In this document: positions 1-64,000 of the stretch, piece after piece | Numbering within the stretch: the first letter of the stretch is position 1 | Layout: each line of letters opens with the position of its first letter | NCBI GenBank assembly: GCA_005808665.1 | Contig: SYLG01000096.1 | Location: 1-64,000 of the forward strand | Source: Planctomycetia bacterium | GTDB lineage: Bacteria; Planctomycetota; Planctomycetia; Gemmatales; Gemmataceae | Direction of reading: 5' to 3' | Length of the DNA stretch: 64,000 nt | Translations under genes and position numbers: made by a program | Notes under the pieces: generated by a model | What the model was told of the DNA's origin: nothing | The model's input: only the letters and a program-made list of their open reading frames with translations | Database searches by the model: none

Positions 1-110
1 AAATCGTCCATGGCTGACAAATCCTTTTGTCTGGATGCGAAGTTAGGCAACCCAGGCAAGAATCATGACAGCTGGCATTACGAAAGGAAAGACCGAAAAC
101 AGCGTTTTCC

Positions 111-155
111 CCCGGGAAAATCAACCGGCCGGGAATTGCTGGTAAAAGTCCCGGG
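111..155. repeat. Inverted repeat downstream of the FucU-like gene
   Basis: CCCGGGA at 111-117 is matched by TCCCGGG at 149-155, with a second palindrome CCGGCCGG (126-133) between them. It lies just past the minus-strand stop at 181, so it could fold at the 3' end of that transcript. There is no clean T-run after the stem on the minus strand, so a terminator role is only a guess. Bases 1-180 otherwise hold no convincing gene. Confidence 0.3.
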
Positions 156-180
156 AGGGGAATAATCCTATGACGAAACC

Positions 181-627
181 TCATTCCAAGCGGACCCCTA
201 GGTCCAGTATGAGGTTGGCGAAAATGCGCAAATCCGCGGACTGGATGGTGAGGATGTGACCCGGGCAGGCTACTTCTTTGTAAAACTGCCATTTGTCGAC
301 AAGTTTGAGTTTTGCCCGGGATTTCCGCACTTCCAAAATCCTGGAAAACTCGGCCCATACGGGCGGATCCTCGGTAAGGGCATAGGGACCTTCCCGTTCG
401 TAATCCATCACATAGGCAAAGTCGATGGGTACGGCAGCCAGGATGGCATCGAGGATCTGGGTGGTGCTAACCACGCCAGGGGATAGATTCAGGCTAACCA
501 GTTTGGCATTTGGGCCAAGAGTGGTACTTGCGGGATAATTGCCATCGGCAATAAGGATTCTGCCATGGTGCCCAGCCCGGGCAAGGGTTTCAAGGATTTG
601 GGGGTGAAGAAGTCCACCATAGAGCAT
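181..627 (-). CDS. RbsD/FucU family sugar mutarotase
   Basis: 148 residues, the normal size of the RbsD/FucU family, which interconverts anomers of fucose or ribose in the cytoplasm before phosphorylation or oxidation. The N-terminal half carries the family pattern AGHHGRILIADGNYP (residues 18-32), where the histidine and aspartate line the sugar site, and the C-terminus carries the RIFANLILDLGV segment seen in FucU. It begins 24 bases after the zinc alcohol dehydrogenase gene ends and is likely co-transcribed with it, which suggests that the pair acts on a free sugar such as L-fucose. I cannot tell FucU from RbsD specificity by eye; the fucose preference is an inference. Confidence 0.8.
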   Translation of the reverse strand: MLYGGLLHPQILETLARAGHHGRILIADGNYPASTTLGPNAKLVSLNLSPGVVSTTQILDAILAAVPIDFAYVMDYEREGPYALTEDPPVWAEFSRILEVRKSRAKLKLVDKWQFYKEVACPGHILTIQSADLRIFANLILDLGVRLE

Positions 628-651
628 GAGAAAGGGTCCTAAAAAGAGTGT

Positions 652-1683
652 TTAATTGTAATTCACAGCCACCATGGCTTTGACCACACCGGTTTCGGGT
701 CGGATCAGGGTTTCAAACTCTTGGGGCAGGTCCTCCAGTGCGGTTCGGTGGGTGATCCATGGCTGGGTGTTAATGACGCCGTCTTCAATGAGTTTGATGA
801 TCCGTGGAAAGTCGCCTGATTGGGCATTTCGGGTGGCAAACAGGGACATTTCCCTCCGGTGGAAAAGGGGATCGGCAAAAGTGATCGCATCGGGAACAAT
901 ACCCACGAACACCATGCGCCCGGTAAACCCGACAAAATCAAAACTTCTGGTCATTGCCCTGGTGTTGCCCGTGGCATCAAAAACCAGGGTGGGCAATCCT
1001 CCCCCACAGGCGGTTTGGATCGACTCCAGATCAGAGTCCCCTCCTGTGATGGAAATGAGCTGCCTGACCCCAAATTGTTTGCGCACAAAATCCAGACGGA
1101 TAGCGTTGGTGTCCGCCACAAGGATATTCACCTTATGAAGTCGCAAGAACTCCAAAACGGAAAGCCCAATAGGGCCAGCCCCGATGATAAGACAATTTTC
1201 CCCCTCTTTGGGTGCTCCCCGGTCCACTGCGTGGCATCCAATGGCTAGCGTTTCCACCAGGGCGAGTTGTTCATTTCCCAAACCGTTTCCTGGGTGGAGT
1301 TTTCGTGCGGGCAAAAGGAAACGGGGCCGCATCCCTCCATCGGTATGAACACCCAAAACCTGGAGGTTTTCACAGCAATTGCTATTCCCTTTTTTGCAGG
1401 AAAAGCACTGCTGGCAATTGATATAGGGTTCCACGCTGCATCGGTCGCCTGGCAGGATATGGGTAACCCCTTTGCCGATGGCAAGGACCTCGACAGCCAA
1501 TTCATGTCCGGGAATGCGAGGATAACTAAAGAAGGGCATTTTCCCCAAATAACCGCTAATGTCGGTCCCACAAATCCCTACTGTATGTACCCGAACCAGG
1601 GCTTCGCCGGTACCGGGTGGGGTGGGGTCGGGAAGGTCGGTCCAGCCAAATTCTTTGGGCTTTTCCAGAAGCAGTGCTTTCAC
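652..1683 (-). CDS. Zinc-dependent medium-chain alcohol/sugar dehydrogenase
   Basis: About 343 residues from a GTG start at 1683; an upstream in-frame start at 1734 would overlap the preceding gene. It contains the catalytic zinc signature ICGTD followed by GHELAVEV, four structural-zinc cysteines in NCQQCFSCKKGNSNCC, and a Rossmann NAD(P) site IIGAGPIGLSV. This is the threonine/sorbitol dehydrogenase-like MDR superfamily, whose members oxidise secondary alcohols of sugars, polyols or amino acids. It lies between a secreted WD40 gene (gap 29 bases) and a FucU-like mutarotase (gap 24 bases), so a sugar such as fucose or a related aldonate is a plausible substrate. Substrate is not readable from sequence. 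Confidence 0.85.
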   Translation of the reverse strand: MKALLLEKPKEFGWTDLPDPTPPGTGEALVRVHTVGICGTDISGYLGKMPFFSYPRIPGHELAVEVLAIGKGVTHILPGDRCSVEPYINCQQCFSCKKGNSNCCENLQVLGVHTDGGMRPRFLLPARKLHPGNGLGNEQLALVETLAIGCHAVDRGAPKEGENCLIIGAGPIGLSVLEFLRLHKVNILVADTNAIRLDFVRKQFGVRQLISITGGDSDLESIQTACGGGLPTLVFDATGNTRAMTRSFDFVGFTGRMVFVGIVPDAITFADPLFHRREMSLFATRNAQSGDFPRIIKLIEDGVINTQPWITHRTALEDLPQEFETLIRPETGVVKAMVAVNYN

Positions 1684-1712
1684 GGTAAACTGTCCTTTGC
1701 AGGGTGTCCTAT

Positions 1713-4700
1713 TCAGGGAAGTTCCAATTCCCAAACCAATCCATCAGAAAGTCCAATGGCCGCGACGGGTCGGTTTGGCGAAAAGGCTATTGCCCGGATA
1801 CGGGGTTTGTCCGGCCCGAAACTTGGCCTAAGGTCCCAGTGCCTAATTTCTTTTCCCGAGGCAACATCCAAAAGGGAAAGGCGATTGTCAGCCGACGCCA
1901 CTAGGATTTTCGTGCCATCACTTTTCAGGGCGAAAGCAGATAGATCTTTTCCCGGAGGAGGCAAGGTGTGGATTTTTTTGCGTTCGGTGGTATTCCAGAG
2001 GGTGATGCGTCCAGCTTTGTCCGAGGTGGCAAGAATGGAATTGCCCTTTGAAAGAGCCAGATCGGCAATGGCTTCGGTTTGGGGGCGAAGGTCCAGTTCG
2101 GGGATCCTCTTGCCGGTTTGAATTTGCCAAAAACGAACTGTCCCATCGTCCGCCCCGGTGGCTATTAGGGAGGCATCCGGGGCTAGGGTGAGGCTTCTCA
2201 CGGTGCCAAGAGCTGGGTCTTGTAGCTGCATCTTTTCAATACGCTTGGAGGCATCAAAGGGGATTTTCGCCATACTTGCCGGGGGAATCCAGGCCATAAG
2301 TGTCTTGCCCACCGTGGAATAACCCAATAGAGGGATCTCTGCAGGGGGTTTTTCTCCATTCATGGAGCGAATTAACTTGCCCGAAGGGACTTCAACTATG
2401 CTGAGGGTTTGGTTTTGGGTTACGACTGCAAGGGTCGGCTCGGGGCCTAGCCAAGTCAGGGCATTGATGGGTTCGGTGAGACCCAAAAGCCTGATTGGAG
2501 GTATCAAGCCTTTTGTGGTATCGCTTGTTTTTCCTTCCGACCAAATAATCAGGTCGCCGTCCGCTCCGGCCGAGGCCAGCCATTTTCCCGAAGCGTCATA
2601 GCCAAGGGCTTTGATTTCGCGGCTGTGACCAGCCTGGACGGGGCCATCCTGGCGGTCAGGCAAATCCCAGGTTCGCAATTGCCCATCCACAGATCCGGAT
2701 AGGAGCAAATTGGCGGTTGGATGGAACGCAAGTGAGGTAACCCAATCCGTATGTCCGCGAAAACTCAACCTTTCCAACTTGGCCGAAGTCAAGCCGTCTC
2801 TGGGGGTGTCCCAAAGCCGAATGATGCGATCTGCACCTCCTACGGCAATCGTTTGGCCGGACGGGGAAAAGGCAATTGCCGAAAGAGCCCCTTTGGTACC
2901 AGACAGGGACACTTGCGAGGAGGTTGGCTGGCCCATGGGGGAGGTTGTCCAATTCCACAAAATCGCCCGCTGATCATTGCCGCACGAAGCCAACCGGTCC
3001 CCTTGGGGATCAAAAACCAAACCCGTTACTGCCCCTTGGTGGCCACCCAGGAGCATGGGAGGGTTTTTGAAGGAAAAATCGAACAATCGAATCACTCCGT
3101 CCCCCCCTCCAATGGCCAGCAAGGAACCAGCTCCATTGATGGCAACCGCCAGAGGCATCCCCACGGTTTGTTCAAGCGAATGGATCAGCTTGCCGGTTGT
3201 CACATCCCATATTTTGATGGTCCTGTCTGCCGAGCTGCTGGCAAGGAATTTCCCATTAGGGCCAAAGGTCAGGGCAGTAATGGTTCCGTCGTGTCCTTCA
3301 AGGATATTGGGTTGAGCTTGGTCGGGGTGAAAAAGGCGAATTTTGCGATCGACCCCTCCTACCGCCATGATTCGATGGTCAGGGGAACTTGCCACGACCG
3401 AGATAGGACCGGTGTCCTTGCCCAAGGGAAGGGGTTGAGCCAAACCGTTCGTGTTGAATAGAATTGGGCCATTTTTCGCTCCGCCTACCAAGACACGATT
3501 TCCATTATGGGCAAAAGCAACCGACCAGATTTCCCCTACGGAGGCATTGGCTATTTGGCCGGTGGACCGATGTTCCAATTCGCGGGTTCGTAAAGCCATG
3601 TCCGTTCCTGCAATGACCAGCCATGAAGCATCCGGACCCAAGGCAACTGCCCGATAGGGGTCACCATAATGTTGGGTTCTGAGGGTTTGGCCTGTTTGAG
3701 GGTCGATTAGCCTCAGGGTTCCGTCCTGCGATCCCGCCAGGATGAACTTACTCCCCGGTGATTGTTGCAAAAATTGGACGGCCTTTGGAAAAGGTTCGAG
3801 GTTTTTGACCTCCGCACCGGTTTGTGCATCGACCAATTTGAGTTGATTTGGATTGGCACCCGCCACCGCCAGTTGTTTGCCTTCCGCCACAAAACAGATT
3901 CCATAAGCATTGCCACCCGTAAACAAGGCCTGTTCGAGAACAGTTTTTCCGGTTTCCACCTCAAAAACCCAAGCTTTGCAGTCTGCGGAGGCTGCGGCAA
4001 TCCGTTTGCCATCCGGGCTATAGGCGATCTGGTGAATGGTCAGGGCCGGTCCGCTTAATTCCTTGGGCCCGGTTCGAGTCAATGGAGTGTGGATGCGGAT
4101 TTTGCGGTCCGCTCCGGCCGCAGCAAACTGGGCACCCCCTGGGTGATAGGCTATGCTGTTGATTGGCTCTGCATGACCGGCTTGGCGATCGACAATTTTT
4201 CCATCCCCCAGGCCCCAAGTGAGGATAAGGTCGTCCTTGCCCCCTCCACTTAGCCGGATGCCCGAGGGATGAAATGCCAGTGCTTGAACCTCATTGCCAA
4301 GGCCTGCCAATCGAAGCAACGGTTTGGCCGAGGGCATCTCCCAAACCAGGACGGTTCCATCTTTGAGCCCAGCCGCCAAGCGATTGCCCTTGGCATCCAC
4401 TGCCAAGGCGGTTGCCGATTCCGGGATTCGAAGGCGTGGGTCCCCAAAGACTCGACCCAAATGGGCTGGCCAACCGGGATCGGGAAACCAAATCTGGGAA
4501 CGGGCTTGATTCCATAGGGAACGGGCCTCCATGGGGTTGGTCGATTTTTGGGCGGCCAAAGCCGTTTTTTGGGCGGTCACTTCCCATTGAGGGCCAAAAA
4601 GTTTTTCTGCTCCTCCCTTTTTGGCCTCGGCCATTTCCTTGGCAAAAACCGATCGGAAATCTAGGGGGGGGGAATCCTTGGATTCAGGAAGGGGATTCAT

Positions 4701-4823
4701 CGGCGGAATTTGGCCATGAACCGGGCCAAGGAAACCGGAAAAAGTACAGCAACCCAAAAGGATGAGTCCAGAATACCAGCGGGATGCGAGGGAAAGCCAA
4801 TATCCCCAAGGTTTAGTGCGCAT
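1713..4823 (-). CDS. Large secreted WD40-repeat protein
   Basis: 1036 residues from the ATG at 4823, chosen because AAGGAG sits 8 bases upstream and a signal peptide follows at once (hydrophobic SGLILLGCCTFSGFLG, then VHGQ). An in-frame extension to 5030 has no such support. After a linker with a short Ala/Lys-rich helix, roughly 16 WD40-type blades fill the rest, with recurring GH..I..L.F.P.G..LA.G..D..I..W patterns, enough for at least two propellers. Such proteins are scaffolds for protein contacts; planctomycetes have many. It is the first gene of a probable operon with the dehydrogenase and mutarotase. No enzymatic domain was seen, so its partner is unknown. Confidence 0.85.
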   Translation of the reverse strand: MRTKPWGYWLSLASRWYSGLILLGCCTFSGFLGPVHGQIPPMNPLPESKDSPPLDFRSVFAKEMAEAKKGGAEKLFGPQWEVTAQKTALAAQKSTNPMEARSLWNQARSQIWFPDPGWPAHLGRVFGDPRLRIPESATALAVDAKGNRLAAGLKDGTVLVWEMPSAKPLLRLAGLGNEVQALAFHPSGIRLSGGGKDDLILTWGLGDGKIVDRQAGHAEPINSIAYHPGGAQFAAAGADRKIRIHTPLTRTGPKELSGPALTIHQIAYSPDGKRIAAASADCKAWVFEVETGKTVLEQALFTGGNAYGICFVAEGKQLAVAGANPNQLKLVDAQTGAEVKNLEPFPKAVQFLQQSPGSKFILAGSQDGTLRLIDPQTGQTLRTQHYGDPYRAVALGPDASWLVIAGTDMALRTRELEHRSTGQIANASVGEIWSVAFAHNGNRVLVGGAKNGPILFNTNGLAQPLPLGKDTGPISVVASSPDHRIMAVGGVDRKIRLFHPDQAQPNILEGHDGTITALTFGPNGKFLASSSADRTIKIWDVTTGKLIHSLEQTVGMPLAVAINGAGSLLAIGGGDGVIRLFDFSFKNPPMLLGGHQGAVTGLVFDPQGDRLASCGNDQRAILWNWTTSPMGQPTSSQVSLSGTKGALSAIAFSPSGQTIAVGGADRIIRLWDTPRDGLTSAKLERLSFRGHTDWVTSLAFHPTANLLLSGSVDGQLRTWDLPDRQDGPVQAGHSREIKALGYDASGKWLASAGADGDLIIWSEGKTSDTTKGLIPPIRLLGLTEPINALTWLGPEPTLAVVTQNQTLSIVEVPSGKLIRSMNGEKPPAEIPLLGYSTVGKTLMAWIPPASMAKIPFDASKRIEKMQLQDPALGTVRSLTLAPDASLIATGADDGTVRFWQIQTGKRIPELDLRPQTEAIADLALSKGNSILATSDKAGRITLWNTTERKKIHTLPPPGKDLSAFALKSDGTKILVASADNRLSLLDVASGKEIRHWDLRPSFGPDKPRIRAIAFSPNRPVAAIGLSDGLVWELELP

Positions 4824-5086
4824 GAGCGGTCTCCTTGGGAAAAGTTTATGGGGGGGTGGGGTTGCTGCCGAGGTGAGTTTGTTTCGAAACATTACGGAAT
4901 TCAGTGCTGCGGACGAATTGCTTCCGGGATTGGAATGCCCCTTGGTTGAGTTTGTAACGATACCATTTGGCAAAGGTTCTCTTTTCGGGTCAACTTTTTC
5001 CCAAGAAACCCTTGATTCCAACGAAATCATTGCTTTAGACTTTGTTTTTGAATGAGTGATTTCCCAAGCTATCTAAAGGTGCTTTT

Positions 5087-6022
5087 ATGCGCAAATTGGC
5101 TGTTGTTTGGATGGGATTAATTTTCGTTTGTCAAGGTCTTGGCCAAGCGCCGCTGCCAACGGTTATTCCCGGGTTGGACCAGACAACAACTGTGCCGGTT
5201 CAACCTGCCCGTTTTCAATCCTTGGCAAACCAAGTCTCCCAAGGAATGCCTGTCGAAAGCCTGGATGGAATCTGGCAAATCACAGCCCTTATTGAGGATG
5301 GCACCCAGGCATCCGAGGATCAAATCCGGTTGCGCTATGCGAACAATCGCCTTTTTACCATCAAGGGGCAAACGCTATCGTTTCTCGTTCCGGGTTCACT
5401 GGAACCAAGAGCGATTCTTTTTGTCCTTGATAATAACAAGACCCCCAAGGCAATTGATTTGATCGGGGCGGAAAAAACCGGTGGCAAGGGGATTTATTCC
5501 TTGACGGGCGACACGCTTGTTCTGTGCATTGGTGAACCGGGAATCAATGTCCGCCCTCCCGAGTTTTCCGCCAACAAGGGATCCCCCTACTTGTTGATGA
5601 TGTTGAAAAAACTGCCCGCCCAACCCGCTTTGCTTCAACCGGCACCGAATGCCCCTCCGGTGTTCATGGAGGCTCAAAAACCACCCATTGTTACCAATGA
5701 TGACCAGATTCGGGCTTTATTTGTCGGCACCTGGGGGCATCAGGACGAGGATTACACATACACCTATACCTTTAACCGCGATGGCACTTTTAGCTCGCTT
5801 CGAAGCTACAAACACCAATTCGGGAAAATATTTCACGAGGATGCCCGTTCGTCTGGAACCTGGAAAATCGACCAAGGGGTGATTCTCTCCACAGTCATGA
5901 CTTCTACGGATAAAAAAAATGTAAATCAGGTATTCTCGAATCGCATCCGCACCATATCGCAAAATGAGGTGATTTCCGTGGATCAGTTTGGTAAACTGAG
6001 GCGGGAATGGCGCCTCCCTTGA
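5087..6022 (+). CDS. Secreted TIGR03067-type planctomycete protein
   Basis: 311 residues with an N-terminal signal peptide (MRKLAVVWMGLIFVCQGLGQ). Residues ~55-180 match the lipocalin-like TIGR03067 pattern typical of planctomycetes: ESLDGIWQI, a central IYSLTGDTLVLC and a closing block with Pro-Pro-Glu-Phe. A second barrel-like segment (~205-311) starts with FVGTWGHQDEDY and resembles the same fold, so this may be a tandem of two small beta-barrels. Function of the family is not known. It is transcribed divergently from the WD40 gene and separated from the next gene by 190 bases that contain a hairpin. Confidence 0.75.
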   Translation: MRKLAVVWMGLIFVCQGLGQAPLPTVIPGLDQTTTVPVQPARFQSLANQVSQGMPVESLDGIWQITALIEDGTQASEDQIRLRYANNRLFTIKGQTLSFLVPGSLEPRAILFVLDNNKTPKAIDLIGAEKTGGKGIYSLTGDTLVLCIGEPGINVRPPEFSANKGSPYLLMMLKKLPAQPALLQPAPNAPPVFMEAQKPPIVTNDDQIRALFVGTWGHQDEDYTYTYTFNRDGTFSSLRSYKHQFGKIFHEDARSSGTWKIDQGVILSTVMTSTDKKNVNQVFSNRIRTISQNEVISVDQFGKLRREWRLP

Positions 6023-6119
6023 TTAAGGAGTCGGTTATTTTTGACGGGGGGGTGTTTTAACCATGGTCCATGGGAACGATTTCTGAAAATTTTTCGTGCC
6101 ATGGGATGGAGTCAATAGG

Positions 6120-6169
6120 CAGGTTGGGCACCTCCGGATGGGTACGGAATTGGCCCATTTCCCAACCTG
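6120..6169. repeat. Hairpin-forming inverted repeat upstream of the NHL gene
   Basis: CAGGTTGGG (6120-6128) and CCCAACCTG (6161-6169) form a perfect 9-bp stem around a 32-base loop, 44 bases before the NHL protein start. No T-run follows, so it is not a standard terminator. It could be a 5' leader structure or a long operator. Coincidence cannot be excluded. Confidence 0.4.
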
Positions 6170-6212
6170 TATCCTCTAGGATGAGGAATTCGGCCCTATG
6201 TTCGAGGTTGCC

Positions 6213-7250
6213 ATGTCGCGATTCATCCTGTTTTTATTTGGAATGATTCTGTTTTGTGGTCCTCTCCATGGACAATCCGAGGGAAGGGTAGTCATCGTGG
6301 CTGAGGGCGGCCCATTGATCAAGGCCCCCTTTGGCCTCGATTTTCTCCCCAATGGCGATGCTGTTTTTGCGGACTATGGCTCCCACAGAATTCTTCGCAT
6401 TGATGGCCACGGGCAAGTTTCCCTGATTGCTGGTTCCGGGCAGAAAGGTGCCCTGAATGGCGTGGGAGACCGGGCCTCGTTCAATGCACCACACAATCTC
6501 TGCATTGGTCCTGAGGGGACCCTTTTTGTGGCCGATACATTCAATCATCTGGTTCGTGAGGTGAATCCAAAAACCGGTGAGGTCACGACATTTGCCGGGA
6601 CCACCAAAGGTTTTTCGGGGGACGGAGGCCACGCTGCCCAAGCCCAATTCAACGAGACCTACCATGTTGCAAAGGATGGAAAGGAGGGCTTAATTGTGGT
6701 TGATTTGATAAACAGGCGCATTCGGCGAATTGACCTCAAAACAAAAGTTGTCTCAACCCTTGTGGGAACGGGGGTAAAGGCCCCGTTTGTCGAGGGAAGC
6801 CAAGCGAAGGAAACCCATTTATTCGATCCAAGGGCAGCGGCACGAGGGCCGGATGGATCGCTTTGGATCCTGGAGCGTGGGGGAAATATTCTCCGAAAAA
6901 GGGATGGGCAAGGTAGGGTCTTTAACATTGCCGGAACAGGCAAAGTGGGTCCAGTCGCCAATGGGCCGGCGGATAAGGCAACCCTGAAAAGTCCGAAGTA
7001 CCTTTGGGTGAACCACGACAACTCGGTGTTGATTGCTGACTCGGCAAATGAGGCGGTGCGGCTGTTGGACAAACAGCATCAAACCCTGACAACGGTTATT
7101 GGCACTGGCAAAGGAGGAAAAGGCCCTGCGGGGGGGAATCCACTTTTGACTGAACTACGCCATCCTCACGGAGTGGCGGTAGATGCCCAAGGGCGCATTT
7201 GGATTTCAGACAGTGAAAACAAACGCATATTGCGAATAGATCCAAAGTAG
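6213..7250 (+). CDS. Secreted NHL-repeat beta-propeller protein
   Basis: 345 residues from the ATG at 6213 (GAGG five bases upstream, clean signal peptide MSRFILFLFGMILF then GPLHGQ); an ATG at 6198 is an alternative. At least five NHL repeats can be read, with the usual P.G.....G.....ADTFNH..R pattern: GLDFLPNGDAVFADYGSHRI, LCIGPEGTLFVADTFNHLV and VAVDAQGRIWISDSENKRI. NHL propellers bind ligands or act as scaffolds; some are lyases, but no catalytic signature stands out. It probably acts outside the cytoplasm. It stands alone between a hairpin-bearing spacer and the convergent hydroxyproline operon. Confidence 0.8.
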   Translation: MSRFILFLFGMILFCGPLHGQSEGRVVIVAEGGPLIKAPFGLDFLPNGDAVFADYGSHRILRIDGHGQVSLIAGSGQKGALNGVGDRASFNAPHNLCIGPEGTLFVADTFNHLVREVNPKTGEVTTFAGTTKGFSGDGGHAAQAQFNETYHVAKDGKEGLIVVDLINRRIRRIDLKTKVVSTLVGTGVKAPFVEGSQAKETHLFDPRAAARGPDGSLWILERGGNILRKRDGQGRVFNIAGTGKVGPVANGPADKATLKSPKYLWVNHDNSVLIADSANEAVRLLDKQHQTLTTVIGTGKGGKGPAGGNPLLTELRHPHGVAVDAQGRIWISDSENKRILRIDPK

Positions 7251-7459
7251 TCAAGAAAGTGTAGGTATTGCTCGTCCGTAATGGGCCAAGAGCCCTTACC
7301 TGCCAATTTATTCCTTTGCATCGTAATGGGGTGGGCGGGCTAATTGCTGATTCGAAATTGGGGTTTCCTTTATTCATTTTCCCGCAGCCCAACAAGATGG
7401 GGGTGCACCTTTTTTAGGGAGGATGTGGACCATTCCCAATCAATTCACCGAAACCCATT

Positions 7460-9043
7460 TTATTCAGGCAGGTCCTTGTTCCAGGTGCCGTTGACCAACC
7501 GGAACAATCCAAGCGGATTGGATTCTTTCAATTCTTCCGGAAGAAGGCATTCCGGGAAGTTTTGCCAGCACATTGGCCGGGTAAACCGGGTAATGGCCCG
7601 GGTCCCAACGGAGGTGCTGCGGCCATCGGCGGATGCAGGGTAAGGCCCGCCATGATTCATGGCATGGCAAACTTCCACGCCGGTGGGGAAACCGTTGTGA
7701 ACCAACCGACCCACTTTTCCTGCAAGGATGGGATAAAGGATTTTGATTTGTGGGTTGTCCTCTGGACCGGCATGAATCGTTCCGGTGAGTTGTCCATCCA
7801 AAGCCTTGACAACCTCGATTATCTCTTCGATTCCGTTGCAAAGTACAGCAATGGTAGTTGGGCCGAAAAGTTCTTCAAGGAGGGCGGGTTGGCCCAGGAA
7901 ATCCTGGCCCGAGGTGGTCAGGAGGGTTGGACCCACCTGGCCATTGGTAACATCTACCCTGGTGTGAACTTTGATTTCAGGTAACTCAGTGAACTTGGCC
8001 AGCCCGGCAATAAATTCATGGCAGATGGATTCTGTGAGCATGGCAGCGGGAATGACTTTAGCCAATTCCGATCCAAGTTGTTGGAGAAAAATATCCGATT
8101 GGGATCCTGCTTCCAGAATAATCAACCCGGGATTGGTGCAAAACTGGCCATTGCCCAAAGTGACGGAGCCGGCAAGACCAACCGCCAGGCTTTGCGAACG
8201 ATCTACCAAGGCTCCGGGCAGGATTACCATGGGGTTGATGCTGCCCATTTCTGCATAAACGGGAATCGGTTGCTTCCTGGCGGCGGCGGCGTCCATCAGG
8301 GCCCGGCCCCCCGAACGGGATCCTGTAAAACCAACGGCTTGAATCGCCGGGTGAGTGACAAGGTCGATTCCCACGGTTCGCCCGGGGCCAAACAAAAGCG
8401 AGAAAGTGCCCTCGGGCAGGCCGGATTGGCGGACCGCGTCAACGATGAGGGTACCAACCAATTCCGAGGTCGCCAGGTGCCCTTGGTGGGCTTTCACAAT
8501 GACTGGGCATCCCGCAGCAAAGGCGGAGGCGGTATCGCCACCTGCCACTGAAAAAGCCAGGGGGAAATTGCTGGAGCTGAACACGGCCACCGGCCCCAAG
8601 GGAACAAGCATGGACCTGACATCGGGTTTGGGAACGGGCTTACGGGTGGGGTCGGCGTGATCGACTCGAACATCGCGCCACCATCCTTCTTCGACAAGCT
8701 TGGCGAAAAGGCGAAGCTGGCCGGTGGTCCGACCAATTTCGCCTTGAATGCGGCCTGCTGGGAGGGCGGTTTCCCGGGTAGCCAATTCGATGATTCGGGC
8801 GGAGTTATCTTCAATGCCTTTGGCGATCAATTGGAGGAAATCGGACTTGGGTTTGTGACCAAGTGCTGCCAAAACCGGAGCGGCGTCCTTCGCCTTTTGG
8901 ATAGCGCTGGAAACTTCCTCAGGGCGAGCCCAAGTAAATTCCGGGCCAAAAAACTCCCGCTTATTGGGGTCATAGGGTCTGGCCCCGCCACCCACCTGAC
9001 CGCGGGCGAAGCCAATCAAAGAGACCCCCATAATACTGTTCAT
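7460..9043 (-). CDS. 2,5-dioxopentanoate (ketoglutarate semialdehyde) dehydrogenase
   Basis: 527-residue aldehyde dehydrogenase. It has the long glycine-rich N-terminal segment and the catalytic cysteine context GNGQFCTNPGL that characterise NAD(P)-dependent 2-oxoglutarate semialdehyde dehydrogenases; the cofactor-site segment FSSSNFPLAFSVAGGD and the general-base glutamate region YAEMGSINP are also present. In hydroxyproline degradation this enzyme performs the last step, giving 2-oxoglutarate. It is the last gene of the minus-strand cluster, 131 bases after the DapA-like deaminase gene. The start at 9043 has AGGA upstream; Met at 9031 is possible. Function is well supported by the family plus its neighbours. 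Confidence 0.88.
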   Translation of the reverse strand: MNSIMGVSLIGFARGQVGGGARPYDPNKREFFGPEFTWARPEEVSSAIQKAKDAAPVLAALGHKPKSDFLQLIAKGIEDNSARIIELATRETALPAGRIQGEIGRTTGQLRLFAKLVEEGWWRDVRVDHADPTRKPVPKPDVRSMLVPLGPVAVFSSSNFPLAFSVAGGDTASAFAAGCPVIVKAHQGHLATSELVGTLIVDAVRQSGLPEGTFSLLFGPGRTVGIDLVTHPAIQAVGFTGSRSGGRALMDAAAARKQPIPVYAEMGSINPMVILPGALVDRSQSLAVGLAGSVTLGNGQFCTNPGLIILEAGSQSDIFLQQLGSELAKVIPAAMLTESICHEFIAGLAKFTELPEIKVHTRVDVTNGQVGPTLLTTSGQDFLGQPALLEELFGPTTIAVLCNGIEEIIEVVKALDGQLTGTIHAGPEDNPQIKILYPILAGKVGRLVHNGFPTGVEVCHAMNHGGPYPASADGRSTSVGTRAITRFTRPMCWQNFPECLLPEELKESNPLGLFRLVNGTWNKDLPE

Positions 9044-9174
9044 GTGCGAAATTTCCTATCTGTCAGGTTGGAATGGATCCGGCAAAATCTTGATAAAAAT
9101 CTCCCTGGTATAAACACCAAGTCAGGATTACCCAGCTATTTTCCAAAGTTTGGATCGGATTGCCATGGCCAACC

Positions 9175-10068
9175 CTATAGTTCTGGTCTTTGGGCAAGGT
9201 GCTGAAGAATTATGGATTGAGCTTCGGCTCGTTCCTGACCGGCAAGAACCAGCCTTGGTGCCCTTACTCTTTCGGAACCCATTCCCACTTCCTGTTGGGC
9301 AAGTTTTATCAATTGGACAAACTTAACCACAACATCCATACGCAATAGAGGCAAAAACCAACGGTAAAGGTCAAACGCCTTGGCCTTGTCCCCCTTCATG
9401 GCCAAGTCAAACAGGGCCACCGATTCTTTCGGAAATGCGTTGACCAATCCCGCAATCCACCCGGTAGCACCCGCTTCGATCCCCTCCACAATCATGTCGT
9501 CAACGCCGACAAGGAGTGCCAGGCGATCGCCGATTTCGCTTTTGATGGCAGCCAAACGCCGGACATCGGCACTGGATTCCTTGACAGCATGGAGGTTCGC
9601 ATGATCCCGGGCCAGTTCTGCTATCTGGCTTGGGAGATAGTCTGTTTTGTAGGCAATCGGATTGTTGTAAAGCATACACGAAAGTGGCGTGGCGGAGATG
9701 ACCTGATCGACATGGGATTTCATCTCTCTCCAATCGGTGGAATAAACATAGGGTGGCAAAACCATCAAACCTTGGCAACCAGCCTTATGGGCGGCCCGGG
9801 CAATTTGGACAGCCTCGGCGGTTGAAAGGGCAGCAACCCCAGCCACAACAGGGGCCCGCTTTCCAAGGGCATTGACACAAGTAGTCAAGACTTCGCTTTT
9901 TTCCGTTAAGGAAAGGGTAGACCCCTCGCCGAGGGATCCCAAGGCAACAATACCTTGGCAGCCATTGTCGATAAGCCAGTTTGTGTGTTTGCCCAATAAG
10001 ACATGATCGACCGAACCGCTTTCGGTAAAGGGAGTGGTCATTGCCGGAATAACGCCTTGCCAATTCAT
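9175..10068 (-). CDS. DapA-family deaminase/aldolase, probable 1-pyrroline-4-hydroxy-2-carboxylate deaminase
   Basis: 297 residues, a complete class I DapA/NanA (beta/alpha)8 barrel. It shows the N-terminal MTTPFTESG, the GSLGEGSTL substrate loop, the tyrosine motif LYNNPIAY and the Schiff-base lysine in LHAVKESSAD. In hydroxyproline catabolism a member of this family deaminates and dehydrates pyrroline-4-hydroxy-2-carboxylate to ketoglutarate semialdehyde, which fits the neighbouring dehydrogenase exactly. Its ATG overlaps the upstream stop by 4 bases (ATGA), implying translational coupling. Other activities of this superfamily are possible in isolation; the assignment rests on the operon. 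Confidence 0.82.
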   Translation of the reverse strand: MNWQGVIPAMTTPFTESGSVDHVLLGKHTNWLIDNGCQGIVALGSLGEGSTLSLTEKSEVLTTCVNALGKRAPVVAGVAALSTAEAVQIARAAHKAGCQGLMVLPPYVYSTDWREMKSHVDQVISATPLSCMLYNNPIAYKTDYLPSQIAELARDHANLHAVKESSADVRRLAAIKSEIGDRLALLVGVDDMIVEGIEAGATGWIAGLVNAFPKESVALFDLAMKGDKAKAFDLYRWFLPLLRMDVVVKFVQLIKLAQQEVGMGSERVRAPRLVLAGQERAEAQSIILQHLAQRPEL

Positions 10069-11348
10069 GATTCCTGATTCTCCGATTGGTACATTTGAAA
10101 AAGGGCCTGTGCGGAAAGGGGTTGGAATGGCGGTCGGGGAAAGTCCGGCTCAAAGCCATAAAGGGCCTTGGCGGCAGGCCCGCACACCTTTCCCTGGCAA
10201 GGCCCCATACCCAACCTCGTTTGGAGCTTGGCCTCCCGCCAGCAACTCATGGGTTTAATTTTCCCATGGGGTATATCTTCGCAACGGCAGACGATTGTGT
10301 CCTCCCTGATTTGATCCAATAATTCGGATCTTGGCGAAAATGTCGCATCCAGCAGTTGGACAAATCGTTCCCACCTGGGCAGGGCGGCCGATTGATGGTG
10401 GGAAAGCTCCCTTTGGCCAGCCGCAGCTAGTCCGGCTACAATTCCCTGAGCAATGGCCCGTTCCGCTCCACCCACTCCGGTGCATTCGCCAATGGCGTAA
10501 AGGTGTGATCGGGAAGTTTGACCCAAGGAATCGACCTTGACCCGATCCTTTTCAATGGTGCATCCAGCCATTCTGGCCAAGTCGATGTTGGGGATCAGAT
10601 GGCAACCGGTTGCCAGGTAATCGCACTCCATTCGCCAGGATTTCTTGCCATTGGTCATTTGGACCCATTCCAACCGACCCTCCCCCCCAGCCTGTTGGAC
10701 CCATGTTCCAACCGGGGAGGAAACTTTCCAAAGTTTGGCAAGGTAGCCAAGGGCCTCGAAGGCTTTTTCCGGATAGGCCGGAAGATGGGCGGTGAAATTG
10801 GCCAGCTTGGCAAACGAAGCCTGCTCCGCCAGGAGAAGGAGTTTCCCTTTGGCTTTTTGAACGGACCTGGCCACGGGGTACATGAGTGGTCCACTGCCCG
10901 CAATCACCACCCGTTTATTGGCAACGCAAAGCCCGGTTTTTATCATGGCCTGTAACCCACCCATTCCCACAACCCCAGGCAAGGTCCAACCCGGAAACGG
11001 AATCCACCGTTCCCGAGCTCCGGTTGCAAGGACAAGATCGTTTCCCAGGCAAATTTGGGTTTCCCCATTGGGTGATTGAAACACAACCCCTGGCTTTTGT
11101 GGCAACACATCAAGGACTTGGCCTTGCTTTCGATGAATGTTGGGCAATGACATACCGTCCAGCCAGTATTTCGCCAGTCCATTGGTTGACCCCGACCGCC
11201 AAATCTGACCTCCCGAGGTTGACATTTCATCCAAAACCAGGCATTGTTCCGAAGGGTCGGCATAGCGTGCAAATGTTACGGCAGCGGCAATGGCGGCTGG
11301 CCCGGAACCAACAATCAAGAGGCTGGCCCGTTTCGGTTCCCCACTCAT
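10065..11348 (-). CDS. FAD/NAD(P)-binding subunit of D-hydroxyproline dehydrogenase-like complex
   Basis: About 427 residues from the ATG at 11348, which overlaps the stop of the 2Fe-2S gene by 4 bases; the longer open frame to 11438 runs through that gene and is not needed. An N-terminal FAD dinucleotide site (LIVGSGPAAIAAAV) and a second nucleotide site (VVIAGSGPLMYPVA) are followed by a C-terminal BFD-like iron-sulfur segment with cysteines in VCRCED and GMGPCQGKVCG. This is the HcnB/OoxA/LhpE-type electron-transfer subunit found beside a DadA-like catalytic subunit and a small ferredoxin-like subunit. In this operon it should shuttle electrons from D-hydroxyproline oxidation to a respiratory acceptor. 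Confidence 0.82.
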   Translation of the reverse strand: MSGEPKRASLLIVGSGPAAIAAAVTFARYADPSEQCLVLDEMSTSGGQIWRSGSTNGLAKYWLDGMSLPNIHRKQGQVLDVLPQKPGVVFQSPNGETQICLGNDLVLATGARERWIPFPGWTLPGVVGMGGLQAMIKTGLCVANKRVVIAGSGPLMYPVARSVQKAKGKLLLLAEQASFAKLANFTAHLPAYPEKAFEALGYLAKLWKVSSPVGTWVQQAGGEGRLEWVQMTNGKKSWRMECDYLATGCHLIPNIDLARMAGCTIEKDRVKVDSLGQTSRSHLYAIGECTGVGGAERAIAQGIVAGLAAAGQRELSHHQSAALPRWERFVQLLDATFSPRSELLDQIREDTIVCRCEDIPHGKIKPMSCWREAKLQTRLGMGPCQGKVCGPAAKALYGFEPDFPRPPFQPLSAQALFQMYQSENQES

Positions 11349-11605
11349 GGAAGCGGCACCGTTTCGACAACCATTCCCTGACGGACTGTTATCATGCAGG
11401 ACCGTTGATGGAACAACCCGTCGATGGTAACAGTGCATTCATGGCAAAAGCCCATTCCACAAAGGGGGCCTCTTGGCTGGCCGGTGACCGAGGTTCGGGT
11501 AGTCCCAAAACCGGCATTGAAAACTGCTGAAAGAAGGGTGTGGCCAACGGGCACCGAAACTGGCCTTCCATTCAATTCGATATTAACCCGCTGGGGATCG
11601 CTCAT
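11345..11605 (-). CDS. Small 2Fe-2S subunit of D-hydroxyproline dehydrogenase-like complex
   Basis: 86 residues, the size of HcnA/OoxA-type (2Fe-2S) subunits. It contains RVNIELNGRPVSVPVGHTLLS at the start and cysteines in GPLCGMGFCHECTVTIDG, plus a later RSCMITVRQG, the arrangement of the N-terminal ferredoxin-like domain of these dehydrogenases. The start overlaps the upstream DadA-like gene by 4 bases (ATGA) and its stop overlaps the next gene in the same way, so the three subunits are translated as a unit. The small subunit would carry electrons between the two flavin subunits. Confidence 0.85.
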   Translation of the reverse strand: MSDPQRVNIELNGRPVSVPVGHTLLSAVFNAGFGTTRTSVTGQPRGPLCGMGFCHECTVTIDGLFHQRSCMITVRQGMVVETVPLP

Positions 11606-12753
11606 GGAATCGGCCCCTTTTGCAGGGAAAACCGCAAAGGCTCATAGGGCTCCCATGGAATGGAAGGAGTATTACCCACCAGGCGATCGGCCAAAATGCG
11701 GGCTGTTCCAAGCGAAGTGGTGATGCCAAGCCCTTCATGGCCGGTCGCCAACCAGACACCCTCCATGGGCCTACCCGTTACCGGGTTGGGAGCGGGGCCG
11801 ATGAGGGGAACTTTGTCTGGTGTGGCCGCCCGAAACCCAGTCCACACCCGCAGACAAAGTAGATCCTTTAAATGCGGTAAATACCAAAAGGCCCGCTCCA
11901 GCATTTTTGCCGTGATGGATTTCTCAATCCGACTATCCAAAGCACCATATTGCCTCGATGATCCGATAAGCAGTTGACCGGTGCGCCTTGGCTGGACATT
12001 AAATGCCACGGTATCCTGGGTCAATTGGTGGGCATTTTTCAGGTAGCCCAGTTCAATCAGTTGGTGGCGGATATGGCCAGGGTAGCGATCTGTTATGATT
12101 AAATGTCCTTTGCGGGGTTTCAAGGCGATTCCCGGAACCAATTTCGTGGCATTGGCCCCCGTTGCTACCACCACAGTCCGGGCACAAAGGCGATCCCCGT
12201 TTTCGAAAACAACGATTCCCCCTTCATGGACTTCCCGGACTGCTTGCCCTTTTTGAAATTTGGATCCTTTATGGATGGCTTGATCAAGTAACCAGGCTGC
12301 GGCGGTGGGGGGATAAATCACCGCATCGCCTTTAACCCGGAGACCGCCTGAAAGGCCAGGCCTGAGGTTGGGTTCATATTCGTAGAGTTTTCTGCCGGTA
12401 ACAACTTCGGAGACAATTCCGGCATTGCTGTAAATATGGGATTTGCGTTCGACCTCCGCCATTTCCTCATGATCAGCGGCAACCCACATGGTTCCACAGG
12501 CATCATATTCCACAGAGCCGGGCAAATCGGGTTGCAATTCTTTCCATAACGCACAGGAAAGTTGGGTTAAGGCAATTTGGGCGGGGGAATCGTCCATCAC
12601 TACAAGATGGCCCATACCTGCTCCTGTGGCCCCACCCCCAACCATGTGGGATTCTACCACCAAAGTCGAAAGTCCTACCCGAGCACACTCCAAAGCACAG
12701 GCCACACCGACAATTCCCGCACCAATGATTAGAACATCGGCACCCGGCTTCAC
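11602..12753 (-). CDS. DadA-like FAD oxidoreductase, catalytic subunit of D-hydroxyproline dehydrogenase
   Basis: About 383 residues from GTG at 12753, whose GTGA overlap with the epimerase stop and GGGGA eight bases upstream favour it over TTG codons further out. The Rossmann FAD site ADVLIIGAGIVGVACALECA lies at the very start, and the C-terminus has the DAO-family pattern VWTGFRAATPDKVPLIGPAP followed by GVWLATGHEGLGITTSLG. Enzymes of this kind oxidise D-amino acids; with an epimerase gene immediately upstream the expected substrate is cis-4-hydroxy-D-proline, giving pyrroline-4-hydroxy-2-carboxylate. The substrate comes from context, and D-proline or a related imino acid cannot be ruled out. 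Confidence 0.85.
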   Translation of the reverse strand: MKPGADVLIIGAGIVGVACALECARVGLSTLVVESHMVGGGATGAGMGHLVVMDDSPAQIALTQLSCALWKELQPDLPGSVEYDACGTMWVAADHEEMAEVERKSHIYSNAGIVSEVVTGRKLYEYEPNLRPGLSGGLRVKGDAVIYPPTAAAWLLDQAIHKGSKFQKGQAVREVHEGGIVVFENGDRLCARTVVVATGANATKLVPGIALKPRKGHLIITDRYPGHIRHQLIELGYLKNAHQLTQDTVAFNVQPRRTGQLLIGSSRQYGALDSRIEKSITAKMLERAFWYLPHLKDLLCLRVWTGFRAATPDKVPLIGPAPNPVTGRPMEGVWLATGHEGLGITTSLGTARILADRLVGNTPSIPWEPYEPLRFSLQKGPIP

Positions 12754-13682
12754 TGGCGGATTCCCCAACAAAATGGATCGTTATCATCTAATAAAAGTGT
12801 GGTTTCACCAGTAATCCAAGCTCTCCCGGTGATGGTGGGTACCACCTGGTGGCCCAACTTCCGGTATCGTGATTGAAAACTTGTCCCCAGGATTCCCTCC
12901 TGGGTCCAGGTTTCACCTTCGCCCAGTTCGCCGTTTTCCGCAAGACAGGCGATCTTGGCGCTGGTTCCGGTTCCGCATGGGGAGCGATCGTAGGCCCGGC
13001 CCGGACAGAGGACAAAATTCCGCCCACTTCCTCCACGATTTTGGGCGGGTCCAAAAAGCTCGACATGATCCACTTCGGGAAAGCCCTGCATATTCAAGGC
13101 TTTACGGATAGCCCAGGCACGACTGGTAAGTTCATCGACATAAGAGATCTTCAAAGGTATGTCGTGAATCGGCGTGAGGAAAAACCAATTCCCGCCCCAG
13201 GCGACATCGCCACAAACCTGGCCCACACCGGGTACCTCGACAACCACATCCGCTGCTTTTCGGTAGCTAGGAACATTGGTCAGGGTTACACTGGAATCAG
13301 GGTGAAGTTGCGCTGTAATTCGGCCAACGGGCGTTTCTATGTGATGAAAGCCCTGACTGATTCGGCCCAAAAATTCCAAAGCGGCAATCACTCCAATCAT
13401 GCCATGGCCACACATTCCCAGGTAGCCTACATTGTTGAAAAATATTACGGACGCCGAAGAACCTGGATCGATGGGATGGCGCACCAGGGCCCCTACCATG
13501 ACATCGCTCCCTCTTGGTTCATTGACGATTGCCGAGCGAAATCCATCGTGATGACTGCGAAATCGGTCAAGTGCCAGGGTCGCATTGAGTTGTCCCAAAT
13601 CGGGGCCGCCACGGATTACCACCCGGGTGGGCTCCCCGGCGGTGTGCGTGTCAATGGCTTCAATGCGTTTAGCGGTTTGCAT
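12750..13682 (-). CDS. 4-hydroxyproline 2-epimerase (proline racemase family)
   Basis: 310 residues of the proline racemase fold. Both catalytic cysteines are visible: Cys91 in LGMCGHGMIG and Cys236 in SPCGTGTSAK. A Thr in place of the first cysteine would instead have suggested trans-3-hydroxyproline dehydratase. The start segment IEAIDTHTAGEPTRVV is typical. The enzyme converts trans-4-hydroxy-L-proline to cis-4-hydroxy-D-proline, the first step of bacterial hydroxyproline breakdown. It lies 20 bases after the aminopeptidase P gene and overlaps the dehydrogenase gene by 4 bases. Proline racemase activity is an alternative, but the neighbouring pathway genes point to hydroxyproline. Confidence 0.9.
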   Translation of the reverse strand: MQTAKRIEAIDTHTAGEPTRVVIRGGPDLGQLNATLALDRFRSHHDGFRSAIVNEPRGSDVMVGALVRHPIDPGSSASVIFFNNVGYLGMCGHGMIGVIAALEFLGRISQGFHHIETPVGRITAQLHPDSSVTLTNVPSYRKAADVVVEVPGVGQVCGDVAWGGNWFFLTPIHDIPLKISYVDELTSRAWAIRKALNMQGFPEVDHVELFGPAQNRGGSGRNFVLCPGRAYDRSPCGTGTSAKIACLAENGELGEGETWTQEGILGTSFQSRYRKLGHQVVPTITGRAWITGETTLLLDDNDPFCWGIRQ

Positions 13683-13702
13683 GAAAGGGACCCGGGGGCT
13701 GT

Positions 13703-15004
13703 TCAGGAGCGGGATCGCCCGGAGTGGATGAGATCCTCCAAATGTTCCGCTTCCACCGGGATTTCTGCCATCAAGTCCAACGGGCTTCCGCTGGTTACGA
13801 GAATGTTATTTTCAATGCGCACGCCAAAACCCTCATCGGGAATGTAGATACCAGGCTCAACCGTAAGGACCCAGCCGGCAGCAAAAGGTCGGTTCATGGG
13901 GCCCACATCATGAACATCCAGGCCCAGGACATGGCCCAGGCCGTGCATGAAGTATTTGCGCCCCGCATATTCTTCCGGGGATTCGGCCTGGATTTCCGCC
14001 CGGGAAATCAGGCCTAATCCCAATAGTTCCTCGTTCATCAAGGCCTTTGCCTCAAGTACCCAATCCCGGTGAAGCTTGCCTACCGTGGCGTTTTGAATGG
14101 ATTGCTTCATTACCCGTAGCACCGCATTGTAGACGAGCTTTTGCCGGGGAGTGAACCTGCCCGATACTGGGATTGTCCGGGTAAGGTCCGCATTGTAGTT
14201 GGCATAGGAAGCTCCCACATCGAGCAGGAGCAAATCTCCCTCCACCAAGGGTCGGTCGTTTTCATTGTAATGCAGGATACACGAGTTAGCCCCACCCGCA
14301 ATGATCGGGTTATAAGCAAACTTGCAACGATTGCGAATAAACTCATGGGCAAACTCGGCCTCGATCTCGTGCTCAAACATCCCCGGCCGAACCAGGCCAC
14401 AGACCCTTTCGAAACCCGCTTTGGTCACCCGGATCGCTCGTTTGAGTAGCTCAATTTCTTCAGGTTGTTTCTCCACCCGGAGGGCGTGCATTAACTTTGA
14501 CAGACGGCCGTACGAGTGAAGCGGATACCGATCCTGGCATTCCCGGACAAAGCGGGCGTCGCGGGTTTGGGACTCGACCACCGCACGGGGATGGGCATTC
14601 TCATTGAGCCAAACCATTTCCGCCTCGCACATCATGGCATGAAATGTTTTGGAAAACTCGGATAGCCATTTGATGGTTTTGATCCCGGATATTTCCCTGG
14701 CGAGGTCCTTGGTAAGCTTGTGCCCTTCCCAAATCCTGAGTAGTTCGTTGGGTTCGCGAATGAAAAGTACTTCCCTTAAAAGCGGGTCATGCGCCGTAGG
14801 GAAAAGGACAAGGATGGTTTCCTCCTGTTCGACCCCGCTCAGGTAAAACAGGTCACTGTTGGGAACGAGGGTTAGGTTGCCATCCGCATTGGTGGGAAGA
14901 ATATCATTGGCCCCAACGACGGCCAAGGCATTTGGGCCCAATTGGGCGGCAAGTCGGCCACGGTTTGACTCGAAAAAGGAAGGATCAATCCGGTCATGGC
15001 GCAT
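13703..15004 (-). CDS. pepP: Xaa-Pro aminopeptidase (aminopeptidase P)
   Basis: 433 residues. The N-terminal creatinase-like domain is followed by an M24 metallopeptidase domain with all expected metal ligands: LLLDVGASYANYNADLTRT (two Asp), HGLGHVLGLDVHD (His), VEPGIYIP (Glu) and FGVRIENNILVT (Glu). It removes an N-terminal residue when the second residue is proline; the operon suggests it also handles hydroxyproline peptides. It is the first gene of the hydroxyproline operon, which makes sense if the cell lives on collagen- or plant-wall-like peptides. Two direct repeats lie just upstream of the start. Confidence 0.9.
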   Translation of the reverse strand: MRHDRIDPSFFESNRGRLAAQLGPNALAVVGANDILPTNADGNLTLVPNSDLFYLSGVEQEETILVLFPTAHDPLLREVLFIREPNELLRIWEGHKLTKDLAREISGIKTIKWLSEFSKTFHAMMCEAEMVWLNENAHPRAVVESQTRDARFVRECQDRYPLHSYGRLSKLMHALRVEKQPEEIELLKRAIRVTKAGFERVCGLVRPGMFEHEIEAEFAHEFIRNRCKFAYNPIIAGGANSCILHYNENDRPLVEGDLLLLDVGASYANYNADLTRTIPVSGRFTPRQKLVYNAVLRVMKQSIQNATVGKLHRDWVLEAKALMNEELLGLGLISRAEIQAESPEEYAGRKYFMHGLGHVLGLDVHDVGPMNRPFAAGWVLTVEPGIYIPDEGFGVRIENNILVTSGSPLDLMAEIPVEAEHLEDLIHSGRSRS

Positions 15005-15037
15005 GGTAAAAAATCCCCTGCTTACCTACAAGAACGC

Positions 15038-15070
15038 CCAGGAGTATTTCCCAGCACACCAGGAAGTATT
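15038..15070. promoter_or_regulatory. Direct repeats upstream of the pepP-hydroxyproline operon
   Basis: CCAGGAGTATT (15038-15048) and CCAGGAAGTATT (15059-15070) are near-identical and start 21 bases apart, about two helical turns, 34 bases before the pepP start. They lie in the only intergenic space (15005-15249) shared by this operon and the divergent PSCyt gene. The spacing suits a dimeric activator or repressor. No regulator gene lies next to them, and no assay supports this. Confidence 0.35.
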
Positions 15071-15249
15071 CTACAACCAAAACCGGACCTTTTCCGCCCT
15101 AAGGTGGGTTGGATTCAGGATGACCACTGGGTGGTTCGTTCGGGTTTGCTGGCGGTGGGGACCTTTGAGAATACAATTCCAGAAGGGAAACCTGAATTAA
15201 CCCCTTCTTCCTACCTAAAAAGGGTTTCCCATACGCATGGATAACCGGG

Positions 15250-18200
15250 ATGAGGTTGAACGCTTTTTATTGGAGGCCTTTTGATTTCATTGCCCAGGTT
15301 GGCCTGGGGTTCCTGATAATCCCCTTCCTTAATTCCACCGAGCCACCCATTTCCCAAGCCCGAGTGGTCCCGGAATACCAAAACCAAATCGCTCCCCTTC
15401 TCAAAAATCGCTGTGTTCGCTGTCACGGGCCCGCCAAGCAGGATGGCAAATTAAACCTTGCTCTTGGGGCGGGATTGGTTCGGGGTGGAAAAAACGGAAA
15501 AATAATCCAACCGGGCAGCCCGGATTCAAGCCTCCTTTGGCAGCATGTTTCCGACAATTCCATGCCCAAAGGGGAGCCACCCTTAACCCCCCTCGAAAAA
15601 GGACTGATTCGTCAATGGATTGAATCAGGAGCTCACGGCCTCCCTTTAACGGTTTCGGCCTTGCCCGATGGGGATGAACATTGGGCCTATCAGAAAGGGA
15701 AGCCAGTCAGTCTCCCCGCTGTAAAAAACAAGGCACGGATTCGGACTCCCATAGATGTGTTTCTCCAAGCCAGACTGGAAAAGAAAGGGTTGACCCTTTT
15801 GCCTGACGCCACCAAATACGCTCTCATTCGTCGGGTATCATTTGCATTGTGTGGCCTTCCCCCCAGTCTAAAGGAAACGGAAAAGTACCTCAAGGATCAA
15901 AGTCCCAAAGCCTATGAAACCATGGTGGAAGGCTATTTGTCCTCGCCACAATATGGTGAGCGTTGGGGAAAATTCTGGCTGGATGCGGCGGGTTATGCCG
16001 ACTCCAACGGGTTTTTTAATGCAGACACGGATCGACCCCTTGCATGGCGGTATCGCGATTTTGTGGTTGATACCATCAATAAGGATCTACCCTTTGACCA
16101 ATTCCTCCGGGAACAACTTGCTGGTGATGAGATCGCCCGATATTCTCCAAAGACTCCCCTTTCTTCCGAGGGAATCCGGTTGCTTACCGCCACCCATTAC
16201 CTGCGAAACAGCCCGGACGGAACGGATAGCAGTGATGGGAATGAGGACGAAGTCCGGGCTGACAAATATGCCGTTTTGGAGGGTACGGTTCAAATCATGG
16301 GTTCCTCCCTTTTCGGAATCACCTTTCAATGTGCCCGTTGCCACAACCACAAATTCGAACCGGTTTCCCAAGCCGATTATTATCGGCTGCAGGCGATTCT
16401 TTATCCTGCGTTTAATGTGGAAAAATGGGCCTATCCAAGAAATCGCGATATCGTAGCGGCCACCGCTTCGGAAATCGAAACACACAAAGCTGCCTTGAGC
16501 CAACATGAGGAAAAGCTGGCGAAGGTCAAAAACCTCCAAAGGGAATGGATGCAGAAAAATCCTGAGCCCAGAACGGTTTTATTCCAAGACGATTTCGACT
16601 TGAAAAACCAGACGGTCCAAATGCTTTGGTCAACATCGGCTCCGGGGGATGATGCCCCATTGGGCCTCCCCCTTGTGCAGTTGGATTCCCAAAAAGGGCC
16701 TGCGGTGAATATCACCTCAGGAGGCCTGCATGTGGTGGAATCGGGGGCTTTGGGTGACAGGGCCATTTCCACAAAGCAATCCTTTGACTGGACGCCGGAC
16801 AAAAAAGGGGATTGGATCCAGGTTCGGTTTGACCTGGTCAGGGGAGCACCCTATGTGGGGTTTCTGATCGCCCTTGGAGATTATAACGACAAAAAGGACA
16901 AACATAAGGGCAATATCCTTTTTGATGGGGCCGAGTCGGGCCAGGCAAAGGTCTATGTGGATTACCCTGGACCCGATGGCAGTCAACCTGGGGCCATTGG
17001 GGAAAGTGGCTACAAACCTGGTAAAAGATATGGTGTTCGGGTAACAAATCGGGGCAAAGGGGCGTTTGAATTGACTCAATGGGTGGAGGGAAACCCTGAA
17101 AAAAACACCCTGACCCTTAAAGAATCCGATTTGCCCAATGGCGGGTTTGGCTTCGCCCTTTGTTGTGGGCGCAGTTATGTTGTTGACAATGTGGTGGTGG
17201 AGAAGAGTCTGGATGCGTTGGAGGCCGCCAAAATTCCAGCGGTCACCCGGGACCTCCGTCAAGCCAGAATGGCTGAATTTTCCAAAATGATCCAGGATCT
17301 CGAAAAGGCAAAACCGGTTCCTCTTACCAAACTCGCCCCCGTGGTGGACCTTTCGCCCCTGGTTCCAGGCGTTTTCATTCTGGAACGGGGAATCCACAAA
17401 GCGCGTGGGGAAAAGGTCAACCCGGGACCGCCTTCGGCTTTGCTGGAATCGGACAAAACCGACCCCTTTGGTCCTAAACCTTTTGATCTGACGCAATCCA
17501 CGGGGAGCCGTTTCGCTTTGGCCCAGTGGATCACCAAACCCAAGACCCGCGCATCTTCCTTGTTGGCAAGAGTAACGGTCAATCGGTGGTGGCACAACCA
17601 TTTTGGCAGGGGAATTGCCTCAACGGTGGATAACCTTGGTTATTCAGGTAGCCCTCCTTCCCATCCTGAATTGTTGGAATGGTTGGCAGGAGAATTGGCC
17701 CAAAATGGCTGGAGCCAAAAATACATCCACCGACTTATCCTTCATTCGACTGCCTTTCGCCAATCCGGCACACCCACCAAAGAGTCCCTATTGGCCGATG
17801 AGGACAACACACTCCATTCCCGTTTTCCCCTAAGGCGGCTTGATGCCGAATCGCTTCGGGATGGGATGCTTTTCCTTTCCGGCGAATTGGACCTGGTTCA
17901 GGGTGGACCCTATGTTCCCACCTCACGGGGGGGTGATGGAGAGGTAATTGTTCCGGAAGCCTCTTCAGGAGCCAAAAGGCGAAGTATCTACCTTCAGCAA
18001 AGGCGAACCCAAACGATGGGGATGCTTGAGATTTTTGATGCCCCATCCATTGTTTTTAATTGTACGGTAAGGCTTCCCACCACCGTACCGCTTCAATCGC
18101 TGATCCTGCTTAATTCCCCATTTGCGAGGCTTCGATCGGAGGCGTTTGCCAAAAGGCTGTTAAATGAATTTCCGGAAGATTGGAACGCCCGGTTGGGCCA

Positions 18201-18375
18201 AGCCTTTTTGCTGGTTTGGGGGAGGTCCCCTTCACCCGGGGAGGAATCAGCCGCAAAGGAATTTCTTTTGGCTCAATCCAGGGAATACACTGGGAAGCCG
18301 AATTCGGAGGTCAGGACCTGGACCGATTTGGCCAATATGCTATTGGCCTCAAACGCCTTTTTGTATGTGGAGTGA
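15250..18375 (+). CDS. PSCyt1-DUF1549-DUF1553 cytochrome-like protein with inserted LamG-like domain
   Basis: 1041 residues with an N-terminal signal sequence. The planctomycete cytochrome module has a haem motif CVRCH at residues 55-59, DUF1549 follows at ~165-385 with a second CARCH at 361-365, and DUF1553 occupies the last third (GSRFALAQWITKPK..., RRLDAESLRDGML). Between these halves, at about 440-655, lies a beta-rich insert that starts TVLFQDDF and resembles DUF1080/LamG sugar-binding folds. Such proteins are exported and occur with DUF1501 partners, as here (gene 70 bases downstream). Their chemistry is still unclear; redox attack on sugars or sulfated glycans has been suggested for the family, but nothing here proves it. 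Confidence 0.88.
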   Translation: MRLNAFYWRPFDFIAQVGLGFLIIPFLNSTEPPISQARVVPEYQNQIAPLLKNRCVRCHGPAKQDGKLNLALGAGLVRGGKNGKIIQPGSPDSSLLWQHVSDNSMPKGEPPLTPLEKGLIRQWIESGAHGLPLTVSALPDGDEHWAYQKGKPVSLPAVKNKARIRTPIDVFLQARLEKKGLTLLPDATKYALIRRVSFALCGLPPSLKETEKYLKDQSPKAYETMVEGYLSSPQYGERWGKFWLDAAGYADSNGFFNADTDRPLAWRYRDFVVDTINKDLPFDQFLREQLAGDEIARYSPKTPLSSEGIRLLTATHYLRNSPDGTDSSDGNEDEVRADKYAVLEGTVQIMGSSLFGITFQCARCHNHKFEPVSQADYYRLQAILYPAFNVEKWAYPRNRDIVAATASEIETHKAALSQHEEKLAKVKNLQREWMQKNPEPRTVLFQDDFDLKNQTVQMLWSTSAPGDDAPLGLPLVQLDSQKGPAVNITSGGLHVVESGALGDRAISTKQSFDWTPDKKGDWIQVRFDLVRGAPYVGFLIALGDYNDKKDKHKGNILFDGAESGQAKVYVDYPGPDGSQPGAIGESGYKPGKRYGVRVTNRGKGAFELTQWVEGNPEKNTLTLKESDLPNGGFGFALCCGRSYVVDNVVVEKSLDALEAAKIPAVTRDLRQARMAEFSKMIQDLEKAKPVPLTKLAPVVDLSPLVPGVFILERGIHKARGEKVNPGPPSALLESDKTDPFGPKPFDLTQSTGSRFALAQWITKPKTRASSLLARVTVNRWWHNHFGRGIASTVDNLGYSGSPPSHPELLEWLAGELAQNGWSQKYIHRLILHSTAFRQSGTPTKESLLADEDNTLHSRFPLRRLDAESLRDGMLFLSGELDLVQGGPYVPTSRGGDGEVIVPEASSGAKRRSIYLQQRRTQTMGMLEIFDAPSIVFNCTVRLPTTVPLQSLILLNSPFARLRSEAFAKRLLNEFPEDWNARLGQAFLLVWGRSPSPGEESAAKEFLLAQSREYTGKPNSEVRTWTDLANMLLASNAFLYVE

Positions 18376-18444
18376 CATGGGAGGATTTGTGCGGTTGGGG
18401 TACAATGGCATTACGGTTTCTTGTAAGGGGAAATGGTGGTCCTT

Positions 18445-19872
18445 ATGACAAATCCCTTTGGCCCCAATAGGCGTTCGTTTATAAGGCGATCCGGTTTGTC
18501 ACTGGGTTCGTTGGCATTGGCCCATTTATTAAACCCGAATTGGGCAACCCTTTCTTCCGAAGGGGTTTCACCCGATTTTTCTGCTGGCCCAAACGCCTTG
18601 CACCACCATCGACCCACCGCGGATGCGGTGATTTCCCTTTTTCAGCACGGTGGTCCCAGCCAAATGGATCTGTTTGATCCCAAACCCCATTTAACCAGAA
18701 TGGATGGCAAACCCTACCAGGGCGAATTGGAAGTACATTTCACAGGCCAAAAGGGGAATGTCCTGGCTTCGCCCTTCCGGTTTCACAAAAGGGGGCAATC
18801 GGGTATCGAGTTGAGTGAACTCCTGCCCCACACATCGGGGATTGTTGATGAAATGACCCTGATCCGGTCGGTGGTCACCGAATCGGTAGACCACGAATCG
18901 GCCCTTAGGCTCATTCACAGTGGCAGGTTTCAGGCAGGTGACCCGTCCTGGGGATCCTGGGTGACCTATGGATTAGGTTCTGCCAATCAGAATCTTCCTG
19001 CCTATGTGGTCCTTTCGGATCCGGGAGGCCTTCCCGTTGATGGGACAAGGAATTGGACCTCTGGTTGGCTTCCGGCACTCTATCAGGGAACCGCTTTTCG
19101 GCCGGGACCCAATCCGGTAGCCAACCTGGCCACTCCTGCCGACCTGAGTCCCCTTTTGCGAAAAAATCAAATGCGTTTGCTGGAAAAATTCAACCGCGAA
19201 CATTTGGGTCGGCATCCCCAAAATGCGGAATTACAATCGCGCATCGCCAATTTTGAAACCGCCGCAAGAATGCAAACCGCCGTCCCCGAGGCTCTCGACC
19301 TGAGCGGGGAAGATCAACCAACCAAAAAACTCTATGGCCTCGACAATCCGGAAACTGCGGAATACGGGACCAGGTGCCTGATTGCCAGAAGACTGGTGGA
19401 GAGGGGTGTCCGTTTTGTCCAACTCTTTTTGGCTGGCCAGCCTTGGGACACCCATAGTGGAAACGCTGCGGCCCTTAAGGGGCTTTGCGCCCGAACCGAC
19501 CAGCCCAGTGCTGCCCTTGTTCATGACCTCAAACAGCGTGGACTATTAGAGAGGACGATGGTCCTTTGGGGAGGCGAATTTGGCAGGCTACCCATTTCCC
19601 AAGGAAAGGATGGTCGCGACCACAACCGCCACGCAAACTCCCTCTGGATTGCCGGGGGAGGGTTCAAAAAAGGGTATTGCCATGGAAAAACCGACGATCT
19701 GGGGTACAAAGCCGTGGAAAATGTGGTCACGGTTCATGACCTGCATGCAACCCTGTTGCACACCTTGGGCCTCGATCACAAACGCTTGACCTATCCCCAA
19801 GATGGCCGCCCGGGTAGTTTGACGGACATTGTGGTAACCAAAGCGGAGGTGGTCCGTGGACTTTTGGCCTAA
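18445..19872 (+). CDS. DUF1501 exported protein
   Basis: About 475 residues from ATG at 18445. The N-terminus has a twin-arginine signal (RRSFIRRSGLSLGSLALAHL). The body belongs to the DUF1501 family, which is related to the alkaline phosphatase/sulfatase superfamily: VISLFQHGGPSQMDLFDPKP near the start, a central RGVRFVQLFLAGQPWDTHS, and GRDHNRHANSLWIAGGGFKKG near the end. The paired arrangement with a PSCyt-DUF1553 gene is a hallmark of planctomycetes, and the two proteins probably work together outside the cytoplasm. Activity and substrate are unknown. Confidence 0.9.
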   Translation: MTNPFGPNRRSFIRRSGLSLGSLALAHLLNPNWATLSSEGVSPDFSAGPNALHHHRPTADAVISLFQHGGPSQMDLFDPKPHLTRMDGKPYQGELEVHFTGQKGNVLASPFRFHKRGQSGIELSELLPHTSGIVDEMTLIRSVVTESVDHESALRLIHSGRFQAGDPSWGSWVTYGLGSANQNLPAYVVLSDPGGLPVDGTRNWTSGWLPALYQGTAFRPGPNPVANLATPADLSPLLRKNQMRLLEKFNREHLGRHPQNAELQSRIANFETAARMQTAVPEALDLSGEDQPTKKLYGLDNPETAEYGTRCLIARRLVERGVRFVQLFLAGQPWDTHSGNAAALKGLCARTDQPSAALVHDLKQRGLLERTMVLWGGEFGRLPISQGKDGRDHNRHANSLWIAGGGFKKGYCHGKTDDLGYKAVENVVTVHDLHATLLHTLGLDHKRLTYPQDGRPGSLTDIVVTKAEVVRGLLA

Positions 19873-20014
19873 GTGGTTTTTCCAATCCAGGCGGGGATTG
19901 GATTTTCAAAGGCCTTGAGAGCCATTCGGGATGGGTGCCTGATTGGGATTTGACCGACATGGTCCCGTTCGAAAAACGATTTCGGTTTCATTCGTTGAAA
20001 AAGGGAGCAAGCAA

Positions 20015-20998
20015 ATGAACCGCAAAGGGTTTACCCTCATCGAACTTTTGGTGGTGATCGCCATCATCGCCGTACTCATTGGCCTCCTTTTGCCTGCCGT
20101 CCAAAAGGTCCGTGAATCCGCCAATCGAATGAGTTGCCAGAACAACCTGAAGCAAATTGGGGTTGCCCTTCACAACCATGTGAGTTCCATGGGGACCTTT
20201 CCTTGTGCATCGGAAATGCCGCGTGGGCAACTTAGCCAACCATGGTCTGCCCACGCACGATTACTGCCCTATTTGGAGCAGGAAAACCTTGCCAAACTGG
20301 TCGATTGGGGAACCACCCGAAACGATTTTCGGACCCGGCCGGATGTTGCCAAAATGCGCATTGCCTCGTTTATGTGCCCAAGCGAGATCAACGATCGAGC
20401 TCGTGTCACGGCCAATATAACCTATTACCCCAACAACTACTCCTTTGCACAGGGAACATGGTTTGTCTATGATCCCGCCACCGGGGCCTATGGCGATGGG
20501 GCATTCGCCCCCAATTTCAAAGCACGGCCTGGGGATATCCTTGACGGACTCAGTAATACCCTGGGTGCAACAGAAAACAAGGCCTACCAGCCTAATGTTT
20601 GGGACACTCTGTTGCCTGCCACGCTCAATACCTCCCCTCCCGCCACACCCGCGGCCGCACTTGCCTTCCTCGGGTCGGGTACCTTTGATTCCAATGGTCA
20701 CACGGAATGGGTCGAGGGCGATGTTCACGAAACGGGAATCACAACCACCTTTACTCCCAATTCCAAAGTTCCCTACACAATAGGTGGCCAAACCTACGAC
20801 ATCGACATCACCTCCATGCGCGATGGAGAATCACTTACCGCCCCTACCTATGGAGCCATCACCGCTCGCAGCTATCACCCGGCGGTGGTGAATGCCTTGT
20901 ACATGGATGGGTCTGTCCGCTTGGTTACCCACGCCATTAGCCTTACCAATTGGCGGGCGATGGGAACCAGGGCGAGCGGCGACATAAGCACGGATTGA
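20015..20998 (+). CDS. DUF1559 prepilin-like protein
   Basis: About 327 residues from ATG at 20015, chosen for AGGGAG upstream and because it puts the type IV prepilin signal at the start: MNRKGFTLIELLVVIAIIAV. The Gly-Phe junction and Glu at +5 are the prepilin peptidase recognition pattern. A conserved NRMSCQNNLKQIGVALHN follows, and the C-terminus has the H-x-G-type motif YHPAVVNALYMDGSVRLV of DUF1559. Such proteins are present in dozens of copies in planctomycetes and are thought to be pseudopilin-like surface or secretion components. The specific role is unknown. Confidence 0.9.
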   Translation: MNRKGFTLIELLVVIAIIAVLIGLLLPAVQKVRESANRMSCQNNLKQIGVALHNHVSSMGTFPCASEMPRGQLSQPWSAHARLLPYLEQENLAKLVDWGTTRNDFRTRPDVAKMRIASFMCPSEINDRARVTANITYYPNNYSFAQGTWFVYDPATGAYGDGAFAPNFKARPGDILDGLSNTLGATENKAYQPNVWDTLLPATLNTSPPATPAAALAFLGSGTFDSNGHTEWVEGDVHETGITTTFTPNSKVPYTIGGQTYDIDITSMRDGESLTAPTYGAITARSYHPAVVNALYMDGSVRLVTHAISLTNWRAMGTRASGDISTD

Positions 20999-21000
20999 TC

Positions 21001-21435
21001 ATGCAAAAAGGCCCCACCGATTCCATTGGCATTCCATGGCTTCCCATTTTGGGAGGATGTGTGGGTTTTATTTTGTTGGTTGGCCTTGGGCTTTGGTGGA
21101 TGGCCCCGCCGGTTACTCCTCAGCCAGATGTAGCTGGCAAGGAAGTCGCCTTTGCCTTTCTGGACCTCCTTCGGCAAGGAAAATCTGCGGAAGCGTGGCA
21201 GGGGAGTTCCGCTGAATTCAAATCGTTTATGGGTCGAGAAAATCTTTCGGCCTGGGCCAAAAAAACTCCTGCCCTTCGCGAAAAACCGGAATTTATCTCC
21301 ATGGAAAAGACCAATCTCAATGGCCTCGACCGATCTGTTTTCACCTTTCGCACTCCAAAAACCATGAAAAAAATCCAGATCACCCTTGCTCCTGAACTTG
21401 GTACATTCCGGGTCGAGCATCTTGCCGTGGAATGA
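21001..21435 (+). CDS. Small membrane-anchored hypothetical protein
   Basis: About 144 residues from ATG at 21001, two bases after the DUF1559 stop, so probably co-translated with it. A single membrane helix (ILGGCVGFILLVGLGLWWM) is followed by a domain in which EVAFAFLDLLRQGKSAEAW resembles the start of small NTF2-like (DUF3887/DUF4864-type) folds. No catalytic motif is visible. The tight spacing suggests it serves the DUF1559 pseudopilin, perhaps as an assembly accessory, but this is inference from position only. Confidence 0.65.
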   Translation: MQKGPTDSIGIPWLPILGGCVGFILLVGLGLWWMAPPVTPQPDVAGKEVAFAFLDLLRQGKSAEAWQGSSAEFKSFMGRENLSAWAKKTPALREKPEFISMEKTNLNGLDRSVFTFRTPKTMKKIQITLAPELGTFRVEHLAVE

Positions 21436-21523
21436 AACGATTCATTGGTCCATTTTTGTTTCTCTGTGGGGATCTCATTCGCCTGGCTCAATGTCCTACC
21501 AATAAAGGAGGTTTTGGTTTCGC

Positions 21524-23386
21524 ATGAAATTCCTGATCATCCCCGTTTTGTCCTTGGTTTTAGGTCCTTTGGTACTTCTTGCAAAGGGTCCTGAAAAGGA
21601 CCTTCCCCTGCCGGGTAAAGTGTTTCCCGTGGCAGGGCATTCCGCCTTCCTCATCCCTGCAAAAACCACCACCGTCACCCAGGAGAAACCATGGGTTTGG
21701 TATGCCCCTACCCTGAAAGGGTTACCGGGCAGGGAGGAGCGTTGGATGTTCGACCGTTTTCTCGAAGCAGGAATCAGTATTGCCGGGATTGATGTGGGGG
21801 AATCGTATGGGAGTCCTACGGGAAACAAGCTTTATTCCCGGTTTCACAAAGAGATGACTGTTCTGCATAACCTTGCCGAAAAACCGGTGCTTTTGGGGCG
21901 AAGTCGGGGAGGTTTGATGACCCTTTCCTGGGCTACCGAAAACCCAAATAAGGTTGGGGCTTTTGCCGGAATCTATCCCGTGTGTAACCTCAGCAGCTAT
22001 CCGGGAATTACCACCGCTTCCGGCGCCTTTGACCTAAAGCCCGGGGAATTGCATTTGCGTCTGAAGGAATTCAATCCCATTGACAAACTGCAGGGATTGG
22101 CCAAGGCGGGAGTACCACTCTTTGCTATTCATGGAGATGTCGATAGGGTGGTTCCGCTGGAAGCCAATTCGGGACGGATGAAGGATACTTACCGGGCCCT
22201 TGGGGGCACCATGGAATTGGTGATTCCCAAAGGCCAAGGCCACAATATGTGGTCCGGTTTTTTTGAATCCAGGGAATTGGTGGACTTTGTGATAAACCAT
22301 GCCCGGCAAAAACTTACCCTCAGTTGTCCGCTGGATTACCAAGTGACCCAACGGACAACCAAATCCCAAGGCACCATTCCTATCCGGGGAAATGGGGACA
22401 TTGCCACTAACACAAAGGCTTGGGTTGAGGCCCGGATTTTTGTGGACGAAAAACCGAATGAGTGGCAACAAATTGCCCAATGGAATTCCAAAGGAAATTG
22501 GGAGGGGAGTTTGCAGGCCCCCGCCGGAGGTTGGCATCGCCTGGAAATTCGCCTCAAAGTCAAGGATGCTATCCTGGCCCAAACCGTGGTCGAACATGTC
22601 GGTATCGGGGAAATATTTGTGGTTGCTGGGCAGTCCAACTCGGCGAATTATGGGGAACAAAGACTGAAACCGGAAAGTGGAAAAGTAGTAGCGTTTAATG
22701 GCAAAAGCTGGCAAATGGCCAACGATCCGCAACCCGGGTCAGGAGGGGAGGGGGGGAGTTTTTTGCCGCCTTTTGGCGATAGGATTCAGTCCTCGTTTGA
22801 TGTGCCTGTCGGTTTGGTTTCTTGCGGAGTGGGTGCCACCAGCGTGCGCGAATGGTTGCCCACGGGTCATTCTTTTCCCCAGCCACCAACCCTCCTTGGG
22901 AATGTATTCCAACGGGCCAACGGCGATTGGGAAAGCAAGGGAGACCTGTTTGAAAGGCTCTGTTTAAACATGAAACAACTTGGCCCGCACGGTTTTCGGG
23001 CGGTTCTTTGGCATCAGGGAGAAAGTGATGCCAATCAGGCCAACCCGATGAGGACCCTGCCCGGCAAATCCTATCGCCAAATTTTGGAATCGATCATCAA
23101 ACAATCCAGGAAAAAGGTCGGATGGGAGGTCCCATGGTTTGTCGCCCAAGCGACCTATCATGTCCCTGGGGATGAATCTTCCCCGGATATTCGCGATGCT
23201 CAAAATTCCCTTTGGAAAAGTGGTGTCGCCCTGGAGGGGCCCGATACGGATTCCCTAAAGGGGTTGCTTCGGGAAAACATGGGAAAAGGTGTTCATTTCA
23301 GCGGCTCGGGCCAACAGGCGCATGGCGCCCTTTGGGCCGAAAAGGTCACGCCATGGCTAAAGGACCAAATAAAAGTGGATAAATGA
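21524..23386 (+). CDS. Secreted double esterase: alpha/beta hydrolase fused to a SASA (sialate O-acetylesterase-like) domain
   Basis: 620 residues with a signal peptide. AAGGAGG lies upstream of the ATG. Residues ~30-260 form an alpha/beta hydrolase with nucleophile elbow GRSRGG, a late Asp (HGDVDRVV) and His (GQGHNMW). Residues ~265-360 form a beta-sandwich linker. Residues ~360-620 form an SGNH/SASA domain with the oxyanion motif VVAGQSNSAN and the catalytic block LWHQGESDAN; SASA enzymes remove acetyl groups from sialic acids or other carbohydrates. Two different ester-cleaving active sites in one exported protein suggest deacylation of a decorated polysaccharide. The nearby DapA-family and MFS genes could handle the released acid sugar. 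Confidence 0.8.
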   Translation: MKFLIIPVLSLVLGPLVLLAKGPEKDLPLPGKVFPVAGHSAFLIPAKTTTVTQEKPWVWYAPTLKGLPGREERWMFDRFLEAGISIAGIDVGESYGSPTGNKLYSRFHKEMTVLHNLAEKPVLLGRSRGGLMTLSWATENPNKVGAFAGIYPVCNLSSYPGITTASGAFDLKPGELHLRLKEFNPIDKLQGLAKAGVPLFAIHGDVDRVVPLEANSGRMKDTYRALGGTMELVIPKGQGHNMWSGFFESRELVDFVINHARQKLTLSCPLDYQVTQRTTKSQGTIPIRGNGDIATNTKAWVEARIFVDEKPNEWQQIAQWNSKGNWEGSLQAPAGGWHRLEIRLKVKDAILAQTVVEHVGIGEIFVVAGQSNSANYGEQRLKPESGKVVAFNGKSWQMANDPQPGSGGEGGSFLPPFGDRIQSSFDVPVGLVSCGVGATSVREWLPTGHSFPQPPTLLGNVFQRANGDWESKGDLFERLCLNMKQLGPHGFRAVLWHQGESDANQANPMRTLPGKSYRQILESIIKQSRKKVGWEVPWFVAQATYHVPGDESSPDIRDAQNSLWKSGVALEGPDTDSLKGLLRENMGKGVHFSGSGQQAHGALWAEKVTPWLKDQIKVDK

Positions 23387-23424
23387 TGGTGCGGTTTTCC
23401 CTTTACCTTTTCCTGTCCAAACCC

Positions 23425-24306
23425 TTAAATCAACCCTGCCAAACCAAGGGCTTCCCTAAGTTTGGGGATTTTATCCGGCCCCACCAACGCAACTGGTGAC
23501 CTGCAGGGACCAATGGACCGCCCAAGCTCCCGAAGGGCGGATTTCACTCCCCCCGGGGCAGTCCCCAAAGTCAACGCCATCCGCAGAGGATGAAGCTTTG
23601 CCTGGGCCGCTTTGGACGCTTCGAGGTCTCCCGCCCGGAAGGACTCATAGATTTCAACAAGCAACCTCGGAGCAATATTGCAAGTCGCAGGAACCGCACC
23701 ACTGGCACCCATTTGCAAAGCGGAAAAAATCAAGGTATCTCTCCCTTGGAGGACTACAAAATCCTTGGGAACAGCCCTCAGGATTTCGATGGTGGTCTGC
23801 AAATCGCCACTGGAATCCTTGATCCCCACGATGTTCCGGATTTTTGCAAGCTTTGCACAAGTATCGGGATCAATCTTCAGTCCACCACAGGTCACCGGGT
23901 TACTGTAAAGCAACACCGGCAGGCTGGTGGATTCGGCAATCCGTTTGTAATGGTCATGGATTTCGTTCTGATTGGGCATGATGAAATAAGGAGTAATAAC
24001 CGAAACACCATCGACCCCTTCCATTTCCGCCATTTTGGTGAGGCGCTCGGCTTCCCGGGTGGTTTCCGCGCCTGTGCCTGCAAAAACAGGAACCCTCTTG
24101 CCCACTTTCTCCACGGCAAAGGCCATCACCTTCTGTTTTTCCATCTCGTCCAAAGCGTAAAATTCGCTGTTGGTTCCAAGGACAAAGATGCCATGGACAC
24201 CGGCTTCGATCTGGGTTTCGATAAACGACCCCAATCGTTCCAAATCAAGATCCTCGTTGTCCTTGAATGGTGTCGCAAGGGGTGGTATGATTCCATGAAA
24301 ACGCAT
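23425..24306 (-). CDS. DapA/NanA-family lyase or dehydratase
   Basis: About 293 residues from ATG at 24306 (CAGGA upstream). It shows the family hallmarks: PPLATPFKDNEDLD at the start, GTNSEFYALDEMEK in place of the usual GTTGE loop, the tyrosine in VLLYSNPV, and the Schiff-base lysine in IVGIKDSSGD. Members make dihydrodipicolinate or cleave N-acetylneuraminate, 2-keto-3-deoxy sugar acids and similar compounds. The absence of the canonical GTTGE loop argues against lysine-pathway DapA and for a catabolic aldolase or dehydratase. It ends a minus-strand cluster with a PhyH oxygenase, an MFS transporter, an acyltransferase and a DUF1080 protein. Substrate unknown. Confidence 0.78.
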   Translation of the reverse strand: MRFHGIIPPLATPFKDNEDLDLERLGSFIETQIEAGVHGIFVLGTNSEFYALDEMEKQKVMAFAVEKVGKRVPVFAGTGAETTREAERLTKMAEMEGVDGVSVITPYFIMPNQNEIHDHYKRIAESTSLPVLLYSNPVTCGGLKIDPDTCAKLAKIRNIVGIKDSSGDLQTTIEILRAVPKDFVVLQGRDTLIFSALQMGASGAVPATCNIAPRLLVEIYESFRAGDLEASKAAQAKLHPLRMALTLGTAPGGVKSALRELGRSIGPCRSPVALVGPDKIPKLREALGLAGLI

Positions 24307-24338
24307 GATGTTTCCTGTTTCAAAGGGGGGTAGCACAT

Positions 24339-25229
24339 CTAACCCACCGGAAAAAGCCTTGGAAAAAAACGGCCACCCAGTTCGGTTCCCTGGGGAATCG
24401 TGTCCACACCTTTCAGCAAGGGTTCATGGGTATCCGATTGGGTACCCCCCCGAAAGAAATTGAGGACGGTGGCCCGGCGAGAACGGTCGGTGGAATTGGC
24501 AAAACTGCCATGGATCAAAAGGGGGTGGTGAAAACTGATATGCCCTTTTTTCAGTTCAATGGCCTTTGGGTTTTCCATTGCCTGCATCTGCTCCGGGCTC
24601 AACACTTCCTTGATAGCCTCCATATTTCCCGCCAACCCGGTGATCGGCAACAGATCCCATTGGTGGCTACCGGGTATGTATTGCAGACAACCATTGTCCA
24701 CAGTGGCATCTTCAAGGGCGATCCAGCAGGTAAGGTGTCCCATCGGTTTGGTCCGGGTCCAATACGAATAATCCTGATGCCAAGCCACCACCCCCCCATG
24801 GCGGGCGGGTTTGCAAAACAGTTGGTCATGCCAAAAATGGACCGGACCATCGAGAAGTTGACTGGCTCGGACAGCAATCATTGGATTCCAAACGAGGTCA
24901 TGGAATGCCGGGGTGATCCGCCATGCCCCCAAGGCGTGGAAAAGGATACGGTTGGGATCCGTCGATTCATTGGTGTGGAATTCATGGAAAAGGGAATTTC
25001 CCGGATGATTTGGGTCCATGATTGGGGCCAATTCTTCCACCAGGCGATCCGCCTGAACATCGGTTAGCCCCCGCATTCCCGAAACGAAGCCAAACTGGTG
25101 AAAATGTTCGATCTGCTCCACCGAAAGACAAAAGGGATTATTGTCCGTAGCGGGCATTTTGTCAAAAAGATCAGTGATCGGGCCAGAAAAATGCGAAAGG
25201 TCCTCAACCGGTTTGGGTGGTTCGTTCAT
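24339..25229 (-). CDS. Phytanoyl-CoA dioxygenase (PhyH) family protein
   Basis: 296 residues. The double-stranded beta-helix of Fe(II)/2-oxoglutarate oxygenases is indicated by the iron-binding HxD motif in VVAWHQDYSYW, the distal histidine in HHPLLIHGSFANS and the following arginine that binds 2-oxoglutarate (RSRRATVLNFF). PhyH relatives hydroxylate fatty acyl chains, sugars, ectoine or secondary metabolites. The gene sits 32 bases upstream of the DapA-like gene on the same strand and 110 bases after the MFS gene, so it probably modifies the imported compound. The exact substrate cannot be inferred. Confidence 0.83.
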   Translation of the reverse strand: MNEPPKPVEDLSHFSGPITDLFDKMPATDNNPFCLSVEQIEHFHQFGFVSGMRGLTDVQADRLVEELAPIMDPNHPGNSLFHEFHTNESTDPNRILFHALGAWRITPAFHDLVWNPMIAVRASQLLDGPVHFWHDQLFCKPARHGGVVAWHQDYSYWTRTKPMGHLTCWIALEDATVDNGCLQYIPGSHQWDLLPITGLAGNMEAIKEVLSPEQMQAMENPKAIELKKGHISFHHPLLIHGSFANSTDRSRRATVLNFFRGGTQSDTHEPLLKGVDTIPQGTELGGRFFPRLFPVG

Positions 25230-25338
25230 CGTTTGAATCTCTCTGCACTACATGAGCCGGAAAGGTCAGTCTATCCCATCCGGAAAACGGGGCCATGACC
25301 ATGGAGACCATTGCCTTCGTTCGCCAAAAATCAAAAAC

Positions 25339-26649
25339 CTAATCCGTTGGGGAGGGTTCAAGGCTGTCCAATTCCTCCTCCCTTTTGTGTTCAGGAAGGC
25401 CAAATGCGGCGAGGATGGCGGGAATGAAGAGCAGGCTCGAATACATAAGCGCCGTCCGTTGATCCATGGAAATCACCCCAAAAACAATGGTACCCGTCGC
25501 CGCGGCGATCCGCCCAATGTTGTAGCAAAAGCCGGCCCCGGTCGTTCGCAAAAGGGTTGGGAAAAGGGGGGGCAAATACATGGTGAAAAGCCCGAATACA
25601 CCTTGGGCAATTCCCATCCAGGTCAAAAGCCAAAAAGTGGTTTTTGCATCGCGGGGAATCCCATAAGTGACAAACATGCCGATAATGTAAGCCACGAAAA
25701 GGAGGATGATGGCCTTTCGATAGCCCAGAAACCGGGCCAAAATGGCCGCCGTAAAATTGCCCACCACCGCGATGAGGTTGATCAGCATAAACGCCCAGGC
25801 GACTTGGCGATCTTTTTCTGCTTGGTCCAAGGCCAGGATTTCAGGGAGGGACCGATAGTGTTGAATCGCCCAAAACTGGAACGCCCAATGGGCGGTGAGG
25901 CTAAAGCCGCAAACCAGAATGGTCAGGATCGTAATGCGGGCAAGAGATCCCTTGAAAAGGTCGGCTATGCCTGGGGTTACCTCATTTTTCGAAGCCTTGG
26001 ACCAATCGTCGGTTTCGGGCACATGGCGACGAATCCACAAAGTTAACAAAGCTGGAAATAGCCCAACAAGAAACAAGGCCCGGTCGTTAAAGTTTCCAAT
26101 GGAGAACCCATAAAAGGTAACATCCACCGGCAAAAGGGTTCGCGCCAGCCCGGCAATCGTAGCCAGAAAGACCCCAAGGTTGACCCCGGATTGGAGGACC
26201 GCAGCCAACCAGGGCCGCCATTTCGAAGGCCAGGTTTCCGATAATAGCGAGGCCCCCACCGCCCATTCTCCTCCGATCCCAAGGGCCGCAAGGAAACGAA
26301 AAATCAAAAGGTGCCACCACTCCGTGGCAAAGAAGGATAAGCCGGTAAATAGGGTGTAAGTGAGGATGGTAAGAATCAGGGCTTTGCTTCGTCCAAGGAT
26401 ATCCCCCAGGCGGCCAAAAAAGCCACCCCCGATGGCCCAACCGAAAAGAAAAGCGGCTTGAATGTAGCCCATTTTGGAACGGGCATCGGGGCTACCTACT
26501 TCAGAATGGGCCAATGCCGCCACAAACCCTGCCGCTACCAGGGTGTAAAGGTGCATATCCAGGCCGTCGAACATCCAGCCTAGCCAGGCAGCGGCTCCTG
26601 ATTTCCATTGTTGCCCGGAAATGTCACGCAGTTTGGGTTGGGATGCCAT
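25339..26649 (-). CDS. Major facilitator superfamily transporter (acid/sugar-acid type)
   Basis: About 436 residues from ATG at 26649. An in-frame extension to 26814 lacks a membrane segment and is not adopted. Twelve hydrophobic helices are readable. The MFS signature loops GRLGDILGRSKALI (loop 2-3) and LGIGGEWAVGASLLSETWP (helix 5) are typical of the NanT/AAHS-type proton symporters for sialic acid, aromatic acids or other carboxylates. It sits between an HGSNAT-like acyltransferase and a PhyH oxygenase and presumably imports the substrate of this locus. A sialic or uronic acid is compatible with the DapA-family neighbour but not shown. Confidence 0.85.
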   Translation of the reverse strand: MASQPKLRDISGQQWKSGAAAWLGWMFDGLDMHLYTLVAAGFVAALAHSEVGSPDARSKMGYIQAAFLFGWAIGGGFFGRLGDILGRSKALILTILTYTLFTGLSFFATEWWHLLIFRFLAALGIGGEWAVGASLLSETWPSKWRPWLAAVLQSGVNLGVFLATIAGLARTLLPVDVTFYGFSIGNFNDRALFLVGLFPALLTLWIRRHVPETDDWSKASKNEVTPGIADLFKGSLARITILTILVCGFSLTAHWAFQFWAIQHYRSLPEILALDQAEKDRQVAWAFMLINLIAVVGNFTAAILARFLGYRKAIILLFVAYIIGMFVTYGIPRDAKTTFWLLTWMGIAQGVFGLFTMYLPPLFPTLLRTTGAGFCYNIGRIAAATGTIVFGVISMDQRTALMYSSLLFIPAILAAFGLPEHKREEELDSLEPSPTD

Positions 26650-26883
26650 TGGTTTTTGGTTCGACTTGGGTGGGATGGTGGGAAACCTTTCCTGTGGTTT
26701 AGCAATCCTTGGGTCAAAGTCCTGCTTAAAAGGTCGTTTCCCAAAGCAAATTGTGGCCTTGCACCGGCCAAAGGATCCGATCCCCCTGGTTGGGCCAAAA
26801 TCAAACAGTGTCATTTGGGAAAGGTGCTTGGGAAAGGAGGCATAGCCCTCGACAAAAGGAAACCTGCCCTTAACGGAAAGGAG

Positions 26884-28017
26884 TTAAGCCTTAAAGTAGA
26901 TCTTTTTCGTGTGAAGCCACCAGGCAAGGCCCCAAAAAACCAAAAGGACGGAAACAGAACTTGCTATCGACAAACCTACCGCCCCCCACGGGCTCAGTCC
27001 CATGAGCGGTTGGATCCAGGGATTCACCAAATCCCGAACCCGGGGCCTCAGGAATTCGCTTCCTGCATAAAGGGCAATCGAATTCATCCCGGCGATGGCA
27101 AAGGGCCACGCCCAACTCCGAAGTCCCAAATCCTCGATCAGGCCATGAAAAACGGCCATGGCAATCAGGGTCCATCCGGCTGCAAAGAGGCAAAACGAGG
27201 GTGTCCAGATCCGCTTGACCGAAGGAATGACCAACCCCAGGGACCACCCCGCACCAAGGAGCAAAAGACCCGCCGCAAGCAAAAGGAGGCTTTTTCCCTT
27301 AAGCGGGGACAGGCGTAAAAACTCCCCCGTTAGGGCGCCCAACAAAAGCGTTGCCGAAGAGGGGAGAAAATTGAGGACAGCATAGCTCCCCTTGGGAGCA
27401 ATCAGCAGGTTGGGATAGCCCATCCGGGTGGTCCAGGCATGGATACTTTGGTCGATCCAACTACCGAGATTTTTGTCCTGGGCCCAAGGATCAATTCCCT
27501 GGATCCAGCCAAAAAGATAAAGGCCTCCCGAATAAATCAGAAGGGAAAGGACCACCCCTAACGCCATGGTCCGCCAACCGCCCCGCATAAAAAGGAAGGC
27601 AACGATGTAAGCCAGGGCGATTTGTTGAAGCACCCGGATGAATTGAAGCTGGACAATCTGTTTTCCCAGTGAATCGAGGCAAACACCGACAAGAATCAGG
27701 AGTGTGGCCCGTTTGAGGACATGACAAAATTGCTGCCCGAACGAATCACCTTTTTCGGTGCGGATCGCAAAGGCAAAGGGCATCGAAACACCCACCAAAA
27801 ACATGAAGGAAGGCTGGATCAGATCCCAAAGCGTCAGGCCAACCCAATCCCGGTGGCTCACTTGGTCCGCCAGCCACCCCCATGAGGGGTCCTTGGCCAG
27901 GCTACCCAGGCCCAACCCTCCCGAAATCAGCAAAAGCATGGTAAATCCGCGGTACGCATCAATCGAAAGGATGCGGGTGGATTTGGTTTCTACCGATGCA
28001 TTTTCAGGCTGGGTCAT
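26884..28017 (-). CDS. HGSNAT-like membrane acyltransferase (heparan-alpha-glucosaminide N-acetyltransferase homologue)
   Basis: About 377 residues from ATG at 28017 with AAGGAG eight bases upstream. Roughly ten membrane helices. The N-terminal RILSIDAYRGFTMLLLISGG and the loop HRDWVGLTLWDLIQPSFMF, with its conserved histidine, match the catalytic domain of heparan-alpha-glucosaminide N-acetyltransferase and the bacterial DUF5009 proteins; RVLQQIALAY is another family marker. In lysosomes the homologue transfers acetyl from cytosolic acetyl-CoA to glucosamine across the membrane. In this bacterium it may acetylate an amino sugar during polysaccharide breakdown or envelope modification. It is between a DUF1080 gene and the MFS transporter. 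Confidence 0.83.
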   Translation of the reverse strand: MTQPENASVETKSTRILSIDAYRGFTMLLLISGGLGLGSLAKDPSWGWLADQVSHRDWVGLTLWDLIQPSFMFLVGVSMPFAFAIRTEKGDSFGQQFCHVLKRATLLILVGVCLDSLGKQIVQLQFIRVLQQIALAYIVAFLFMRGGWRTMALGVVLSLLIYSGGLYLFGWIQGIDPWAQDKNLGSWIDQSIHAWTTRMGYPNLLIAPKGSYAVLNFLPSSATLLLGALTGEFLRLSPLKGKSLLLLAAGLLLLGAGWSLGLVIPSVKRIWTPSFCLFAAGWTLIAMAVFHGLIEDLGLRSWAWPFAIAGMNSIALYAGSEFLRPRVRDLVNPWIQPLMGLSPWGAVGLSIASSVSVLLVFWGLAWWLHTKKIYFKA

Positions 28018-28074
28018 CCTCCACACTCCTTAAAGGGGTAGGGTCATTCAATATCCTGGTTTAACGCCCGGTCC

Positions 28075-28851
28075 TTAATCCAATGGGGTGAGAATGATTT
28101 TCCTGAAAAGCACTTCGGACCCTTCGGACTGGAATTGGAGTTTGCCTTTGGTAATGGTGAGGTCCGTGGCTTTGGTCATGGTGGTGCCGTTCAATTGGAC
28201 AACCATGGTGTCACCTTTCATGGTAACGACAAGGGTGTTCCATTCTTTGACCCCTTTTTCGATGTCGTTTTTCCCCCGGAAACCGATGACATTTTCCCAA
28301 CCGGGATCGCGACCAAACCAAAGTAACCGGGTTCCCGGAGGAAAGTCGCGGGCTGGTGCCCCCTCTTTCCAATAAGTACCCACCTTTTTTCCCCAAGGCC
28401 TATCCTCGGTTTGGGCTTTGAAGTTGTATTTTTTGTTGCCCCCGGTGATGGAAATGTCGGCGGTTCCCCCTTCGATCATGTTGCACTGGACCCCTTCCAG
28501 CCAACTTTTTCCTACCGCCCCCTCTTTGCCCGTGGCGTGCATGATGAGGCCGCAATCCCGGGCGTTTTTGTCCCGTCCTGGCCAAACCTTTCCTCCCCAG
28601 GTATATTCCACCTCCACTTTGTAGTTGGAAAATTCCGCCTTGGTGGAAAGCCCCCCCCAATCCTGGCCGGATATGCGAAGAAGCCCATCGGTTACGGTGA
28701 AGGTTCCATTCGGATCTTTATCCCCATGGTCCCTGAGGTAGGTATTCCATTGGGACATATCCTTGCCGTCGAACAACGCAATCGGTTCCCCGGCAGACAA
28801 AAGCGGCACACTCAAGGCGCCAAATACCAACAAACAGGCAACACGATGCAT
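28075..28851 (-). CDS. Secreted DUF1080 (3-keto-disaccharide hydrolase-like) protein
   Basis: About 258 residues from ATG at 28851, which gives a clean signal peptide (MHRVACLLVFGALSVPLLSA). The mature part is a jelly-roll of the DUF1080 family: PIALFDGKDMSQW at the start, CGLIMHATGKEGA in the middle, and EVLFRKIILTPLD at the end. Some members cleave 3-keto-glycosides and others only bind sugars. It is the first gene of the minus-strand cluster with the acyltransferase (gap 57 bases), transporter, oxygenase and DapA-like gene, consistent with handling a glycoside outside the cell. Confidence 0.85.
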   Translation of the reverse strand: MHRVACLLVFGALSVPLLSAGEPIALFDGKDMSQWNTYLRDHGDKDPNGTFTVTDGLLRISGQDWGGLSTKAEFSNYKVEVEYTWGGKVWPGRDKNARDCGLIMHATGKEGAVGKSWLEGVQCNMIEGGTADISITGGNKKYNFKAQTEDRPWGKKVGTYWKEGAPARDFPPGTRLLWFGRDPGWENVIGFRGKNDIEKGVKEWNTLVVTMKGDTMVVQLNGTTMTKATDLTITKGKLQFQSEGSEVLFRKIILTPLD

Positions 28852-29049
28852 GGGAAAGGGCCCCTGGAGGAAAAGGTGGGTCTGGAGAAAGGATACCGTC
28901 AAATCGTGGCCCATCAAGGTAACCCGCAAAAGGCAAAGGCAAATCCAGCTGAAAAAGGAGGCTCAATACCTGGGCCTACACCGCCTCCATAGGATAGTCC
29001 GGGTCAGGTGGATAAAGGACCCGCTTCGCTTTTTCGAGGTTACCCATTC

Positions 29050-30003
29050 ATGCCCAAGCCCTTGTTTCGTGGTGTTTGCGCCTCGTCCATCACTCCCTTT
29101 CATGCGGATGGGACCCTCCACCTTGAGAGGCTCAAACCCCATCTGGATTGGTTGGTTGGGGAAGGGGTTGATGCCATTTCTCCGCTTGGGAGTTCCGGGG
29201 AATTTCCCGCCATGGAGTGCGAGGAACGAAAACGGGTCCTTGCGGCGGCGATCGATGCCATTGCCGGCCGGGTTCCGGTCCTTGCGGGAACCCATGACTA
29301 TTCCACCAGGCGCACCATCGACCTTTCCCGTTTCGCCGAAGCGGCCGGGGCGGATGCCCTATTGATTGTTCCCCCCTATTACATGGCTCCCACCCCGGCT
29401 CAGGTCATGGACCATTACCGACGCATCGCCGAGGCGGTCCGCATTCCCATCCTTGTTTACCACAATATCCCGTTGACTTCGGTGGATCTGAAAACCGACC
29501 ACCTCTTGAAGCTTTTTGAGGAAAAGGCCATAGCCGGGGTCAAAATGTCCAACGCGGAACCCGATCGGATTTGCGAACTGTTGCAGGCAACCGGGGGGAG
29601 GTTTTTTGTCTACGCGGGGATTGATACGGTGGTTTTCGAGGGGTTGTGTCACGGGGCCCACGGATGGATTTCCGGAATACCCAGTACCGTTCCCGCCGCG
29701 GCAAAACGGTTGTACGAGGCGGTCTCCGTTCGGGGCGATTTGGCCCGTGCCCGGGAAATATGGTGCCAATTGGCCCCCCTGATGCGGCTGCAATTCCAGG
29801 CGTACCATTCCAAGGGAGAGGGTGCCCATTGGTTCAGCACCATGAAGGCGGCGCTCAACATGATTGGCCCCCCGGTGGGAGATCCCGAACCCCCCGTCCT
29901 TCCCTTGCCCCTGGCCCATCGGAAAACCCTGGCCACCCTGCTGGAAAACCTGGGCTACACCATTCACGAAAATCAGAAACCAGGAATCCCTAATACCCAT
30001 TGA
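29050..30003 (+). CDS. DapA/NanA-family lyase or dehydratase, second paralogue of this locus
   Basis: About 317 residues from ATG at 29050; an in-frame start at 29008 is possible. It has SSITPFHADGTLHLERL, the loop GSSGEFPAMECEE, the tyrosine in ILVYHNIPL and the Schiff-base lysine in AIAGVKMSNAEP. The YHNIP and KMSN variants differ from both other DapA-family genes in this window, so it should have its own substrate. It is divergent from the DUF1080-to-DapA cluster and separated by 198 bases. The base composition looks richer in G and C than that of its neighbours. Catabolism of a keto sugar acid is likely. Confidence 0.78.
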   Translation: MPKPLFRGVCASSITPFHADGTLHLERLKPHLDWLVGEGVDAISPLGSSGEFPAMECEERKRVLAAAIDAIAGRVPVLAGTHDYSTRRTIDLSRFAEAAGADALLIVPPYYMAPTPAQVMDHYRRIAEAVRIPILVYHNIPLTSVDLKTDHLLKLFEEKAIAGVKMSNAEPDRICELLQATGGRFFVYAGIDTVVFEGLCHGAHGWISGIPSTVPAAAKRLYEAVSVRGDLARAREIWCQLAPLMRLQFQAYHSKGEGAHWFSTMKAALNMIGPPVGDPEPPVLPLPLAHRKTLATLLENLGYTIHENQKPGIPNTH

Positions 30004-30131
30004 GGTCAAAGCAGGATGGTAGCCTTCTTCTTTCAAAGGCGTAAAGGGAGGTATACACTTGCCCTATCCCCACTTTTCGGCGTAGAGGAGGAATCCGCCC
30101 ACTGAGATCCTTTTGGCTCTGGGAACTGACC

Positions 30132-32384
30132 CTAAAGGTAGAGCCCAAGTTCAAAGACATCGTTGACTGTCCGCCACAGCCAGGTGGCGCAGGTTTCCGG
30201 CTTGAGGTAGATTTTGACTTGGGCCATGTTCCCCGGAACCAGGGACTTGTCTGCGTTTTCAATGTCCAGATAGACCAGAAAATGCTGGGTTTGGGGTACC
30301 AGTTGTTCGGGACGCCCGCCCGCTTTGATCGCTACCGGGCCGCCCCCACGGGTGGAAAGGGCCAAGGGGATTTCGCGCGCTTCCGCCGGGGGCAAACTGT
30401 GAATGTGGGCCCCCCATTCACGCATGCCCTGCCCATGGATCCGAAGGACCATTTCCGGGCTTTTTACCTGGGATGTTGTGCCCGTATAATCGAGCAACCG
30501 TTTGAACTCTTCCGTCGTCAGGGGCATACAGGCACTTAAGCTTCCCTCCTGATACACCACAAAGAGGGGACTGCGGGGGTCTTCCTGGAAGAGTTTGCCC
30601 ACATCGTCGATCTTGGGGGCATTGGAAATGATCCCGTCAATGGGCGACCGAAGGGTCAGTTTTTCGTTGGTGATCTTTTCCAGGGAGGCGATTTCCACCT
30701 TGCCCAGTTCGACCTGGCGGGTGGTTTTGGCGACGGTTTCGTCGAGTTTGTCCCGGTCATTGGGATCAACCGCCCGCCCCCTTTGCACCTGAAGGATGGC
30801 CAGATATTTTTCGCCCGCATCCAGTTCCGCCCGGGCCTGGGCCAGCTTGGCATCCACTTCGCGGTTAATGAATTGAGCCAACTCCTCCCCAGCCAAAACC
30901 TTTTGGCCGGGCCGAACCTTGAGTTGGGTCATGATCCCGGGATGGGTCATGAATAACCGCCTGGACGCCTCGGGCCTGGGCATGACAAGGGCCTGGCTCC
31001 TCAGGCGGCTGACCGGCATCGGAACGATGCAAAATATGGCAAGGGCAGTCATAACCAGGCAGGTCGTTATCATTACGCGATTGCTTTTCATGTCGGGTAC
31101 CCTCCCTCGACGGTAGATATTGCGTCCAAGATTGAAAATGGGCCAGCCTACCATGGACGCCATGGAAGCGATGGTAAGGGCCTGACTGATTACCTCAAGT
31201 TTGTAAGGTTTGAGGAAGTTGTACAAAAAGAAAAGGATGCTAAATGTGACCAACCACCGGTAGATGTAACTCACTATGGCAAAGGTGACAAAGAGGATGC
31301 GCCTTCCCAATTCCATGTAGGGTTCGGGGGGAACCTCGATTCCAAGCCCCTTGGACATAAACCAGTTGGTGATGAACTTGTTGGCCTTCTCCCGGAGGTT
31401 TGGGATCTCCATCCAGTCCGAAAGGACATAATAGCCATCGAAACGCATGAGCGGGTTGCCATTGAAAACCACGGTACTGACCGAGCAAACCACCATCAGC
31501 GACAGGGAAAGGTTGTGGATGAAGGGTTGACTGGGAGTATACCACCAGACAAAGGTGGCAATGGCGGCGATGACCAGCTCAACATAAATTCCGGCGGCGG
31601 AAATGATGATCCGCTGCCATTTGCTGGGCAGGGTCCAAGCATCGGTAACATTGCAATAAAGGGCCGGGGAAAAGCAGAGCAACAAAAAGCCCATTTCATG
31701 GACTTCACCCCCATAAAACCGGCAACTGAGGCCGTGGCCAAACTCGTGAATGACTTTGACCACCCCCAGGGAAAGCCAAAGGTAAGCGGCCGTTTTAAAG
31801 CTGAAAAACTCATAATAGTTGGGCAGCTTCGACACAAAAAGGTCAAAGTTGGTGGCCACCAAACCGGCGGCGGCACATACCAAAGCAACGCTGGCAAAAA
31901 GGAAGGCGCTGGTGAAAATCCACCAGGTGTACTGGATCATCCAGACCAGAATCTTGTCGGGATCGAGCACGGGGATTTTGATGTAAAGGATGTTGGTGAA
32001 AGTCTGGATCCATTCCTGGCGTTTGCGTTTTTGCCTCCGTTCGATGAGTTGTTTTCCTGCCCCGGGAGATTCATTCTGGGCCAAGCCCGCTTTCATGAGT
32101 TGTTGGGCAAATGCCTCCATGTCCTCAAGGCGCAAACGATCCGGTCGATAATGGGCTTCGTAGGCTTTTTGGGCATCGGCCAAGGTTCGCTTGCCGTCCA
32201 TGAATTGAAGGAGGAAATGTTCGTTTTCCTTGAGCCGGTAGTAGCGGAGGCTAACCGGATCCTTGATGACAAAATACGACCGACCCTCATAGCGATGCCG
32301 ATCGACAACAATGTCCGGGCGCAAGCGCACCCGAACCTGTTTTCTTCGTTCGACTTCCGAGGATAGTGGGGCGGTAGTGGCCAT
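30132..32384 (-). CDS. PqqD-like/M50 site-2 protease/HlyD-type polytopic membrane protein
   Basis: 750 residues. Residues ~15-105 resemble a PqqD/RRE-like winged helix (peptide-recognition type). The membrane region follows, with the zinc metalloprotease motif HEFGH at 213-217 and the second S2P motif NPLMRFDGYY at 310-319, and about seven or eight hydrophobic helices to ~455. The C-terminal third is a membrane-fusion (HlyD) module: a split lipoyl-like hairpin (~475-510 and ~575-610) around a coiled coil (~510-572), then a beta-barrel. A peptide-binding domain, an intramembrane protease and an export adaptor in one chain suggest cleavage and passage of a peptide or lipoprotein. It is the last of three adjacent minus-strand HlyD genes, 27 bases after the WD40-bearing one. 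Confidence 0.85.
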   Translation of the reverse strand: MATTAPLSSEVERRKQVRVRLRPDIVVDRHRYEGRSYFVIKDPVSLRYYRLKENEHFLLQFMDGKRTLADAQKAYEAHYRPDRLRLEDMEAFAQQLMKAGLAQNESPGAGKQLIERRQKRKRQEWIQTFTNILYIKIPVLDPDKILVWMIQYTWWIFTSAFLFASVALVCAAAGLVATNFDLFVSKLPNYYEFFSFKTAAYLWLSLGVVKVIHEFGHGLSCRFYGGEVHEMGFLLLCFSPALYCNVTDAWTLPSKWQRIIISAAGIYVELVIAAIATFVWWYTPSQPFIHNLSLSLMVVCSVSTVVFNGNPLMRFDGYYVLSDWMEIPNLREKANKFITNWFMSKGLGIEVPPEPYMELGRRILFVTFAIVSYIYRWLVTFSILFFLYNFLKPYKLEVISQALTIASMASMVGWPIFNLGRNIYRRGRVPDMKSNRVMITTCLVMTALAIFCIVPMPVSRLRSQALVMPRPEASRRLFMTHPGIMTQLKVRPGQKVLAGEELAQFINREVDAKLAQARAELDAGEKYLAILQVQRGRAVDPNDRDKLDETVAKTTRQVELGKVEIASLEKITNEKLTLRSPIDGIISNAPKIDDVGKLFQEDPRSPLFVVYQEGSLSACMPLTTEEFKRLLDYTGTTSQVKSPEMVLRIHGQGMREWGAHIHSLPPAEAREIPLALSTRGGGPVAIKAGGRPEQLVPQTQHFLVYLDIENADKSLVPGNMAQVKIYLKPETCATWLWRTVNDVFELGLYL

Positions 32385-32411
32385 GCTTTTTGGGTCCTGA
32401 GAAGGGGCTTA

Positions 32412-34655
32412 TCAGGGTTTTACGGTGCGAACCAGCACATTGTTCGGGGGAATGGAACCGTTTGCTGGGGTTTTAAGGCTGAGAGATCCTGATTTGCCCG
32501 GTTCAATGACCAAAGTAGATGTTCCACCGGGCACCAGCCAACCCGGATTGGGGGTGTCAAGCTCGGCCCAGATCCGCACCTGGCGATTGGTCGAGTCGAT
32601 GAAATTTTCGACCAATGAAATCGTGGCGGTAAGGTCTTTTTGATCGACCTCTTGTGTTTCCGGCATTTCCCAAAGAAGGACTTGGTGGTCGGTCGTACCT
32701 GTCACGACATACCTTGAATCGGGCATGAAGGCGGCACAAGTCGCCTGACCTGCGGTCCAAACCAACTGCCTCAACTCACTGGAACGACGGCCTCCCAAGG
32801 GGGCCCGCCACAACTCGACCCTGTTTTCGCCAGCGCAATTGGTAAGAACGGTTCGGCCATCCGGGGCAAAAAGGGCGGCACCTGTAAACGGAAGGGAACC
32901 GGTAATGTTAAGGATCGACCCGGCAAGGTGCCGATCTGCCAGGGACATGATTTTCAGTTCCTTGCCCTGATCGTAGATCAGGAATTTTCCATCCGGGCTC
33001 ACGCCTGGTTGGCTTACATCGCCCGAGCGACCGCCAAATTCCTCCCCGGCAACAAGTGCGACCTTGCCGCCTGCCGTGTTCCAAACATGAATGGTCTTGT
33101 CGCGCCCGGCCGAGACCAGCCTCTCCTTCTCGGCATAGTGGAGGTAGGTAAGAGCGGATTTGTGGGTCGATTTCTTCTTTTCCAGCAGGGTGAGTTTGCC
33201 ATCGGCGCCCACTTTCCAAAGGCAGATAGCGAGATCTTCGCCGCCGGTGGCAAGGATGTCTCCCTCCGGGGAAAACGCCACACAGGTAACCGAACGGGAA
33301 TGACAGTCAGGAGCATCGGGAAGCTGGACAATTTGGAGTTGGCCATCTGCGGCTTTTTTCAGTTCTGCCAAATGGACGGATCCGTTTTCCAACCCGGCGG
33401 CAATCAGGGACCGTTTGGCGTTGGGTGGCGTGGTTGCCAAAGCGCGGGCGATTAACCCGGAAACCTGGAAAAGTTGTTTGCCTTCGGTGGGATCCCAAAA
33501 GCGGATGGTCCGATCCTCGCTTCCTGAAACCACAATCGAGGTGCCATTGGACCCGCCGACTTTGCCCACCGCCACACAGGTGATTTCCTGGAGGTGGCCG
33601 CGAAGTTGCAGAATGGGAGTCACCGGCCGGGTGGGTTCCACAATGACTTTCATACCTTCCCGAATGCCCCTCGAGTTCTGGATTTCAATCAATCCCTCTA
33701 CCCGAAGTCGATCGGTGTCCTGGATTTGGAGGACCGGCTCGAGGTTTTTCACAGCCTCGCCGGTTTTCCGGTAGATTTCCTTGATTCGGCCGCCCACGGC
33801 GGGTCGGATTTCATGCATTCCAAGCACCGTTTGCGCTCCGGAAAGTTCCCGTTGGGCCTGGGTGATGGCAGCCTTCTTGGCCACCTCTTCCTGGCCGTAG
33901 CGGTCATAGGCCAACCGATTCATGCGAATGTCGTCCTGGGAAGCCCCACCCGCATTGCCCAACCGTTCGGATAATTTCCAACGGGTGAAGTATTCATTCT
34001 TGGTGGCTTCTGAGGATTTTCGTTCGGCTTCGTTAATGTCCAATTTTTGCTGCTTTACGGCAAGTTCGTCGATGGCAAGCACCGGGTTGACCAAGGCTAC
34101 AATTTGACCCGGTTTGACCAAATCACCCACCTGAAGTTCGCGAAAGGTTTTGAAATCGACAGCGATCTCCACCGCACCGGGGACAAGGTTGTCCGAATCC
34201 ATTCCGGGCCGGAAACGACGATACTTTTTCCCGGGCCGTTTGCCCAGGGTGAGAACTTCCTCAGGTGCCAGTTTATCGTTGGGACCAACCTCTATTGCCA
34301 AAGTGGCCACGGGAATGTTTTTGATCAACCTTGATCCCGGGACTTTTGCTTCGTCCCCCGGGGCGATTTCAGTTCCCACAACCAGCAGTTTGCCGTCCCG
34401 TTCCGAAGGGATTTCGCGTTTGGTCGTACTGACAAAACGGGCATCGCGAACGATGATCATCTGCTGGCCAAGGCTTTGGCGGGCTCCGGTGCTTGATGTG
34501 GTCGGTTGGACCACGCTTGGTACCGAACCATCCTCGGGAGCGGGACGCACGCCTGGATCGGAAACCACCGGCGAGGTAAAGGTCTTGGTAAGGGCGAAAA
34601 CGGATCCGAAAATGGCCACACCTGAAAGGACACAGAAACCAAGCCAGCGCATCAT
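32412..34655 (-). CDS. HlyD membrane-fusion protein with an inserted WD40 propeller
   Basis: About 747 residues from ATG at 34655 (AAGGAG upstream). One N-terminal membrane helix (LGFCVLSGVAIFGSVFAL) is followed by a periplasmic adaptor: lipoyl halves around a coiled coil (~150-300), then barrel strands. At about residue 345, after VIVEPTRPVTPILQL, a WD40 propeller begins, with readable blades such as GSEDRTIRFWDPTEGK, GGEDLAICLWKV and AGRDKTIHVWNT, and runs to ~665. The adaptor barrel then resumes (RQVRIWAELDTPNPGWLVPG) to the end. So the propeller interrupts an HlyD barrel rather than being appended to it. Its place on the periplasmic side suggests a docking platform. It lies between the other two genes of the module. 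Confidence 0.83.
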   Translation of the reverse strand: MMRWLGFCVLSGVAIFGSVFALTKTFTSPVVSDPGVRPAPEDGSVPSVVQPTTSSTGARQSLGQQMIIVRDARFVSTTKREIPSERDGKLLVVGTEIAPGDEAKVPGSRLIKNIPVATLAIEVGPNDKLAPEEVLTLGKRPGKKYRRFRPGMDSDNLVPGAVEIAVDFKTFRELQVGDLVKPGQIVALVNPVLAIDELAVKQQKLDINEAERKSSEATKNEYFTRWKLSERLGNAGGASQDDIRMNRLAYDRYGQEEVAKKAAITQAQRELSGAQTVLGMHEIRPAVGGRIKEIYRKTGEAVKNLEPVLQIQDTDRLRVEGLIEIQNSRGIREGMKVIVEPTRPVTPILQLRGHLQEITCVAVGKVGGSNGTSIVVSGSEDRTIRFWDPTEGKQLFQVSGLIARALATTPPNAKRSLIAAGLENGSVHLAELKKAADGQLQIVQLPDAPDCHSRSVTCVAFSPEGDILATGGEDLAICLWKVGADGKLTLLEKKKSTHKSALTYLHYAEKERLVSAGRDKTIHVWNTAGGKVALVAGEEFGGRSGDVSQPGVSPDGKFLIYDQGKELKIMSLADRHLAGSILNITGSLPFTGAALFAPDGRTVLTNCAGENRVELWRAPLGGRRSSELRQLVWTAGQATCAAFMPDSRYVVTGTTDHQVLLWEMPETQEVDQKDLTATISLVENFIDSTNRQVRIWAELDTPNPGWLVPGGTSTLVIEPGKSGSLSLKTPANGSIPPNNVLVRTVKP

Positions 34656-34740
34656 GATTGGAGACTCCTTGAACTGAATCTGAATTGAGGGGAGGATTTC
34701 CACGGGGGCCGGTTTCCCACCAAGCCTTGGGAATCGTTCC

Positions 34741-36894
34741 CTAGAAGAAGAAAACCACCTTTTCGTAGAAGAATTCCCAAACGCCGTAGAAAAGGGCATA
34801 ACCCATCGGTTTATTGCCACAGCGGATCTTGGCGCGGATTTCTGTTCCCGATACAAGGAGGTTGTCCACCCTAAGTTTGGCCAGTTCTTCCTTGGTAATG
34901 GTCACAAAGGCGGTCACCATGGGGTCCGGATTCTCCTGATCATTTCCCGCAGGCATGGCCTCGCCACCAATGCGGTCGCGCCGCAGTTTGCCGTGGAACT
35001 TGCGTGAACTATCTGCTCGCAAAATGAACTCCACATCGAGTACATCCGAGTTAAGATCGTGATAGGCCATTAAAATGTGGCCGATATTCTGTTGGGGAAT
35101 TTTGGTTTCGATCTCCCAAGGGCCGTCTTTTGCCCCCAAACGGAGCAATTCATCGGTCGGTTTGACCGCCCGTTCCGTCAGGTCTTCCTTGAAGTTGGTA
35201 GAAAGAATGGTCCATGACCTCTTTTCACCCAGTAGCGATGCCTCGGTGCTGGTAAAAAACGGCGCCCGAAGGTAGAAGAACCCCTCCCGCTGAGGAACCG
35301 GGTCGCCATTGGTTCGGGCGAGCAGGGCTTGCAATTCGCGTTCTTTGGCGTCGCGGACGATCCGGGTTTTCTCCGCCTCAGTATGGCTTTGCAGTTTGTC
35401 GGATTCGCTTCCCTTGGTAGCTCGTTGTTCAAACATGAGCACATCCGCCGAAGCGAGTTGGATCTCTTTGCGGAAACCGCGAATTTCCCGCTCCAGTTGG
35501 CCATCGTGCATGATTCCCAGATTGGTGTTTTCGGGAATGATGGCTCCAGGGCTCACCCGAATCTCCCGGATGATTCCTTCTGTCGATGGGAAAATTTTGC
35601 GACGGACTTCGGGTTGAAGCTGCCCGGTCGCCTCCATCTTGAGGGGATAAGGGACCAGAATCAGGACGGAAACCAATAACACAACTGCCCCCGAAATGGC
35701 GGCAAAAATAGCCTTCTTCTGGCCACCCAACCCTTCCTGGAATTTCACAATCGGCATCCAGACCCAGCGCATGGGAATCCGGCGATGTTCAATGGCGTTG
35801 TAAAGGGCACTGGTACAATGACGGCCCACCACTTCCAACCGGGCGATCAACTGCTGGGCGTCTGTGGGTGGATCAAAACATTCCATGATGATGGCAGATC
35901 GAATGGGCAGTTTGGACTTCTCCTCCCGTTCATCCTTGAGGGGCTGGATCACCAACAGTTTCGATCCACTTTCTGCCAGATAATTATCGAGGGCCGAAGA
36001 AACCTTGGGTGGCAAGGTATCATCCTGGATGCCGTTGAAAACCAGCTTTTCCCCCCAATTCAAAACCTCCTTGGCCAATACCTTCATCAACTGGACAAGG
36101 TTGGACCGCTTTTCCACCACATCCGCACCGGAGATAGCCTCCACAGCAATGTCCCCATGTTGGCGCAGAACCACGGAAACACGATCGCAGGCAACCAATC
36201 GTCTTCCTTCGTTTGCCACAACATAAGCAACATCAATGGGGGTGAGGGTTCCGTGGATTTGACGCGAGAAAACCTCAAGCTGGCTCCAGAGCTGCTGCTG
36301 GCCCGCCATGGTGGCCATGTTTTGGTTGCGCTGAAATCGGGCCGCAAGGTCCGACATGAGGGTGGCATATTGCAAGAAACCCGGAATGGCATTCGCCGCC
36401 CGGTTGGACCCCTGGCCTACCTCGATGATCCCTACCGTCATCCCGTTGACCACAATGGGTACCACGAGAAGGGTGAAGTCGGTGGGATTACCGGGTGCGG
36501 TTTTGCCAGGGTCCGTGGAACCAAGGCCCGTCTTTGGCATGAGGTGAAACGGTTTGGGTGGCGTCAGGGTGAGGGCATAACGGAGGAGTTCCTCGTGCAT
36601 CGCCCTCGATTCATCGGTTTTGTCAAAACCGGCATCTTTGAGGTTGATCTGGAATTGCAGTTGCAGGTTGCCTTGGGCCGTTTTTAGCCACACCGCACCA
36701 AGGGGTGCCGCCAAGGATTCCAGCAGGCGCCTTAACAGCTCCCCATAGAAAACCGATGGGGGCATTTCCGATTCACAGAGTCGCGAAACTTCCTCTAGCC
36801 TAAGGTTCAGCTTCCGCCGTTCCTGCTCCAGGGCATTGCGATCTAGGGCTTCTGGTCCGGCGCTCACGGCCACCTCACTTGACTTTGAAATCAT
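34741..36894 (-). CDS. GAF-GAF-TM-HlyD envelope protein
   Basis: 717 residues. The cytoplasmic N-terminal half starts with a coiled coil (~20-40) and two GAF-like domains (~45-190 and ~205-365; VVPIVVNGMTVGIIEVGQG is typical of the first). A membrane helix occupies ~394-416. The C-terminal half is an HlyD adaptor: GIIREIRVSPGAIIPENTNLG as the lipoyl half, a coiled coil around 465-505, and a barrel to the end, which closes with aromatic residues (FFYEKVVFFF). GAF domains sense small molecules, so this protein could couple a cytoplasmic signal to an export complex. First gene of the three-gene module; no clear Shine-Dalgarno is seen. Confidence 0.85.
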   Translation of the reverse strand: MISKSSEVAVSAGPEALDRNALEQERRKLNLRLEEVSRLCESEMPPSVFYGELLRRLLESLAAPLGAVWLKTAQGNLQLQFQINLKDAGFDKTDESRAMHEELLRYALTLTPPKPFHLMPKTGLGSTDPGKTAPGNPTDFTLLVVPIVVNGMTVGIIEVGQGSNRAANAIPGFLQYATLMSDLAARFQRNQNMATMAGQQQLWSQLEVFSRQIHGTLTPIDVAYVVANEGRRLVACDRVSVVLRQHGDIAVEAISGADVVEKRSNLVQLMKVLAKEVLNWGEKLVFNGIQDDTLPPKVSSALDNYLAESGSKLLVIQPLKDEREEKSKLPIRSAIIMECFDPPTDAQQLIARLEVVGRHCTSALYNAIEHRRIPMRWVWMPIVKFQEGLGGQKKAIFAAISGAVVLLVSVLILVPYPLKMEATGQLQPEVRRKIFPSTEGIIREIRVSPGAIIPENTNLGIMHDGQLEREIRGFRKEIQLASADVLMFEQRATKGSESDKLQSHTEAEKTRIVRDAKERELQALLARTNGDPVPQREGFFYLRAPFFTSTEASLLGEKRSWTILSTNFKEDLTERAVKPTDELLRLGAKDGPWEIETKIPQQNIGHILMAYHDLNSDVLDVEFILRADSSRKFHGKLRRDRIGGEAMPAGNDQENPDPMVTAFVTITKEELAKLRVDNLLVSGTEIRAKIRCGNKPMGYALFYGVWEFFYEKVVFFF

Positions 36895-37041
36895 GGGGAT
36901 ACTGTTTTAATGTACCGTTATAGGTGAGTACGGATCAAGCCTTCAGAGGGTTTAGAAAATAGGGAAAATTAAAAGTTTTGAGGTGGAATCGACCAAATTG
37001 GAAATATAGGGTACTTGGTGAAAATGTGCTGCTGCCAAGCC

Positions 37042-37401
37042 TCAGGCAACCCTCCTTTTTGACCGGGAAGGCCGCCAACAAGTTGCCTTGCCCAATAGGT
37101 CCCAAAGGGACGCCGGACCCTTGGGAAGCCGAAATCCCCAACGCTGGGTTGCCCAAAGTTGGATAGCGCCCGGGCGGGTGGTTGGTTCGTTCCACATTTG
37201 GCAAAATCGAAGGATCCCCCGGGCATGCATTTGGAGTTCCTTCATCCGAAAAAGGGTTTCTTCCTCGGATGCCTCCGGGAGTTGTTGGCACTCGGATTCC
37301 AACCATTCCACAAGAATGCGGGCAACACAATCCTCAACCCCCAAACCCAGGGCATCGGGAGAGGTGATAAGGCGTACAAGGGCAGGGGTTAGCTCGGCCA
37401 T
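37042..37401 (-). CDS. Small hypothetical protein
   Basis: About 119 residues from the ATG at 37401 (37425 is possible). It is predicted to be mostly helical, with MAELTPALVRLITSPDALGL at the start and two cysteine-bearing stretches, and a basic tail. It sits between parB and the GAF-HlyD gene on the same strand. I recognise no family. The acidic/hydrophobic pattern looks like a protein rather than a chance frame, but the last ~40 residues are less convincing. Confidence 0.4.
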   Translation of the reverse strand: MAELTPALVRLITSPDALGLGVEDCVARILVEWLESECQQLPEASEEETLFRMKELQMHARGILRFCQMWNEPTTRPGAIQLWATQRWGFRLPKGPASLWDLLGKATCWRPSRSKRRVA

Positions 37402-37505
37402 GAAATCCCATTCTCCTGAATCCAAAATGGTTTCACACCATCCAGGAAACCAGGTGCCTCTTTTGACAGCCTGACAAAGGGCTCACCCGGGTCGTATTTT
37501 CAAAA

Positions 37506-37528
37506 CTTGGTTCCTGTCACGAACCAAG
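37506..37528 (-). terminator. Rho-independent terminator after parB
   Basis: On the minus strand CTTGGTTC and GAACCAAG form a perfect 8-bp stem with a 7-base loop, followed at once by TTTTG. It starts about 27 bases past the parB stop (37555), the expected position for the end of the parB transcript. Confidence 0.65.
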
Positions 37529-37554
37529 GGGTGCCCGCACTTTTAAGCTATTTT

Positions 37555-38442
37555 TCAAGCCGCTTTACGCATCGGCTTGGTTTGACCCTTGAGGAGCTCA
37601 ATCAATCTTTCAAAATCGTCCCCATTTTGAAAATCAAGGCACAAGGTGCCTGCCTCGGCACCCCTTAGCTTGATCTCCACCTTGACCGAAAGGGCCCCAC
37701 GAAGTTCCTCCTCGAGGGACCTTAAATGAGCCGTTTTATCGGTTTTGGGCAGGGCCAAGGGTTTTTGCCCTGGGGAAACCTCGGCAGAAACTTTGCTACG
37801 AACCTGTTCCTCAAGGGCATGGACGGAAAGCCCCCGTGCGATGGTTTCATTGCACAACAAAAGCTGCCTGGTTGGTTCAACCCCTTTCAGGGCTTTGGCA
37901 TGGCCCGTGGTGATCTGCCCGGTTTGCAAAGCAGCCCGAATTTCCTGGGGCAAATCCATCAAGGCCACCAGGTTGGTGACCGTCGAACGAGCCAACCCGA
38001 GCCGTTTTGCCAACAGTTCATGGGTCAGGCCGAACCGTTTGAGATGGTCCTGGAACCCTTGGGCCTTCTCAATGGGATTGAGGTCTGCCCGATGGATGTT
38101 TTCCGCAAGAGCCGCCTCAAGCACCTGTTGGTCGTTCATTTCCACGATTCGAATGGGAATTTCACCCAATCCGACCGCCAAGGCAGCCCGATAGCGCCGT
38201 TCTCCGGCGATGATCTGGTATTTGCCATTTGCCTCCCGAACCACAATCGGTTGGAGAACCCCCTGTTCGCAAATACTGGATGCAAGCGATGCCAACTCGT
38301 CCTCATCGAAATGGCGACGGGGTTGCAACGGGTTTACCACAATGGAAGCTAGGGAAGCCGTGGCAAAGGAGTGGGAGGTGGCATCGTCAGCCCCCGGTAG
38401 TAATGCATCCAAACCCCTACCCAGTCTCATTTTGCGTTCCAT
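37555..38442 (-). CDS. parB: ParB/Spo0J chromosome-partitioning protein
   Basis: About 295 residues from ATG at 38442 (AAAGG eight bases upstream); ATG at 38430 is possible. The N-terminus MRLGRGLDALLPG is characteristic of ParB. The CTP-binding motif GERRYRAALA and the ENIHRADLNPIEKA segment are intact, the DNA-binding helix-turn-helix lies at LAKRLGLARSTVTNLVALMD, and a C-terminal dimer domain follows. ParB binds parS sites and spreads along DNA as a CTP switch to organise origins. parA is not adjacent within this window; the gene instead faces glgB across a repeat-rich spacer. Confidence 0.92.
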   Translation of the reverse strand: MERKMRLGRGLDALLPGADDATSHSFATASLASIVVNPLQPRRHFDEDELASLASSICEQGVLQPIVVREANGKYQIIAGERRYRAALAVGLGEIPIRIVEMNDQQVLEAALAENIHRADLNPIEKAQGFQDHLKRFGLTHELLAKRLGLARSTVTNLVALMDLPQEIRAALQTGQITTGHAKALKGVEPTRQLLLCNETIARGLSVHALEEQVRSKVSAEVSPGQKPLALPKTDKTAHLRSLEEELRGALSVKVEIKLRGAEAGTLCLDFQNGDDFERLIELLKGQTKPMRKAA

Positions 38443-38514
38443 GATCAATACCTTTGTGTCCAAAGCCCAATGCAAAGTTTGTGAATATTTTGGGGCTTGT
38501 ACCCATTGTGAGGT

Positions 38515-38558
38515 TCCCTTGCAAGGGATTTATTCCCCGGAATCCCTTATCCAGGGAT
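38515..38558. promoter_or_regulatory. Paired inverted repeats between parB and glgB
   Basis: A perfect 14-bp palindrome TCCCTTGCAAGGGA (38515-38528) is followed 13 bases later by ATCCCT-TATCC-AGGGAT (38542-38558). Both share the half-site TCCCT/AGGGA, suggesting an operator for a dimeric regulator in the space shared by parB and glgB. It does not resemble the usual parS consensus TGTTTCACGTGAAACA. Confidence 0.45.
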
Positions 38559-38627
38559 AGCAATCGCCCACTTTTGGGTAGGATGACTACTCACAAAACC
38601 CTCCCGGCCCTAAAGGAGTATTGGTAG

Positions 38628-40541
38628 GTGCTTGACCCACATCACTCCAGCTGGCTGAGCTCGGATGACATTCATTGGTTCAACGAGGGAAGCCACCACA
38701 GACTTTATCAAAAGCTGGGGGCCCATGCCACGGTTCAGGGAGGCGTTCCAGGGACACGATTTTCGGTTTGGGCGCCCAATGCCCGATCCGTCCATTTAAT
38801 CGGGTCCTTCAACGGTTGGAATCGCGAAAGCAATCCCCTTCATTCCTTTGATGGTTCAGGAATCTGGGCGGTTTTCCTTCCGGGGGTAGGGCCAGGCGAG
38901 ATTTACAAATTCTTTATCGCATCGAAAAACGGCAACTATTCCGTTGAGAAGGCGGATCCTTTTGCTTTTGCCACCGAGGACCCCCCCCGGACCGCCTCGG
39001 TGATTGCCAAATTGGATTATGAATGGCACGATCAGGGTTGGATGAGTCATCGATCCGAATCACAAAAACCGGATCGGCCCCTTTCGATTTATGAGGTCCA
39101 CCTTGGCTCGTGGATGCGTTCCCCAAATGATCCGCAGCGTCCCCTTGGTTATCGGGAAATTGCCCCCCTTTTGGTGCATCATGTTCAACGGCTTGGCTTC
39201 ACCCATGTGGAGGTATTGCCTCTGACGGAACATCCCTTCTACGGATCCTGGGGATACCAAACCACCGGTTATTTCGCCCCAACCCGCCGGATGGGCTCCC
39301 CAGAGGACCTCATGTACCTCATTGATCAGCTCCATCAGGCGGGCATTGGGGTCATTCTGGATTGGGTTCCCAGCCATTTTCCCTCGGATGAGCATAGCCT
39401 TGCCTATTTCGATGGAAGCCACCTATTCGAACACTCGGATCCCAGACAGGGATTCCACCGCGATTGGAATTCGATCATTTTCAATTATGGCCGTCACGAG
39501 GTTCGCTCCTTTTTGGTGTCAAGTGCCGCATTTTGGATCGACAAATACCACATTGACGGGATTCGGGTGGATGCTGTGGCCTCCATGCTGTACCTCGATT
39601 ATTCCCGAGGTCCCGGGGATTGGATTCCAAACGAACATGGGGGACGCGAAAACCTCGAAGCCATCCGGTTTCTAAGGCAATTGAATGGCGCCATCCACAA
39701 TGCGTTTCCCGGGGTGATCACCATCGCCGAAGAATCAACGGCGTGGCCCGGGGTGACCCGGCCGGTCGAGGCGGGAGGTCTTGGCTTTGATTACAAGTGG
39801 GACATGGGTTGGATGCACGATACCCTCAAGCATTTTCCCAGGGATCCCATCCATCGCCGCTTTCATCAGGGCGAACTCACCTTTCGAAGCATTTATGCCT
39901 TTCATGAAAACTTTGTATTGCCCTTGTCCCATGATGAGGTTGTTCATCTTAAACGATCCCTTTTGGGTAAAATGTGGGGTGATGAATGGCAACGCTTTGC
40001 CTGCCTTAGGAGCCTGATCGCCTACCAATTTACAACCCCTGGAAAAAAACTCCTCTTTATGGGTTGCGAATGGGGCCAACAAGGCGAGTGGAATCACGAC
40101 CAAAGCCTGGACTGGCACCAGCTCCAATGGGATCGCCCCCGGGGTATGCTCGAATGGACCTCGGACCTGGCAAGGCTTTACCGCAATGCCGAAGCTCTTC
40201 ATTGGGGCGATTGTACCCCGGCCGGTTTTGAATGGGTCACCTGTGATGACGCCACCAATGGCGTCCTTGCCTGGGTTCGGTGGAACCACGATCACAAACA
40301 GGCCATGGTATGCGTTATGGGTACCACGCCTGTGGCCCGCCTGAATTACCGGATGGGCTTTCCCTGGCCCGGGAATTGGACAGAAGTTTTAAACAGCGAT
40401 GCTGCCCATTATGGTGGGTCCAACATTGGGAACCGGGGGGCCATCACCAGCCATCCTGGCAAACATGGAATCTGGGCCGCCCATGGAGAGGTCGCCATCC
40501 CTCCGCTTGGATTTGTAATGTTTGAAGGTCGATTGGATTAA
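38628..40541 (+). CDS. glgB: 1,4-alpha-glucan branching enzyme
   Basis: 637 residues from a GTG start with AAGGAG eight bases upstream. The N-terminal carbohydrate-binding module 48 (TRFSVWAPNARSVHLIGSFNGW) is followed by the GH13 barrel: the catalytic nucleophile in DGIRVDAVASMLY, the acid/base region ITIAEESTAWPGVT, and LSHDEVVHLKRSLLGKM. These are the hallmark blocks of GlgB, which makes alpha-1,6 branches in glycogen. Its length is at the short end for GlgB because the first N-terminal module of longer forms is missing. No other glycogen gene is next to it. Confidence 0.95.
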   Translation: MLDPHHSSWLSSDDIHWFNEGSHHRLYQKLGAHATVQGGVPGTRFSVWAPNARSVHLIGSFNGWNRESNPLHSFDGSGIWAVFLPGVGPGEIYKFFIASKNGNYSVEKADPFAFATEDPPRTASVIAKLDYEWHDQGWMSHRSESQKPDRPLSIYEVHLGSWMRSPNDPQRPLGYREIAPLLVHHVQRLGFTHVEVLPLTEHPFYGSWGYQTTGYFAPTRRMGSPEDLMYLIDQLHQAGIGVILDWVPSHFPSDEHSLAYFDGSHLFEHSDPRQGFHRDWNSIIFNYGRHEVRSFLVSSAAFWIDKYHIDGIRVDAVASMLYLDYSRGPGDWIPNEHGGRENLEAIRFLRQLNGAIHNAFPGVITIAEESTAWPGVTRPVEAGGLGFDYKWDMGWMHDTLKHFPRDPIHRRFHQGELTFRSIYAFHENFVLPLSHDEVVHLKRSLLGKMWGDEWQRFACLRSLIAYQFTTPGKKLLFMGCEWGQQGEWNHDQSLDWHQLQWDRPRGMLEWTSDLARLYRNAEALHWGDCTPAGFEWVTCDDATNGVLAWVRWNHDHKQAMVCVMGTTPVARLNYRMGFPWPGNWTEVLNSDAAHYGGSNIGNRGAITSHPGKHGIWAAHGEVAIPPLGFVMFEGRLD

Positions 40542-40637
40542 TTCCCCCAAAAAACAGGAAGTTATCCTTATTTGGTGCGAGCTCTGGAAAATGCAGGAAA
40601 CCGGTTTTCAATAGTAATGCCTTAGTCTGGGTTGATT

Positions 40638-42029
40638 ATGGTGTGGGCTTTGCGAAGTAGGCTTTTTCAATGGGGCCAATGGTCAATCGGGTTATCCCTG
40701 GTTATTGGACTGGCTTTGTTTCTAACCAAAAAACCCAATCGACCGGCTTTCGAAATCAATGCTTCGGTAGCCCTTGAGGAAGCCATTTCGGTCAAAGGAA
40801 CCGGAGACAATTGGCCCGCTTTTCGTGGTTCCCATGGAAACGGTGTTTCTGAATCGAAGCAAACCCCAACCCAATGGTCTTCCAGGGAAGGAATGTTGTG
40901 GGCCACCCCGCTTCCCGGTCCCGGATCTTCGAGCCCCATTGTCCATGGTGAAAAAGTCTTCGTGACCTGCTATTCAGGCTATGGCGACGGATCAGGGGGA
41001 AAGGTCGAAAACCTAAAAAGGCACCTGATCTGCCTTGACCGTCGGTCGGGAATGATCCTTTGGAAAGCCACGATTCATTCCCTTGCGGATGAGGATCCGT
41101 TCCGGGGCTATATCACCGAACATGGCTACGCAAGTTCCACCCCGGTTACGGATGGAAAAACGATTTTTTGCTTTTTTGGCAAATCGGGAGTTCATGCTTT
41201 CGATATGACAGGCAACCCCCTTTGGAATACGGGGGTTGGCACCAGTTCAGGAAATCGACTTTGGGGTTCGGCTGCCAGTCCTATCCTTTATGGCGATTTG
41301 GTGATTATTAATGCCTCTGAGGAGAGTCGTTCCATTCAGGCATTGGACAAAAGGACGGGAAAAGTTGTTTGGAAAGCCGAGGGTGGCGTTCTGGAATCGT
41401 CGTATGGAACCCCCGTGATTCAAGAGGTTCGAGGCAAGAAACCAGAATTGATTCTGTCAGTTCCCGGGGAGATTTGGGGGTTAAATCCCCATACGGGAGG
41501 GTTGAAATGGTTTGCCAAAACAAAACTTACAAACAATGTTGCTCCAAGCGTTTGCCTGGCGGATGACTTGGTCATTTCCTTGGGAGGTTATCCAACCAGG
41601 GCCGTTGCGGTGAAAACCGGTGGTTCAGGGGAGGTGACTTCCACCAACATAGCCTGGACGGGAAATCGGTCATCCTACATTTCCTCAGGGGTGGTTAAGG
41701 GAAAGAACCTCTACTGGGTCAATGAACGCGGGTTGGCGACCTGTGCCGAGGTCGCCACAGGCAACATTTTATTTCAGGAACGCATTGGTCCTGGAAATGG
41801 GGAAGGCGCCTTTCCTGTGTATGGAAGCACCGTTCTTGGTGGGGATTATCTTTATACTGTTACCCGAAGAAGTGGGGTATTTGTTTGGAAGGCAACAGAG
41901 GTCTTTGCCAAAGTGGGTTTCAACAGGATTGACGGAGATGATACGGATTTTAACCCAAGTCTTGCCATTAGCAAAAACGATCTTTTTATTCGCTCCAACA
42001 AGGGGATTTATTGCATTGGTGGAAAGTGA
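40638..42029 (+). CDS. PQQ-type beta-propeller exported protein
   Basis: About 463 residues from ATG at 40638, with a single N-terminal hydrophobic helix (WSIGLSLVIGLALFL) that acts as an anchor or uncleaved signal. The rest is a quinoprotein-like propeller: repeated tryptophan-docking segments such as NWPAFRGSHGNG, HLICLDRRSGMILWKATIH and GKVVWKAEGG. Planctomycetes have many such proteins with the PxFRG opening and without the active-site residues of real PQQ alcohol dehydrogenases, so I would not call it an enzyme. Position after glgB appears incidental. Confidence 0.85.
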   Translation: MVWALRSRLFQWGQWSIGLSLVIGLALFLTKKPNRPAFEINASVALEEAISVKGTGDNWPAFRGSHGNGVSESKQTPTQWSSREGMLWATPLPGPGSSSPIVHGEKVFVTCYSGYGDGSGGKVENLKRHLICLDRRSGMILWKATIHSLADEDPFRGYITEHGYASSTPVTDGKTIFCFFGKSGVHAFDMTGNPLWNTGVGTSSGNRLWGSAASPILYGDLVIINASEESRSIQALDKRTGKVVWKAEGGVLESSYGTPVIQEVRGKKPELILSVPGEIWGLNPHTGGLKWFAKTKLTNNVAPSVCLADDLVISLGGYPTRAVAVKTGGSGEVTSTNIAWTGNRSSYISSGVVKGKNLYWVNERGLATCAEVATGNILFQERIGPGNGEGAFPVYGSTVLGGDYLYTVTRRSGVFVWKATEVFAKVGFNRIDGDDTDFNPSLAISKNDLFIRSNKGIYCIGGK

Positions 42030-42157
42030 AAAATTATCTGGGAATGTGGCCTGGCCCACGAAAAGTAGAAAAAGGGTTAAGATGCAAATGGGTTGAAGGA
42101 CATTGAGAAAAGGTGAGAAAGTCATGAACAAGGCAGGGCGAATTTAACCAGGCGGAT

Positions 42158-42874
42158 TCAAGACAGGGGTTCTTTGCAATCCAGATTTTGGATAACCTCC
42201 TGCCAGAAATCGTTGTAGGGGACTCCAAACCTGGACTTATCCAATTGCGAAATAAGGGCATTGGTGGTTGGGGAAATAATTAATTTCTGGGCCGAGTGTC
42301 CCATTTTCCCCAGCCATGTTTCCCAAACGGGCCAGGGTGCATCCCTAGGCGGCTGGGTTGCCCGAGCCTGGTTTCTCCATTTTTTTAACCGGTTTTTTGG
42401 CCTTTTCCGAATCCACCATAGACCACAACCCACAAGCAGGATGAGCCCAAGGACAAGGCTAGCTGCCCAGGGAAAGGAACCCCCCACGGGTAAGATAGGG
42501 GGATCTAAAGTAGTTGATGGTAATTGGAGCCCGTGGTCCAAGCGAAGGGTTAATGGCCCGGTGGGAGTATCCCATTGGGTTTCCACCTGAGGACCTGGAC
42601 CAAAAGGGGGAAGATCTCCCGAATACTCCATCTCAAAAGAAGCATTTTCCTGGGTCATCGGTTGCATAGGAAACACCAACGACTTGTCACCAAGGGTTGC
42701 TTTTTTCAGGATCCATTCGTACGGAGTATTTATTCGTACATGGACCAACCAAGGCGACCCAGAGGCGGTTCGGCTGGGTTGAAGGACAATTTGGTAGTGG
42801 ATTGGACCTTGGTTTCCCGAATGGGTCCAGGTTGGAAAATCCAGGTTTTGGACCTTGACTGGGCTTTGGTTCAT
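42158..42874 (-). CDS. BatD/DUF4381-like membrane protein next to DUF58
   Basis: About 238 residues from an ATG at 42874 whose ATGA overlaps the DUF58 stop. There is an Ig-like extracytoplasmic part, one central membrane helix (FPWAASLVLGLILLVGCGLWW) followed by basic residues, and a helical tail. This layout and the position after a DUF58 gene fit the BatD/DUF4381 proteins of MoxR-VWA (Bat) gene clusters, which are linked to envelope maturation and stress. No signal peptide is obvious before the first domain, and I see no close match to a family. Confidence 0.55.
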   Translation of the reverse strand: MNQSPVKVQNLDFPTWTHSGNQGPIHYQIVLQPSRTASGSPWLVHVRINTPYEWILKKATLGDKSLVFPMQPMTQENASFEMEYSGDLPPFGPGPQVETQWDTPTGPLTLRLDHGLQLPSTTLDPPILPVGGSFPWAASLVLGLILLVGCGLWWIRKRPKNRLKKWRNQARATQPPRDAPWPVWETWLGKMGHSAQKLIISPTTNALISQLDKSRFGVPYNDFWQEVIQNLDCKEPLS

Positions 42875-43716
42875 TGCCGGTTCGGGCCCCCAAACCATGG
42901 TTGAAACGCCTGCTGCCAAGGCGTGTCGGTGCGATGCCTAATGGTTTTTAAGCTCCTTTGGCTTAAGCGATTCCACGCTTTCTCCCGACTGTTCCAGATC
43001 CTGGTATGGGCCTCACGAAATTGGGGATTCGACCAATCCTCCCTGAAAACAGACCCATTTGGGTTCATCAAACGAACGCTTCCCCTTTGGGGAGGGTTCT
43101 CCTCCCAAGGGTCAAAGACACCAACCAGGCCAAGGGGAGGGTTTCCTGAAACAAGGCAAGTTTGAATCGGAGTTGATGGACTTACATTGTCCGAAAAAAG
43201 GGCTATCCATCGTGACGGCACGGTATTACCCCTAAGACCTCCCGGAAGCTGGCAAGCTTTCAGGGCAGAGTATAATTTTATCCAATCCGGAAGTCCCCTG
43301 ATGGTAATCATTCGGGAAAGGCCCCTTTCATCGGAACAACGAACCTGGCAACCGGGGCCCTGGACAGCGTAAATACGAGCCAGGCCAAGGCCAAGGGTGG
43401 CAATTCTTTCCCGAATGGTTTGCGTCGTTGAGCCAAAGTCGAGCGAGGTCCTTTGGTCCAACCACAATTGGGGTAGAGCTCCCCAATCCCTGGGGCTTTC
43501 AAGGGCGATCATGGTTCCCATCCGGGCCGATGCACTTGCAGCGATCCTTCGGGAAGAGACCTCCCATGGGGCAAGCCCAAGCACCTCAGGAGCCATTCCT
43601 GCCTCGTTTTCCAACCGACCATGGGAGGGAAGGTTGCCTTGGGGGAAAAGGAGCCTTTGTCTGTCGAAGCATTCAAATTCCCCAGGAGGGGGAAGTTCAA
43701 GCTGCATGGAATCCAT
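42871..43716 (-). CDS. DUF58 domain protein
   Basis: 281 residues. The central part carries the DUF58 signature: LAPWEVSSRRIAASASARMG, where the arginine/alanine/ser-ala-arg motif is diagnostic, then a VWA-like sheet (ALPQLWLDQRTSLDFGS). The C-terminal VFDPWEENPP block is also typical. DUF58 proteins normally work with a MoxR AAA ATPase, which is not adjacent here. AGGA lies upstream of the start. It is translationally coupled to the membrane protein that follows it. Role unknown. Confidence 0.72.
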   Translation of the reverse strand: MDSMQLELPPPGEFECFDRQRLLFPQGNLPSHGRLENEAGMAPEVLGLAPWEVSSRRIAASASARMGTMIALESPRDWGALPQLWLDQRTSLDFGSTTQTIRERIATLGLGLARIYAVQGPGCQVRCSDERGLSRMITIRGLPDWIKLYSALKACQLPGGLRGNTVPSRWIALFSDNVSPSTPIQTCLVSGNPPLGLVGVFDPWEENPPQRGSVRLMNPNGSVFREDWSNPQFREAHTRIWNSREKAWNRLSQRSLKTIRHRTDTPWQQAFQPWFGGPNRQ

Positions 43717-43878
43717 GGGGATGTCCTACAGAGTAGGCCAAGGGTTCGGCCATGGGTTAAATCAACTTGTCGGGAATGGAAAGGAGAAAAGTGATCTGGG
43801 GCCAAAGGGAGTGAATGGGCAAATGGACCCGAGTTCCTAAACCAAAAGGGATTCCGAAACCTGATTGGAACTTTGGTC

Positions 43879-44820
43879 ATGAAAAAAACGGCTTGGAGTG
43901 TCCTTGTTTGTTTGGTAGCTGTTTGTGGGCAAAATCTGTCCGCACAGTCACCGAATTATTCCCGCCAGGAAGACATCATCTATGGGCGCAAACATGGGAC
44001 CGCCCTGACCCTGGACAAGTTTACTCCCACGGGGAAATCCAACGGGAGGGCGGCCATCCTCGTCGTTTCGGGGGGGTGGTTTTCTTCGCATGCCGCAGTC
44101 AACGGGTTCTTTCCTGTGGCGGATATTCTGTGCAAACGGGGCTACACATGCCTTGCGGTAGTCCATGGCAGCCAACCCAGATTTACCATACCCGAGGCGA
44201 TCGAGGACCTTCATTTGGCCACCCGGTTTATTCGCTCCAAAGCCAGGGAATGGAAGATAGATCCGGACAAATTGGCAATCACGGGTGGGTCGGCCGGTGG
44301 GCACCTTTCCCTCATGATGGGAATGGAACACAAATTGGGTGACCCGAAAAATGCGGATCCAGTATTGAGGCAACCAAGTGGGGTCCAGGCCGTTGGCTGT
44401 TTTTTCCCGCCTACTGACTTTCTGGAATGGGGAAAGCCGGGAGTAAAGCAAATTGGCCGGGGAAAGTCGGCCATTCCAGGGATTACTGCCCCGTTTCGGT
44501 TTGTGGAATTCAAGAACGGTGTGAAAGAGTTTCACGATGTTACCGACGAAAAAGCACTGGAAAAGATCGCCAAGGAAATTTCTCCCATCCACATCATTAA
44601 CAAAAACTCGGCACCATCCCTTTTGATCCATGGCGATGCGGACGCCCTTGTTCCCATTGAACAGGCTCAAAGATTTGTGGATGCATTGAAAAAAGAGGGG
44701 ATTGCTTCCAAGCTTGACCTTCGCAAAGGAGCTGGCCACGGCTGGTTGAATATGCCCAAGGATGCCACCTTGTTTGCCGATTGGTGGGAAGAGCATTTGG
44801 GCAAACCGGATTTGAAATAA
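43879..44820 (+). CDS. Secreted alpha/beta hydrolase (esterase/lipase-like)
   Basis: About 313 residues from ATG at 43879. Signal peptide MKKTAWSVLVCLVAVCGQN. The fold is that of BD-FAE/hormone-sensitive lipase-type esterases: oxyanion-type VVSGGWFSSHAA, nucleophile elbow ITGGSAGGHLS, acid region LIHGDADALVPIEQA and the late histidine in GAGHGWLN. The aspartate and histidine are in the usual places for a Ser-Asp-His triad. It would hydrolyse small ester substrates outside the cytoplasm, possibly acetylated sugars. Not part of an evident operon; it lies divergent to the DUF58 gene. Confidence 0.82.
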   Translation: MKKTAWSVLVCLVAVCGQNLSAQSPNYSRQEDIIYGRKHGTALTLDKFTPTGKSNGRAAILVVSGGWFSSHAAVNGFFPVADILCKRGYTCLAVVHGSQPRFTIPEAIEDLHLATRFIRSKAREWKIDPDKLAITGGSAGGHLSLMMGMEHKLGDPKNADPVLRQPSGVQAVGCFFPPTDFLEWGKPGVKQIGRGKSAIPGITAPFRFVEFKNGVKEFHDVTDEKALEKIAKEISPIHIINKNSAPSLLIHGDADALVPIEQAQRFVDALKKEGIASKLDLRKGAGHGWLNMPKDATLFADWWEEHLGKPDLK

Positions 44821-44827
44821 GTTGATT

Positions 44828-45925
44828 TCAGTTTGTTAATGATTTTCTTTTTCGCCGGAAGACCGCCCAACCGATGAAGGCAATCAGGACAACTGCCACC
44901 GCCCCAATGCGGAAAAAAAGTAGACCGATTTCCCTGTCTGCCTCGGTCCAGGGTTTTGACGGCTGGGAAAATCCCATTATCTGGGTTGGAACGGGCCTTT
45001 TGGCCAAAGCAAGGTCTGGGCTCGGCTGAAAAAACACTTCGGCCCCCGTGGACCGGATGCGCATGGTATCCTCAAACTCTGTCAAAAAGAGTGGATTTGC
45101 ATGCAATCGGGCAGGTAATTTGAGTTGCCTGAACAGAGCCTCTTCAACCATAGGAGTCAGGCGACCGGCAAAAGGAATCGTTTGGGTCCATCTTGCCCCC
45201 ACCAGGGTTGCATCATGAGGTTCCTGCGAAAGAAAGTAGACCCGAAGAAGTCGGTTTGCGGGTGCACTCAATCCGGCATTTTTGGGTTCACGATACGGGT
45301 AGAATGGTTTGTCGGTTTTGAAACTCATTCGAATGGTTGAGCCATGAAATCCTGAAGTAGTGGGAACCCCGTTGGATTGGGTCGCAATCTTGAAGGCGGT
45401 TAGTACCCATTTGTCTTTCAGGTAAGGAATGAGCCAATCGGTAATTTCCGGGCTTGATGGATAATCGTTTTTCCTGAGCCAATCGGAAAGGGAGGTGGCA
45501 TCCTCCGCCGCAAGGATAGTGGCATCGTAACCACCCACTTTTTTTTGTTCCAGGACCCTAACGGATTCGGGTTTGGGAAACATGCCTCTATCCACACTTT
45601 TATTGGGCGGACCAGGTGGCGGAGCGGGAGGGGGTGGGGTGGTGAAACGATAAAGTTCATGGAACGCTGCGTCGCCGACATCCACCAACTCCGGCTTGGT
45701 GGGAGTAGGAACGAGGAAACCGAGATCCTTCGATTCGGTAACGAATTTGGCCCGGCGGATGAAATGTTCCGTTCCGGTTTCGGCATCCCAAAGGAGAATT
45801 GCGGTTTCCTCGCCTATCCCCACCGGTAATCCGTTTCTGCCAAGCGCCAGGCAGGCATTCAGCGAAAGGACTACCAAAACCGAAAACAGGACGGACGCCA
45901 GTCCCAGGGAAACAAATCGGAACAT
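44828..45925 (-). CDS. DUF2330 membrane-anchored protein
   Basis: 365 residues. Signal peptide or anchor at the start (LGLASVLFSVLVVLSLNACLAL). The body contains the DUF2330 pattern ETAILLWDAETGTEHFIRRA and FLVPTPTKPE, then KVGGYDATILAAEDATSLSDWL. A C-terminal membrane helix (IGAVAVVLIAFIGWAVF) with basic tail anchors it. Function of DUF2330 proteins is unknown; they are exported, extracytoplasmic proteins. It faces the hydrolase convergently and lies 87 bases upstream of the end of rho. Confidence 0.8.
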   Translation of the reverse strand: MFRFVSLGLASVLFSVLVVLSLNACLALGRNGLPVGIGEETAILLWDAETGTEHFIRRAKFVTESKDLGFLVPTPTKPELVDVGDAAFHELYRFTTPPPPAPPPGPPNKSVDRGMFPKPESVRVLEQKKVGGYDATILAAEDATSLSDWLRKNDYPSSPEITDWLIPYLKDKWVLTAFKIATQSNGVPTTSGFHGSTIRMSFKTDKPFYPYREPKNAGLSAPANRLLRVYFLSQEPHDATLVGARWTQTIPFAGRLTPMVEEALFRQLKLPARLHANPLFLTEFEDTMRIRSTGAEVFFQPSPDLALAKRPVPTQIMGFSQPSKPWTEADREIGLLFFRIGAVAVVLIAFIGWAVFRRKRKSLTN

Positions 45926-46012
45926 GGGATTGACTCCAAAAAAGGGGAATTGGCCATATTGAGGCTTTTTCCCATATCGGGTAACCCAATCCTAAACCAG
46001 GGCGTTGGCGAG

Positions 46013-48361
46013 TTACTTTTTCTTCACGATCATTTTGTCCAGGAATTCATCGTTGCTGTTGGTTTCAAGGAGTTTTTTGATGAGCCTGTCCATACCCTCT
46101 GCGGGGGCCTGATCCACAAGAACCCGGCGAAGGGTGGCAATCCTTGGCGTTTGTTCCCCCAAAAGTTTCTCTTCTTTGCGGGTGCCTGATTGGGAAATGT
46201 CAATTGCGGGATAAATCCGGCGGTCAGCAAGTTTCCGGTCAAGGACCAGTTCCATGTTTCCAGTTCCCTTGAGTTCCTGAAAAATGACCTCATCCATCCG
46301 GGAACCGGTTTCGATCAGAGCCGTTCCCATAACGGTGATTGACCCACCCTCCTCGAATGCCCGGGCACAGCCGAAAAGTTTCTTGGGAACATCGAGTGCC
46401 TTGGAATCAACCCCTCCCGAAAGGGTTCGTCCGCTGTTGGAGGCTTTGTTGTAAGCCCGGGCCAACCGGGTAAGGCTGTCGAGGAGAATGAAAACCGGTT
46501 TGCCAATTTCGGCAAGGCGGCGAGCCCGGTTCAACACCAGTTCCGCCAATCGGACATGTTGGGTTGCATCCTTGTCAGAGCTTGAGGCAAGGACATCCCC
46601 GCGGACGGTTCTCTTCATCTCGGTAACTTCTTCGGGCCGCTCATCAATGAGCAGAACGATCAGGTGCATATCGGGATGGTTGGCAGAAATCGCTTGGGCA
46701 ATGTGCTGAAGCATTACCGTTTTGCCAGTTCTGGGAGGGGCCACAATCAGCCCTCGCTGGCCCCGACCGATCGGAGTAAGCAAATCCATGACGCGTGTGG
46801 TGGCAGGCTCCCGTCCCGTTTCGAGTTTGATTCTCTCAAATGGATCAATCGGGGTAAGGGAATCGAAATCGCGCGGATTGTAATCGTTTAAGGGCTCATT
46901 TTCGACGGTGTCGATACGAAGAAGCCTTGGCCCTTGACCGGGCAAATTGCGTGGATCGCAATATCCCCCCAATTTGAGTCCTTCCCTTAAGCCAAAGCGT
47001 TGGATAAGGTGGGGTGGGACAAAGATGTCGGTCGGGTGGGAGGAAAGGTTGAAGGCAGAGTTACGAAGAAAACCATGGCCTTTGGAAGGATGGATTTCCA
47101 GGATCCCCGAAACGGCTAAAAGGTCTGTGGGAACAGGCAAGGTCGATCCTGGAACCAGGTTTTCCTCGGGGATGGTAAAGGTGGGTGGCTCTGGGAAATC
47201 CTGGAAAGTTTCCTGGAACGGTGCTTCTTGGTGAAAACCCAATCCGGGTTGGCCGTGGTTGTCGGAGTATGGGTTGGGTTGACCCGGTTGGCCCCCCCCC
47301 TGAGGGTTTCGCCTTGGCCTGTTCCTTGGCTGGTTAAACCCTTGGGAACCATTGTAGCCGGAATCCTGGGGACCGTTTTGGTAGCCACCCTGTTGGGGAT
47401 AGCCTTGGATAGGATTCCCATAGGCATCAAAGCCACCCCCCATGGTCCGGGGCATATTTCCATGAACATTTCGCCCCATCTGGTTCCGGGGCTGGCGGTA
47501 ATTTTGCCCTGGGTTTCGTCCCCGGTTGTGTGCGGGACCACGGCCGACATTCGGCCCCTGATGGTAGCCACCCTGAGGCCCTTGGGGATACCCTTGCTGA
47601 CGGGGGCCGCCCTGGAAATACACTTGGGGTGGATAGCCTTGGGCCATGTAGTCTGGTTGAGGATAATTCTGGGGTGCAAACCCTGGTTGAGGATAGGCCC
47701 CGCGAGGAATAGATTCCTGGGGCAAGCCACTTATCTGTGAAGGTGGCTGGTTAGAGTCGCCTGGAGTAACGAAATCGGGAGAGGGTTCGTTTTTTGAAAC
47801 AATTTCGGGGGCATGTTGGGTTGGGTCGGCAGTTAATTGCCTGGTCGATTCCTCAGGTGGAGGTGCAAACCCTGGGCCCCCATTATCATCCTTTGCAATG
47901 ATTCGTCTTCCGGTACGAAGCCCATTTTTTCGGGGGATTCTGGTCCCCCGTTTAGGATTTTCAACAACCTGTTCCTGCAACCTTTGGGATTGGGAATCTG
48001 GACTAATTGCCGGTTCGGAAGCGGTTTCAAGGGGGAGGCTTGATGGGACAGGGATTTCCTCTTGAACAATTTCTGAACTGGTTGCTTTGGGTTTGCCGCC
48101 GGTTTTGCGACCACGCCTCACAAAAGTAATTTCGGAAAGGTCGTCCGAGGGGACCCCTCGATCACCTTGGGTTAATGGTTGTTCTTCGGAGCCCAAAGGG
48201 TTATTCATGGAGAGGCCCAAATCGGTGTTGACTTCGGGACCAGGGACGGCGGATTCCACGGGGGTCCCATCGGAGCCCTCGAAATAGCCGTTTGATTCTA
48301 TTTTCCTTGCCGGGCGACGCCGCCTCGGTTGTTTTTGCGATTGCGTCATGCTTTGTGTCAT
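46013..48361 (-). CDS. rho: Transcription termination factor Rho with a long prion-like N-terminal extension
   Basis: 782 residues against ~420 for E. coli Rho. The C-terminal ~370 residues are a complete Rho: RNA-binding cold-shock-like domain (~412-485), Walker A APPRTGKT at 541-548, Walker B region LIVLLIDERPEEVTEM, and the R-loop/Q-loop block SRMDEVIFQELKGTGN. Residues 1-405 lack a fold: first charged/basic, then (215-385) rich in Gly, Gln, Pro, Asn and Tyr with repeating GYPQ, PRN and QG units. Rho is an RNA-dependent ATPase that ends transcription. Its start overlaps the thyX stop (ATGA), so the two are translationally coupled. Confidence 0.95.
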   Translation of the reverse strand: MTQSMTQSQKQPRRRRPARKIESNGYFEGSDGTPVESAVPGPEVNTDLGLSMNNPLGSEEQPLTQGDRGVPSDDLSEITFVRRGRKTGGKPKATSSEIVQEEIPVPSSLPLETASEPAISPDSQSQRLQEQVVENPKRGTRIPRKNGLRTGRRIIAKDDNGGPGFAPPPEESTRQLTADPTQHAPEIVSKNEPSPDFVTPGDSNQPPSQISGLPQESIPRGAYPQPGFAPQNYPQPDYMAQGYPPQVYFQGGPRQQGYPQGPQGGYHQGPNVGRGPAHNRGRNPGQNYRQPRNQMGRNVHGNMPRTMGGGFDAYGNPIQGYPQQGGYQNGPQDSGYNGSQGFNQPRNRPRRNPQGGGQPGQPNPYSDNHGQPGLGFHQEAPFQETFQDFPEPPTFTIPEENLVPGSTLPVPTDLLAVSGILEIHPSKGHGFLRNSAFNLSSHPTDIFVPPHLIQRFGLREGLKLGGYCDPRNLPGQGPRLLRIDTVENEPLNDYNPRDFDSLTPIDPFERIKLETGREPATTRVMDLLTPIGRGQRGLIVAPPRTGKTVMLQHIAQAISANHPDMHLIVLLIDERPEEVTEMKRTVRGDVLASSSDKDATQHVRLAELVLNRARRLAEIGKPVFILLDSLTRLARAYNKASNSGRTLSGGVDSKALDVPKKLFGCARAFEEGGSITVMGTALIETGSRMDEVIFQELKGTGNMELVLDRKLADRRIYPAIDISQSGTRKEEKLLGEQTPRIATLRRVLVDQAPAEGMDRLIKKLLETNSNDEFLDKMIVKKK

Positions 48362-49170
48362 ACTTTGCGGTAAGGCGTTGTAGCCTCGTAGGTTCCATCA
48401 GACAAGGGGACCAACTCATAATCCCCGAACAGGTTGGGAGACTCTTTTTGCATACGGCGCAAAAGAGCCACCGCCAAAAGGCGGATTTCGTCTTCCGCGT
48501 GGCGACTGCCACGCATTTCAATGAAATGGCGTAACGCTCTTGCGTTTGCCGTTATGAAAACTTTGGTTTCCGTGGCGTTTGGCAAAACGCTTCGGGCCGC
48601 TTGCCTGGCACGCTTTCGCCTAAGTGTTTTATCGGTTTCATCAACCAATTTGGCGGATAGCCCTTCCACCAGTTGGCAATATCCAGCGTGGGCAGCCTGA
48701 ATGGTTTTGAGCCATATTTCATGAAGGGAGGGGTCGGAAGCAATAATGCCAGGTTCAACATATTCGGCGACTGATTCGTCCACATAGCGTTGGCTCAGCT
48801 GACTGTAGCCAAATCCGGCCCGGTGGCGAATCAGTTCATGGGTTAAGGATCGACTGACCCCGGTAACCAGGAGGTTCCAAGTGGCGTGTTCAAGGACCGA
48901 ACCGTGGCCGACTTCCAAAATGTGTTTCAGGTAGGCTTGGTTGCCGCCTGGCCTTGGTTTGGCAAAGCTCATGTAGCAGACCCGGCCCGCCATTTCGGAA
49001 AGAAATTCTCCGGCAACGGAGGTATCACTTTGCCACGAAACCCCGTGATCGGCCAAAAACTGGTCGATTTCCCCGCTATCACAAACCTGACGGCCAACGA
49101 TATGGACCGTTGGTTCGTGCAAAATCCGGATCGGTGAAGACAAAACTTCGTTCAAGGCTGAATCAGCCAA
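48358..49170 (-). CDS. thyX: FAD-dependent thymidylate synthase
   Basis: 270 residues. The ThyX motif is present as RHRAGFGYSQLSQRY (residues 115-129), which includes the three key residues of the RHRxxS family motif with a longer spacing form and the Q-R-Y end. LEVGHGSVLEHATWNLLVTGVSR precedes it, as in other ThyX proteins. The enzyme makes dTMP from dUMP with FAD and methylenetetrahydrofolate. The start appears to be a TTG at 49170, with AGGGG eight bases upstream; no ATG gives a full N-terminus. Co-transcribed with rho. Confidence 0.93.
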   Translation of the reverse strand: MADSALNEVLSSPIRILHEPTVHIVGRQVCDSGEIDQFLADHGVSWQSDTSVAGEFLSEMAGRVCYMSFAKPRPGGNQAYLKHILEVGHGSVLEHATWNLLVTGVSRSLTHELIRHRAGFGYSQLSQRYVDESVAEYVEPGIIASDPSLHEIWLKTIQAAHAGYCQLVEGLSAKLVDETDKTLRRKRARQAARSVLPNATETKVFITANARALRHFIEMRGSRHAEDEIRLLAVALLRRMQKESPNLFGDYELVPLSDGTYEATTPYRKV

Positions 49171-49232
49171 AAATAAAACCCCTGGGCGTCCCGCGTTGCT
49201 AAACTTCGGAGTGAAATTTCCACCAAATCGAC

Positions 49233-49256
49233 AGCCTGGATAAAATCAGGCTTTTT
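49233..49256 (+). terminator. Orphan terminator-like hairpin upstream of efp
   Basis: AGCCTG (49233-49238) and CAGGCT (49247-49252) form a perfect 6-bp stem, followed by T52-T56. This reads as a plus-strand terminator, although the nearest upstream gene (thyX) is on the minus strand. It may end a short plus-strand RNA or an antisense transcript of thyX. Confidence 0.55.
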
Positions 49257-49377
49257 GTATTGGAGGATTCGCGGAGACGACTTAACGGCATCCATTTGGA
49301 GGCACTCTTGGCCCCACATAATCCTCAGTTTGGTGAATTATTCCGTCCGTGTCAAGGACAACTTGCCATAAATCTCT

Positions 49378-49406
49378 TTGCTTTAGGTCGATTTTTCCTT
49401 TAGGAT
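49378..49406 (+). promoter_or_regulatory. Possible sigma70-type promoter of efp
   Basis: TTGCTT (49378-49383) and TAGGAT (49401-49406) are separated by 17 bases, matching three and four positions of the -35 and -10 consensus. A start near 49413 would give a ~70-base leader before the GTG at 49485. This is a weak match by eye. Confidence 0.35.
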
Positions 49407-49484
49407 AAGGATTACAGCGGGGCAGCCATGCGGCTTGCTCCGTTTTCCTTTGGCGAATCTTGCACCAAAAAACGGAACTTAAAA

Positions 49485-50057
49485 GTGGCCTCCATTGAAT
49501 ATAGTCAGGTTCGAAAGGGCAATGTTATTGTCGGAACCGATGGTCAGCTCTACACCGTTGTAGACAGAAACCTTAACACCCCGGGCAATTGGCGCGCAAT
49601 GCTTCAGCTTAAGCTGAAAAATCTGAAAACGGGTGCGGTTACCATGAGTCGGGAACGCCCCGATGACAAAGTCGAGCTAGCCTTTCTTGATAAAAGGGAA
49701 ATGCAATACCTCTACCGTGAGGGCGATGATTTTATGTTTTCAGACATGGAAACATTTGATGTCATTCCCCTCAACAAGGATTGGGTGGGGGACCTGATTC
49801 AATACATCAAGGAAAACGACCCTTGCCATGTGGTTTTTTACGATGAAAAACCGATCAGTCTCGAACTGCCCCCAACCGTAACCTTGAAGGTAACGGAAAC
49901 CGAGCCTGCCCTGAAGGGTGCCACGGCTGCGGCACAAAACAAACCCGCAACCTGCGAAACCGGGTTGATGGTTTCCGTCCCACCTTTCATCGCCATTGGT
50001 GAACAAATAACCATTGATACCCGCACCGGCGAATATGCAGGTCGGGTCAGCAAGTAG
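49485..50057 (+). CDS. efp: Translation elongation factor P with Asn at the modification site
   Basis: About 190 residues from GTG at 49485, which puts the usual N-terminus (ASIEYSQVRKGNVIV) in place; ATG at 49428 with a GGGG box is the alternative. All three EF-P domains are present, ending in the GEQITIDTRTGEYAGRVSK signature. EF-P binds the ribosome next to the P-site tRNA and relieves stalling at polyproline. The tip loop reads LNTPGNWRA, where E. coli has VKPGKGQA, so the residue equal to Lys34 is Asn35. EF-P lysine- or arginine-modifying enzymes would not act on Asn. No modification gene is nearby. Confidence 0.93.
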   Translation: MASIEYSQVRKGNVIVGTDGQLYTVVDRNLNTPGNWRAMLQLKLKNLKTGAVTMSRERPDDKVELAFLDKREMQYLYREGDDFMFSDMETFDVIPLNKDWVGDLIQYIKENDPCHVVFYDEKPISLELPPTVTLKVTETEPALKGATAAAQNKPATCETGLMVSVPPFIAIGEQITIDTRTGEYAGRVSK

Positions 50058-50139
50058 TCCACAGGAATTGGACTTGGCGGGTGGGTTGTGGAATTCTCCC
50101 TCGCCAAATACCGATGAATGTGATAAGATTTCTGTTCGT

Positions 50140-50171
50140 CCCCGGACTTGTTCTGGGGATTTTGGGTTTTT
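50140..50171 (+). terminator. Hairpin with T-rich tail between efp and rpmI
   Basis: CCCCGGA (50140-50146) and TCTGGGG (50152-50158) pair over 7 bp (one G-T) with a 5-base loop, followed by a T-rich run interrupted by GGG. It may end the efp transcript or attenuate the rpmI-rplT-pheST transcript. A second CCCGGG pair lies at ~50173-50198. Confidence 0.45.
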
Positions 50172-50264
50172 CCCCGGGTTTAAGAACAAGGCTCCCGGGT
50201 GCCCGTTCAACGCAAAGGTGTATATAGCCTGGGGTTGAATGTGCCATTTCGGGGGGAGTGAATC

Positions 50265-50480
50265 ATGCCATTGAAGCAGGCCAAAACCAAAAAAAAGACA
50301 CACAAGGCCTCGGTCAAGCGGTTTCGCGTGACGGCGACAGGGCTGCTAAAGCGCTCTTCTGCCGGCAAGAAGCATCTTAACAGCCACAAAACCAAAAAGC
50401 GCAAGCGTCAGCTGCGCAAAGGTGTTGTAACCAGCCAGAAAATTGCCCTCAAGTATGTTTTGGCAATGGGTGGCAAGTAA
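50265..50480 (+). CDS. rpmI: 50S ribosomal protein L35
   Basis: 71 residues, strongly basic. It has the L35 pattern KTKKKTHKASVKRFRVTATG followed by KRSSAGKKHLNSHKTKK. A GGGGGG-AG stretch precedes the ATG. The gene is next to rplT, as is usual; infC, which normally precedes it, is absent here, and efp takes its place. L35 is a component of the large subunit. Confidence 0.93.
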   Translation: MPLKQAKTKKKTHKASVKRFRVTATGLLKRSSAGKKHLNSHKTKKRKRQLRKGVVTSQKIALKYVLAMGGK

Positions 50481-50539
50481 GCCATTCTTCCAGCTGGACT
50501 ACCCTTAACAATCTCGATTTTATTTTGGAGTGAATTGAC

Positions 50540-50905
50540 ATGACCAGAGCTCGCAGCGGGAAAACCGTTCTGCGTGGACGCAAGCGCCTTCGCAAACTGA
50601 CCAAGGGATTTCGCGCCGGCCGCGGAAACCTGTATCGCCAGTCGGCTATGGCTATTGTTCGGGCCCGAGCCTATTCCTACCGCGACCGTAAAGCCAAAAA
50701 ACGCGACTTTAGGCGCCTTTGGATTGTCCGGGTTAGTGCGGCTTGCAGGATGCGGGGCATCCGGTACAGTGAATTCATTTTTGGGCTGCAAAAGGCCTCC
50801 ATCATTCTTGATCGGAAGAGTCTCTCCGAGATCGCCATTCATGATCCAGACGCTTTTACCCAAATCGTAGAGATGGTCAAACCTTACCTCGTGTCCCAGA
50901 AGTAG
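50540..50905 (+). CDS. rplT: 50S ribosomal protein L20
   Basis: 121 residues with the L20 blocks: TRARSGKTVLRGRKRLRKLT, NLYRQSAMAIVRARAYSYRD, KAKKRDFRRLWIVRVSAACR and the conserved helical C-terminus. L20 is needed early in 50S assembly and in many bacteria represses its own operon. GGAG precedes the ATG by nine bases. The gene ends 13 bases before pheS. Confidence 0.94.
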   Translation: MTRARSGKTVLRGRKRLRKLTKGFRAGRGNLYRQSAMAIVRARAYSYRDRKAKKRDFRRLWIVRVSAACRMRGIRYSEFIFGLQKASIILDRKSLSEIAIHDPDAFTQIVEMVKPYLVSQK

Positions 50906-50918
50906 CCCACTAATCCAA

Positions 50919-51944
50919 ATGGCTAGCTCCCTGGACACACTCCTGAGTCAGGGAATCGAAGAGCTTCGTCTTGCCTTGGACGAAGCTGCTTTGCGTACCT
51001 GGCAAACCCGTTGGTTTGGGAAAACCGGCGAAATCTCCCAATCGCTCAAGCGTATTGCCCAAATCCCAGCGGCCGAGCGACCCGAATATGGTCAAAAAGC
51101 CAATGCGGTAAAAGAGCACCTCCAGGCAGCACATGATGCGGCACTCCTTGTCCTTCAAGATAATACCCTTGAAAACGATTTGGCAAAGGGCGGGATCGAC
51201 ATCACCCTTCCAGGAAGGCGGTCTAGTCCAGGAAGGCTTCATCCCTCCACCCAAACTCTCCGTAAGATCCTCGGAATATTTGGTGAGCTAGGCTTTGAGC
51301 CGTTTACCAGCCATGAGGTGGAAGAAGACGAGGTCAATTTCGGCCTCCTGAATATGCCCGCACACCATCCTGCCAGGGATATGTGGGACACTTTTCATAC
51401 GACCCGGCCCGGTTGGATCCTTCGAACGCATACCTCCCCTGGTCAAATTCATGCCATGCGTAGAGCCGCCCCCGGACCGCTTAGAGTGGTTCTTCCCGGG
51501 ATGTGCTATCGATATGAGCAGATTACATCGCGAAGTGAAATCATGTTCCACCAGGTCGAAGGCCTGGCAGTGGGTGAAAAGGTTCACCTAACCGATCTTA
51601 AAGGAACCCTTTTAGCCTTCATTCAAAGACTTTTTGGGGACAAGCGCAAAATCCGCCTCCGGTCGAGTTATTTTCCTTTTACTGAGCCGTCCATGGAGGT
51701 AGACATGGATTGCATCCTTTGTCTGGGGAAAGGGTGCGGCCTTTGTAAAAAAACCGGATGGCTTGAAATATTGGGGGCCGGCATGGTGCATCCCACGGTG
51801 CTCAAAAACGGGGGCTATGATCCCGAAACCCATTCCGGTTTCGCCTTTGGCTTGGGAGTCGAACGCATCGTGATGCTTCTCTCAGGGATGGATGATATCA
51901 GGCATTTTTGGGCCAATGATTGGCGCTTCCTAAAACAGTTTTAG
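50919..51944 (+). CDS. pheS: Phenylalanine-tRNA ligase alpha subunit
   Basis: 341 residues. Class II synthetase motifs are visible: motif 1 around FEPFTSHEVEEDEVNFGLLN, the substrate loop TFHTTRPGWILRTHTSPGQIHAM, motif 2 at VVLPGMCYRYEQITSRSEIMFHQVEG, and motif 3 at GFAFGLGVERIVMLLSGMDD. An N-terminal coiled coil is present. The late four-cysteine segment CILCLGKGCGLCKKTGW looks like a zinc ribbon insertion known from some PheS proteins. PheS and PheT form the heterotetramer that charges tRNA-Phe. Confidence 0.95.
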   Translation: MASSLDTLLSQGIEELRLALDEAALRTWQTRWFGKTGEISQSLKRIAQIPAAERPEYGQKANAVKEHLQAAHDAALLVLQDNTLENDLAKGGIDITLPGRRSSPGRLHPSTQTLRKILGIFGELGFEPFTSHEVEEDEVNFGLLNMPAHHPARDMWDTFHTTRPGWILRTHTSPGQIHAMRRAAPGPLRVVLPGMCYRYEQITSRSEIMFHQVEGLAVGEKVHLTDLKGTLLAFIQRLFGDKRKIRLRSSYFPFTEPSMEVDMDCILCLGKGCGLCKKTGWLEILGAGMVHPTVLKNGGYDPETHSGFAFGLGVERIVMLLSGMDDIRHFWANDWRFLKQF

Positions 51945-51963
51945 TCACACAGGACCTCCTGCC

Positions 51964-54513
51964 ATGAAAATATCTCTTTCCTGGCTGCGGGAGATGATCC
52001 CGCTGCCCCCTTTGGTGGATTTGGTGGCAAGATTCGACCTTGCCGGCCTTGAAGTAGCCTCCATCCGTCCCATTGGGACCGAAATTCCCAAGGAACTTTT
52101 GCCCCTTGTTCCGGAAGTGGGTCCCGTCTGGGCCCGGGACAAGGTGGTTTTTGCCAAAATTCTACGCATTGACAAGCACCCTGATGCCGATCGCCTCAAG
52201 CTTCCCTTTGTCGATCATGGAACCGGTGAGGAAAAGCCCCTCGTAACCGGGGCCCCCAACATTTCTGTTGGCGAATCCGGCCAGACGGTGATCCTGGCAA
52301 GAACCGGGTCTGTTCTTTTCGATGGCCATTCGGATGTGAAAACACTTAAGGAGTTGAAACCTACCAAAATCAGGGGTATTCCGAGCGATTCGATGCTTTG
52401 TTCGGCATTTGAACTGGGGCTTTCCAACGAACACGATGGGATCATTCTCTATCCCGAGGAGGTTCCGCCCGGTACCCCGTTGGTGGATGTTTTGGGGGAT
52501 ACCGTTGTTGAGGTGGACATCCTTCCCAATATGGGTCGATGCCTTTCCATGCTAGGGGTTGCCTATGAAGTCGCTGCCCTATTCGGCGGAGAGGTTTGCG
52601 TTCCCAAATCGACTCCTGAGGAATCGGGTGCCTGGCCCTGCCAGGTTTCGGTTTCCATCGAAGATAGTCTCCATTCGGAGCGATATAGCTCCAGGGCCGT
52701 AACCGGGGTGACGGTAGGCCCTTCGCCTGCCTGGTTGCAAAGGCGACTTTTGGCCATGGGAATGCGGCCCATAAACAACATTGTTGATGTCACCAACCTG
52801 ATCATGTTTGAGCGGGGTCAGCCTTTACACGCCTTTGACCTGGAAAAGTTGGCTCATCGGGCAAAAGACGGTGTTGTTCGGATAAGGGTTCGATCCGCCC
52901 AGGAGGGTGAGATGCTCAAAACCCTGGATGGACAAAATCGCCTCCTGGAGCCTGGGATGCTGGTCATTGCCGATGATTTGGGGCCTATTGCCCTTGCCGG
53001 GGTAATGGGTGGTTTCGACACAGAGGTTGGAACTGAAACGACGCAAGTCTTGCTTGAATCGGCCCATTTTGACCCCATCAGGATTCGGAAAACGGCTCAG
53101 GCCCTTCACCTTTCCAGTGAGGCGAGTCTTCGGTTTAGCCGATCCATCTCCGCCACCCAGGCGGGCCCTGCCCTGGACCGTTCTGCCGATCTGATTGCCA
53201 GTTTGGGTTGTGGCAAGGTCGCCAAGGGAATCGTCGAATCGTGGCCTGTTCAACACGAACCGCGCAAAGTCCTGTTGTCCTCCCAAAAGATTCAAAAGGT
53301 TTTGGGTATTAGTGTTCCCTTGGAGCGTGTCGAAACCATTCTTCATGCCCTGCGTTTTACCCCCAGAAAGATTCGGGAATCGTCCGAAACCGATTTTGAA
53401 TTGGAAGTTTTATTGCCTCCCGAAAGGCTCGACATTCAGGAAGGTGCGGTGGACCTTATCGAGGAAATCGCCCGCCTGGAAGGGTATGATCGCCTCCCTT
53501 CGACCTTGCTTGAAGGAACCATTTCCAAACGACTTGGCAATCCTGAAAATGATTTTCACAATCGGGTTCGGGACCTGATGGTCGGTTTGGGTCTTCAGGA
53601 GGTCATCACCTATTCCTTGAGTTCGAAGGACACGGACCGGTTGTTGGAGCCAAAGCTCGATGAGGGCGGGGCCGACCATATTTGTCTTGCCAATCCGATA
53701 AGCCCGGAACGATCCGTAATGCGGCAAAGTGTGGCGGCTTCGGTGTTGGAAATAGCGGTGGCAAACCTCAAGCAAAACGGGGCCAGCTCGCAAAAATTAT
53801 TTGAACTGGGTCGGGCCTATTTGCCCCATGGGGAAAAGGACAGGCCAAAGGAACCCCATAAGCTGGCGTTGGTTATGGCTGGCAAGCGAACCGAAACTTT
53901 TTGGGATGGGAAACCCGGTGTCGATGAGGCGATTGACTTCTTCGACATAAAGGGTGTTGTGGAGGAATTATTTTCCCTCCTTGGACTTGATATCACCCAA
54001 ATTCGGCTCGATCCAAAGGCGGGGAAAGCGTCCCTTCATCCCGGAAGGCAGGCGACTTTGGCCTATCGGTTTCAAGGGAAAGAATACACTTTGGGATACC
54101 TGGGTGAACTTCACCCCAGGACGGGGCAAAAACTGGGCCATTTGGGTGCCATCGTCGTGGCGGAAATTGATGTTGCCTCGCTAAGGATGGTGGTTCCCAA
54201 GCGTTTCGTTGTCAAAGCCGTTTCCAGGTTTCCAACCGCCCTTAGGGATGTTGCAGTCGTCGTCGATGAAGCGGTAACTGCCGATGCCATCGCAAAGGAA
54301 ATCCGTGCGGCGGCGGGGGATTTGTTGACCTCTCTTTCCCTGTTTGATATTTACCGGGGGCCGGGGGTCATGCCCGGGCGTAAAAGTTTGGCTTGGTCAC
54401 TAGGATATCAAGCGATGGATAAAACCCTTGCCGACAAGGAAATCGACAAGACCCACCTGAAGGTCGAGGAGCGATTGGTAAAGCAAATGGGTGCCACGAT
54501 TCGGGGCCGGTAA
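51964..54513 (+). CDS. pheT: Phenylalanine-tRNA ligase beta subunit
   Basis: 849 residues, a full PheT. It has an N-terminal EMAP-like tRNA-binding domain (VVFAKILRIDKHPDADRLKL), the B3/B4 editing domain (RPINNIVDVTNLIMFERGQP), a B5 segment, the central catalytic-like fold, and the C-terminal FDX-ACB anticodon-binding domain (AVSRFPTALRDVAVVVDEAV ... QAMDKTLADKEID). The B3/B4 domain hydrolyses mischarged Tyr-tRNA-Phe. It starts 19 bases after pheS and ends the translation cluster. Confidence 0.95.
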   Translation: MKISLSWLREMIPLPPLVDLVARFDLAGLEVASIRPIGTEIPKELLPLVPEVGPVWARDKVVFAKILRIDKHPDADRLKLPFVDHGTGEEKPLVTGAPNISVGESGQTVILARTGSVLFDGHSDVKTLKELKPTKIRGIPSDSMLCSAFELGLSNEHDGIILYPEEVPPGTPLVDVLGDTVVEVDILPNMGRCLSMLGVAYEVAALFGGEVCVPKSTPEESGAWPCQVSVSIEDSLHSERYSSRAVTGVTVGPSPAWLQRRLLAMGMRPINNIVDVTNLIMFERGQPLHAFDLEKLAHRAKDGVVRIRVRSAQEGEMLKTLDGQNRLLEPGMLVIADDLGPIALAGVMGGFDTEVGTETTQVLLESAHFDPIRIRKTAQALHLSSEASLRFSRSISATQAGPALDRSADLIASLGCGKVAKGIVESWPVQHEPRKVLLSSQKIQKVLGISVPLERVETILHALRFTPRKIRESSETDFELEVLLPPERLDIQEGAVDLIEEIARLEGYDRLPSTLLEGTISKRLGNPENDFHNRVRDLMVGLGLQEVITYSLSSKDTDRLLEPKLDEGGADHICLANPISPERSVMRQSVAASVLEIAVANLKQNGASSQKLFELGRAYLPHGEKDRPKEPHKLALVMAGKRTETFWDGKPGVDEAIDFFDIKGVVEELFSLLGLDITQIRLDPKAGKASLHPGRQATLAYRFQGKEYTLGYLGELHPRTGQKLGHLGAIVVAEIDVASLRMVVPKRFVVKAVSRFPTALRDVAVVVDEAVTADAIAKEIRAAAGDLLTSLSLFDIYRGPGVMPGRKSLAWSLGYQAMDKTLADKEIDKTHLKVEERLVKQMGATIRGR

Positions 54514-54602
54514 TGCCCGATTCACCCAACAGGGTTTCTCCCTCTAAAAAGTACAATGGGCAAAAGAGTTCGTTTTTTGGGGCCTTGAGGTAGTTTGTCC
54601 CG

Positions 54603-56081
54603 GTGAGTAATGAGTTCCAATCCGAAAAAAACACCGCTCCGCCGGCTGCAAGGCGGACAGAGGATTTTTTACGGGCATTGCTTCGGTCCCAATTGTTGGA
54701 TCGGGAGTTTGTTCGTTCGTTTTTCCTGCAATTGGATCCCGCCTTGCGATGTTTCCCCATTCAGGTGGCGGAGGCATTCGTCCGGGCCGGACATCTCACC
54801 CGATTCCAGTCAGGGAAACTGCTTCAGGGGATCTCCAAGGGACTCAAGTTGGGTCATTTCGCCATACTTTCCCCGGTGGCGCGTGGTGGCACGGCCACGG
54901 TTTATCTGGCCATGAATCTTGACAAGAACCAATTGGTGGCGGTTAAAATTCTCCCACCTTGCCATGCCAAAGAACCAAGGCGGCTTGCCCGGTTTGTCCG
55001 CGAAATGCGTCTGAGCAAGCTTGCCGGAAGCCATACCAACATTCCCCAGGTTCATGAATCGGGCCGGATCGAATCCATCAACTACATTGCCATGGATTTT
55101 GTCTCAGGTCGGAGTTTGCAGAAACTCGTTTCGGATAACGGTCCGTTGTCCCTGGAACAGGCAGCATTCATCGGAATGGAAATTGCCCTGGCACTTCACC
55201 ATATACACCTGCAAGGATTGATTCATCGGGATGTCAAACCCGCGAACATTGTCATCAGTTCCAAAGGCCAGGTCCGCCTGATCGACTTTGGACTTTCCAT
55301 GCATGAGAAGGAACCCCTTACCGAGGAGTCTGTTGTTGGAGGCCCCGGATTTATTGTTGGGACCATGGATTACATTGCCCCGGAACAGACGATTGATCCC
55401 TCCCGAGTGGACGGGAGGGCAGATATTTATTCCCTGGGTTGTGTGCTCTATTTTGCCCTCACGGGCAAGCCCCCATTCCAGGGGGGAACCAATGTCGAGC
55501 GGATGCGGCGCCACCGAAAAGAAGAGCCTGAATTGCTCTCCGGTTTGCGTCCAGACCTGCCAAAGGGGTTCCTTGGGCTGATCCGGGCAATGATGGACAA
55601 AGACCCTGGCCAACGCATTTTTTCCGCCGGTTTATTGGCCGCAGACCTCAAGCTTTGGACCCCGGGAAGTCATGTCTTTGAAACCGTCACGAACCATGCC
55701 GAATTTGAGGATATGAGCCGCCTCAGGATGTATCAACCAGACGAAATTAGCGATTTGGAAAAGCAACTTTTGGCAGACGATACCGGTTCGGAACCAAAGT
55801 CCGACACCTTCGCCGTTATGCACGATCCGACCGAAATGGAGGTTGCCATCCGGGATTGCATCGACTCGGGCAGTTCCACGCATTTTATCGGGAAATCCAA
55901 CGAAAAAATGTTCCTCGACCCGGGACAGTCGCCGGGAGGAAGTACGGTGTTTTTCAGGCCCAAATCCCGCCTGCTTTTGCAATACTGGAAATCCCCCGGC
56001 CTTTTGCCTTTGGTGTTCTGGGTTCTCACCGCCAGTTTCATCGGGTTTCTCCTCTGGATGATTTTCAAAAATCCCGTTTAG
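54603..56081 (+). CDS. Membrane-anchored Ser/Thr protein kinase
   Basis: 492 residues from a GTG at 54603. An N-terminal helical segment (~20-80) with LTRFQSGKLLQGISKGLKLG is typical of planctomycete kinases. The Hanks-type kinase follows: Lys115 in LVAVKIL, catalytic loop HRDVKPAN (208-215), DFG at 228-230, and IAPEQ at 258-262. The Gly-rich loop ARGGTATVYLA is intact, so it should be active. A membrane helix (~464-485) ends the chain with no large extracellular domain. A substrate is not evident from the neighbours. Confidence 0.92.
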   Translation: MSNEFQSEKNTAPPAARRTEDFLRALLRSQLLDREFVRSFFLQLDPALRCFPIQVAEAFVRAGHLTRFQSGKLLQGISKGLKLGHFAILSPVARGGTATVYLAMNLDKNQLVAVKILPPCHAKEPRRLARFVREMRLSKLAGSHTNIPQVHESGRIESINYIAMDFVSGRSLQKLVSDNGPLSLEQAAFIGMEIALALHHIHLQGLIHRDVKPANIVISSKGQVRLIDFGLSMHEKEPLTEESVVGGPGFIVGTMDYIAPEQTIDPSRVDGRADIYSLGCVLYFALTGKPPFQGGTNVERMRRHRKEEPELLSGLRPDLPKGFLGLIRAMMDKDPGQRIFSAGLLAADLKLWTPGSHVFETVTNHAEFEDMSRLRMYQPDEISDLEKQLLADDTGSEPKSDTFAVMHDPTEMEVAIRDCIDSGSSTHFIGKSNEKMFLDPGQSPGGSTVFFRPKSRLLLQYWKSPGLLPLVFWVLTASFIGFLLWMIFKNPV

Positions 56082-56113
56082 GTTCTATTCCAGGCACTTC
56101 CGGCCAGTCGTCT

Positions 56114-57265
56114 TTAGGTTTTTGATCGGCTCCAAAAGGGGTAAAAAAACTGGCCTAACCAGCCTTTTGGGACTTGGTCTCCATTCGACAAACCATACGC
56201 TCCAGGCCACCTTTCCGGCAAAAAAAAGGTTCCAAACAACAGGTCCCAAACCGGAGTGTGTACTGCAAAGTTTTTGTCCATCGCCTCTTTTTCCGCACTA
56301 TGATGCCAGTGGTGAAAATGAGGTGTGGCAATCAGCCACCGTAGCGGGCGAAATTTCCAATGGACATTGGCATGGATGAAGGTGGCCTGGATCACCACCA
56401 CGATGACATAAAGAATTACCGCCGTTTGGGAAAACCCCAGCAGGTAAATGGGCACATAGGTCAAAGCCCGGGTCAGGATTACATCAAAAAGGTGAAGCCT
56501 CGATCCGGCCAGCCAATCCATGGATTGTGCCGAATGATGGACAGCATGAAAGCGCCAAAGTAGGGGAATCGTGTGTAAGGTCCGATGAATCCAGTATTGG
56601 GTGAAGTCGGCTACCATGATGGCGCCGATTACTTGTATCAAAAGCGGCGAGGACTCTACCAATCGGACCAAGGAGGTAATTTTAGCCCAGTCGAAAAGGA
56701 TCATGGCTGGGGAAAGGGTCAAAAGGGTGGTTGTCTGAACCAACAGGGTGTTCAGGAAAAAATAGGTCAGGTCCGTTTGCCATCCCATCCGGAAAACAGG
56801 CTGTTGGGGATAAAGGGCAAAAAGCCTTTCGAGGGGGAGGTAAACCACCGAATAGAGAATCAGGTTCAGGAGAAACCAATCAAGCCCAAGCCATCCGCCT
56901 TCGCCAGCAGCTTGGCCGACGGGTACCTGGGACCCCCCAAGAAGGGCCGCCGTCAGGGCGAGCAGAATACCGACCAAACCAAGGGCCTTGTTGTACCGAA
57001 GCCAAAGGCTGATTGTCCCAAGGAGAAAACCGCTAACCAGCACCAAATGCAGCAAAACCAGGACATAGACAAGGGGGTATTGTTCCCGCAAGGAGGGCAA
57101 GGTAAATTGGCCGGGAAAATGAAAACAGAGTACTGTTCCCAACCCTATTCCACCCAAAGCGATGGATAGTGTTCCGCTGATCCACCCCTGCCCCCATTTT
57201 TGCGGCTGGGTGGTTTGCAAAGAAAGGTGGGCACCCGTCCGATTAGGGCCTGTCCCTTCCGCCAT
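56114..57265 (-). CDS. Sterol desaturase/fatty acid hydroxylase family membrane protein
   Basis: 383 residues with about eight hydrophobic helices. The di-iron histidine motifs of the family are complete: YWIHRTLHTIPLLWRFHAVHHS, then HFHHWHHSAEKEAMDKNF with the closing NFA context. Such enzymes use O2 to hydroxylate or desaturate sterols, carotenoids or fatty acyl chains in the membrane. Some planctomycetes make sterols or hopanoids, but this gene stands alone, so substrate is unknown. Upstream lies a 291-base spacer with a GC-rich hairpin. Confidence 0.87.
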   Translation of the reverse strand: MAEGTGPNRTGAHLSLQTTQPQKWGQGWISGTLSIALGGIGLGTVLCFHFPGQFTLPSLREQYPLVYVLVLLHLVLVSGFLLGTISLWLRYNKALGLVGILLALTAALLGGSQVPVGQAAGEGGWLGLDWFLLNLILYSVVYLPLERLFALYPQQPVFRMGWQTDLTYFFLNTLLVQTTTLLTLSPAMILFDWAKITSLVRLVESSPLLIQVIGAIMVADFTQYWIHRTLHTIPLLWRFHAVHHSAQSMDWLAGSRLHLFDVILTRALTYVPIYLLGFSQTAVILYVIVVVIQATFIHANVHWKFRPLRWLIATPHFHHWHHSAEKEAMDKNFAVHTPVWDLLFGTFFLPERWPGAYGLSNGDQVPKGWLGQFFYPFWSRSKT

Positions 57266-57556
57266 CGGTGTTCTCCCCAGCCTGGATTAGGGCATTTAGG
57301 CTCGTTCCCCCTTTGGATAAAGGCAGGATGTTTCCCGAGTCCTCATACCTCCTTTATTGTTTAATGTTGGAACCAATTCTTCCAACCAATCCGGGGAAAC
57401 CTTTTGGTAATGGAAAGCAACCGATATCCCGGATGGGTGGCCATCGGGAAACCGGGCTCGTGCCCGGGAGATTATTTTGGAGCCTTAGGGAGATCGGATG
57501 AATTGGCCTTTCCTCCGGTTTGCAAAGGCAGGGTTGGGGGAACGAAAGCGTAACCT
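57266..57556. other. Spacer between murQ fusion and sterol desaturase genes
   Basis: 291 bases without a gene. It contains the inverted repeat CCGGGC-TCGT-GCCCGG at 57452-57467, about 90 bases past the murQ stop. On the minus strand it is followed by TTTCCC, which makes a weak terminator for the murQ transcript. I see no clear promoter. Confidence 0.45.
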
Positions 57557-59398
57557 TCATTTCCTGGCAAGCTGGAGCAAAATATGGGGTAAGGGATCTG
57601 GAATGTGCTTTAATTTCAGGTCGGGGTAAAGGTTTGCCAGTTGGTCCTTGAAAAGGTCAAAGTATTCCCGATTCAACAGGGTGCCTCCTCCTGCAAGGAT
57701 TGTGGTAACCGAATCGTCTTGCTTCTTTATCCCGGATACCATCGCAACAAGATGGCCTGCTCCCTGGTGTAATATTTCCTTGGCAACCGGGTCACCAAGG
57801 GCCGCTTCCTGGAAAACAAGCCTGGCCAAGGGAGCCATTTGGTGGCGCAGGGCGGTGGAGAGCCAAAGGACCAATTCGCGGACATCGGCTAACCCCAAAG
57901 TTTCCAGAAACCGTTTCTTGAGGGCACTGGGGGCGGCCCTCCCATCCTCGGCCCAACAAAGGGCTTTGATGGCCTGTTTTGCTAGCCAGATTCCACCACC
58001 TTCGTCGCCGATATGGGGCCCCCAACCCCCCAGCCGGTGAACCGTACCCGGAGTTGGTTCCCACCAGGCAATCGATCCTGTGCCTGCAATCAGGCATAGG
58101 GCCGTGGGTTCCCCTGCAGCAAAGGCAAGCAGTCGGACATCCGCCATGACTTCAATGGTGGCGGTTGGAAATTCCATTGCAAGTAAGGTTTCCAAAAGTC
58201 GGCAAATTTCGGGCGTACCTGCTCCCGAAAGTCCCGCAACTATAGCGGTGACAGCAACCGGGTTCAGGTTCTCTTCCTCCAGAAAACCCAGAATGCGGCG
58301 TTTCCATTCAAAAACGACCCCAGCCAACCCATGTGTTCCAGGGAGTACGGGCGGTCCCATTTGGGTATTGGTTTCCTTCCGGGAGCCATCCTGAGTGGTG
58401 AGGGAAAAACGCATCTTGAGGGCTGACCCGCCACCGTCGATAGCGACAATGACCCGGCCCGTGCTGGAAGGCGTGGATGCGATTGGGGAAGGTTTGAGGG
58501 CTTTTGCTATGCGTCCCCCGGCGGCGAGCAGGGATTTCCGAGCGGTGGCTGGGTCGATTTGTTTAAGGGATGAGAGAATGGCGGTTTTTACATCGCCTTG
58601 GCATTGGGCCAGGCAATCTTTGGCCCTTTCGAGAGGGATGTTGGCGGCTTGGGAAACGATGCGGATGGCCCTGTAAGTAAGTTTCTCATTGGAGGCATGG
58701 AGATCCACCAGCAGGTTGCCGTAGGTCTTTCCAAGGCCGATCATGACGGCAGTGGAGATGGAGTTCAGGACCAATTTGGTGGCGGTGCCGGCCCGAAGGC
58801 GGGTTGAGCCTGTAAGGATTTCCGGGCCGGTTTCCACCTCAATGGCATATTGGGAATTGCGGGCCATTTCACTTTGTTTGACACAAACAACCACGCCGGT
58901 AAGGGACCCGACGGCGGTGGCTTTTGCCAAGGCACCAAGGCAGTAAGGGGTTCGGCCGGAAGCAGCAATTGCCACCACAGAATCCCGTTTGTCGAGGGCC
59001 AGGGAAGTGAGGTCTTCGAAGGCGTTTTCAAAGGAATCCTCGGCCCCTTCGACGGCGCGAAAAAGGGCACCTTGTCCGCCTGCGATGATTCCCTGGATTT
59101 GGCCATGGGGAGAGTTGAAGGTGGGGAGACATTCGGAGGCGTCCAGAACCCCAAGACGGCCGGAGGTTCCTGCGCCCACATAGATTAGTCTGCCCCCACG
59201 ATCCAGGCGTTGAACAATGGCGGCGACCAAGGCCCCCAAATTGGCCGACTGGGTTCCTACCAGGGGGGCAATGGAGGCGTCTTCCTCATTCATGAGCTTT
59301 GCGATTTCGGTGGCATCGAGAAGGTCGATGGTGGCGGATCTGGAATGCCTTGCCTCGGTGGGCAGGTGGCCCATTGGGTCCAACTCAAAATTCGTCAT
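57557..59398 (-). CDS. murQ: Fusion of MurNAc 6-phosphate etherase (MurQ) and a BadF/NAGK-type sugar kinase
   Basis: 613 residues, twice the usual MurQ length. Residues ~5-300 form MurQ: YVGAGTSGRLGVLDASECLP with the catalytic Glu89, and VEGAEDSF (second Glu). Residues ~314-613 form an ASKHA-fold kinase of the BadF/N-acetylglucosamine kinase type, with the phosphate-binding motif VIVAIDGGGSALKM (DGGG at 321-324), IVAGLSGAGTPE and the ATP motif LIAGTGSIAWW. MurQ cleaves the lactyl ether of MurNAc 6-phosphate; a kinase such as MurK or NagK phosphorylates the sugar before that. One chain could do both steps of muropeptide salvage. Confidence 0.9.
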   Translation of the reverse strand: MTNFELDPMGHLPTEARHSRSATIDLLDATEIAKLMNEEDASIAPLVGTQSANLGALVAAIVQRLDRGGRLIYVGAGTSGRLGVLDASECLPTFNSPHGQIQGIIAGGQGALFRAVEGAEDSFENAFEDLTSLALDKRDSVVAIAASGRTPYCLGALAKATAVGSLTGVVVCVKQSEMARNSQYAIEVETGPEILTGSTRLRAGTATKLVLNSISTAVMIGLGKTYGNLLVDLHASNEKLTYRAIRIVSQAANIPLERAKDCLAQCQGDVKTAILSSLKQIDPATARKSLLAAGGRIAKALKPSPIASTPSSTGRVIVAIDGGGSALKMRFSLTTQDGSRKETNTQMGPPVLPGTHGLAGVVFEWKRRILGFLEEENLNPVAVTAIVAGLSGAGTPEICRLLETLLAMEFPTATIEVMADVRLLAFAAGEPTALCLIAGTGSIAWWEPTPGTVHRLGGWGPHIGDEGGGIWLAKQAIKALCWAEDGRAAPSALKKRFLETLGLADVRELVLWLSTALRHQMAPLARLVFQEAALGDPVAKEILHQGAGHLVAMVSGIKKQDDSVTTILAGGGTLLNREYFDLFKDQLANLYPDLKLKHIPDPLPHILLQLARK

Positions 59399-59930
59399 GA
59401 AAAATCCTGGTGGCCATTTTCCCTAGGAAGGAAGGGAAAAGAATGAAAAAAGGAGCCCCTTGGTGCAGGTTGGTGGTTCCTTCGGGGAAATTTGGGAAAA
59501 AAGGGATTGTGCAGCTGAAATCAAACCATGGTTGTTTCTCCTTTTTGAAGGGAATGGGGCAAGGGACAAGGGAAAGGTTGTTTGTGATCCTTTTTGGTGG
59601 ATGGGTACAAGGAATGGACTTGGGAGTATTTTTGTTTTCTGCCCGGAATTTCGCAGAAATAAAGGGAAAGTAGCAATGGCAAAATGCCCAAGGGGTGGTC
59701 TTTGGAGGGTTGAAAAAAGGAGGAAATAAGGCCAAAAAGGGGCCTCAAATATTGTTTGGGAGATCGGGAGGCGGGGTGGTGACAGGGGGGATCGGGTGGA
59801 CCCTTTTGGGACCAATTAAGCGGATCGGGGCCTTTCCCAGTTGTCAGGGTCTGCATTTCCGTTTAAGATAGTGGTTTCCCTTCTCCGGATTAGGAGTGGG
59901 ATTGACTTTAGCAGCGTTTAGAGGCCTCTC
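59399..59930. other. 532-base gene-free region upstream of the small basic protein
   Basis: Open frames on the minus strand here are rich in Pro, Phe and Lys and look like chance reading of a purine-rich plus strand. I see no gene. The region includes a possible G-quadruplex (59758-59790) and must hold the promoters of the small basic protein (59931) and of murQ. Confidence 0.55.
59758..59790 (+). repeat. Possible G-quadruplex
   Basis: Four G-runs of 3 to 6 (GGG, GGG, GGGG, GGGGGG) lie within 33 bases with intervening loops of about 5, 4 and 8 bases. The last loop is slightly long for a canonical G4. It is about 140 bases before the small basic protein gene. Confidence 0.3.
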
Positions 59931-60014
59931 ATGGGTAGCAGACGGGGTAGTGGTCGTAGAAAAGTCGGACGCAAGAAGAGGCGCATGCGAGCCAAGATTC
60001 GTCATCGCAAGTAA
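59931..60014 (+). CDS. 27-residue highly basic protein (possible small ribosomal protein)
   Basis: The ATG at 59931 is preceded by GAGG six bases upstream and opens a 27-codon frame ending at TAA 60012-60014. The protein is almost entirely Arg, Lys, Gly and Ser: it starts MGSRRGSGRRKVGRKK and ends RAKIRHRK. That composition resembles tiny ribosome-associated proteins such as the AURKAIP1/COX24-like bacterial proteins (KKRRKRMRxxK pattern), which are short and arginine-rich. No other domain is present. The composition and ribosome-binding site make chance unlikely, but the family name is a suggestion. Confidence 0.6.
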   Translation: MGSRRGSGRRKVGRKKRRMRAKIRHRK

Positions 60015-60086
60015 GATCATTTTGTGAATTGGGAAATCCCCCTGGAAAAGTGCTTTTTCTACGCACTTTGTTCCTTGGGGTTTCGT

Positions 60087-60848
60087 TTACACCCCGCTTA
60101 GGGTACGGCCACCGTCAACCACAACGATTTGGCCGGTCATCAAGGTCGTTCCCAAAGCCAAAAACAGAACCGCATCTGCAATGTCGGTTGGGTCGGCCGC
60201 ACGCCGTAATGGCGTTAAAGCCACGGCGGCGTCGATCATCGGTTGATGATTCTTTAGCCACCTTGTTTTGACGGGGCCGGGAGCGACGGCGTTGACACGA
60301 ACCTCTGGGGCCAAAGCTTTGGAAAGCGATTTGGTCATGGTGTTTACCGCTGCCTTGCTGGCGGAATAGGGAATGCTGCTCCCCATTCCGCTGGCGGCGG
60401 CCACGGAGCTAATGTTCACAATGGAGCCTGAGCGAACCTTCAAATAGGGGGCGGCAGCGCGGGAGACCTGAAACCCGCCTATTACATTGATTTGGAATAT
60501 ATCCTGCCAAACCTCATCGGTGGCAGCGTCCAGGTCATTCAAGCCAACGAAATGGGTGGTGGCGGCATTGTTTACCACTACATCCAAACCGCCCCAAGCC
60601 TCGACACAACGGGTAACCAGTTCCTTGGCTATGCTATCCGAGCCTATTTTTCCTTTGAGGAGGAGTCCTTCTCCTCCCTCGGATTGAATGATAGCCAGCG
60701 TTTCTTTGGCTTCTTCTTCGCTTTTGGAAAAGTTGATGCCAACGGCAAGTCCGGCTCTTGCCAGCCTGATGGCAACCTCACGGCCAATGCCTGTTGCGGC
60801 ACCTGTGACAAGGGCTGCTTTTTTGGAAGAATTCGGATTCAAAGTCAT
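60087..60848 (-). CDS. Short-chain dehydrogenase/reductase
   Basis: About 253 residues from ATG at 60848, which overlaps the hemF stop by 4 bases (ATGA). The NAD(P) site GAATGIGREVAIRLA, the NNAATTHF segment, and the catalytic YSASKAAVNTMTK with Ser and Tyr upstream (ISSVAAASG) are all intact. SDRs of this size act on sugars, fatty acyl chains or steroids. Because it follows HemF it might be part of haem-related or general housekeeping metabolism, but FabG-like proteins are common, so I do not specify a substrate. Confidence 0.87.
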   Translation of the reverse strand: MTLNPNSSKKAALVTGAATGIGREVAIRLARAGLAVGINFSKSEEEAKETLAIIQSEGGEGLLLKGKIGSDSIAKELVTRCVEAWGGLDVVVNNAATTHFVGLNDLDAATDEVWQDIFQINVIGGFQVSRAAAPYLKVRSGSIVNISSVAAASGMGSSIPYSASKAAVNTMTKSLSKALAPEVRVNAVAPGPVKTRWLKNHQPMIDAAVALTPLRRAADPTDIADAVLFLALGTTLMTGQIVVVDGGRTLSGV

Positions 60849-61753
60849 TCTCCTAGTAATTTTTCTGCGGCCCAATCCCGAGGTTTAAGCCAATAGGATG
60901 TGAGTTTTTCCTCTTCGGAACCTGGGTCGGCCTTATGGTTATACACAAAGCGTACCAAAGGGGGAAGCGACATGAGGATCGACTCGGTCCGGCCGTTGGT
61001 TTTGAGGCCAAAGATTGTGCCTCGGTCATGGATCAGGTTGAATTCGACATAGCGTCCACGGCGATAGGTTTGAAAATCGCGTTGGGATTCCGTGTAGGCA
61101 TGGCTTTGGCAACGAGTGACAATGGGGGAATAACTGGAAAGGAATTGGTTCCCGGCATCCTGGACAAAGCGAAAGACATCTTCCGGGTTGTCTTTCAGGT
61201 AGTCGAAAAAGATACCACCAATCCCCCTTGCCTCGCCCCTGTGTGGCAAGAAGAAATAGTGGTCACATTCGGCTTTGAAAAGGGAATGATTGGCAACCGT
61301 TGGATGGCGATCACATGCGGCCTTCCAGGTTCGGTGGAAGTGGACCACATCCTCGAGTTGGGGATAGTAAGGGGTAAGGTCTGCCCCTCCCCCAAACCAG
61401 GAAGCCTCCCCCTTTTGAAGGAAGCGAAAATTGGCATGGACGGTCGGGATATGGGGATTCCGGGGATGTAGAACCAGCGAAACCCCAACGGCGAAAAAGG
61501 TGGTTCCCTCTCCTGGAAGTTGCTTGGCAAATTCTGGGGCCATTTCACCATGAACCTCGGAGAAATTAACGCCACCTTTTTCAAATATTTCTCCCTCACC
61601 CATGACCCGGGTGCGGCCCCCTCCGCCGCCGGGCCGCTCCCAGTGGTCGGTCAGAAAATGGGCTTTGGGATCCAGATTGAGGAGGCCATCGCAAATGCGG
61701 TTCTGGAGGTCTTGCAGATATTCAATGGCCCTGATTTTAAGGGTGTCTGACAT
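60845..61753 (-). CDS. hemF: Oxygen-dependent coproporphyrinogen III oxidase
   Basis: About 302 residues from ATG at 61753. It carries the HemF hallmark blocks: TVHANFRFLQKGEASWFGGGADLTPYYP, RGEARGIGGIFFDYL, and RRGRYVEFNLIHDRGTIFGL. HemF converts coproporphyrinogen III to protoporphyrinogen IX with O2, so the organism makes haem aerobically. The gene sits between the TIGR03000 protein gene (gap 47 bases) and the SDR gene, with which it overlaps. No strong Shine-Dalgarno is seen, so the start is less certain than the family. Confidence 0.94.
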   Translation of the reverse strand: MSDTLKIRAIEYLQDLQNRICDGLLNLDPKAHFLTDHWERPGGGGGRTRVMGEGEIFEKGGVNFSEVHGEMAPEFAKQLPGEGTTFFAVGVSLVLHPRNPHIPTVHANFRFLQKGEASWFGGGADLTPYYPQLEDVVHFHRTWKAACDRHPTVANHSLFKAECDHYFFLPHRGEARGIGGIFFDYLKDNPEDVFRFVQDAGNQFLSSYSPIVTRCQSHAYTESQRDFQTYRRGRYVEFNLIHDRGTIFGLKTNGRTESILMSLPPLVRFVYNHKADPGSEEEKLTSYWLKPRDWAAEKLLGE

Positions 61754-61800
61754 GGCGTTGTGTCCGTTTACGGGTGCGGTCACCAAGCACCTTTGCCGGA

Positions 61801-62652
61801 TTAGGAACCATTACCCCCCAATTCCAATTTGGGAAATAGGTTGGGTTCAGGCAAGGCACCAGCCTCCGGCTTGGATGGGATATTTTCCTTGCGAAGGTCA
61901 ATGGTTCGCTCATCTCCTGCCTGGACGAGGAGAACTTTTTCCCTTTCGACCGGCTTTCCCGCCTCGGTCCACCTGGCTTTGATCCTGTATTGATAAAGCA
62001 TCCCGGCATCGAGTTTTGGAGTGACAAATTCCCTGCGGTGGCCCAATTGGCTCATTTTTGCACCTTCCAACCAAAGTTCGGCCGATTCCGGGAGCAAAAT
62101 GATCATAAGGGCCAGATCGGAAACCTTCTTTTTTGGCGGCAATGTGGGGGGAACGGAGGTAAGGTTCCCCGGTTTTTCAGGATTGCCCGGTGCCGTTTCG
62201 GGTTGATCCTTGGGAAAGGGCTTGGGTGGGGTGGCTGAGGACTGTTCCTCCCCGGGGATTGTTTTTTCCTTGTCGGTGGGGTCGGTCAAAGGATTGCTAA
62301 AAATGGGAAGTTGATTGAGCCAAGGCGTGCGTTTTGGATCGCGTGTCCAAACGGGGCCGGGAAGCGAATCGGGGAAATTGCCAAGGGAGACCCCGCCCCT
62401 GCCATAAGCGTAGTATTCGCGATAGTTCCCGCCGCCAAAATAGCCTGCGGCATAATCGTGCAGGTTGTAGCCATAGTGCCATGGGGGGCGGCTGCCGATG
62501 GGATAGCCGTCCTGGGCATCACGAAGGTTCAGGTTAATGCGGCGGTTTTCTTTGGGTGGGCGTCTCATGCCCCAATTCCCTTGACCCAAGGCCCATTCGG
62601 CGGTGGCAAAAACCAGTCCGAGCGCACAAAGGACGCGCATGGCTGTTAGCAT
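61801..62652 (-). CDS. TIGR03000-domain secreted protein
   Basis: About 283 residues from ATG at 62652 (GGGAG seven bases upstream) with a signal peptide MLTAMRVLCALGLVFATAEWALG. The middle part is tyrosine- and glycine-rich (GYFGGGNYREYYAYGRGG), a pattern found in planctomycete secreted proteins. The C-terminal ~75 residues form the TIGR03000 domain: ALMIILLPESAELWLEG, then FVTPKLDAGMLYQYRIKARW. Several copies of this domain occur per planctomycete genome; function unknown. It precedes hemF in the same direction. Confidence 0.77.
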   Translation of the reverse strand: MLTAMRVLCALGLVFATAEWALGQGNWGMRRPPKENRRINLNLRDAQDGYPIGSRPPWHYGYNLHDYAAGYFGGGNYREYYAYGRGGVSLGNFPDSLPGPVWTRDPKRTPWLNQLPIFSNPLTDPTDKEKTIPGEEQSSATPPKPFPKDQPETAPGNPEKPGNLTSVPPTLPPKKKVSDLALMIILLPESAELWLEGAKMSQLGHRREFVTPKLDAGMLYQYRIKARWTEAGKPVEREKVLLVQAGDERTIDLRKENIPSKPEAGALPEPNLFPKLELGGNGS

Positions 62653-62898
62653 CGGGCAACTCCCTGTTGAATCGTCCCGCTTCATAATAGGAAAGGGACG
62701 CAATAAGTATCGACCTTTCCCTGGGAAGCAAAGGTGGGGACCGAGGTCCAAGGGGAGGAATTGTCGTTCAATCCTTGAGGATCAATACAAAAAGGATCAA
62801 GATCCCTGATGGGGGGGTTGTAAGGGTTTTGCACCCTTTTCGGTTTGGGAAAAATGGCCCAAAGCAAGCCTTTCTGGCAATAGGCTCCTGGCAATGGA

Positions 62899-63573
62899 AT
62901 GGGTGAATGGATGGATCCCGGTTCGGAACAAATCGTTGGGTGTCCCCATTGCTCAAGGCCGATGAGGCAAGCTACAATCGCTTCGGGAAACCAGCCTGGG
63001 ATTCGAATTTGGACCGACGGGAAACAAATGGACCCGTTGGTTCATGAGACGCCGCTCGTTGCCATTTGCCTTGGGTGCAACACATCCTTTTGGTTGTCGA
63101 AGGCAAAAAATCTGGGAGTGATTGACTGGCTTGAAGACGGTGCCGGTGCCGTTGATTGGGATCCTTGTTGGAGGGATGCCGACCAATTGGAGGAGCCTGT
63201 TGCTGAGGAATACCACCGTGCCATTGCCATGGGGATGGCCACGAATCCGGGGGAGGAACGGATGCTTCGAATCCTGACCTGGTGGCGTGAAAACGACGCA
63301 TTTCGCAATTGGGGTCCAACCTTTTCGGATCATAAGCCGACAGGGCAAAGTCGGAATAACCTGGAGGCCTTGTGCAAGCTTTTAGGAGAGGAGCATGTTG
63401 GGGAAAGGTTGATGCGGGTGGAAGCGTTAAGGCATTTGGGAGAATTCCATCAAGCCAGGTCCCTTTTGGAGAAAACGAGTCATCATCCTTTTGAACCGGT
63501 TGTGGAACAACTGCGCTGTTTGCTGGATGCCAAGGATTGTTTGGTGCGGGAATTGTATTTGGTTGGGGATTAA
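62899..63573 (+). CDS. Zinc-ribbon hypothetical protein
   Basis: 224 residues (a start at 62911 is possible). An N-terminal zinc ribbon is suggested by CPHCSRPM and, ~40 residues later, ICLGCNTSFW: two CxxC pairs. The middle part is acidic and the second half (~110-220) is helical, like a TPR or similar adaptor (LLEKTSHHPF, LRCLLDAKDCLVRELYL). No enzyme motif. I do not recognise a family; conserved hypothetical in planctomycetes is the best guess. Confidence 0.55.
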   Translation: MGEWMDPGSEQIVGCPHCSRPMRQATIASGNQPGIRIWTDGKQMDPLVHETPLVAICLGCNTSFWLSKAKNLGVIDWLEDGAGAVDWDPCWRDADQLEEPVAEEYHRAIAMGMATNPGEERMLRILTWWRENDAFRNWGPTFSDHKPTGQSRNNLEALCKLLGEEHVGERLMRVEALRHLGEFHQARSLLEKTSHHPFEPVVEQLRCLLDAKDCLVRELYLVGD

Positions 63574-63783
63574 GGGCTGATCCCCATGGTTTGGGAAATT
63601 ACCAGGTTCCATGGGCTGAAGCCATCAGGTGGACCGAAAGGTATCCCAATTGGTTAGGTTGTTGGTGGTTGGGATCGACGGCCATTCCCCCCTGATGCTC
63701 GCAAAAAAAAGGGGAGTGTCTAAAATCAAAAGAACATGATTTGGTAATGGATCACCCGGTGCGGGTTAGGGAGGAATAACTGG

Positions 63784-64000
63784 ATGAGCACCCCTGAGGT
63801 TCCTTGGGAAGAGCCGACCCCGCAAAATGCAGTAGAAGTCCAACCGGGCCCTGAAGAAAATAAGGATAATCTCCTGGATTTCGACCTGGAAAAGGAAAAG
63901 GAAACGACGGTTGTTGTGGCGGACAAGGCCAAGTTTCGTCCTACCGAGGCGACAGAAAGGCTTTTGGTTCTTGACCTATTAAGGGGTTTCGCCTTGCTTG
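63784..64000 (+). CDS. N-terminal part of a DUF418-like membrane protein, truncated by the window edge
   Basis: An ATG at 63784 with GGGAGG upstream opens a frame that is still open at 64000. The first ~55 residues are acidic and disordered (EENKDNLLDFDLEKEKE). The last visible residues TERLLVLDLLRGFALL match the start of DUF418-type and related acyltransferase membrane proteins (RI..LD.LRGFALLGI). The rest lies outside the window. Not to be read as a broken gene. Confidence 0.65.
   Translation, partial: MSTPEVPWEEPTPQNAVEVQPGPEENKDNLLDFDLEKEKETTVVVADKAKFRPTEATERLLVLDLLRGFALL

Follow-up and report, generated by a model that had tools for sequence, protein, structure and literature searches.

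Descriptions of hydroxyproline (Hyp) use usually refer to the free amino acid. In Streptomyces coelicolor, knock-out of the epimerase gene has been reported to abolish growth on L-Hyp (PMC6608401). The respective cluster (SCO6289-6293) and the lhp genes of Pseudomonas aeruginosa are described there as encoding an epimerase, DAO-type, Fer2_4 and FAD subunits and a DHDPS-family deaminase. No aldehyde dehydrogenase (ALDH) gene lies near the S. coelicolor operon, and the HypR table includes a secreted M9 collagenase and no pepP (PMC6608401). The Hyp pathway of Sinorhizobium meliloti (HypRE, HypO, HypD) involves the same series of reactions, with D-Hyp oxidized by HypO, a protein which, according to the same study, has no significant homology to the three-subunit enzyme (PMC6608401). 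In the collagen cluster of Colwellia BB5, two proline peptidases (the aminopeptidase YpdF and PepQ) are encoded beside a 4-hydroxyproline epimerase and its downstream genes, along with an M9 collagenase, prolyl isomerases and transporters (PMC7883544). This is the only case of peptidase-Hyp linkage that emerged from a literature search conducted mostly outside subscription papers.

The locus described here belongs to a Gemmataceae planctomycete (GCA_005808665.1, contig SYLG01000096.1) and lies in a window, i.e., the whole stretch of DNA that was analysed, of 64,000 nucleotides. Seven co-directional genes occupy the minus strand from 15004 to 7460 (Table 1), in the order pepP, epimerase, DadA-like, 2Fe-2S and FAD/NAD subunits, deaminase and semialdehyde dehydrogenase. 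The epimerase, the three subunits and the deaminase are those of the S. coelicolor and P. aeruginosa clusters, whereas ALDH as the last gene and pepP as the first set the locus apart from the S. coelicolor operon. Unlike the Colwellia cluster with its collagenase, prolyl isomerases and transporters, the operon contributes PepP alone, a protein with AMP_N and M24 domains. The six-gene pathway is ordinary and well known; the leading peptidase gene is unusual, which makes the locus modestly interesting.

Table 1. Genes of the predicted hydroxyproline operon, in order of transcription
Gene product	Coordinates	Strand	Domain evidence
pepP, Xaa-Pro aminopeptidase, 433 aa, first gene	13703..15004	-	AMP_N PF05195 + Peptidase_M24 PF00557, above cut-off
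lhpA-type 4-hydroxyproline 2-epimerase, 310 aa	12750..13682	-	PF05544, E 1e-89
D-hydroxyproline dehydrogenase, DadA/DAO-type subunit (beta/LhpB type), 383 aa from GTG	11602..12753	-	DAO PF01266, E 3e-64
D-hydroxyproline dehydrogenase, 2Fe-2S subunit (gamma/LhpF type), 86 aa	11345..11605	-	Fer2_4 PF13510, E 2e-23
D-hydroxyproline dehydrogenase, FAD/NAD(P) subunit (alpha/LhpE type), 427 aa	10065..11348	-	Pyr_redox_2 PF07992, E 6e-18
DHDPS-family deaminase	9175..10068	-	PF00701, E 1e-60
alpha-ketoglutaric semialdehyde dehydrogenase (ALDH), 527 aa	7460..9043	-	PF00171, E 9e-44

The gene order and span and the four 4-base overlaps given by the first-pass annotation were confirmed at all junctions: epimerase/DadA (GTGA), DadA/2Fe-2S, 2Fe-2S/FAD and FAD/deaminase (ATGA each), with gaps of 20 bases between pepP and the epimerase and 131 bases between the deaminase and ALDH. 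The overlap at the DadA start depends on a GTG at 12753 (a mechanical ORF list opens this frame at TTG 12771), and this start is supported because the homologous codon in the corresponding locus of a second genome of the genus (locus L032, genome G069) is ATG. All four overlaps are found again in L032, where the two gaps measure 21 and 131 bases, and dN/dS between the two genomes ranges from 0.05 to 0.18, with purifying selection on all seven genes; the layout is therefore not due to chance. Strong coupling, also proposed initially, is expected at the four overlapped junctions but would be weaker at ALDH, the last gene, which is not overlapped. The run is probably co-transcribed; counts of promoter-like and terminator-like signals were not above those in shuffled sequence (5 vs. 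5.1 and 8 vs. 12.5, respectively). The same order of the six pathway genes, with ALDH last, occurs in 7 of 79 other loci (L052, L059, L061, L079, L084, L091, L106).

Gene content, the residues of the epimerase and the matching S. coelicolor cluster support the assignment of the epimerase and its neighbours to a hydroxyproline operon, and this part of the earlier annotation stands. Both catalytic cysteines of the epimerase are present (C91 and C236, in the motifs MCGH and SPCGTG). The residues H206 (site 4) and C226 (site 5), placed by the spacings of 20 and 10 that separate L221, W241 and C251 of TlProR, are of the HypE type (His at site 4, Cys or Tyr at site 5), and so is V63 (site 1, not Phe), although the latter assignment is less sure because it follows from a 28-residue spacing (V60 of P. 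aeruginosa HypE, Cys88 of P. protegens HypE). The DAO, Fer2_4 and FAD/NAD(P) subunit genes are adjacent, i.e., the gene content expected of a heterotrimeric LhpB/E/F-type D-hydroxyproline dehydrogenase. The best NCBIfam model for the FAD/NAD(P) subunit is the soxA family TIGR01372, below its cut-off, and SCO6291 is listed under the same family in the S. coelicolor study (PMC6608401). The nearest solved structures to ALDH are 3v4c (E 2e-131) and 1eyy (E 6e-122).

A role in proline metabolism, with the epimerase acting as a proline racemase and the dehydrogenase as a D-proline dehydrogenase, has in its favour that the epimerase falls in the proline racemase superfamily and that the DadA subunit weakly matches the D-proline dehydrogenase model NF040813. 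Such a role appears very improbable given that sites 1, 4 and 5 carry residues of the HypE type and that the top NCBIfam matches of the epimerase are 4-hydroxyproline epimerases (362 bits, below the curated cut-offs of 442 and 450); in the PDB, known HypE structures are among its best matches, and ProR ranks far lower. Furthermore, proline would require neither the deaminase nor the semialdehyde dehydrogenase.

We propose, with a probability of about 85%, that the operon serves the use of trans-4-hydroxy-L-proline as a source of carbon and nitrogen. The epimerase is predicted to convert trans-4-hydroxy-L-proline to cis-4-hydroxy-D-proline, which the three-subunit flavin/iron-sulfur dehydrogenase would oxidize to delta1-pyrroline-4-hydroxy-2-carboxylate; the deaminase would yield alpha-ketoglutaric semialdehyde, and ALDH would complete the conversion to alpha-ketoglutarate. 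PepP, encoded in the same gene run, would most likely free the residue preceding Pro or Hyp in short imported peptides and thereby supply the route. Its presence in the operon may point to peptides rich in hydroxyproline as a food source. A single clear POT-family (PTR2) permease is encoded in the genome and could import di- and tripeptides; no SBP_bac_5 peptide-binding protein was detected in this genome.

The AMP_N (78 bits) and M24 (176 bits) domains of PepP score above the Pfam cut-offs, and the best-scoring NCBIfam model is the Xaa-Pro aminopeptidase NF008131, at 248 bits, under its cut-off of 465. Among PDB entries, PepP matches 3ig4 (E 2e-70) and AMPP 1jaw (E 3e-65). The residues D262, D273, H358, E383 and E398, which we take to be the metal-ligand positions of AMPP, align with 1jaw and are unchanged across five PepPs.

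An AMP_N match is found in 2 of the 95 genomes of the family, namely the window genome and G069, both of which carry the operon, whereas the third genome of the genus (G070) has neither an AMP_N nor an epimerase match. In G070, the two flanking genes lie on separate contigs with other neighbours and without the operon, and a clean empty site is not demonstrable. No M24 gene was found near the Hyp locus in 40 family contexts outside the genus, some of which stop at contig ends. Among Verrucomicrobiota, PepP is encoded inside the Hyp locus in 3 of the 29 genomes that have both genes (G119, G361 and G128). In G119 and G361, pepP is immediately upstream of the epimerase gene, with a 4-base ATGA overlap, whereas in G128 pepP and the ALDH gene, on opposite strands, converge end to end. 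PepP was matched at E 1e-40 in 27 genomes of one set of 50; of these matches, the 12 close PepPs (50-60% identity) were counted and the 15 distant ones (29-42%) were left out of the linkage count. One genome of the distant group (G097, locus L036) has an M24 gene ~3.6 kb past the Hyp genes, which is not counted as linked.

It is quite possible, if somewhat short of even odds, that PepP has a housekeeping role as an Xaa-Pro aminopeptidase and simply landed beside the Hyp operon, in which case the neighbourhood would have no metabolic meaning. Consistent with this, of the 51 Verrucomicrobiota genomes with PepP (E 1e-100), 33 show no match to the epimerase (E 1e-60), the two genes are apart in 26 of the 29 genomes that have both, as far as the assemblies show, and 70 of the 72 epimerase-bearing genomes of the family lack AMP_N. 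However, a rough calculation for 29 genomes of 5 Mb gives an expectation of ~0.06 genomes with PepP less than 5 kb from the epimerase, compared with the three observed; the overlap in G119 and G361, the occurrence of PepP in the window genus only together with the operon, its dN/dS of 0.09 between the window and G069 and its position 20 bases upstream of lhpA also speak against it. The link between peptide trimming and Hyp use drawn by the first-pass annotation from the leading position of pepP has more behind it than the sequence alone could tell, but the backing is indirect, from co-occurrence and recurrent pepP-epimerase linkage. PepP is not needed for Hyp use, as it is missing from most Hyp clusters and from the 70 family genomes.

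The PepP tree points in the same direction: the window genus falls within a Verrucomicrobiota set, adjoining the unlinked G378 and G482, and a single clade of linked PepPs is rejected (AU p 0.005 and 0.0017, for groups chosen after inspection of the first tree). We tentatively suggest, on odds clearly below even, that Hyp operons recruited PepP more than once across the PVC phyla, to act there as a dedicated Xaa-Hyp aminopeptidase, and that pepP-lhpA pairs mark bacteria living on imported di- and tripeptides that contain Hyp (algal Hyp-rich glycoproteins being one possible source) and not on free Hyp. In epimerase trees (best-scoring 110 and 63 rows), the joining point of the window branch is not resolved, and when the window genus and G119/G361 are constrained to one clade, the log-likelihood exceeds that of the free quick search by 6.65 units (p-AU 0.63). 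This slight preference would speak for fewer linkage events, and since the epimerase trees do not reject one clade, the argument for independent recruitment comes from the PepP tree alone; it is conceivable that the pepP-lhpA pair is old, was split up repeatedly and had its PepP replaced.

Degradation of collagen or extensin, part of the original annotation, is not supported; it would mean that the organism attacks Hyp-rich structural proteins extracellularly. The Colwellia cluster offers a precedent, and lake bacteria have been proposed as users of algal Hyp-rich glycoproteins (PMC4454575); nevertheless, this activity seems unlikely for a locus whose seven genes encode neither an endopeptidase nor a transporter and whose PepP has no signal peptide evident on inspection of the N-terminus by eye. 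No collagenase family member is present among these seven genes and their four neighbours (5087-7250, 15250-19872), nor do the neighbours include a transporter or a regulator. The M9 collagenase profile had no match in the genome, a negative of little weight, since the control families likewise had none (0/14).

Peptide feeding through PepP remains our preferred reading, and if PepP travels with the Hyp operon, genomes alone would reveal freshwater and soil bacteria that take Hyp as peptides, a gain that is modest because the pathway itself is well known. In a quick tree of the DHDPS family (best-scoring 80 rows), the window deaminase groups with forms from Acidobacteriota and Verrucomicrobiota Hyp clusters, apart from the form usual in the bacterial family (support 87 for its own fork and 100 for the split from that form). 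The genus probably gained both PepP and its present version of the operon from outside this family.

The operon described by the first-pass annotation held when its junctions were checked: seven genes run on one strand and four of the six junctions are 4-base overlaps (one GTGA, three ATGA), with a gap of 20 bases between the end of pepP and the epimerase gene and of 131 bases between the deaminase gene and the ALDH start. The start of the DadA gene was set at GTG 12753 (TTG 12771 in the ORF list) because the corresponding locus L032 of G069, a genome of the same genus, shows ATG at that codon. The initial Pfam and NCBIfam scans of DadA used a start at 12759, six bases upstream, and the NCBIfam families were unchanged on rescanning from 12753.

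Coordinates of the operon and of other features in the window and in comparison loci (L) and contigs (C)
Location	Strand	Feature
window 15004-7460	minus	pepP, epimerase, DadA, 2Fe-2S, FAD/NAD, deaminase and ALDH genes
window 1713-5030		1105-aa protein with many WD40-type repeats
window 15250-18375		PSCyt1/PSCyt2/PSD1 protein gene adjoining pepP
window 20027-20175		DUF1559 gene region
window 21524-30003		separate gene group: SASA/S9-type esterase, two DHDPS-family proteins, PhyH dioxygenase, MFS transporter, HGSNAT-like protein, 3-keto-disaccharide hydrolase
L032:7924-8955 (G069)		gene with N-methylation-like start, between ALDH and NHL-repeat genes
L229:8028-9368 (G361)		PepP gene between DHDPS gene and epimerase gene
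C18:36619-37932 (G361)		second PepP gene, unlinked
L038:15117-17503 (Pirellulaceae)		other M24 peptidase (31% over 215 aa) in convergent orientation with the DHDPS-family gene that ends the hydroxyproline locus

The Pfam matches across the seven proteins are AMP_N and M24, Pro_racemase, DAO, Fer2_4, Pyr_redox_2, DHDPS and Aldedh, and the top NCBIfam names are Xaa-Pro aminopeptidase (PepP) and 4-hydroxyproline epimerase, each scoring below its own cut-off. The epimerase has C91 and C236, together with V63, H206 and C226 at the sites that separate hydroxyproline epimerases (HypE) from proline racemases (PMC4364671). Its closest solved structures include 4juu, 4jci, 2azp and 4j9w; 2AZP is named as a 4-hydroxyproline 2-epimerase (4HypE) in PMC4113996, and 4J9X, the sequence of which is listed as identical to 4j9w, as HypE in PMC4364671. 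The nearest solved structures for the ALDH are 3v4c and 1eyy. The alignment with aminopeptidase P (1jaw) spans nearly the full length of the window PepP, which retains all five metal ligands.

In S. coelicolor, knock-out of the epimerase abolishes growth on L-hydroxyproline, and the system comprises the same DAO/Fer2_4/FAD subunits, DHDPS-family deaminase and epimerase as the window operon (PMC6608401). DAAO, DHDPS and ALDH genes are among the neighbors of 4HypE genes (PMC4113996). The full six-gene order on a single strand was found in 7 of 79 comparison loci (L032 excluded), many of them truncated by contig ends: L052 and L059 of Myxococcus, L061 of HR10, and L079, L084, L091 and L106 of Acidobacteriota. 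The window operon is an ordinary example of an already known operon kind, and the hydroxyproline pathway originally proposed for it is very likely, judging from the gene families, the epimerase residues and the S. coelicolor match. Many other Gemmataceae (e.g., L012, L023, L025) have a different layout, in which a DHDPS gene of another clade (43–50% identical) directly precedes the epimerase gene.

Locus L032 contains the same seven genes with the same overlaps and nearly equal spacings, at 78–93% protein identity and dN/dS of 0.05–0.18. The flanks match as well: both operons are bordered at one end by the NHL-repeat gene, and the opposite flank in G069 is contig C78, the end of which meets the window at ~15146. 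The third genome of the genus, G070 (90% complete), gave no epimerase and no AMP_N match, and the two flanking-gene copies sit there on separate contigs. Because flanking genes, including PSD1/PSCyt and DUF1501 genes, are shared with both sister genomes, a verrucomicrobial contaminant contig is disfavored. The PSCyt1/PSCyt2/PSD1 protein adjoining pepP belongs to a large paralogue expansion (82 matches in G069, 95 in G070, counts that may split one gene into pieces). A 151-base piece of the G069 gene with the N-methylation-like start is 78% identical to the DUF1559 gene region of the window, hinting that this gene is mobile or duplicated.

In a profile search in which controls were detected in 3 of 14 cases, AMP_N was present in 2 of 95 Gemmataceae genomes, the window genome and G069; these two also gave the only whole-length PepP protein matches among the matches listed, the rest of the list consisting of partial matches with no more than 52% identity. 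The epimerase, by contrast, is matched in 72 of the 95. Among 387 Verrucomicrobiota genomes, PepP was found at E 1e-100 in 51, with identity up to 64%, and in the PepP tree the window genus adjoins G378 and G482 within a supported Verrucomicrobiota set. The simplest reading is that PepP, at least, came from Verrucomicrobiota by transfer. A quick tree places the deaminase apart from the usual family form, the epimerase trees leave the origin of the window epimerase unplaced, and base composition carries no transfer signal (G+C of 52–56% for the operon genes, 53% for the window).

PepP (E 1e-100) and the epimerase (E 1e-60) occur together in 18 of the 387 genomes, and in two of these 18 (G119, G361) PepP directly precedes the epimerase gene on the same strand and shares 4 bases (ATGA in each genome) with its start. 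In a second sample, the genomes of 50 of the 80 hydroxyproline loci collected, a match at E 1e-40 was obtained in 27, including 12 with close PepPs; PepP lies within the hydroxyproline locus in two of the 12, G119 again and G128, where it ends against the ALDH gene on the opposite strand. Pooled, the two samples give 29 distinct genomes that have a close PepP, with the gene linked in 3; the arithmetic chance expectation (5 Mb genome, within 5 kb) is ~0.2% per random gene, or ~0.06 in 29. The linked PepPs were rejected as a single clade, both for the window genus with G119 and G361 (AU p 0.005) and with G128 included (p 0.0017), in groups chosen once the first PepP tree had been seen. The epimerase data are compatible with a single origin of the linked epimerases, which counts against independent recruitment of pepP into these loci.

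A functional link between PepP and the operon is, on balance, slightly favored. Against it, the genes are unlinked in 26 of the 29 genomes, as far as the assemblies reveal, and an M24 gene is near the hydroxyproline locus in 7 of 138 contexts, many of which stop at contig ends (140 minus two known duplicates, with L032 counted and one match being a fragment at the locus edge), and in none of the 40 contexts from other Gemmataceae, a subset of the 72 with the epimerase. Of the earlier proposal that pepP ties peptide trimming to hydroxyproline use, peptide feeding stays plausible given the recurrent linkage; the suggested degradation of collagen or extensin-like material is unsupported.

The PepP N-terminus has, by eye, no evident signal peptide, and the enzyme would act on peptides already within the cell. 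The window genome encodes a single clear POT-family permease (PTR2, on contig C164; controls detected in 6 of 14) and gave no SBP_bac_5 match (controls detected in 11 of 14); therefore, import is likely to be of di- and tripeptides. Cleavage before proline or hydroxyproline, the latter through a putative Xaa-Hyp activity, would release hydroxyproline or dipeptides led by it, and further peptidases would have to complete the breakdown. The source could be animal collagen or algal hydroxyproline-rich glycoproteins, the latter proposed for other lake bacteria (PMC4454575). In the titles and abstract openings searched, a PepP-headed hydroxyproline operon was not found for Planctomycetota or Verrucomicrobiota; a Colwellia cluster combines an M9 collagenase, a YpdF aminopeptidase and a hydroxyproline dipeptidase with hydroxyproline genes (PMC7883544). 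Elsewhere in the window, the separate gene group that includes the esterase and the PhyH dioxygenase may be a cluster for the catabolism of sugar acids or sialic-acid-like compounds.

Follow-up and report, generated by a model that had tools for sequence, protein, structure and literature searches.

A GAF, WD40 and site-2-protease adaptor operon of Gemmataceae as the probable membrane part of a SecA2-linked exporter of large tagged surface proteins

Kamneva, Poudel and Ward (2015; PMC4452313) reported loci from Planctomycetes, Verrucomicrobia and Proteobacteria in which genes for a secondary SecA_DEAD protein, a Peptidase_M50-HlyD protein, a GAF-HlyD protein and an HlyD/biotin_lipoyl protein occur together, sometimes with an OEP (TolC) gene, and from which an ABC transporter is absent. 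These authors suggested the SecA paralogue as the source of energy, noted that parts of the module are sometimes unlinked and left its biological role unassigned. Our literature search on the module found no study later than this one, and the terms efflux, SecA, TolC and M50 are absent from the main text of the T. immobilis proteome paper. A related protease architecture is known from the daptides, where RRE domains are fused to an intramembrane site-2 protease, leader removal is RRE-dependent and the precursors that co-occur with the RRE-protease carry an N-terminal ELExMEAP motif (PMC10036551). The N-terminal tag LEPR-XLL is hardly mentioned in the literature searched.

The DNA analysed here is a window of 64,000 nucleotides on contig C75 of a 4.48-Mb Gemmataceae genome. 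It contains three adjacent genes that encode HlyD-type adaptors joined to other domains, with the following features:

34741..36894, minus strand: gene 1, GAF-GAF-TM-HlyD adaptor, 717 aa (Pfam and AF2 model)
about 36307-36825, minus strand: GAF1 of gene 1
about 35776-36303, minus strand: GAF2 of gene 1
35656-35721, minus strand: TM helix of gene 1, residues 392-413 in the model
34753-35652, minus strand: MacA-like adaptor of gene 1, residues 391-706 in the model
32412..34655, minus strand: gene 2, periplasmic adaptor of HlyD/RND type, 747 aa; one membrane helix at the N-terminus, WD40 propeller inserted
33819..34082, minus strand: adaptor alpha-hairpin of gene 2, residues 192-279, helices 192-234 and 240-279 in the model
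32655..33629, minus strand: WD40 propeller of gene 2, residues 343-667, within the adaptor beta-barrel
30132..32384, minus strand: gene 3, PqqD/RRE-like domain, M50 site-2 protease and HlyD adaptor, 750 aa
32082..32270, minus strand: PqqD/RRE-like domain of gene 3 (PF05402), residues 39-101, candidate tag reader
31734..31748, minus strand: HEFGH zinc motif of gene 3, residues 213-217
31434..31457, minus strand: NPLMRFDG second catalytic motif of gene 3, residues 310-317

These are the positions at which an initial annotation of the sequence had placed the three open reading frames. Although the mechanical reading frame of gene 2 begins at 34856, an AAGGAG Shine-Dalgarno sequence precedes the ATGATG at 34655, and the gene was therefore read as 34655-32412. 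The genes look like one operon, since only 85 nt separate genes 1 and 2 and only 27 nt separate genes 2 and 3. Rfam gave no match in the window, and a scan for promoters and terminators gave no signals above those of shuffled sequences. Just upstream of the operon lies a ParB-family gene (37555-38475). On its other side, the region 23425-30003 may be a sialate-type sugar acid cluster, with a sialate:H+ symporter-like MFS gene, a NagX-like acetyltransferase, a 3-keto-disaccharide hydrolase and a DHDPS/NanA-family gene as candidate members, and with a second DHDPS-like stretch near 23490-24300.

For gene 1 the Pfam match to GAF is borderline (E=2e-4, with matches in 12/17 homologues), a weak call that is resolved by the AlphaFold (AF2) model (pLDDT 84), because this gives a tandem GAF at residues 15-388. 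Compared with known structures, the model resembles the tandem GAF of PDE5/PDE6 with Z values of 15-20 and MacA with a Z of 14.8. By this model, the product of gene 1 consists of a GAF pair, then a membrane helix and finally an adaptor of the MacA type, with the GAF domains predicted to be cytoplasmic.

Gene 2 is recognised as an adaptor by HlyD_3 (E=9e-8) and CzcB/RND_mfp (E about 1e-12) and contains a clear WD40 domain (Pfam E=2e-27), which its AF2 model (pLDDT 81.6) folds into a propeller (VIA, Z about 35). The initial annotation had spoken of N-terminal or inserted modules; the WD40 domain is of the inserted kind, as the propeller splits the beta-barrel of the adaptor. The alpha-hairpin, which in known adaptors is the part that contacts the TolC-type channel, lies ahead of the propeller in the protein. 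At loci from other families, the gene in the middle mostly encodes a plain adaptor of about 300-400 residues, and three homologues without a propeller (L140, L142 and L144) show an alignment gap exactly at the propeller site. Outside Gemmataceae, the propeller was found in only one of the named loci examined, that of Planctomycetes bacterium Pan216 (L145). The insertion is thus a lineage-restricted addition, as homologues outside the family are mostly plain adaptors gapped at this site, and by these sequence comparisons it is a new feature that defines a lineage-specific variant of the known module.

The catalytic part of gene 3 matches the M50 family (PF02163, E=7.5e-8) with its HExxH and second Asp motifs intact: H213, E214, H217, N310 and D316 are invariant among 15 phylum-wide homologues, and P311 and G317 are nearly so. 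The match to PqqD is sub-threshold in gene 3 itself (PF05402, E=9e-4) and reaches E<0.01 in 9/15 homologues. The presence of an M50 protease with HEFGH and a PqqD-like domain, as initially annotated, is thereby borne out. The closest named relative of the protease is the daptide protein MpaP, aligned over the RRE-like and M50 parts. The corresponding model (NF041824, daptide_HExxH) covers residues 24-382 with E=4e-54 and also matches all 15 homologues, with a score for gene 3 (184 bits) that is under the 300-bit equivalog cut-off; a further match to YydH/LiaK (E=1e-12) reaches 48 bits against a cut-off of 225. Separately, we observed that the M50 proteins of L046, G037, G038, G039 and G075, from two genera, are about 880-920 aa long, and that their extra stretch breaks the adaptor part at about residue 631-644, numbered as in gene 3, which recalls the WD40 insertion of gene 2.

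The three genes were expected to form a conserved unit in neighbouring planctomycete genomes, and they do. The order GAF, WD40-adaptor, M50 is kept in 19/20 Gemmataceae loci, the exception (L039) having its GAF gene elsewhere in the genome, and the M50 gene was found in 63/66 good Gemmataceae genomes. Its absence from G057 and G005 is likely an assembly gap, since the GAF gene there lies near a contig end; G040, G056 and G058 gave neither an M50 nor a GAF match. The components of the 2015 module are all found here, namely an M50-HlyD protein, a GAF-HlyD/biotin_lipoyl protein, a further HlyD protein (gene 2) and a secondary SecA_DEAD protein in the genome, and the three genes belong to this SecA_DEAD, type-I-related module. 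The view that no system of such composition had been described is therefore mistaken, because such loci were published in 2015. The secondary SecA of the source genome (SecA2; 698 aa, G000:C168:6220-8313) exists besides a long canonical SecA, has intact Walker, DEAD and RQGDPG motifs, and is matched in 66/66 good Gemmataceae genomes. The operon cannot be called self-contained, as the initial annotation had it, because SecA2 is encoded on another contig, among neighbours that look like housekeeping genes; several OEP-family (TolC-type) proteins are also encoded in the source genome, none of them linked to the operon. The same separation holds across Gemmataceae, where SecA2, TolC and tagged genes are all unlinked to the operon and no SecA_DEAD gene was found at it in 20 loci of up to 20 kb; this is a point against the export reading given below. 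SecA2 adjoins the GAF/HlyD/M50 genes in many other planctomycete loci, and also in Proteobacteria.

Giant genes beside related loci start with LEPR-XLL-like motifs, and in 294 genomes of the phylum we compared the occurrence of this tag with that of the M50 gene. Matches to LEPR-XLL over the cut-off were present in 34/70 M50-positive and 5/224 M50-negative genomes (Fisher p=8e-20, about 1e-19), counts that are not phylogenetically independent; at the family level the tag was present in 19/31 M50-positive and 2 of about 62 M50-negative families. Tallied among the genomes listed, the association had a p of about 1e-16 in genomes under 5 Mb and was weaker in larger ones (p about 0.009). Eight LEPR genes were observed no further than 10 kb from an M50 gene, where chance predicts 0.96. 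These sequence associations suggest that LEPR-XLL proteins are a new candidate substrate of the module. Against an export function counts the fact that 36/70 M50-positive genomes have no LEPR-XLL match over the cut-off, for which variant tags are one possible reason.

In most of the proteobacterial plasmid loci inspected, the M50 gene shares its operon with further adaptor genes and usually TolC, next to a gene of large or giant size (up to about 16,000 aa). SecA is part of four plasmid operons, in two of which it is annotated as a prepilin peptidase and identified as SecA by Pfam:

L260:18059-20083: "prepilin peptidase" that is SecA (Pfam SecA_DEAD, P-loop_SecA, SecA_PP_bind)
L265:17204-19120: "prepilin peptidase" that is SecA (Pfam SecA_DEAD, P-loop_SecA, SecA_PP_bind)

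Several proteobacterial operons have no local SecA, which also counts against the export reading. LEPR was present within about 60 aa of the N-terminus in 6/10 N-termini read at plasmid loci and missing in the other four, some of which are perhaps fragments or carry a wrong annotated start; that giant neighbours can lack the tag at their annotated start counts against export too. On a Variovorax paradoxus plasmid (L274), a 48.7-kb gene (about 16,000 aa, tandem-95 repeats) lies immediately ahead of TolC, adaptor genes and the gene for the M50 homologue. In two Alphaproteobacteria a small DUF3467 gene separates the giant gene from the adaptor gene (L258:12651-12947 and L265:12726-13046).

The best LEPR-XLL (NF012209) match in the source genome scored 13.5 bits, below the curated cut-off of 17, which is a further point against export; no tag proteins were found inside the window. 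A related motif is present in the family: the DNA pattern for LEDRxxPA gave 976 matches in 95 Gemmataceae genomes, compared with 133 for the reversed control. The motif lay no more than 130 residues from the start of the reading frame in 27/31 readable matches, and a Glu at -2, outside the search pattern, recurs in 22/27 of these start-near matches. N-terminal to the motif the proteins are basic (180 K/R, 68 D/E), and most have no strongly hydrophobic segment there; the tagged proteins may still carry Sec signals. Counted by pattern search, the source genome has four LEDRxxPA proteins, together with a 6,323-aa frame that has FESLENRVVLS at about residue 50. The LExLEDRxxPA of Gemmataceae looks like a lineage variant of LEPR-XLL. 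Two genomes (G056 and G058, incomplete MAGs) have LEDR pattern matches without detectable GAF or M50 genes, a further observation that counts against export.

On evidence that is all comparative, we consider it likely that the module as a whole is a SecA2/M50/adaptor/TolC exporter of large to giant tagged surface proteins, and the three genes probably encode the inner-membrane and periplasmic parts of an export machine that uses a second SecA and not an ABC pump. What such a machine does step by step, which pore the chain passes and what the GAF and WD40 domains contribute are matters of inference. Its substrates would be large to giant surface proteins tagged with LEPR-XLL in most lineages and with [LVM]ExLEDRx[VT]PA in Gemmataceae. 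On the cytoplasmic side, the PqqD/RRE-like domain of the M50 protein would bind the tag, SecA2 would hydrolyse ATP and feed the chain into the complex, and the M50 domain would cut off the tag within the membrane. Together, the GAF-, WD40- and M50-linked adaptors would bridge the periplasm as a conduit to a TolC-family channel that is encoded at another site. The GAF pair would gate the complex in response to a ligand in the cytoplasm, and the WD40 propeller, on the periplasmic side, would offer an added docking surface. The assignment of the PqqD-like domain as tag reader is suggested by analogy, because the tags share an LEx[LM]E core with daptide precursors, a short resemblance; the tag might instead be read by SecA2. 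We regard as evenly poised the fuller proposal that LEPR-XLL/LExLEDRxxPA is the export tag of a SecA2-driven, ABC-less TolC-type system, that the RRE-fused protease reads and removes it through an LEx[LM]E recognition common with daptides, and that Gemmataceae added the WD40 propeller.

The initial annotation had favoured a self-contained envelope complex of sensing and regulated proteolysis. In this rival reading the GAF domains would sense a cytoplasmic ligand, the WD40 adaptor would catch a peptide or lipoprotein for cleavage by the M50 protease, and nothing would be secreted. That cytoplasmic sensors and a peptide-binding protease work together in an envelope complex is plausible, and intact M50 motifs, two GAF domains, a protein-binding propeller and a SecA2 gene unlinked in Gemmataceae are all in keeping with that view. 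Nevertheless, in other lineages the SecA2 and TolC genes lie next to the operon and giant tagged proteins are encoded beside it, and the presence of three adaptor modules is suggestive of a conduit; the evidence thus favours secretion of large tagged proteins over sensing and lipoprotein cleavage, and we regard the latter as unlikely.

By analogy to daptides and epipeptides, whose site-2 proteases are fused to an RRE, the operon could instead export and mature a modified (RiPP-like) peptide, as the MpaP and YydH/LiaK matches and the PqqD/RRE-like domain would allow. This is improbable given that both matches score below their equivalog cut-offs, that no RiPP modification enzyme was found among the neighbouring window ORFs scanned and that the associated tagged proteins run from hundreds to thousands of residues. 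Still less probable is that these are standard adaptors serving an ABC, RND or MFS efflux pump encoded elsewhere. Their sequences are similar to RND/MacA-type adaptors, and three distant loci (L102, L103 and L124) have a gene resembling an RND pump nearby, but the module travels with SecA2, its adaptors are fused to GAF and M50 domains, and no ABC-like ORF was found near the operon in 60 loci of up to 20 kb, in agreement with the initial observation that an ABC partner is lacking nearby.

If the export reading is true, an orphan secretion-like locus described in 2015 and an orphan N-terminal tag of some very large bacterial proteins would explain each other, and planctomycetes and many Proteobacteria would have a route to giant surface proteins without an ABC exporter. 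The RRE domain, known from peptide natural products, would be tied to protein secretion. It is unusual for a periplasmic adaptor to hold a WD40 propeller, and the envelope of this phylum is itself unusual.

Compared with the locus of Kamneva and coworkers, SecA2 is unlinked in Gemmataceae and the third adaptor carries an inserted WD40 propeller. Like daptide MpaP, gene 3 has an RRE-like domain N-terminal to an M50 protease and is associated with an LEx[LM]E-type N-terminal precursor motif; unlike MpaP, it ends in an adaptor, its associated tagged proteins are large and its score is under the equivalog cut-off. The LEPR-XLL proteins (NF012209) are a sequence family of large proteins with an N-terminal LEPRxLL tag, and their link to the module is proposed here. 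The adaptor fold, with its lipoyl domain, alpha-hairpin and beta-barrel, is shared with type I secretion (HlyB/HlyD/TolC) and with MacAB/RND pumps; in contrast to these, no ABC or RND partner is nearby, a SecA paralogue is the likely motor and the adaptors are fused to GAF, WD40 and M50 domains. In the accessory Sec (SecA2) systems of Gram-positive bacteria a second SecA is likewise dedicated to large surface proteins, whereas the route that we infer here would lead through adaptors and a TolC-type channel.
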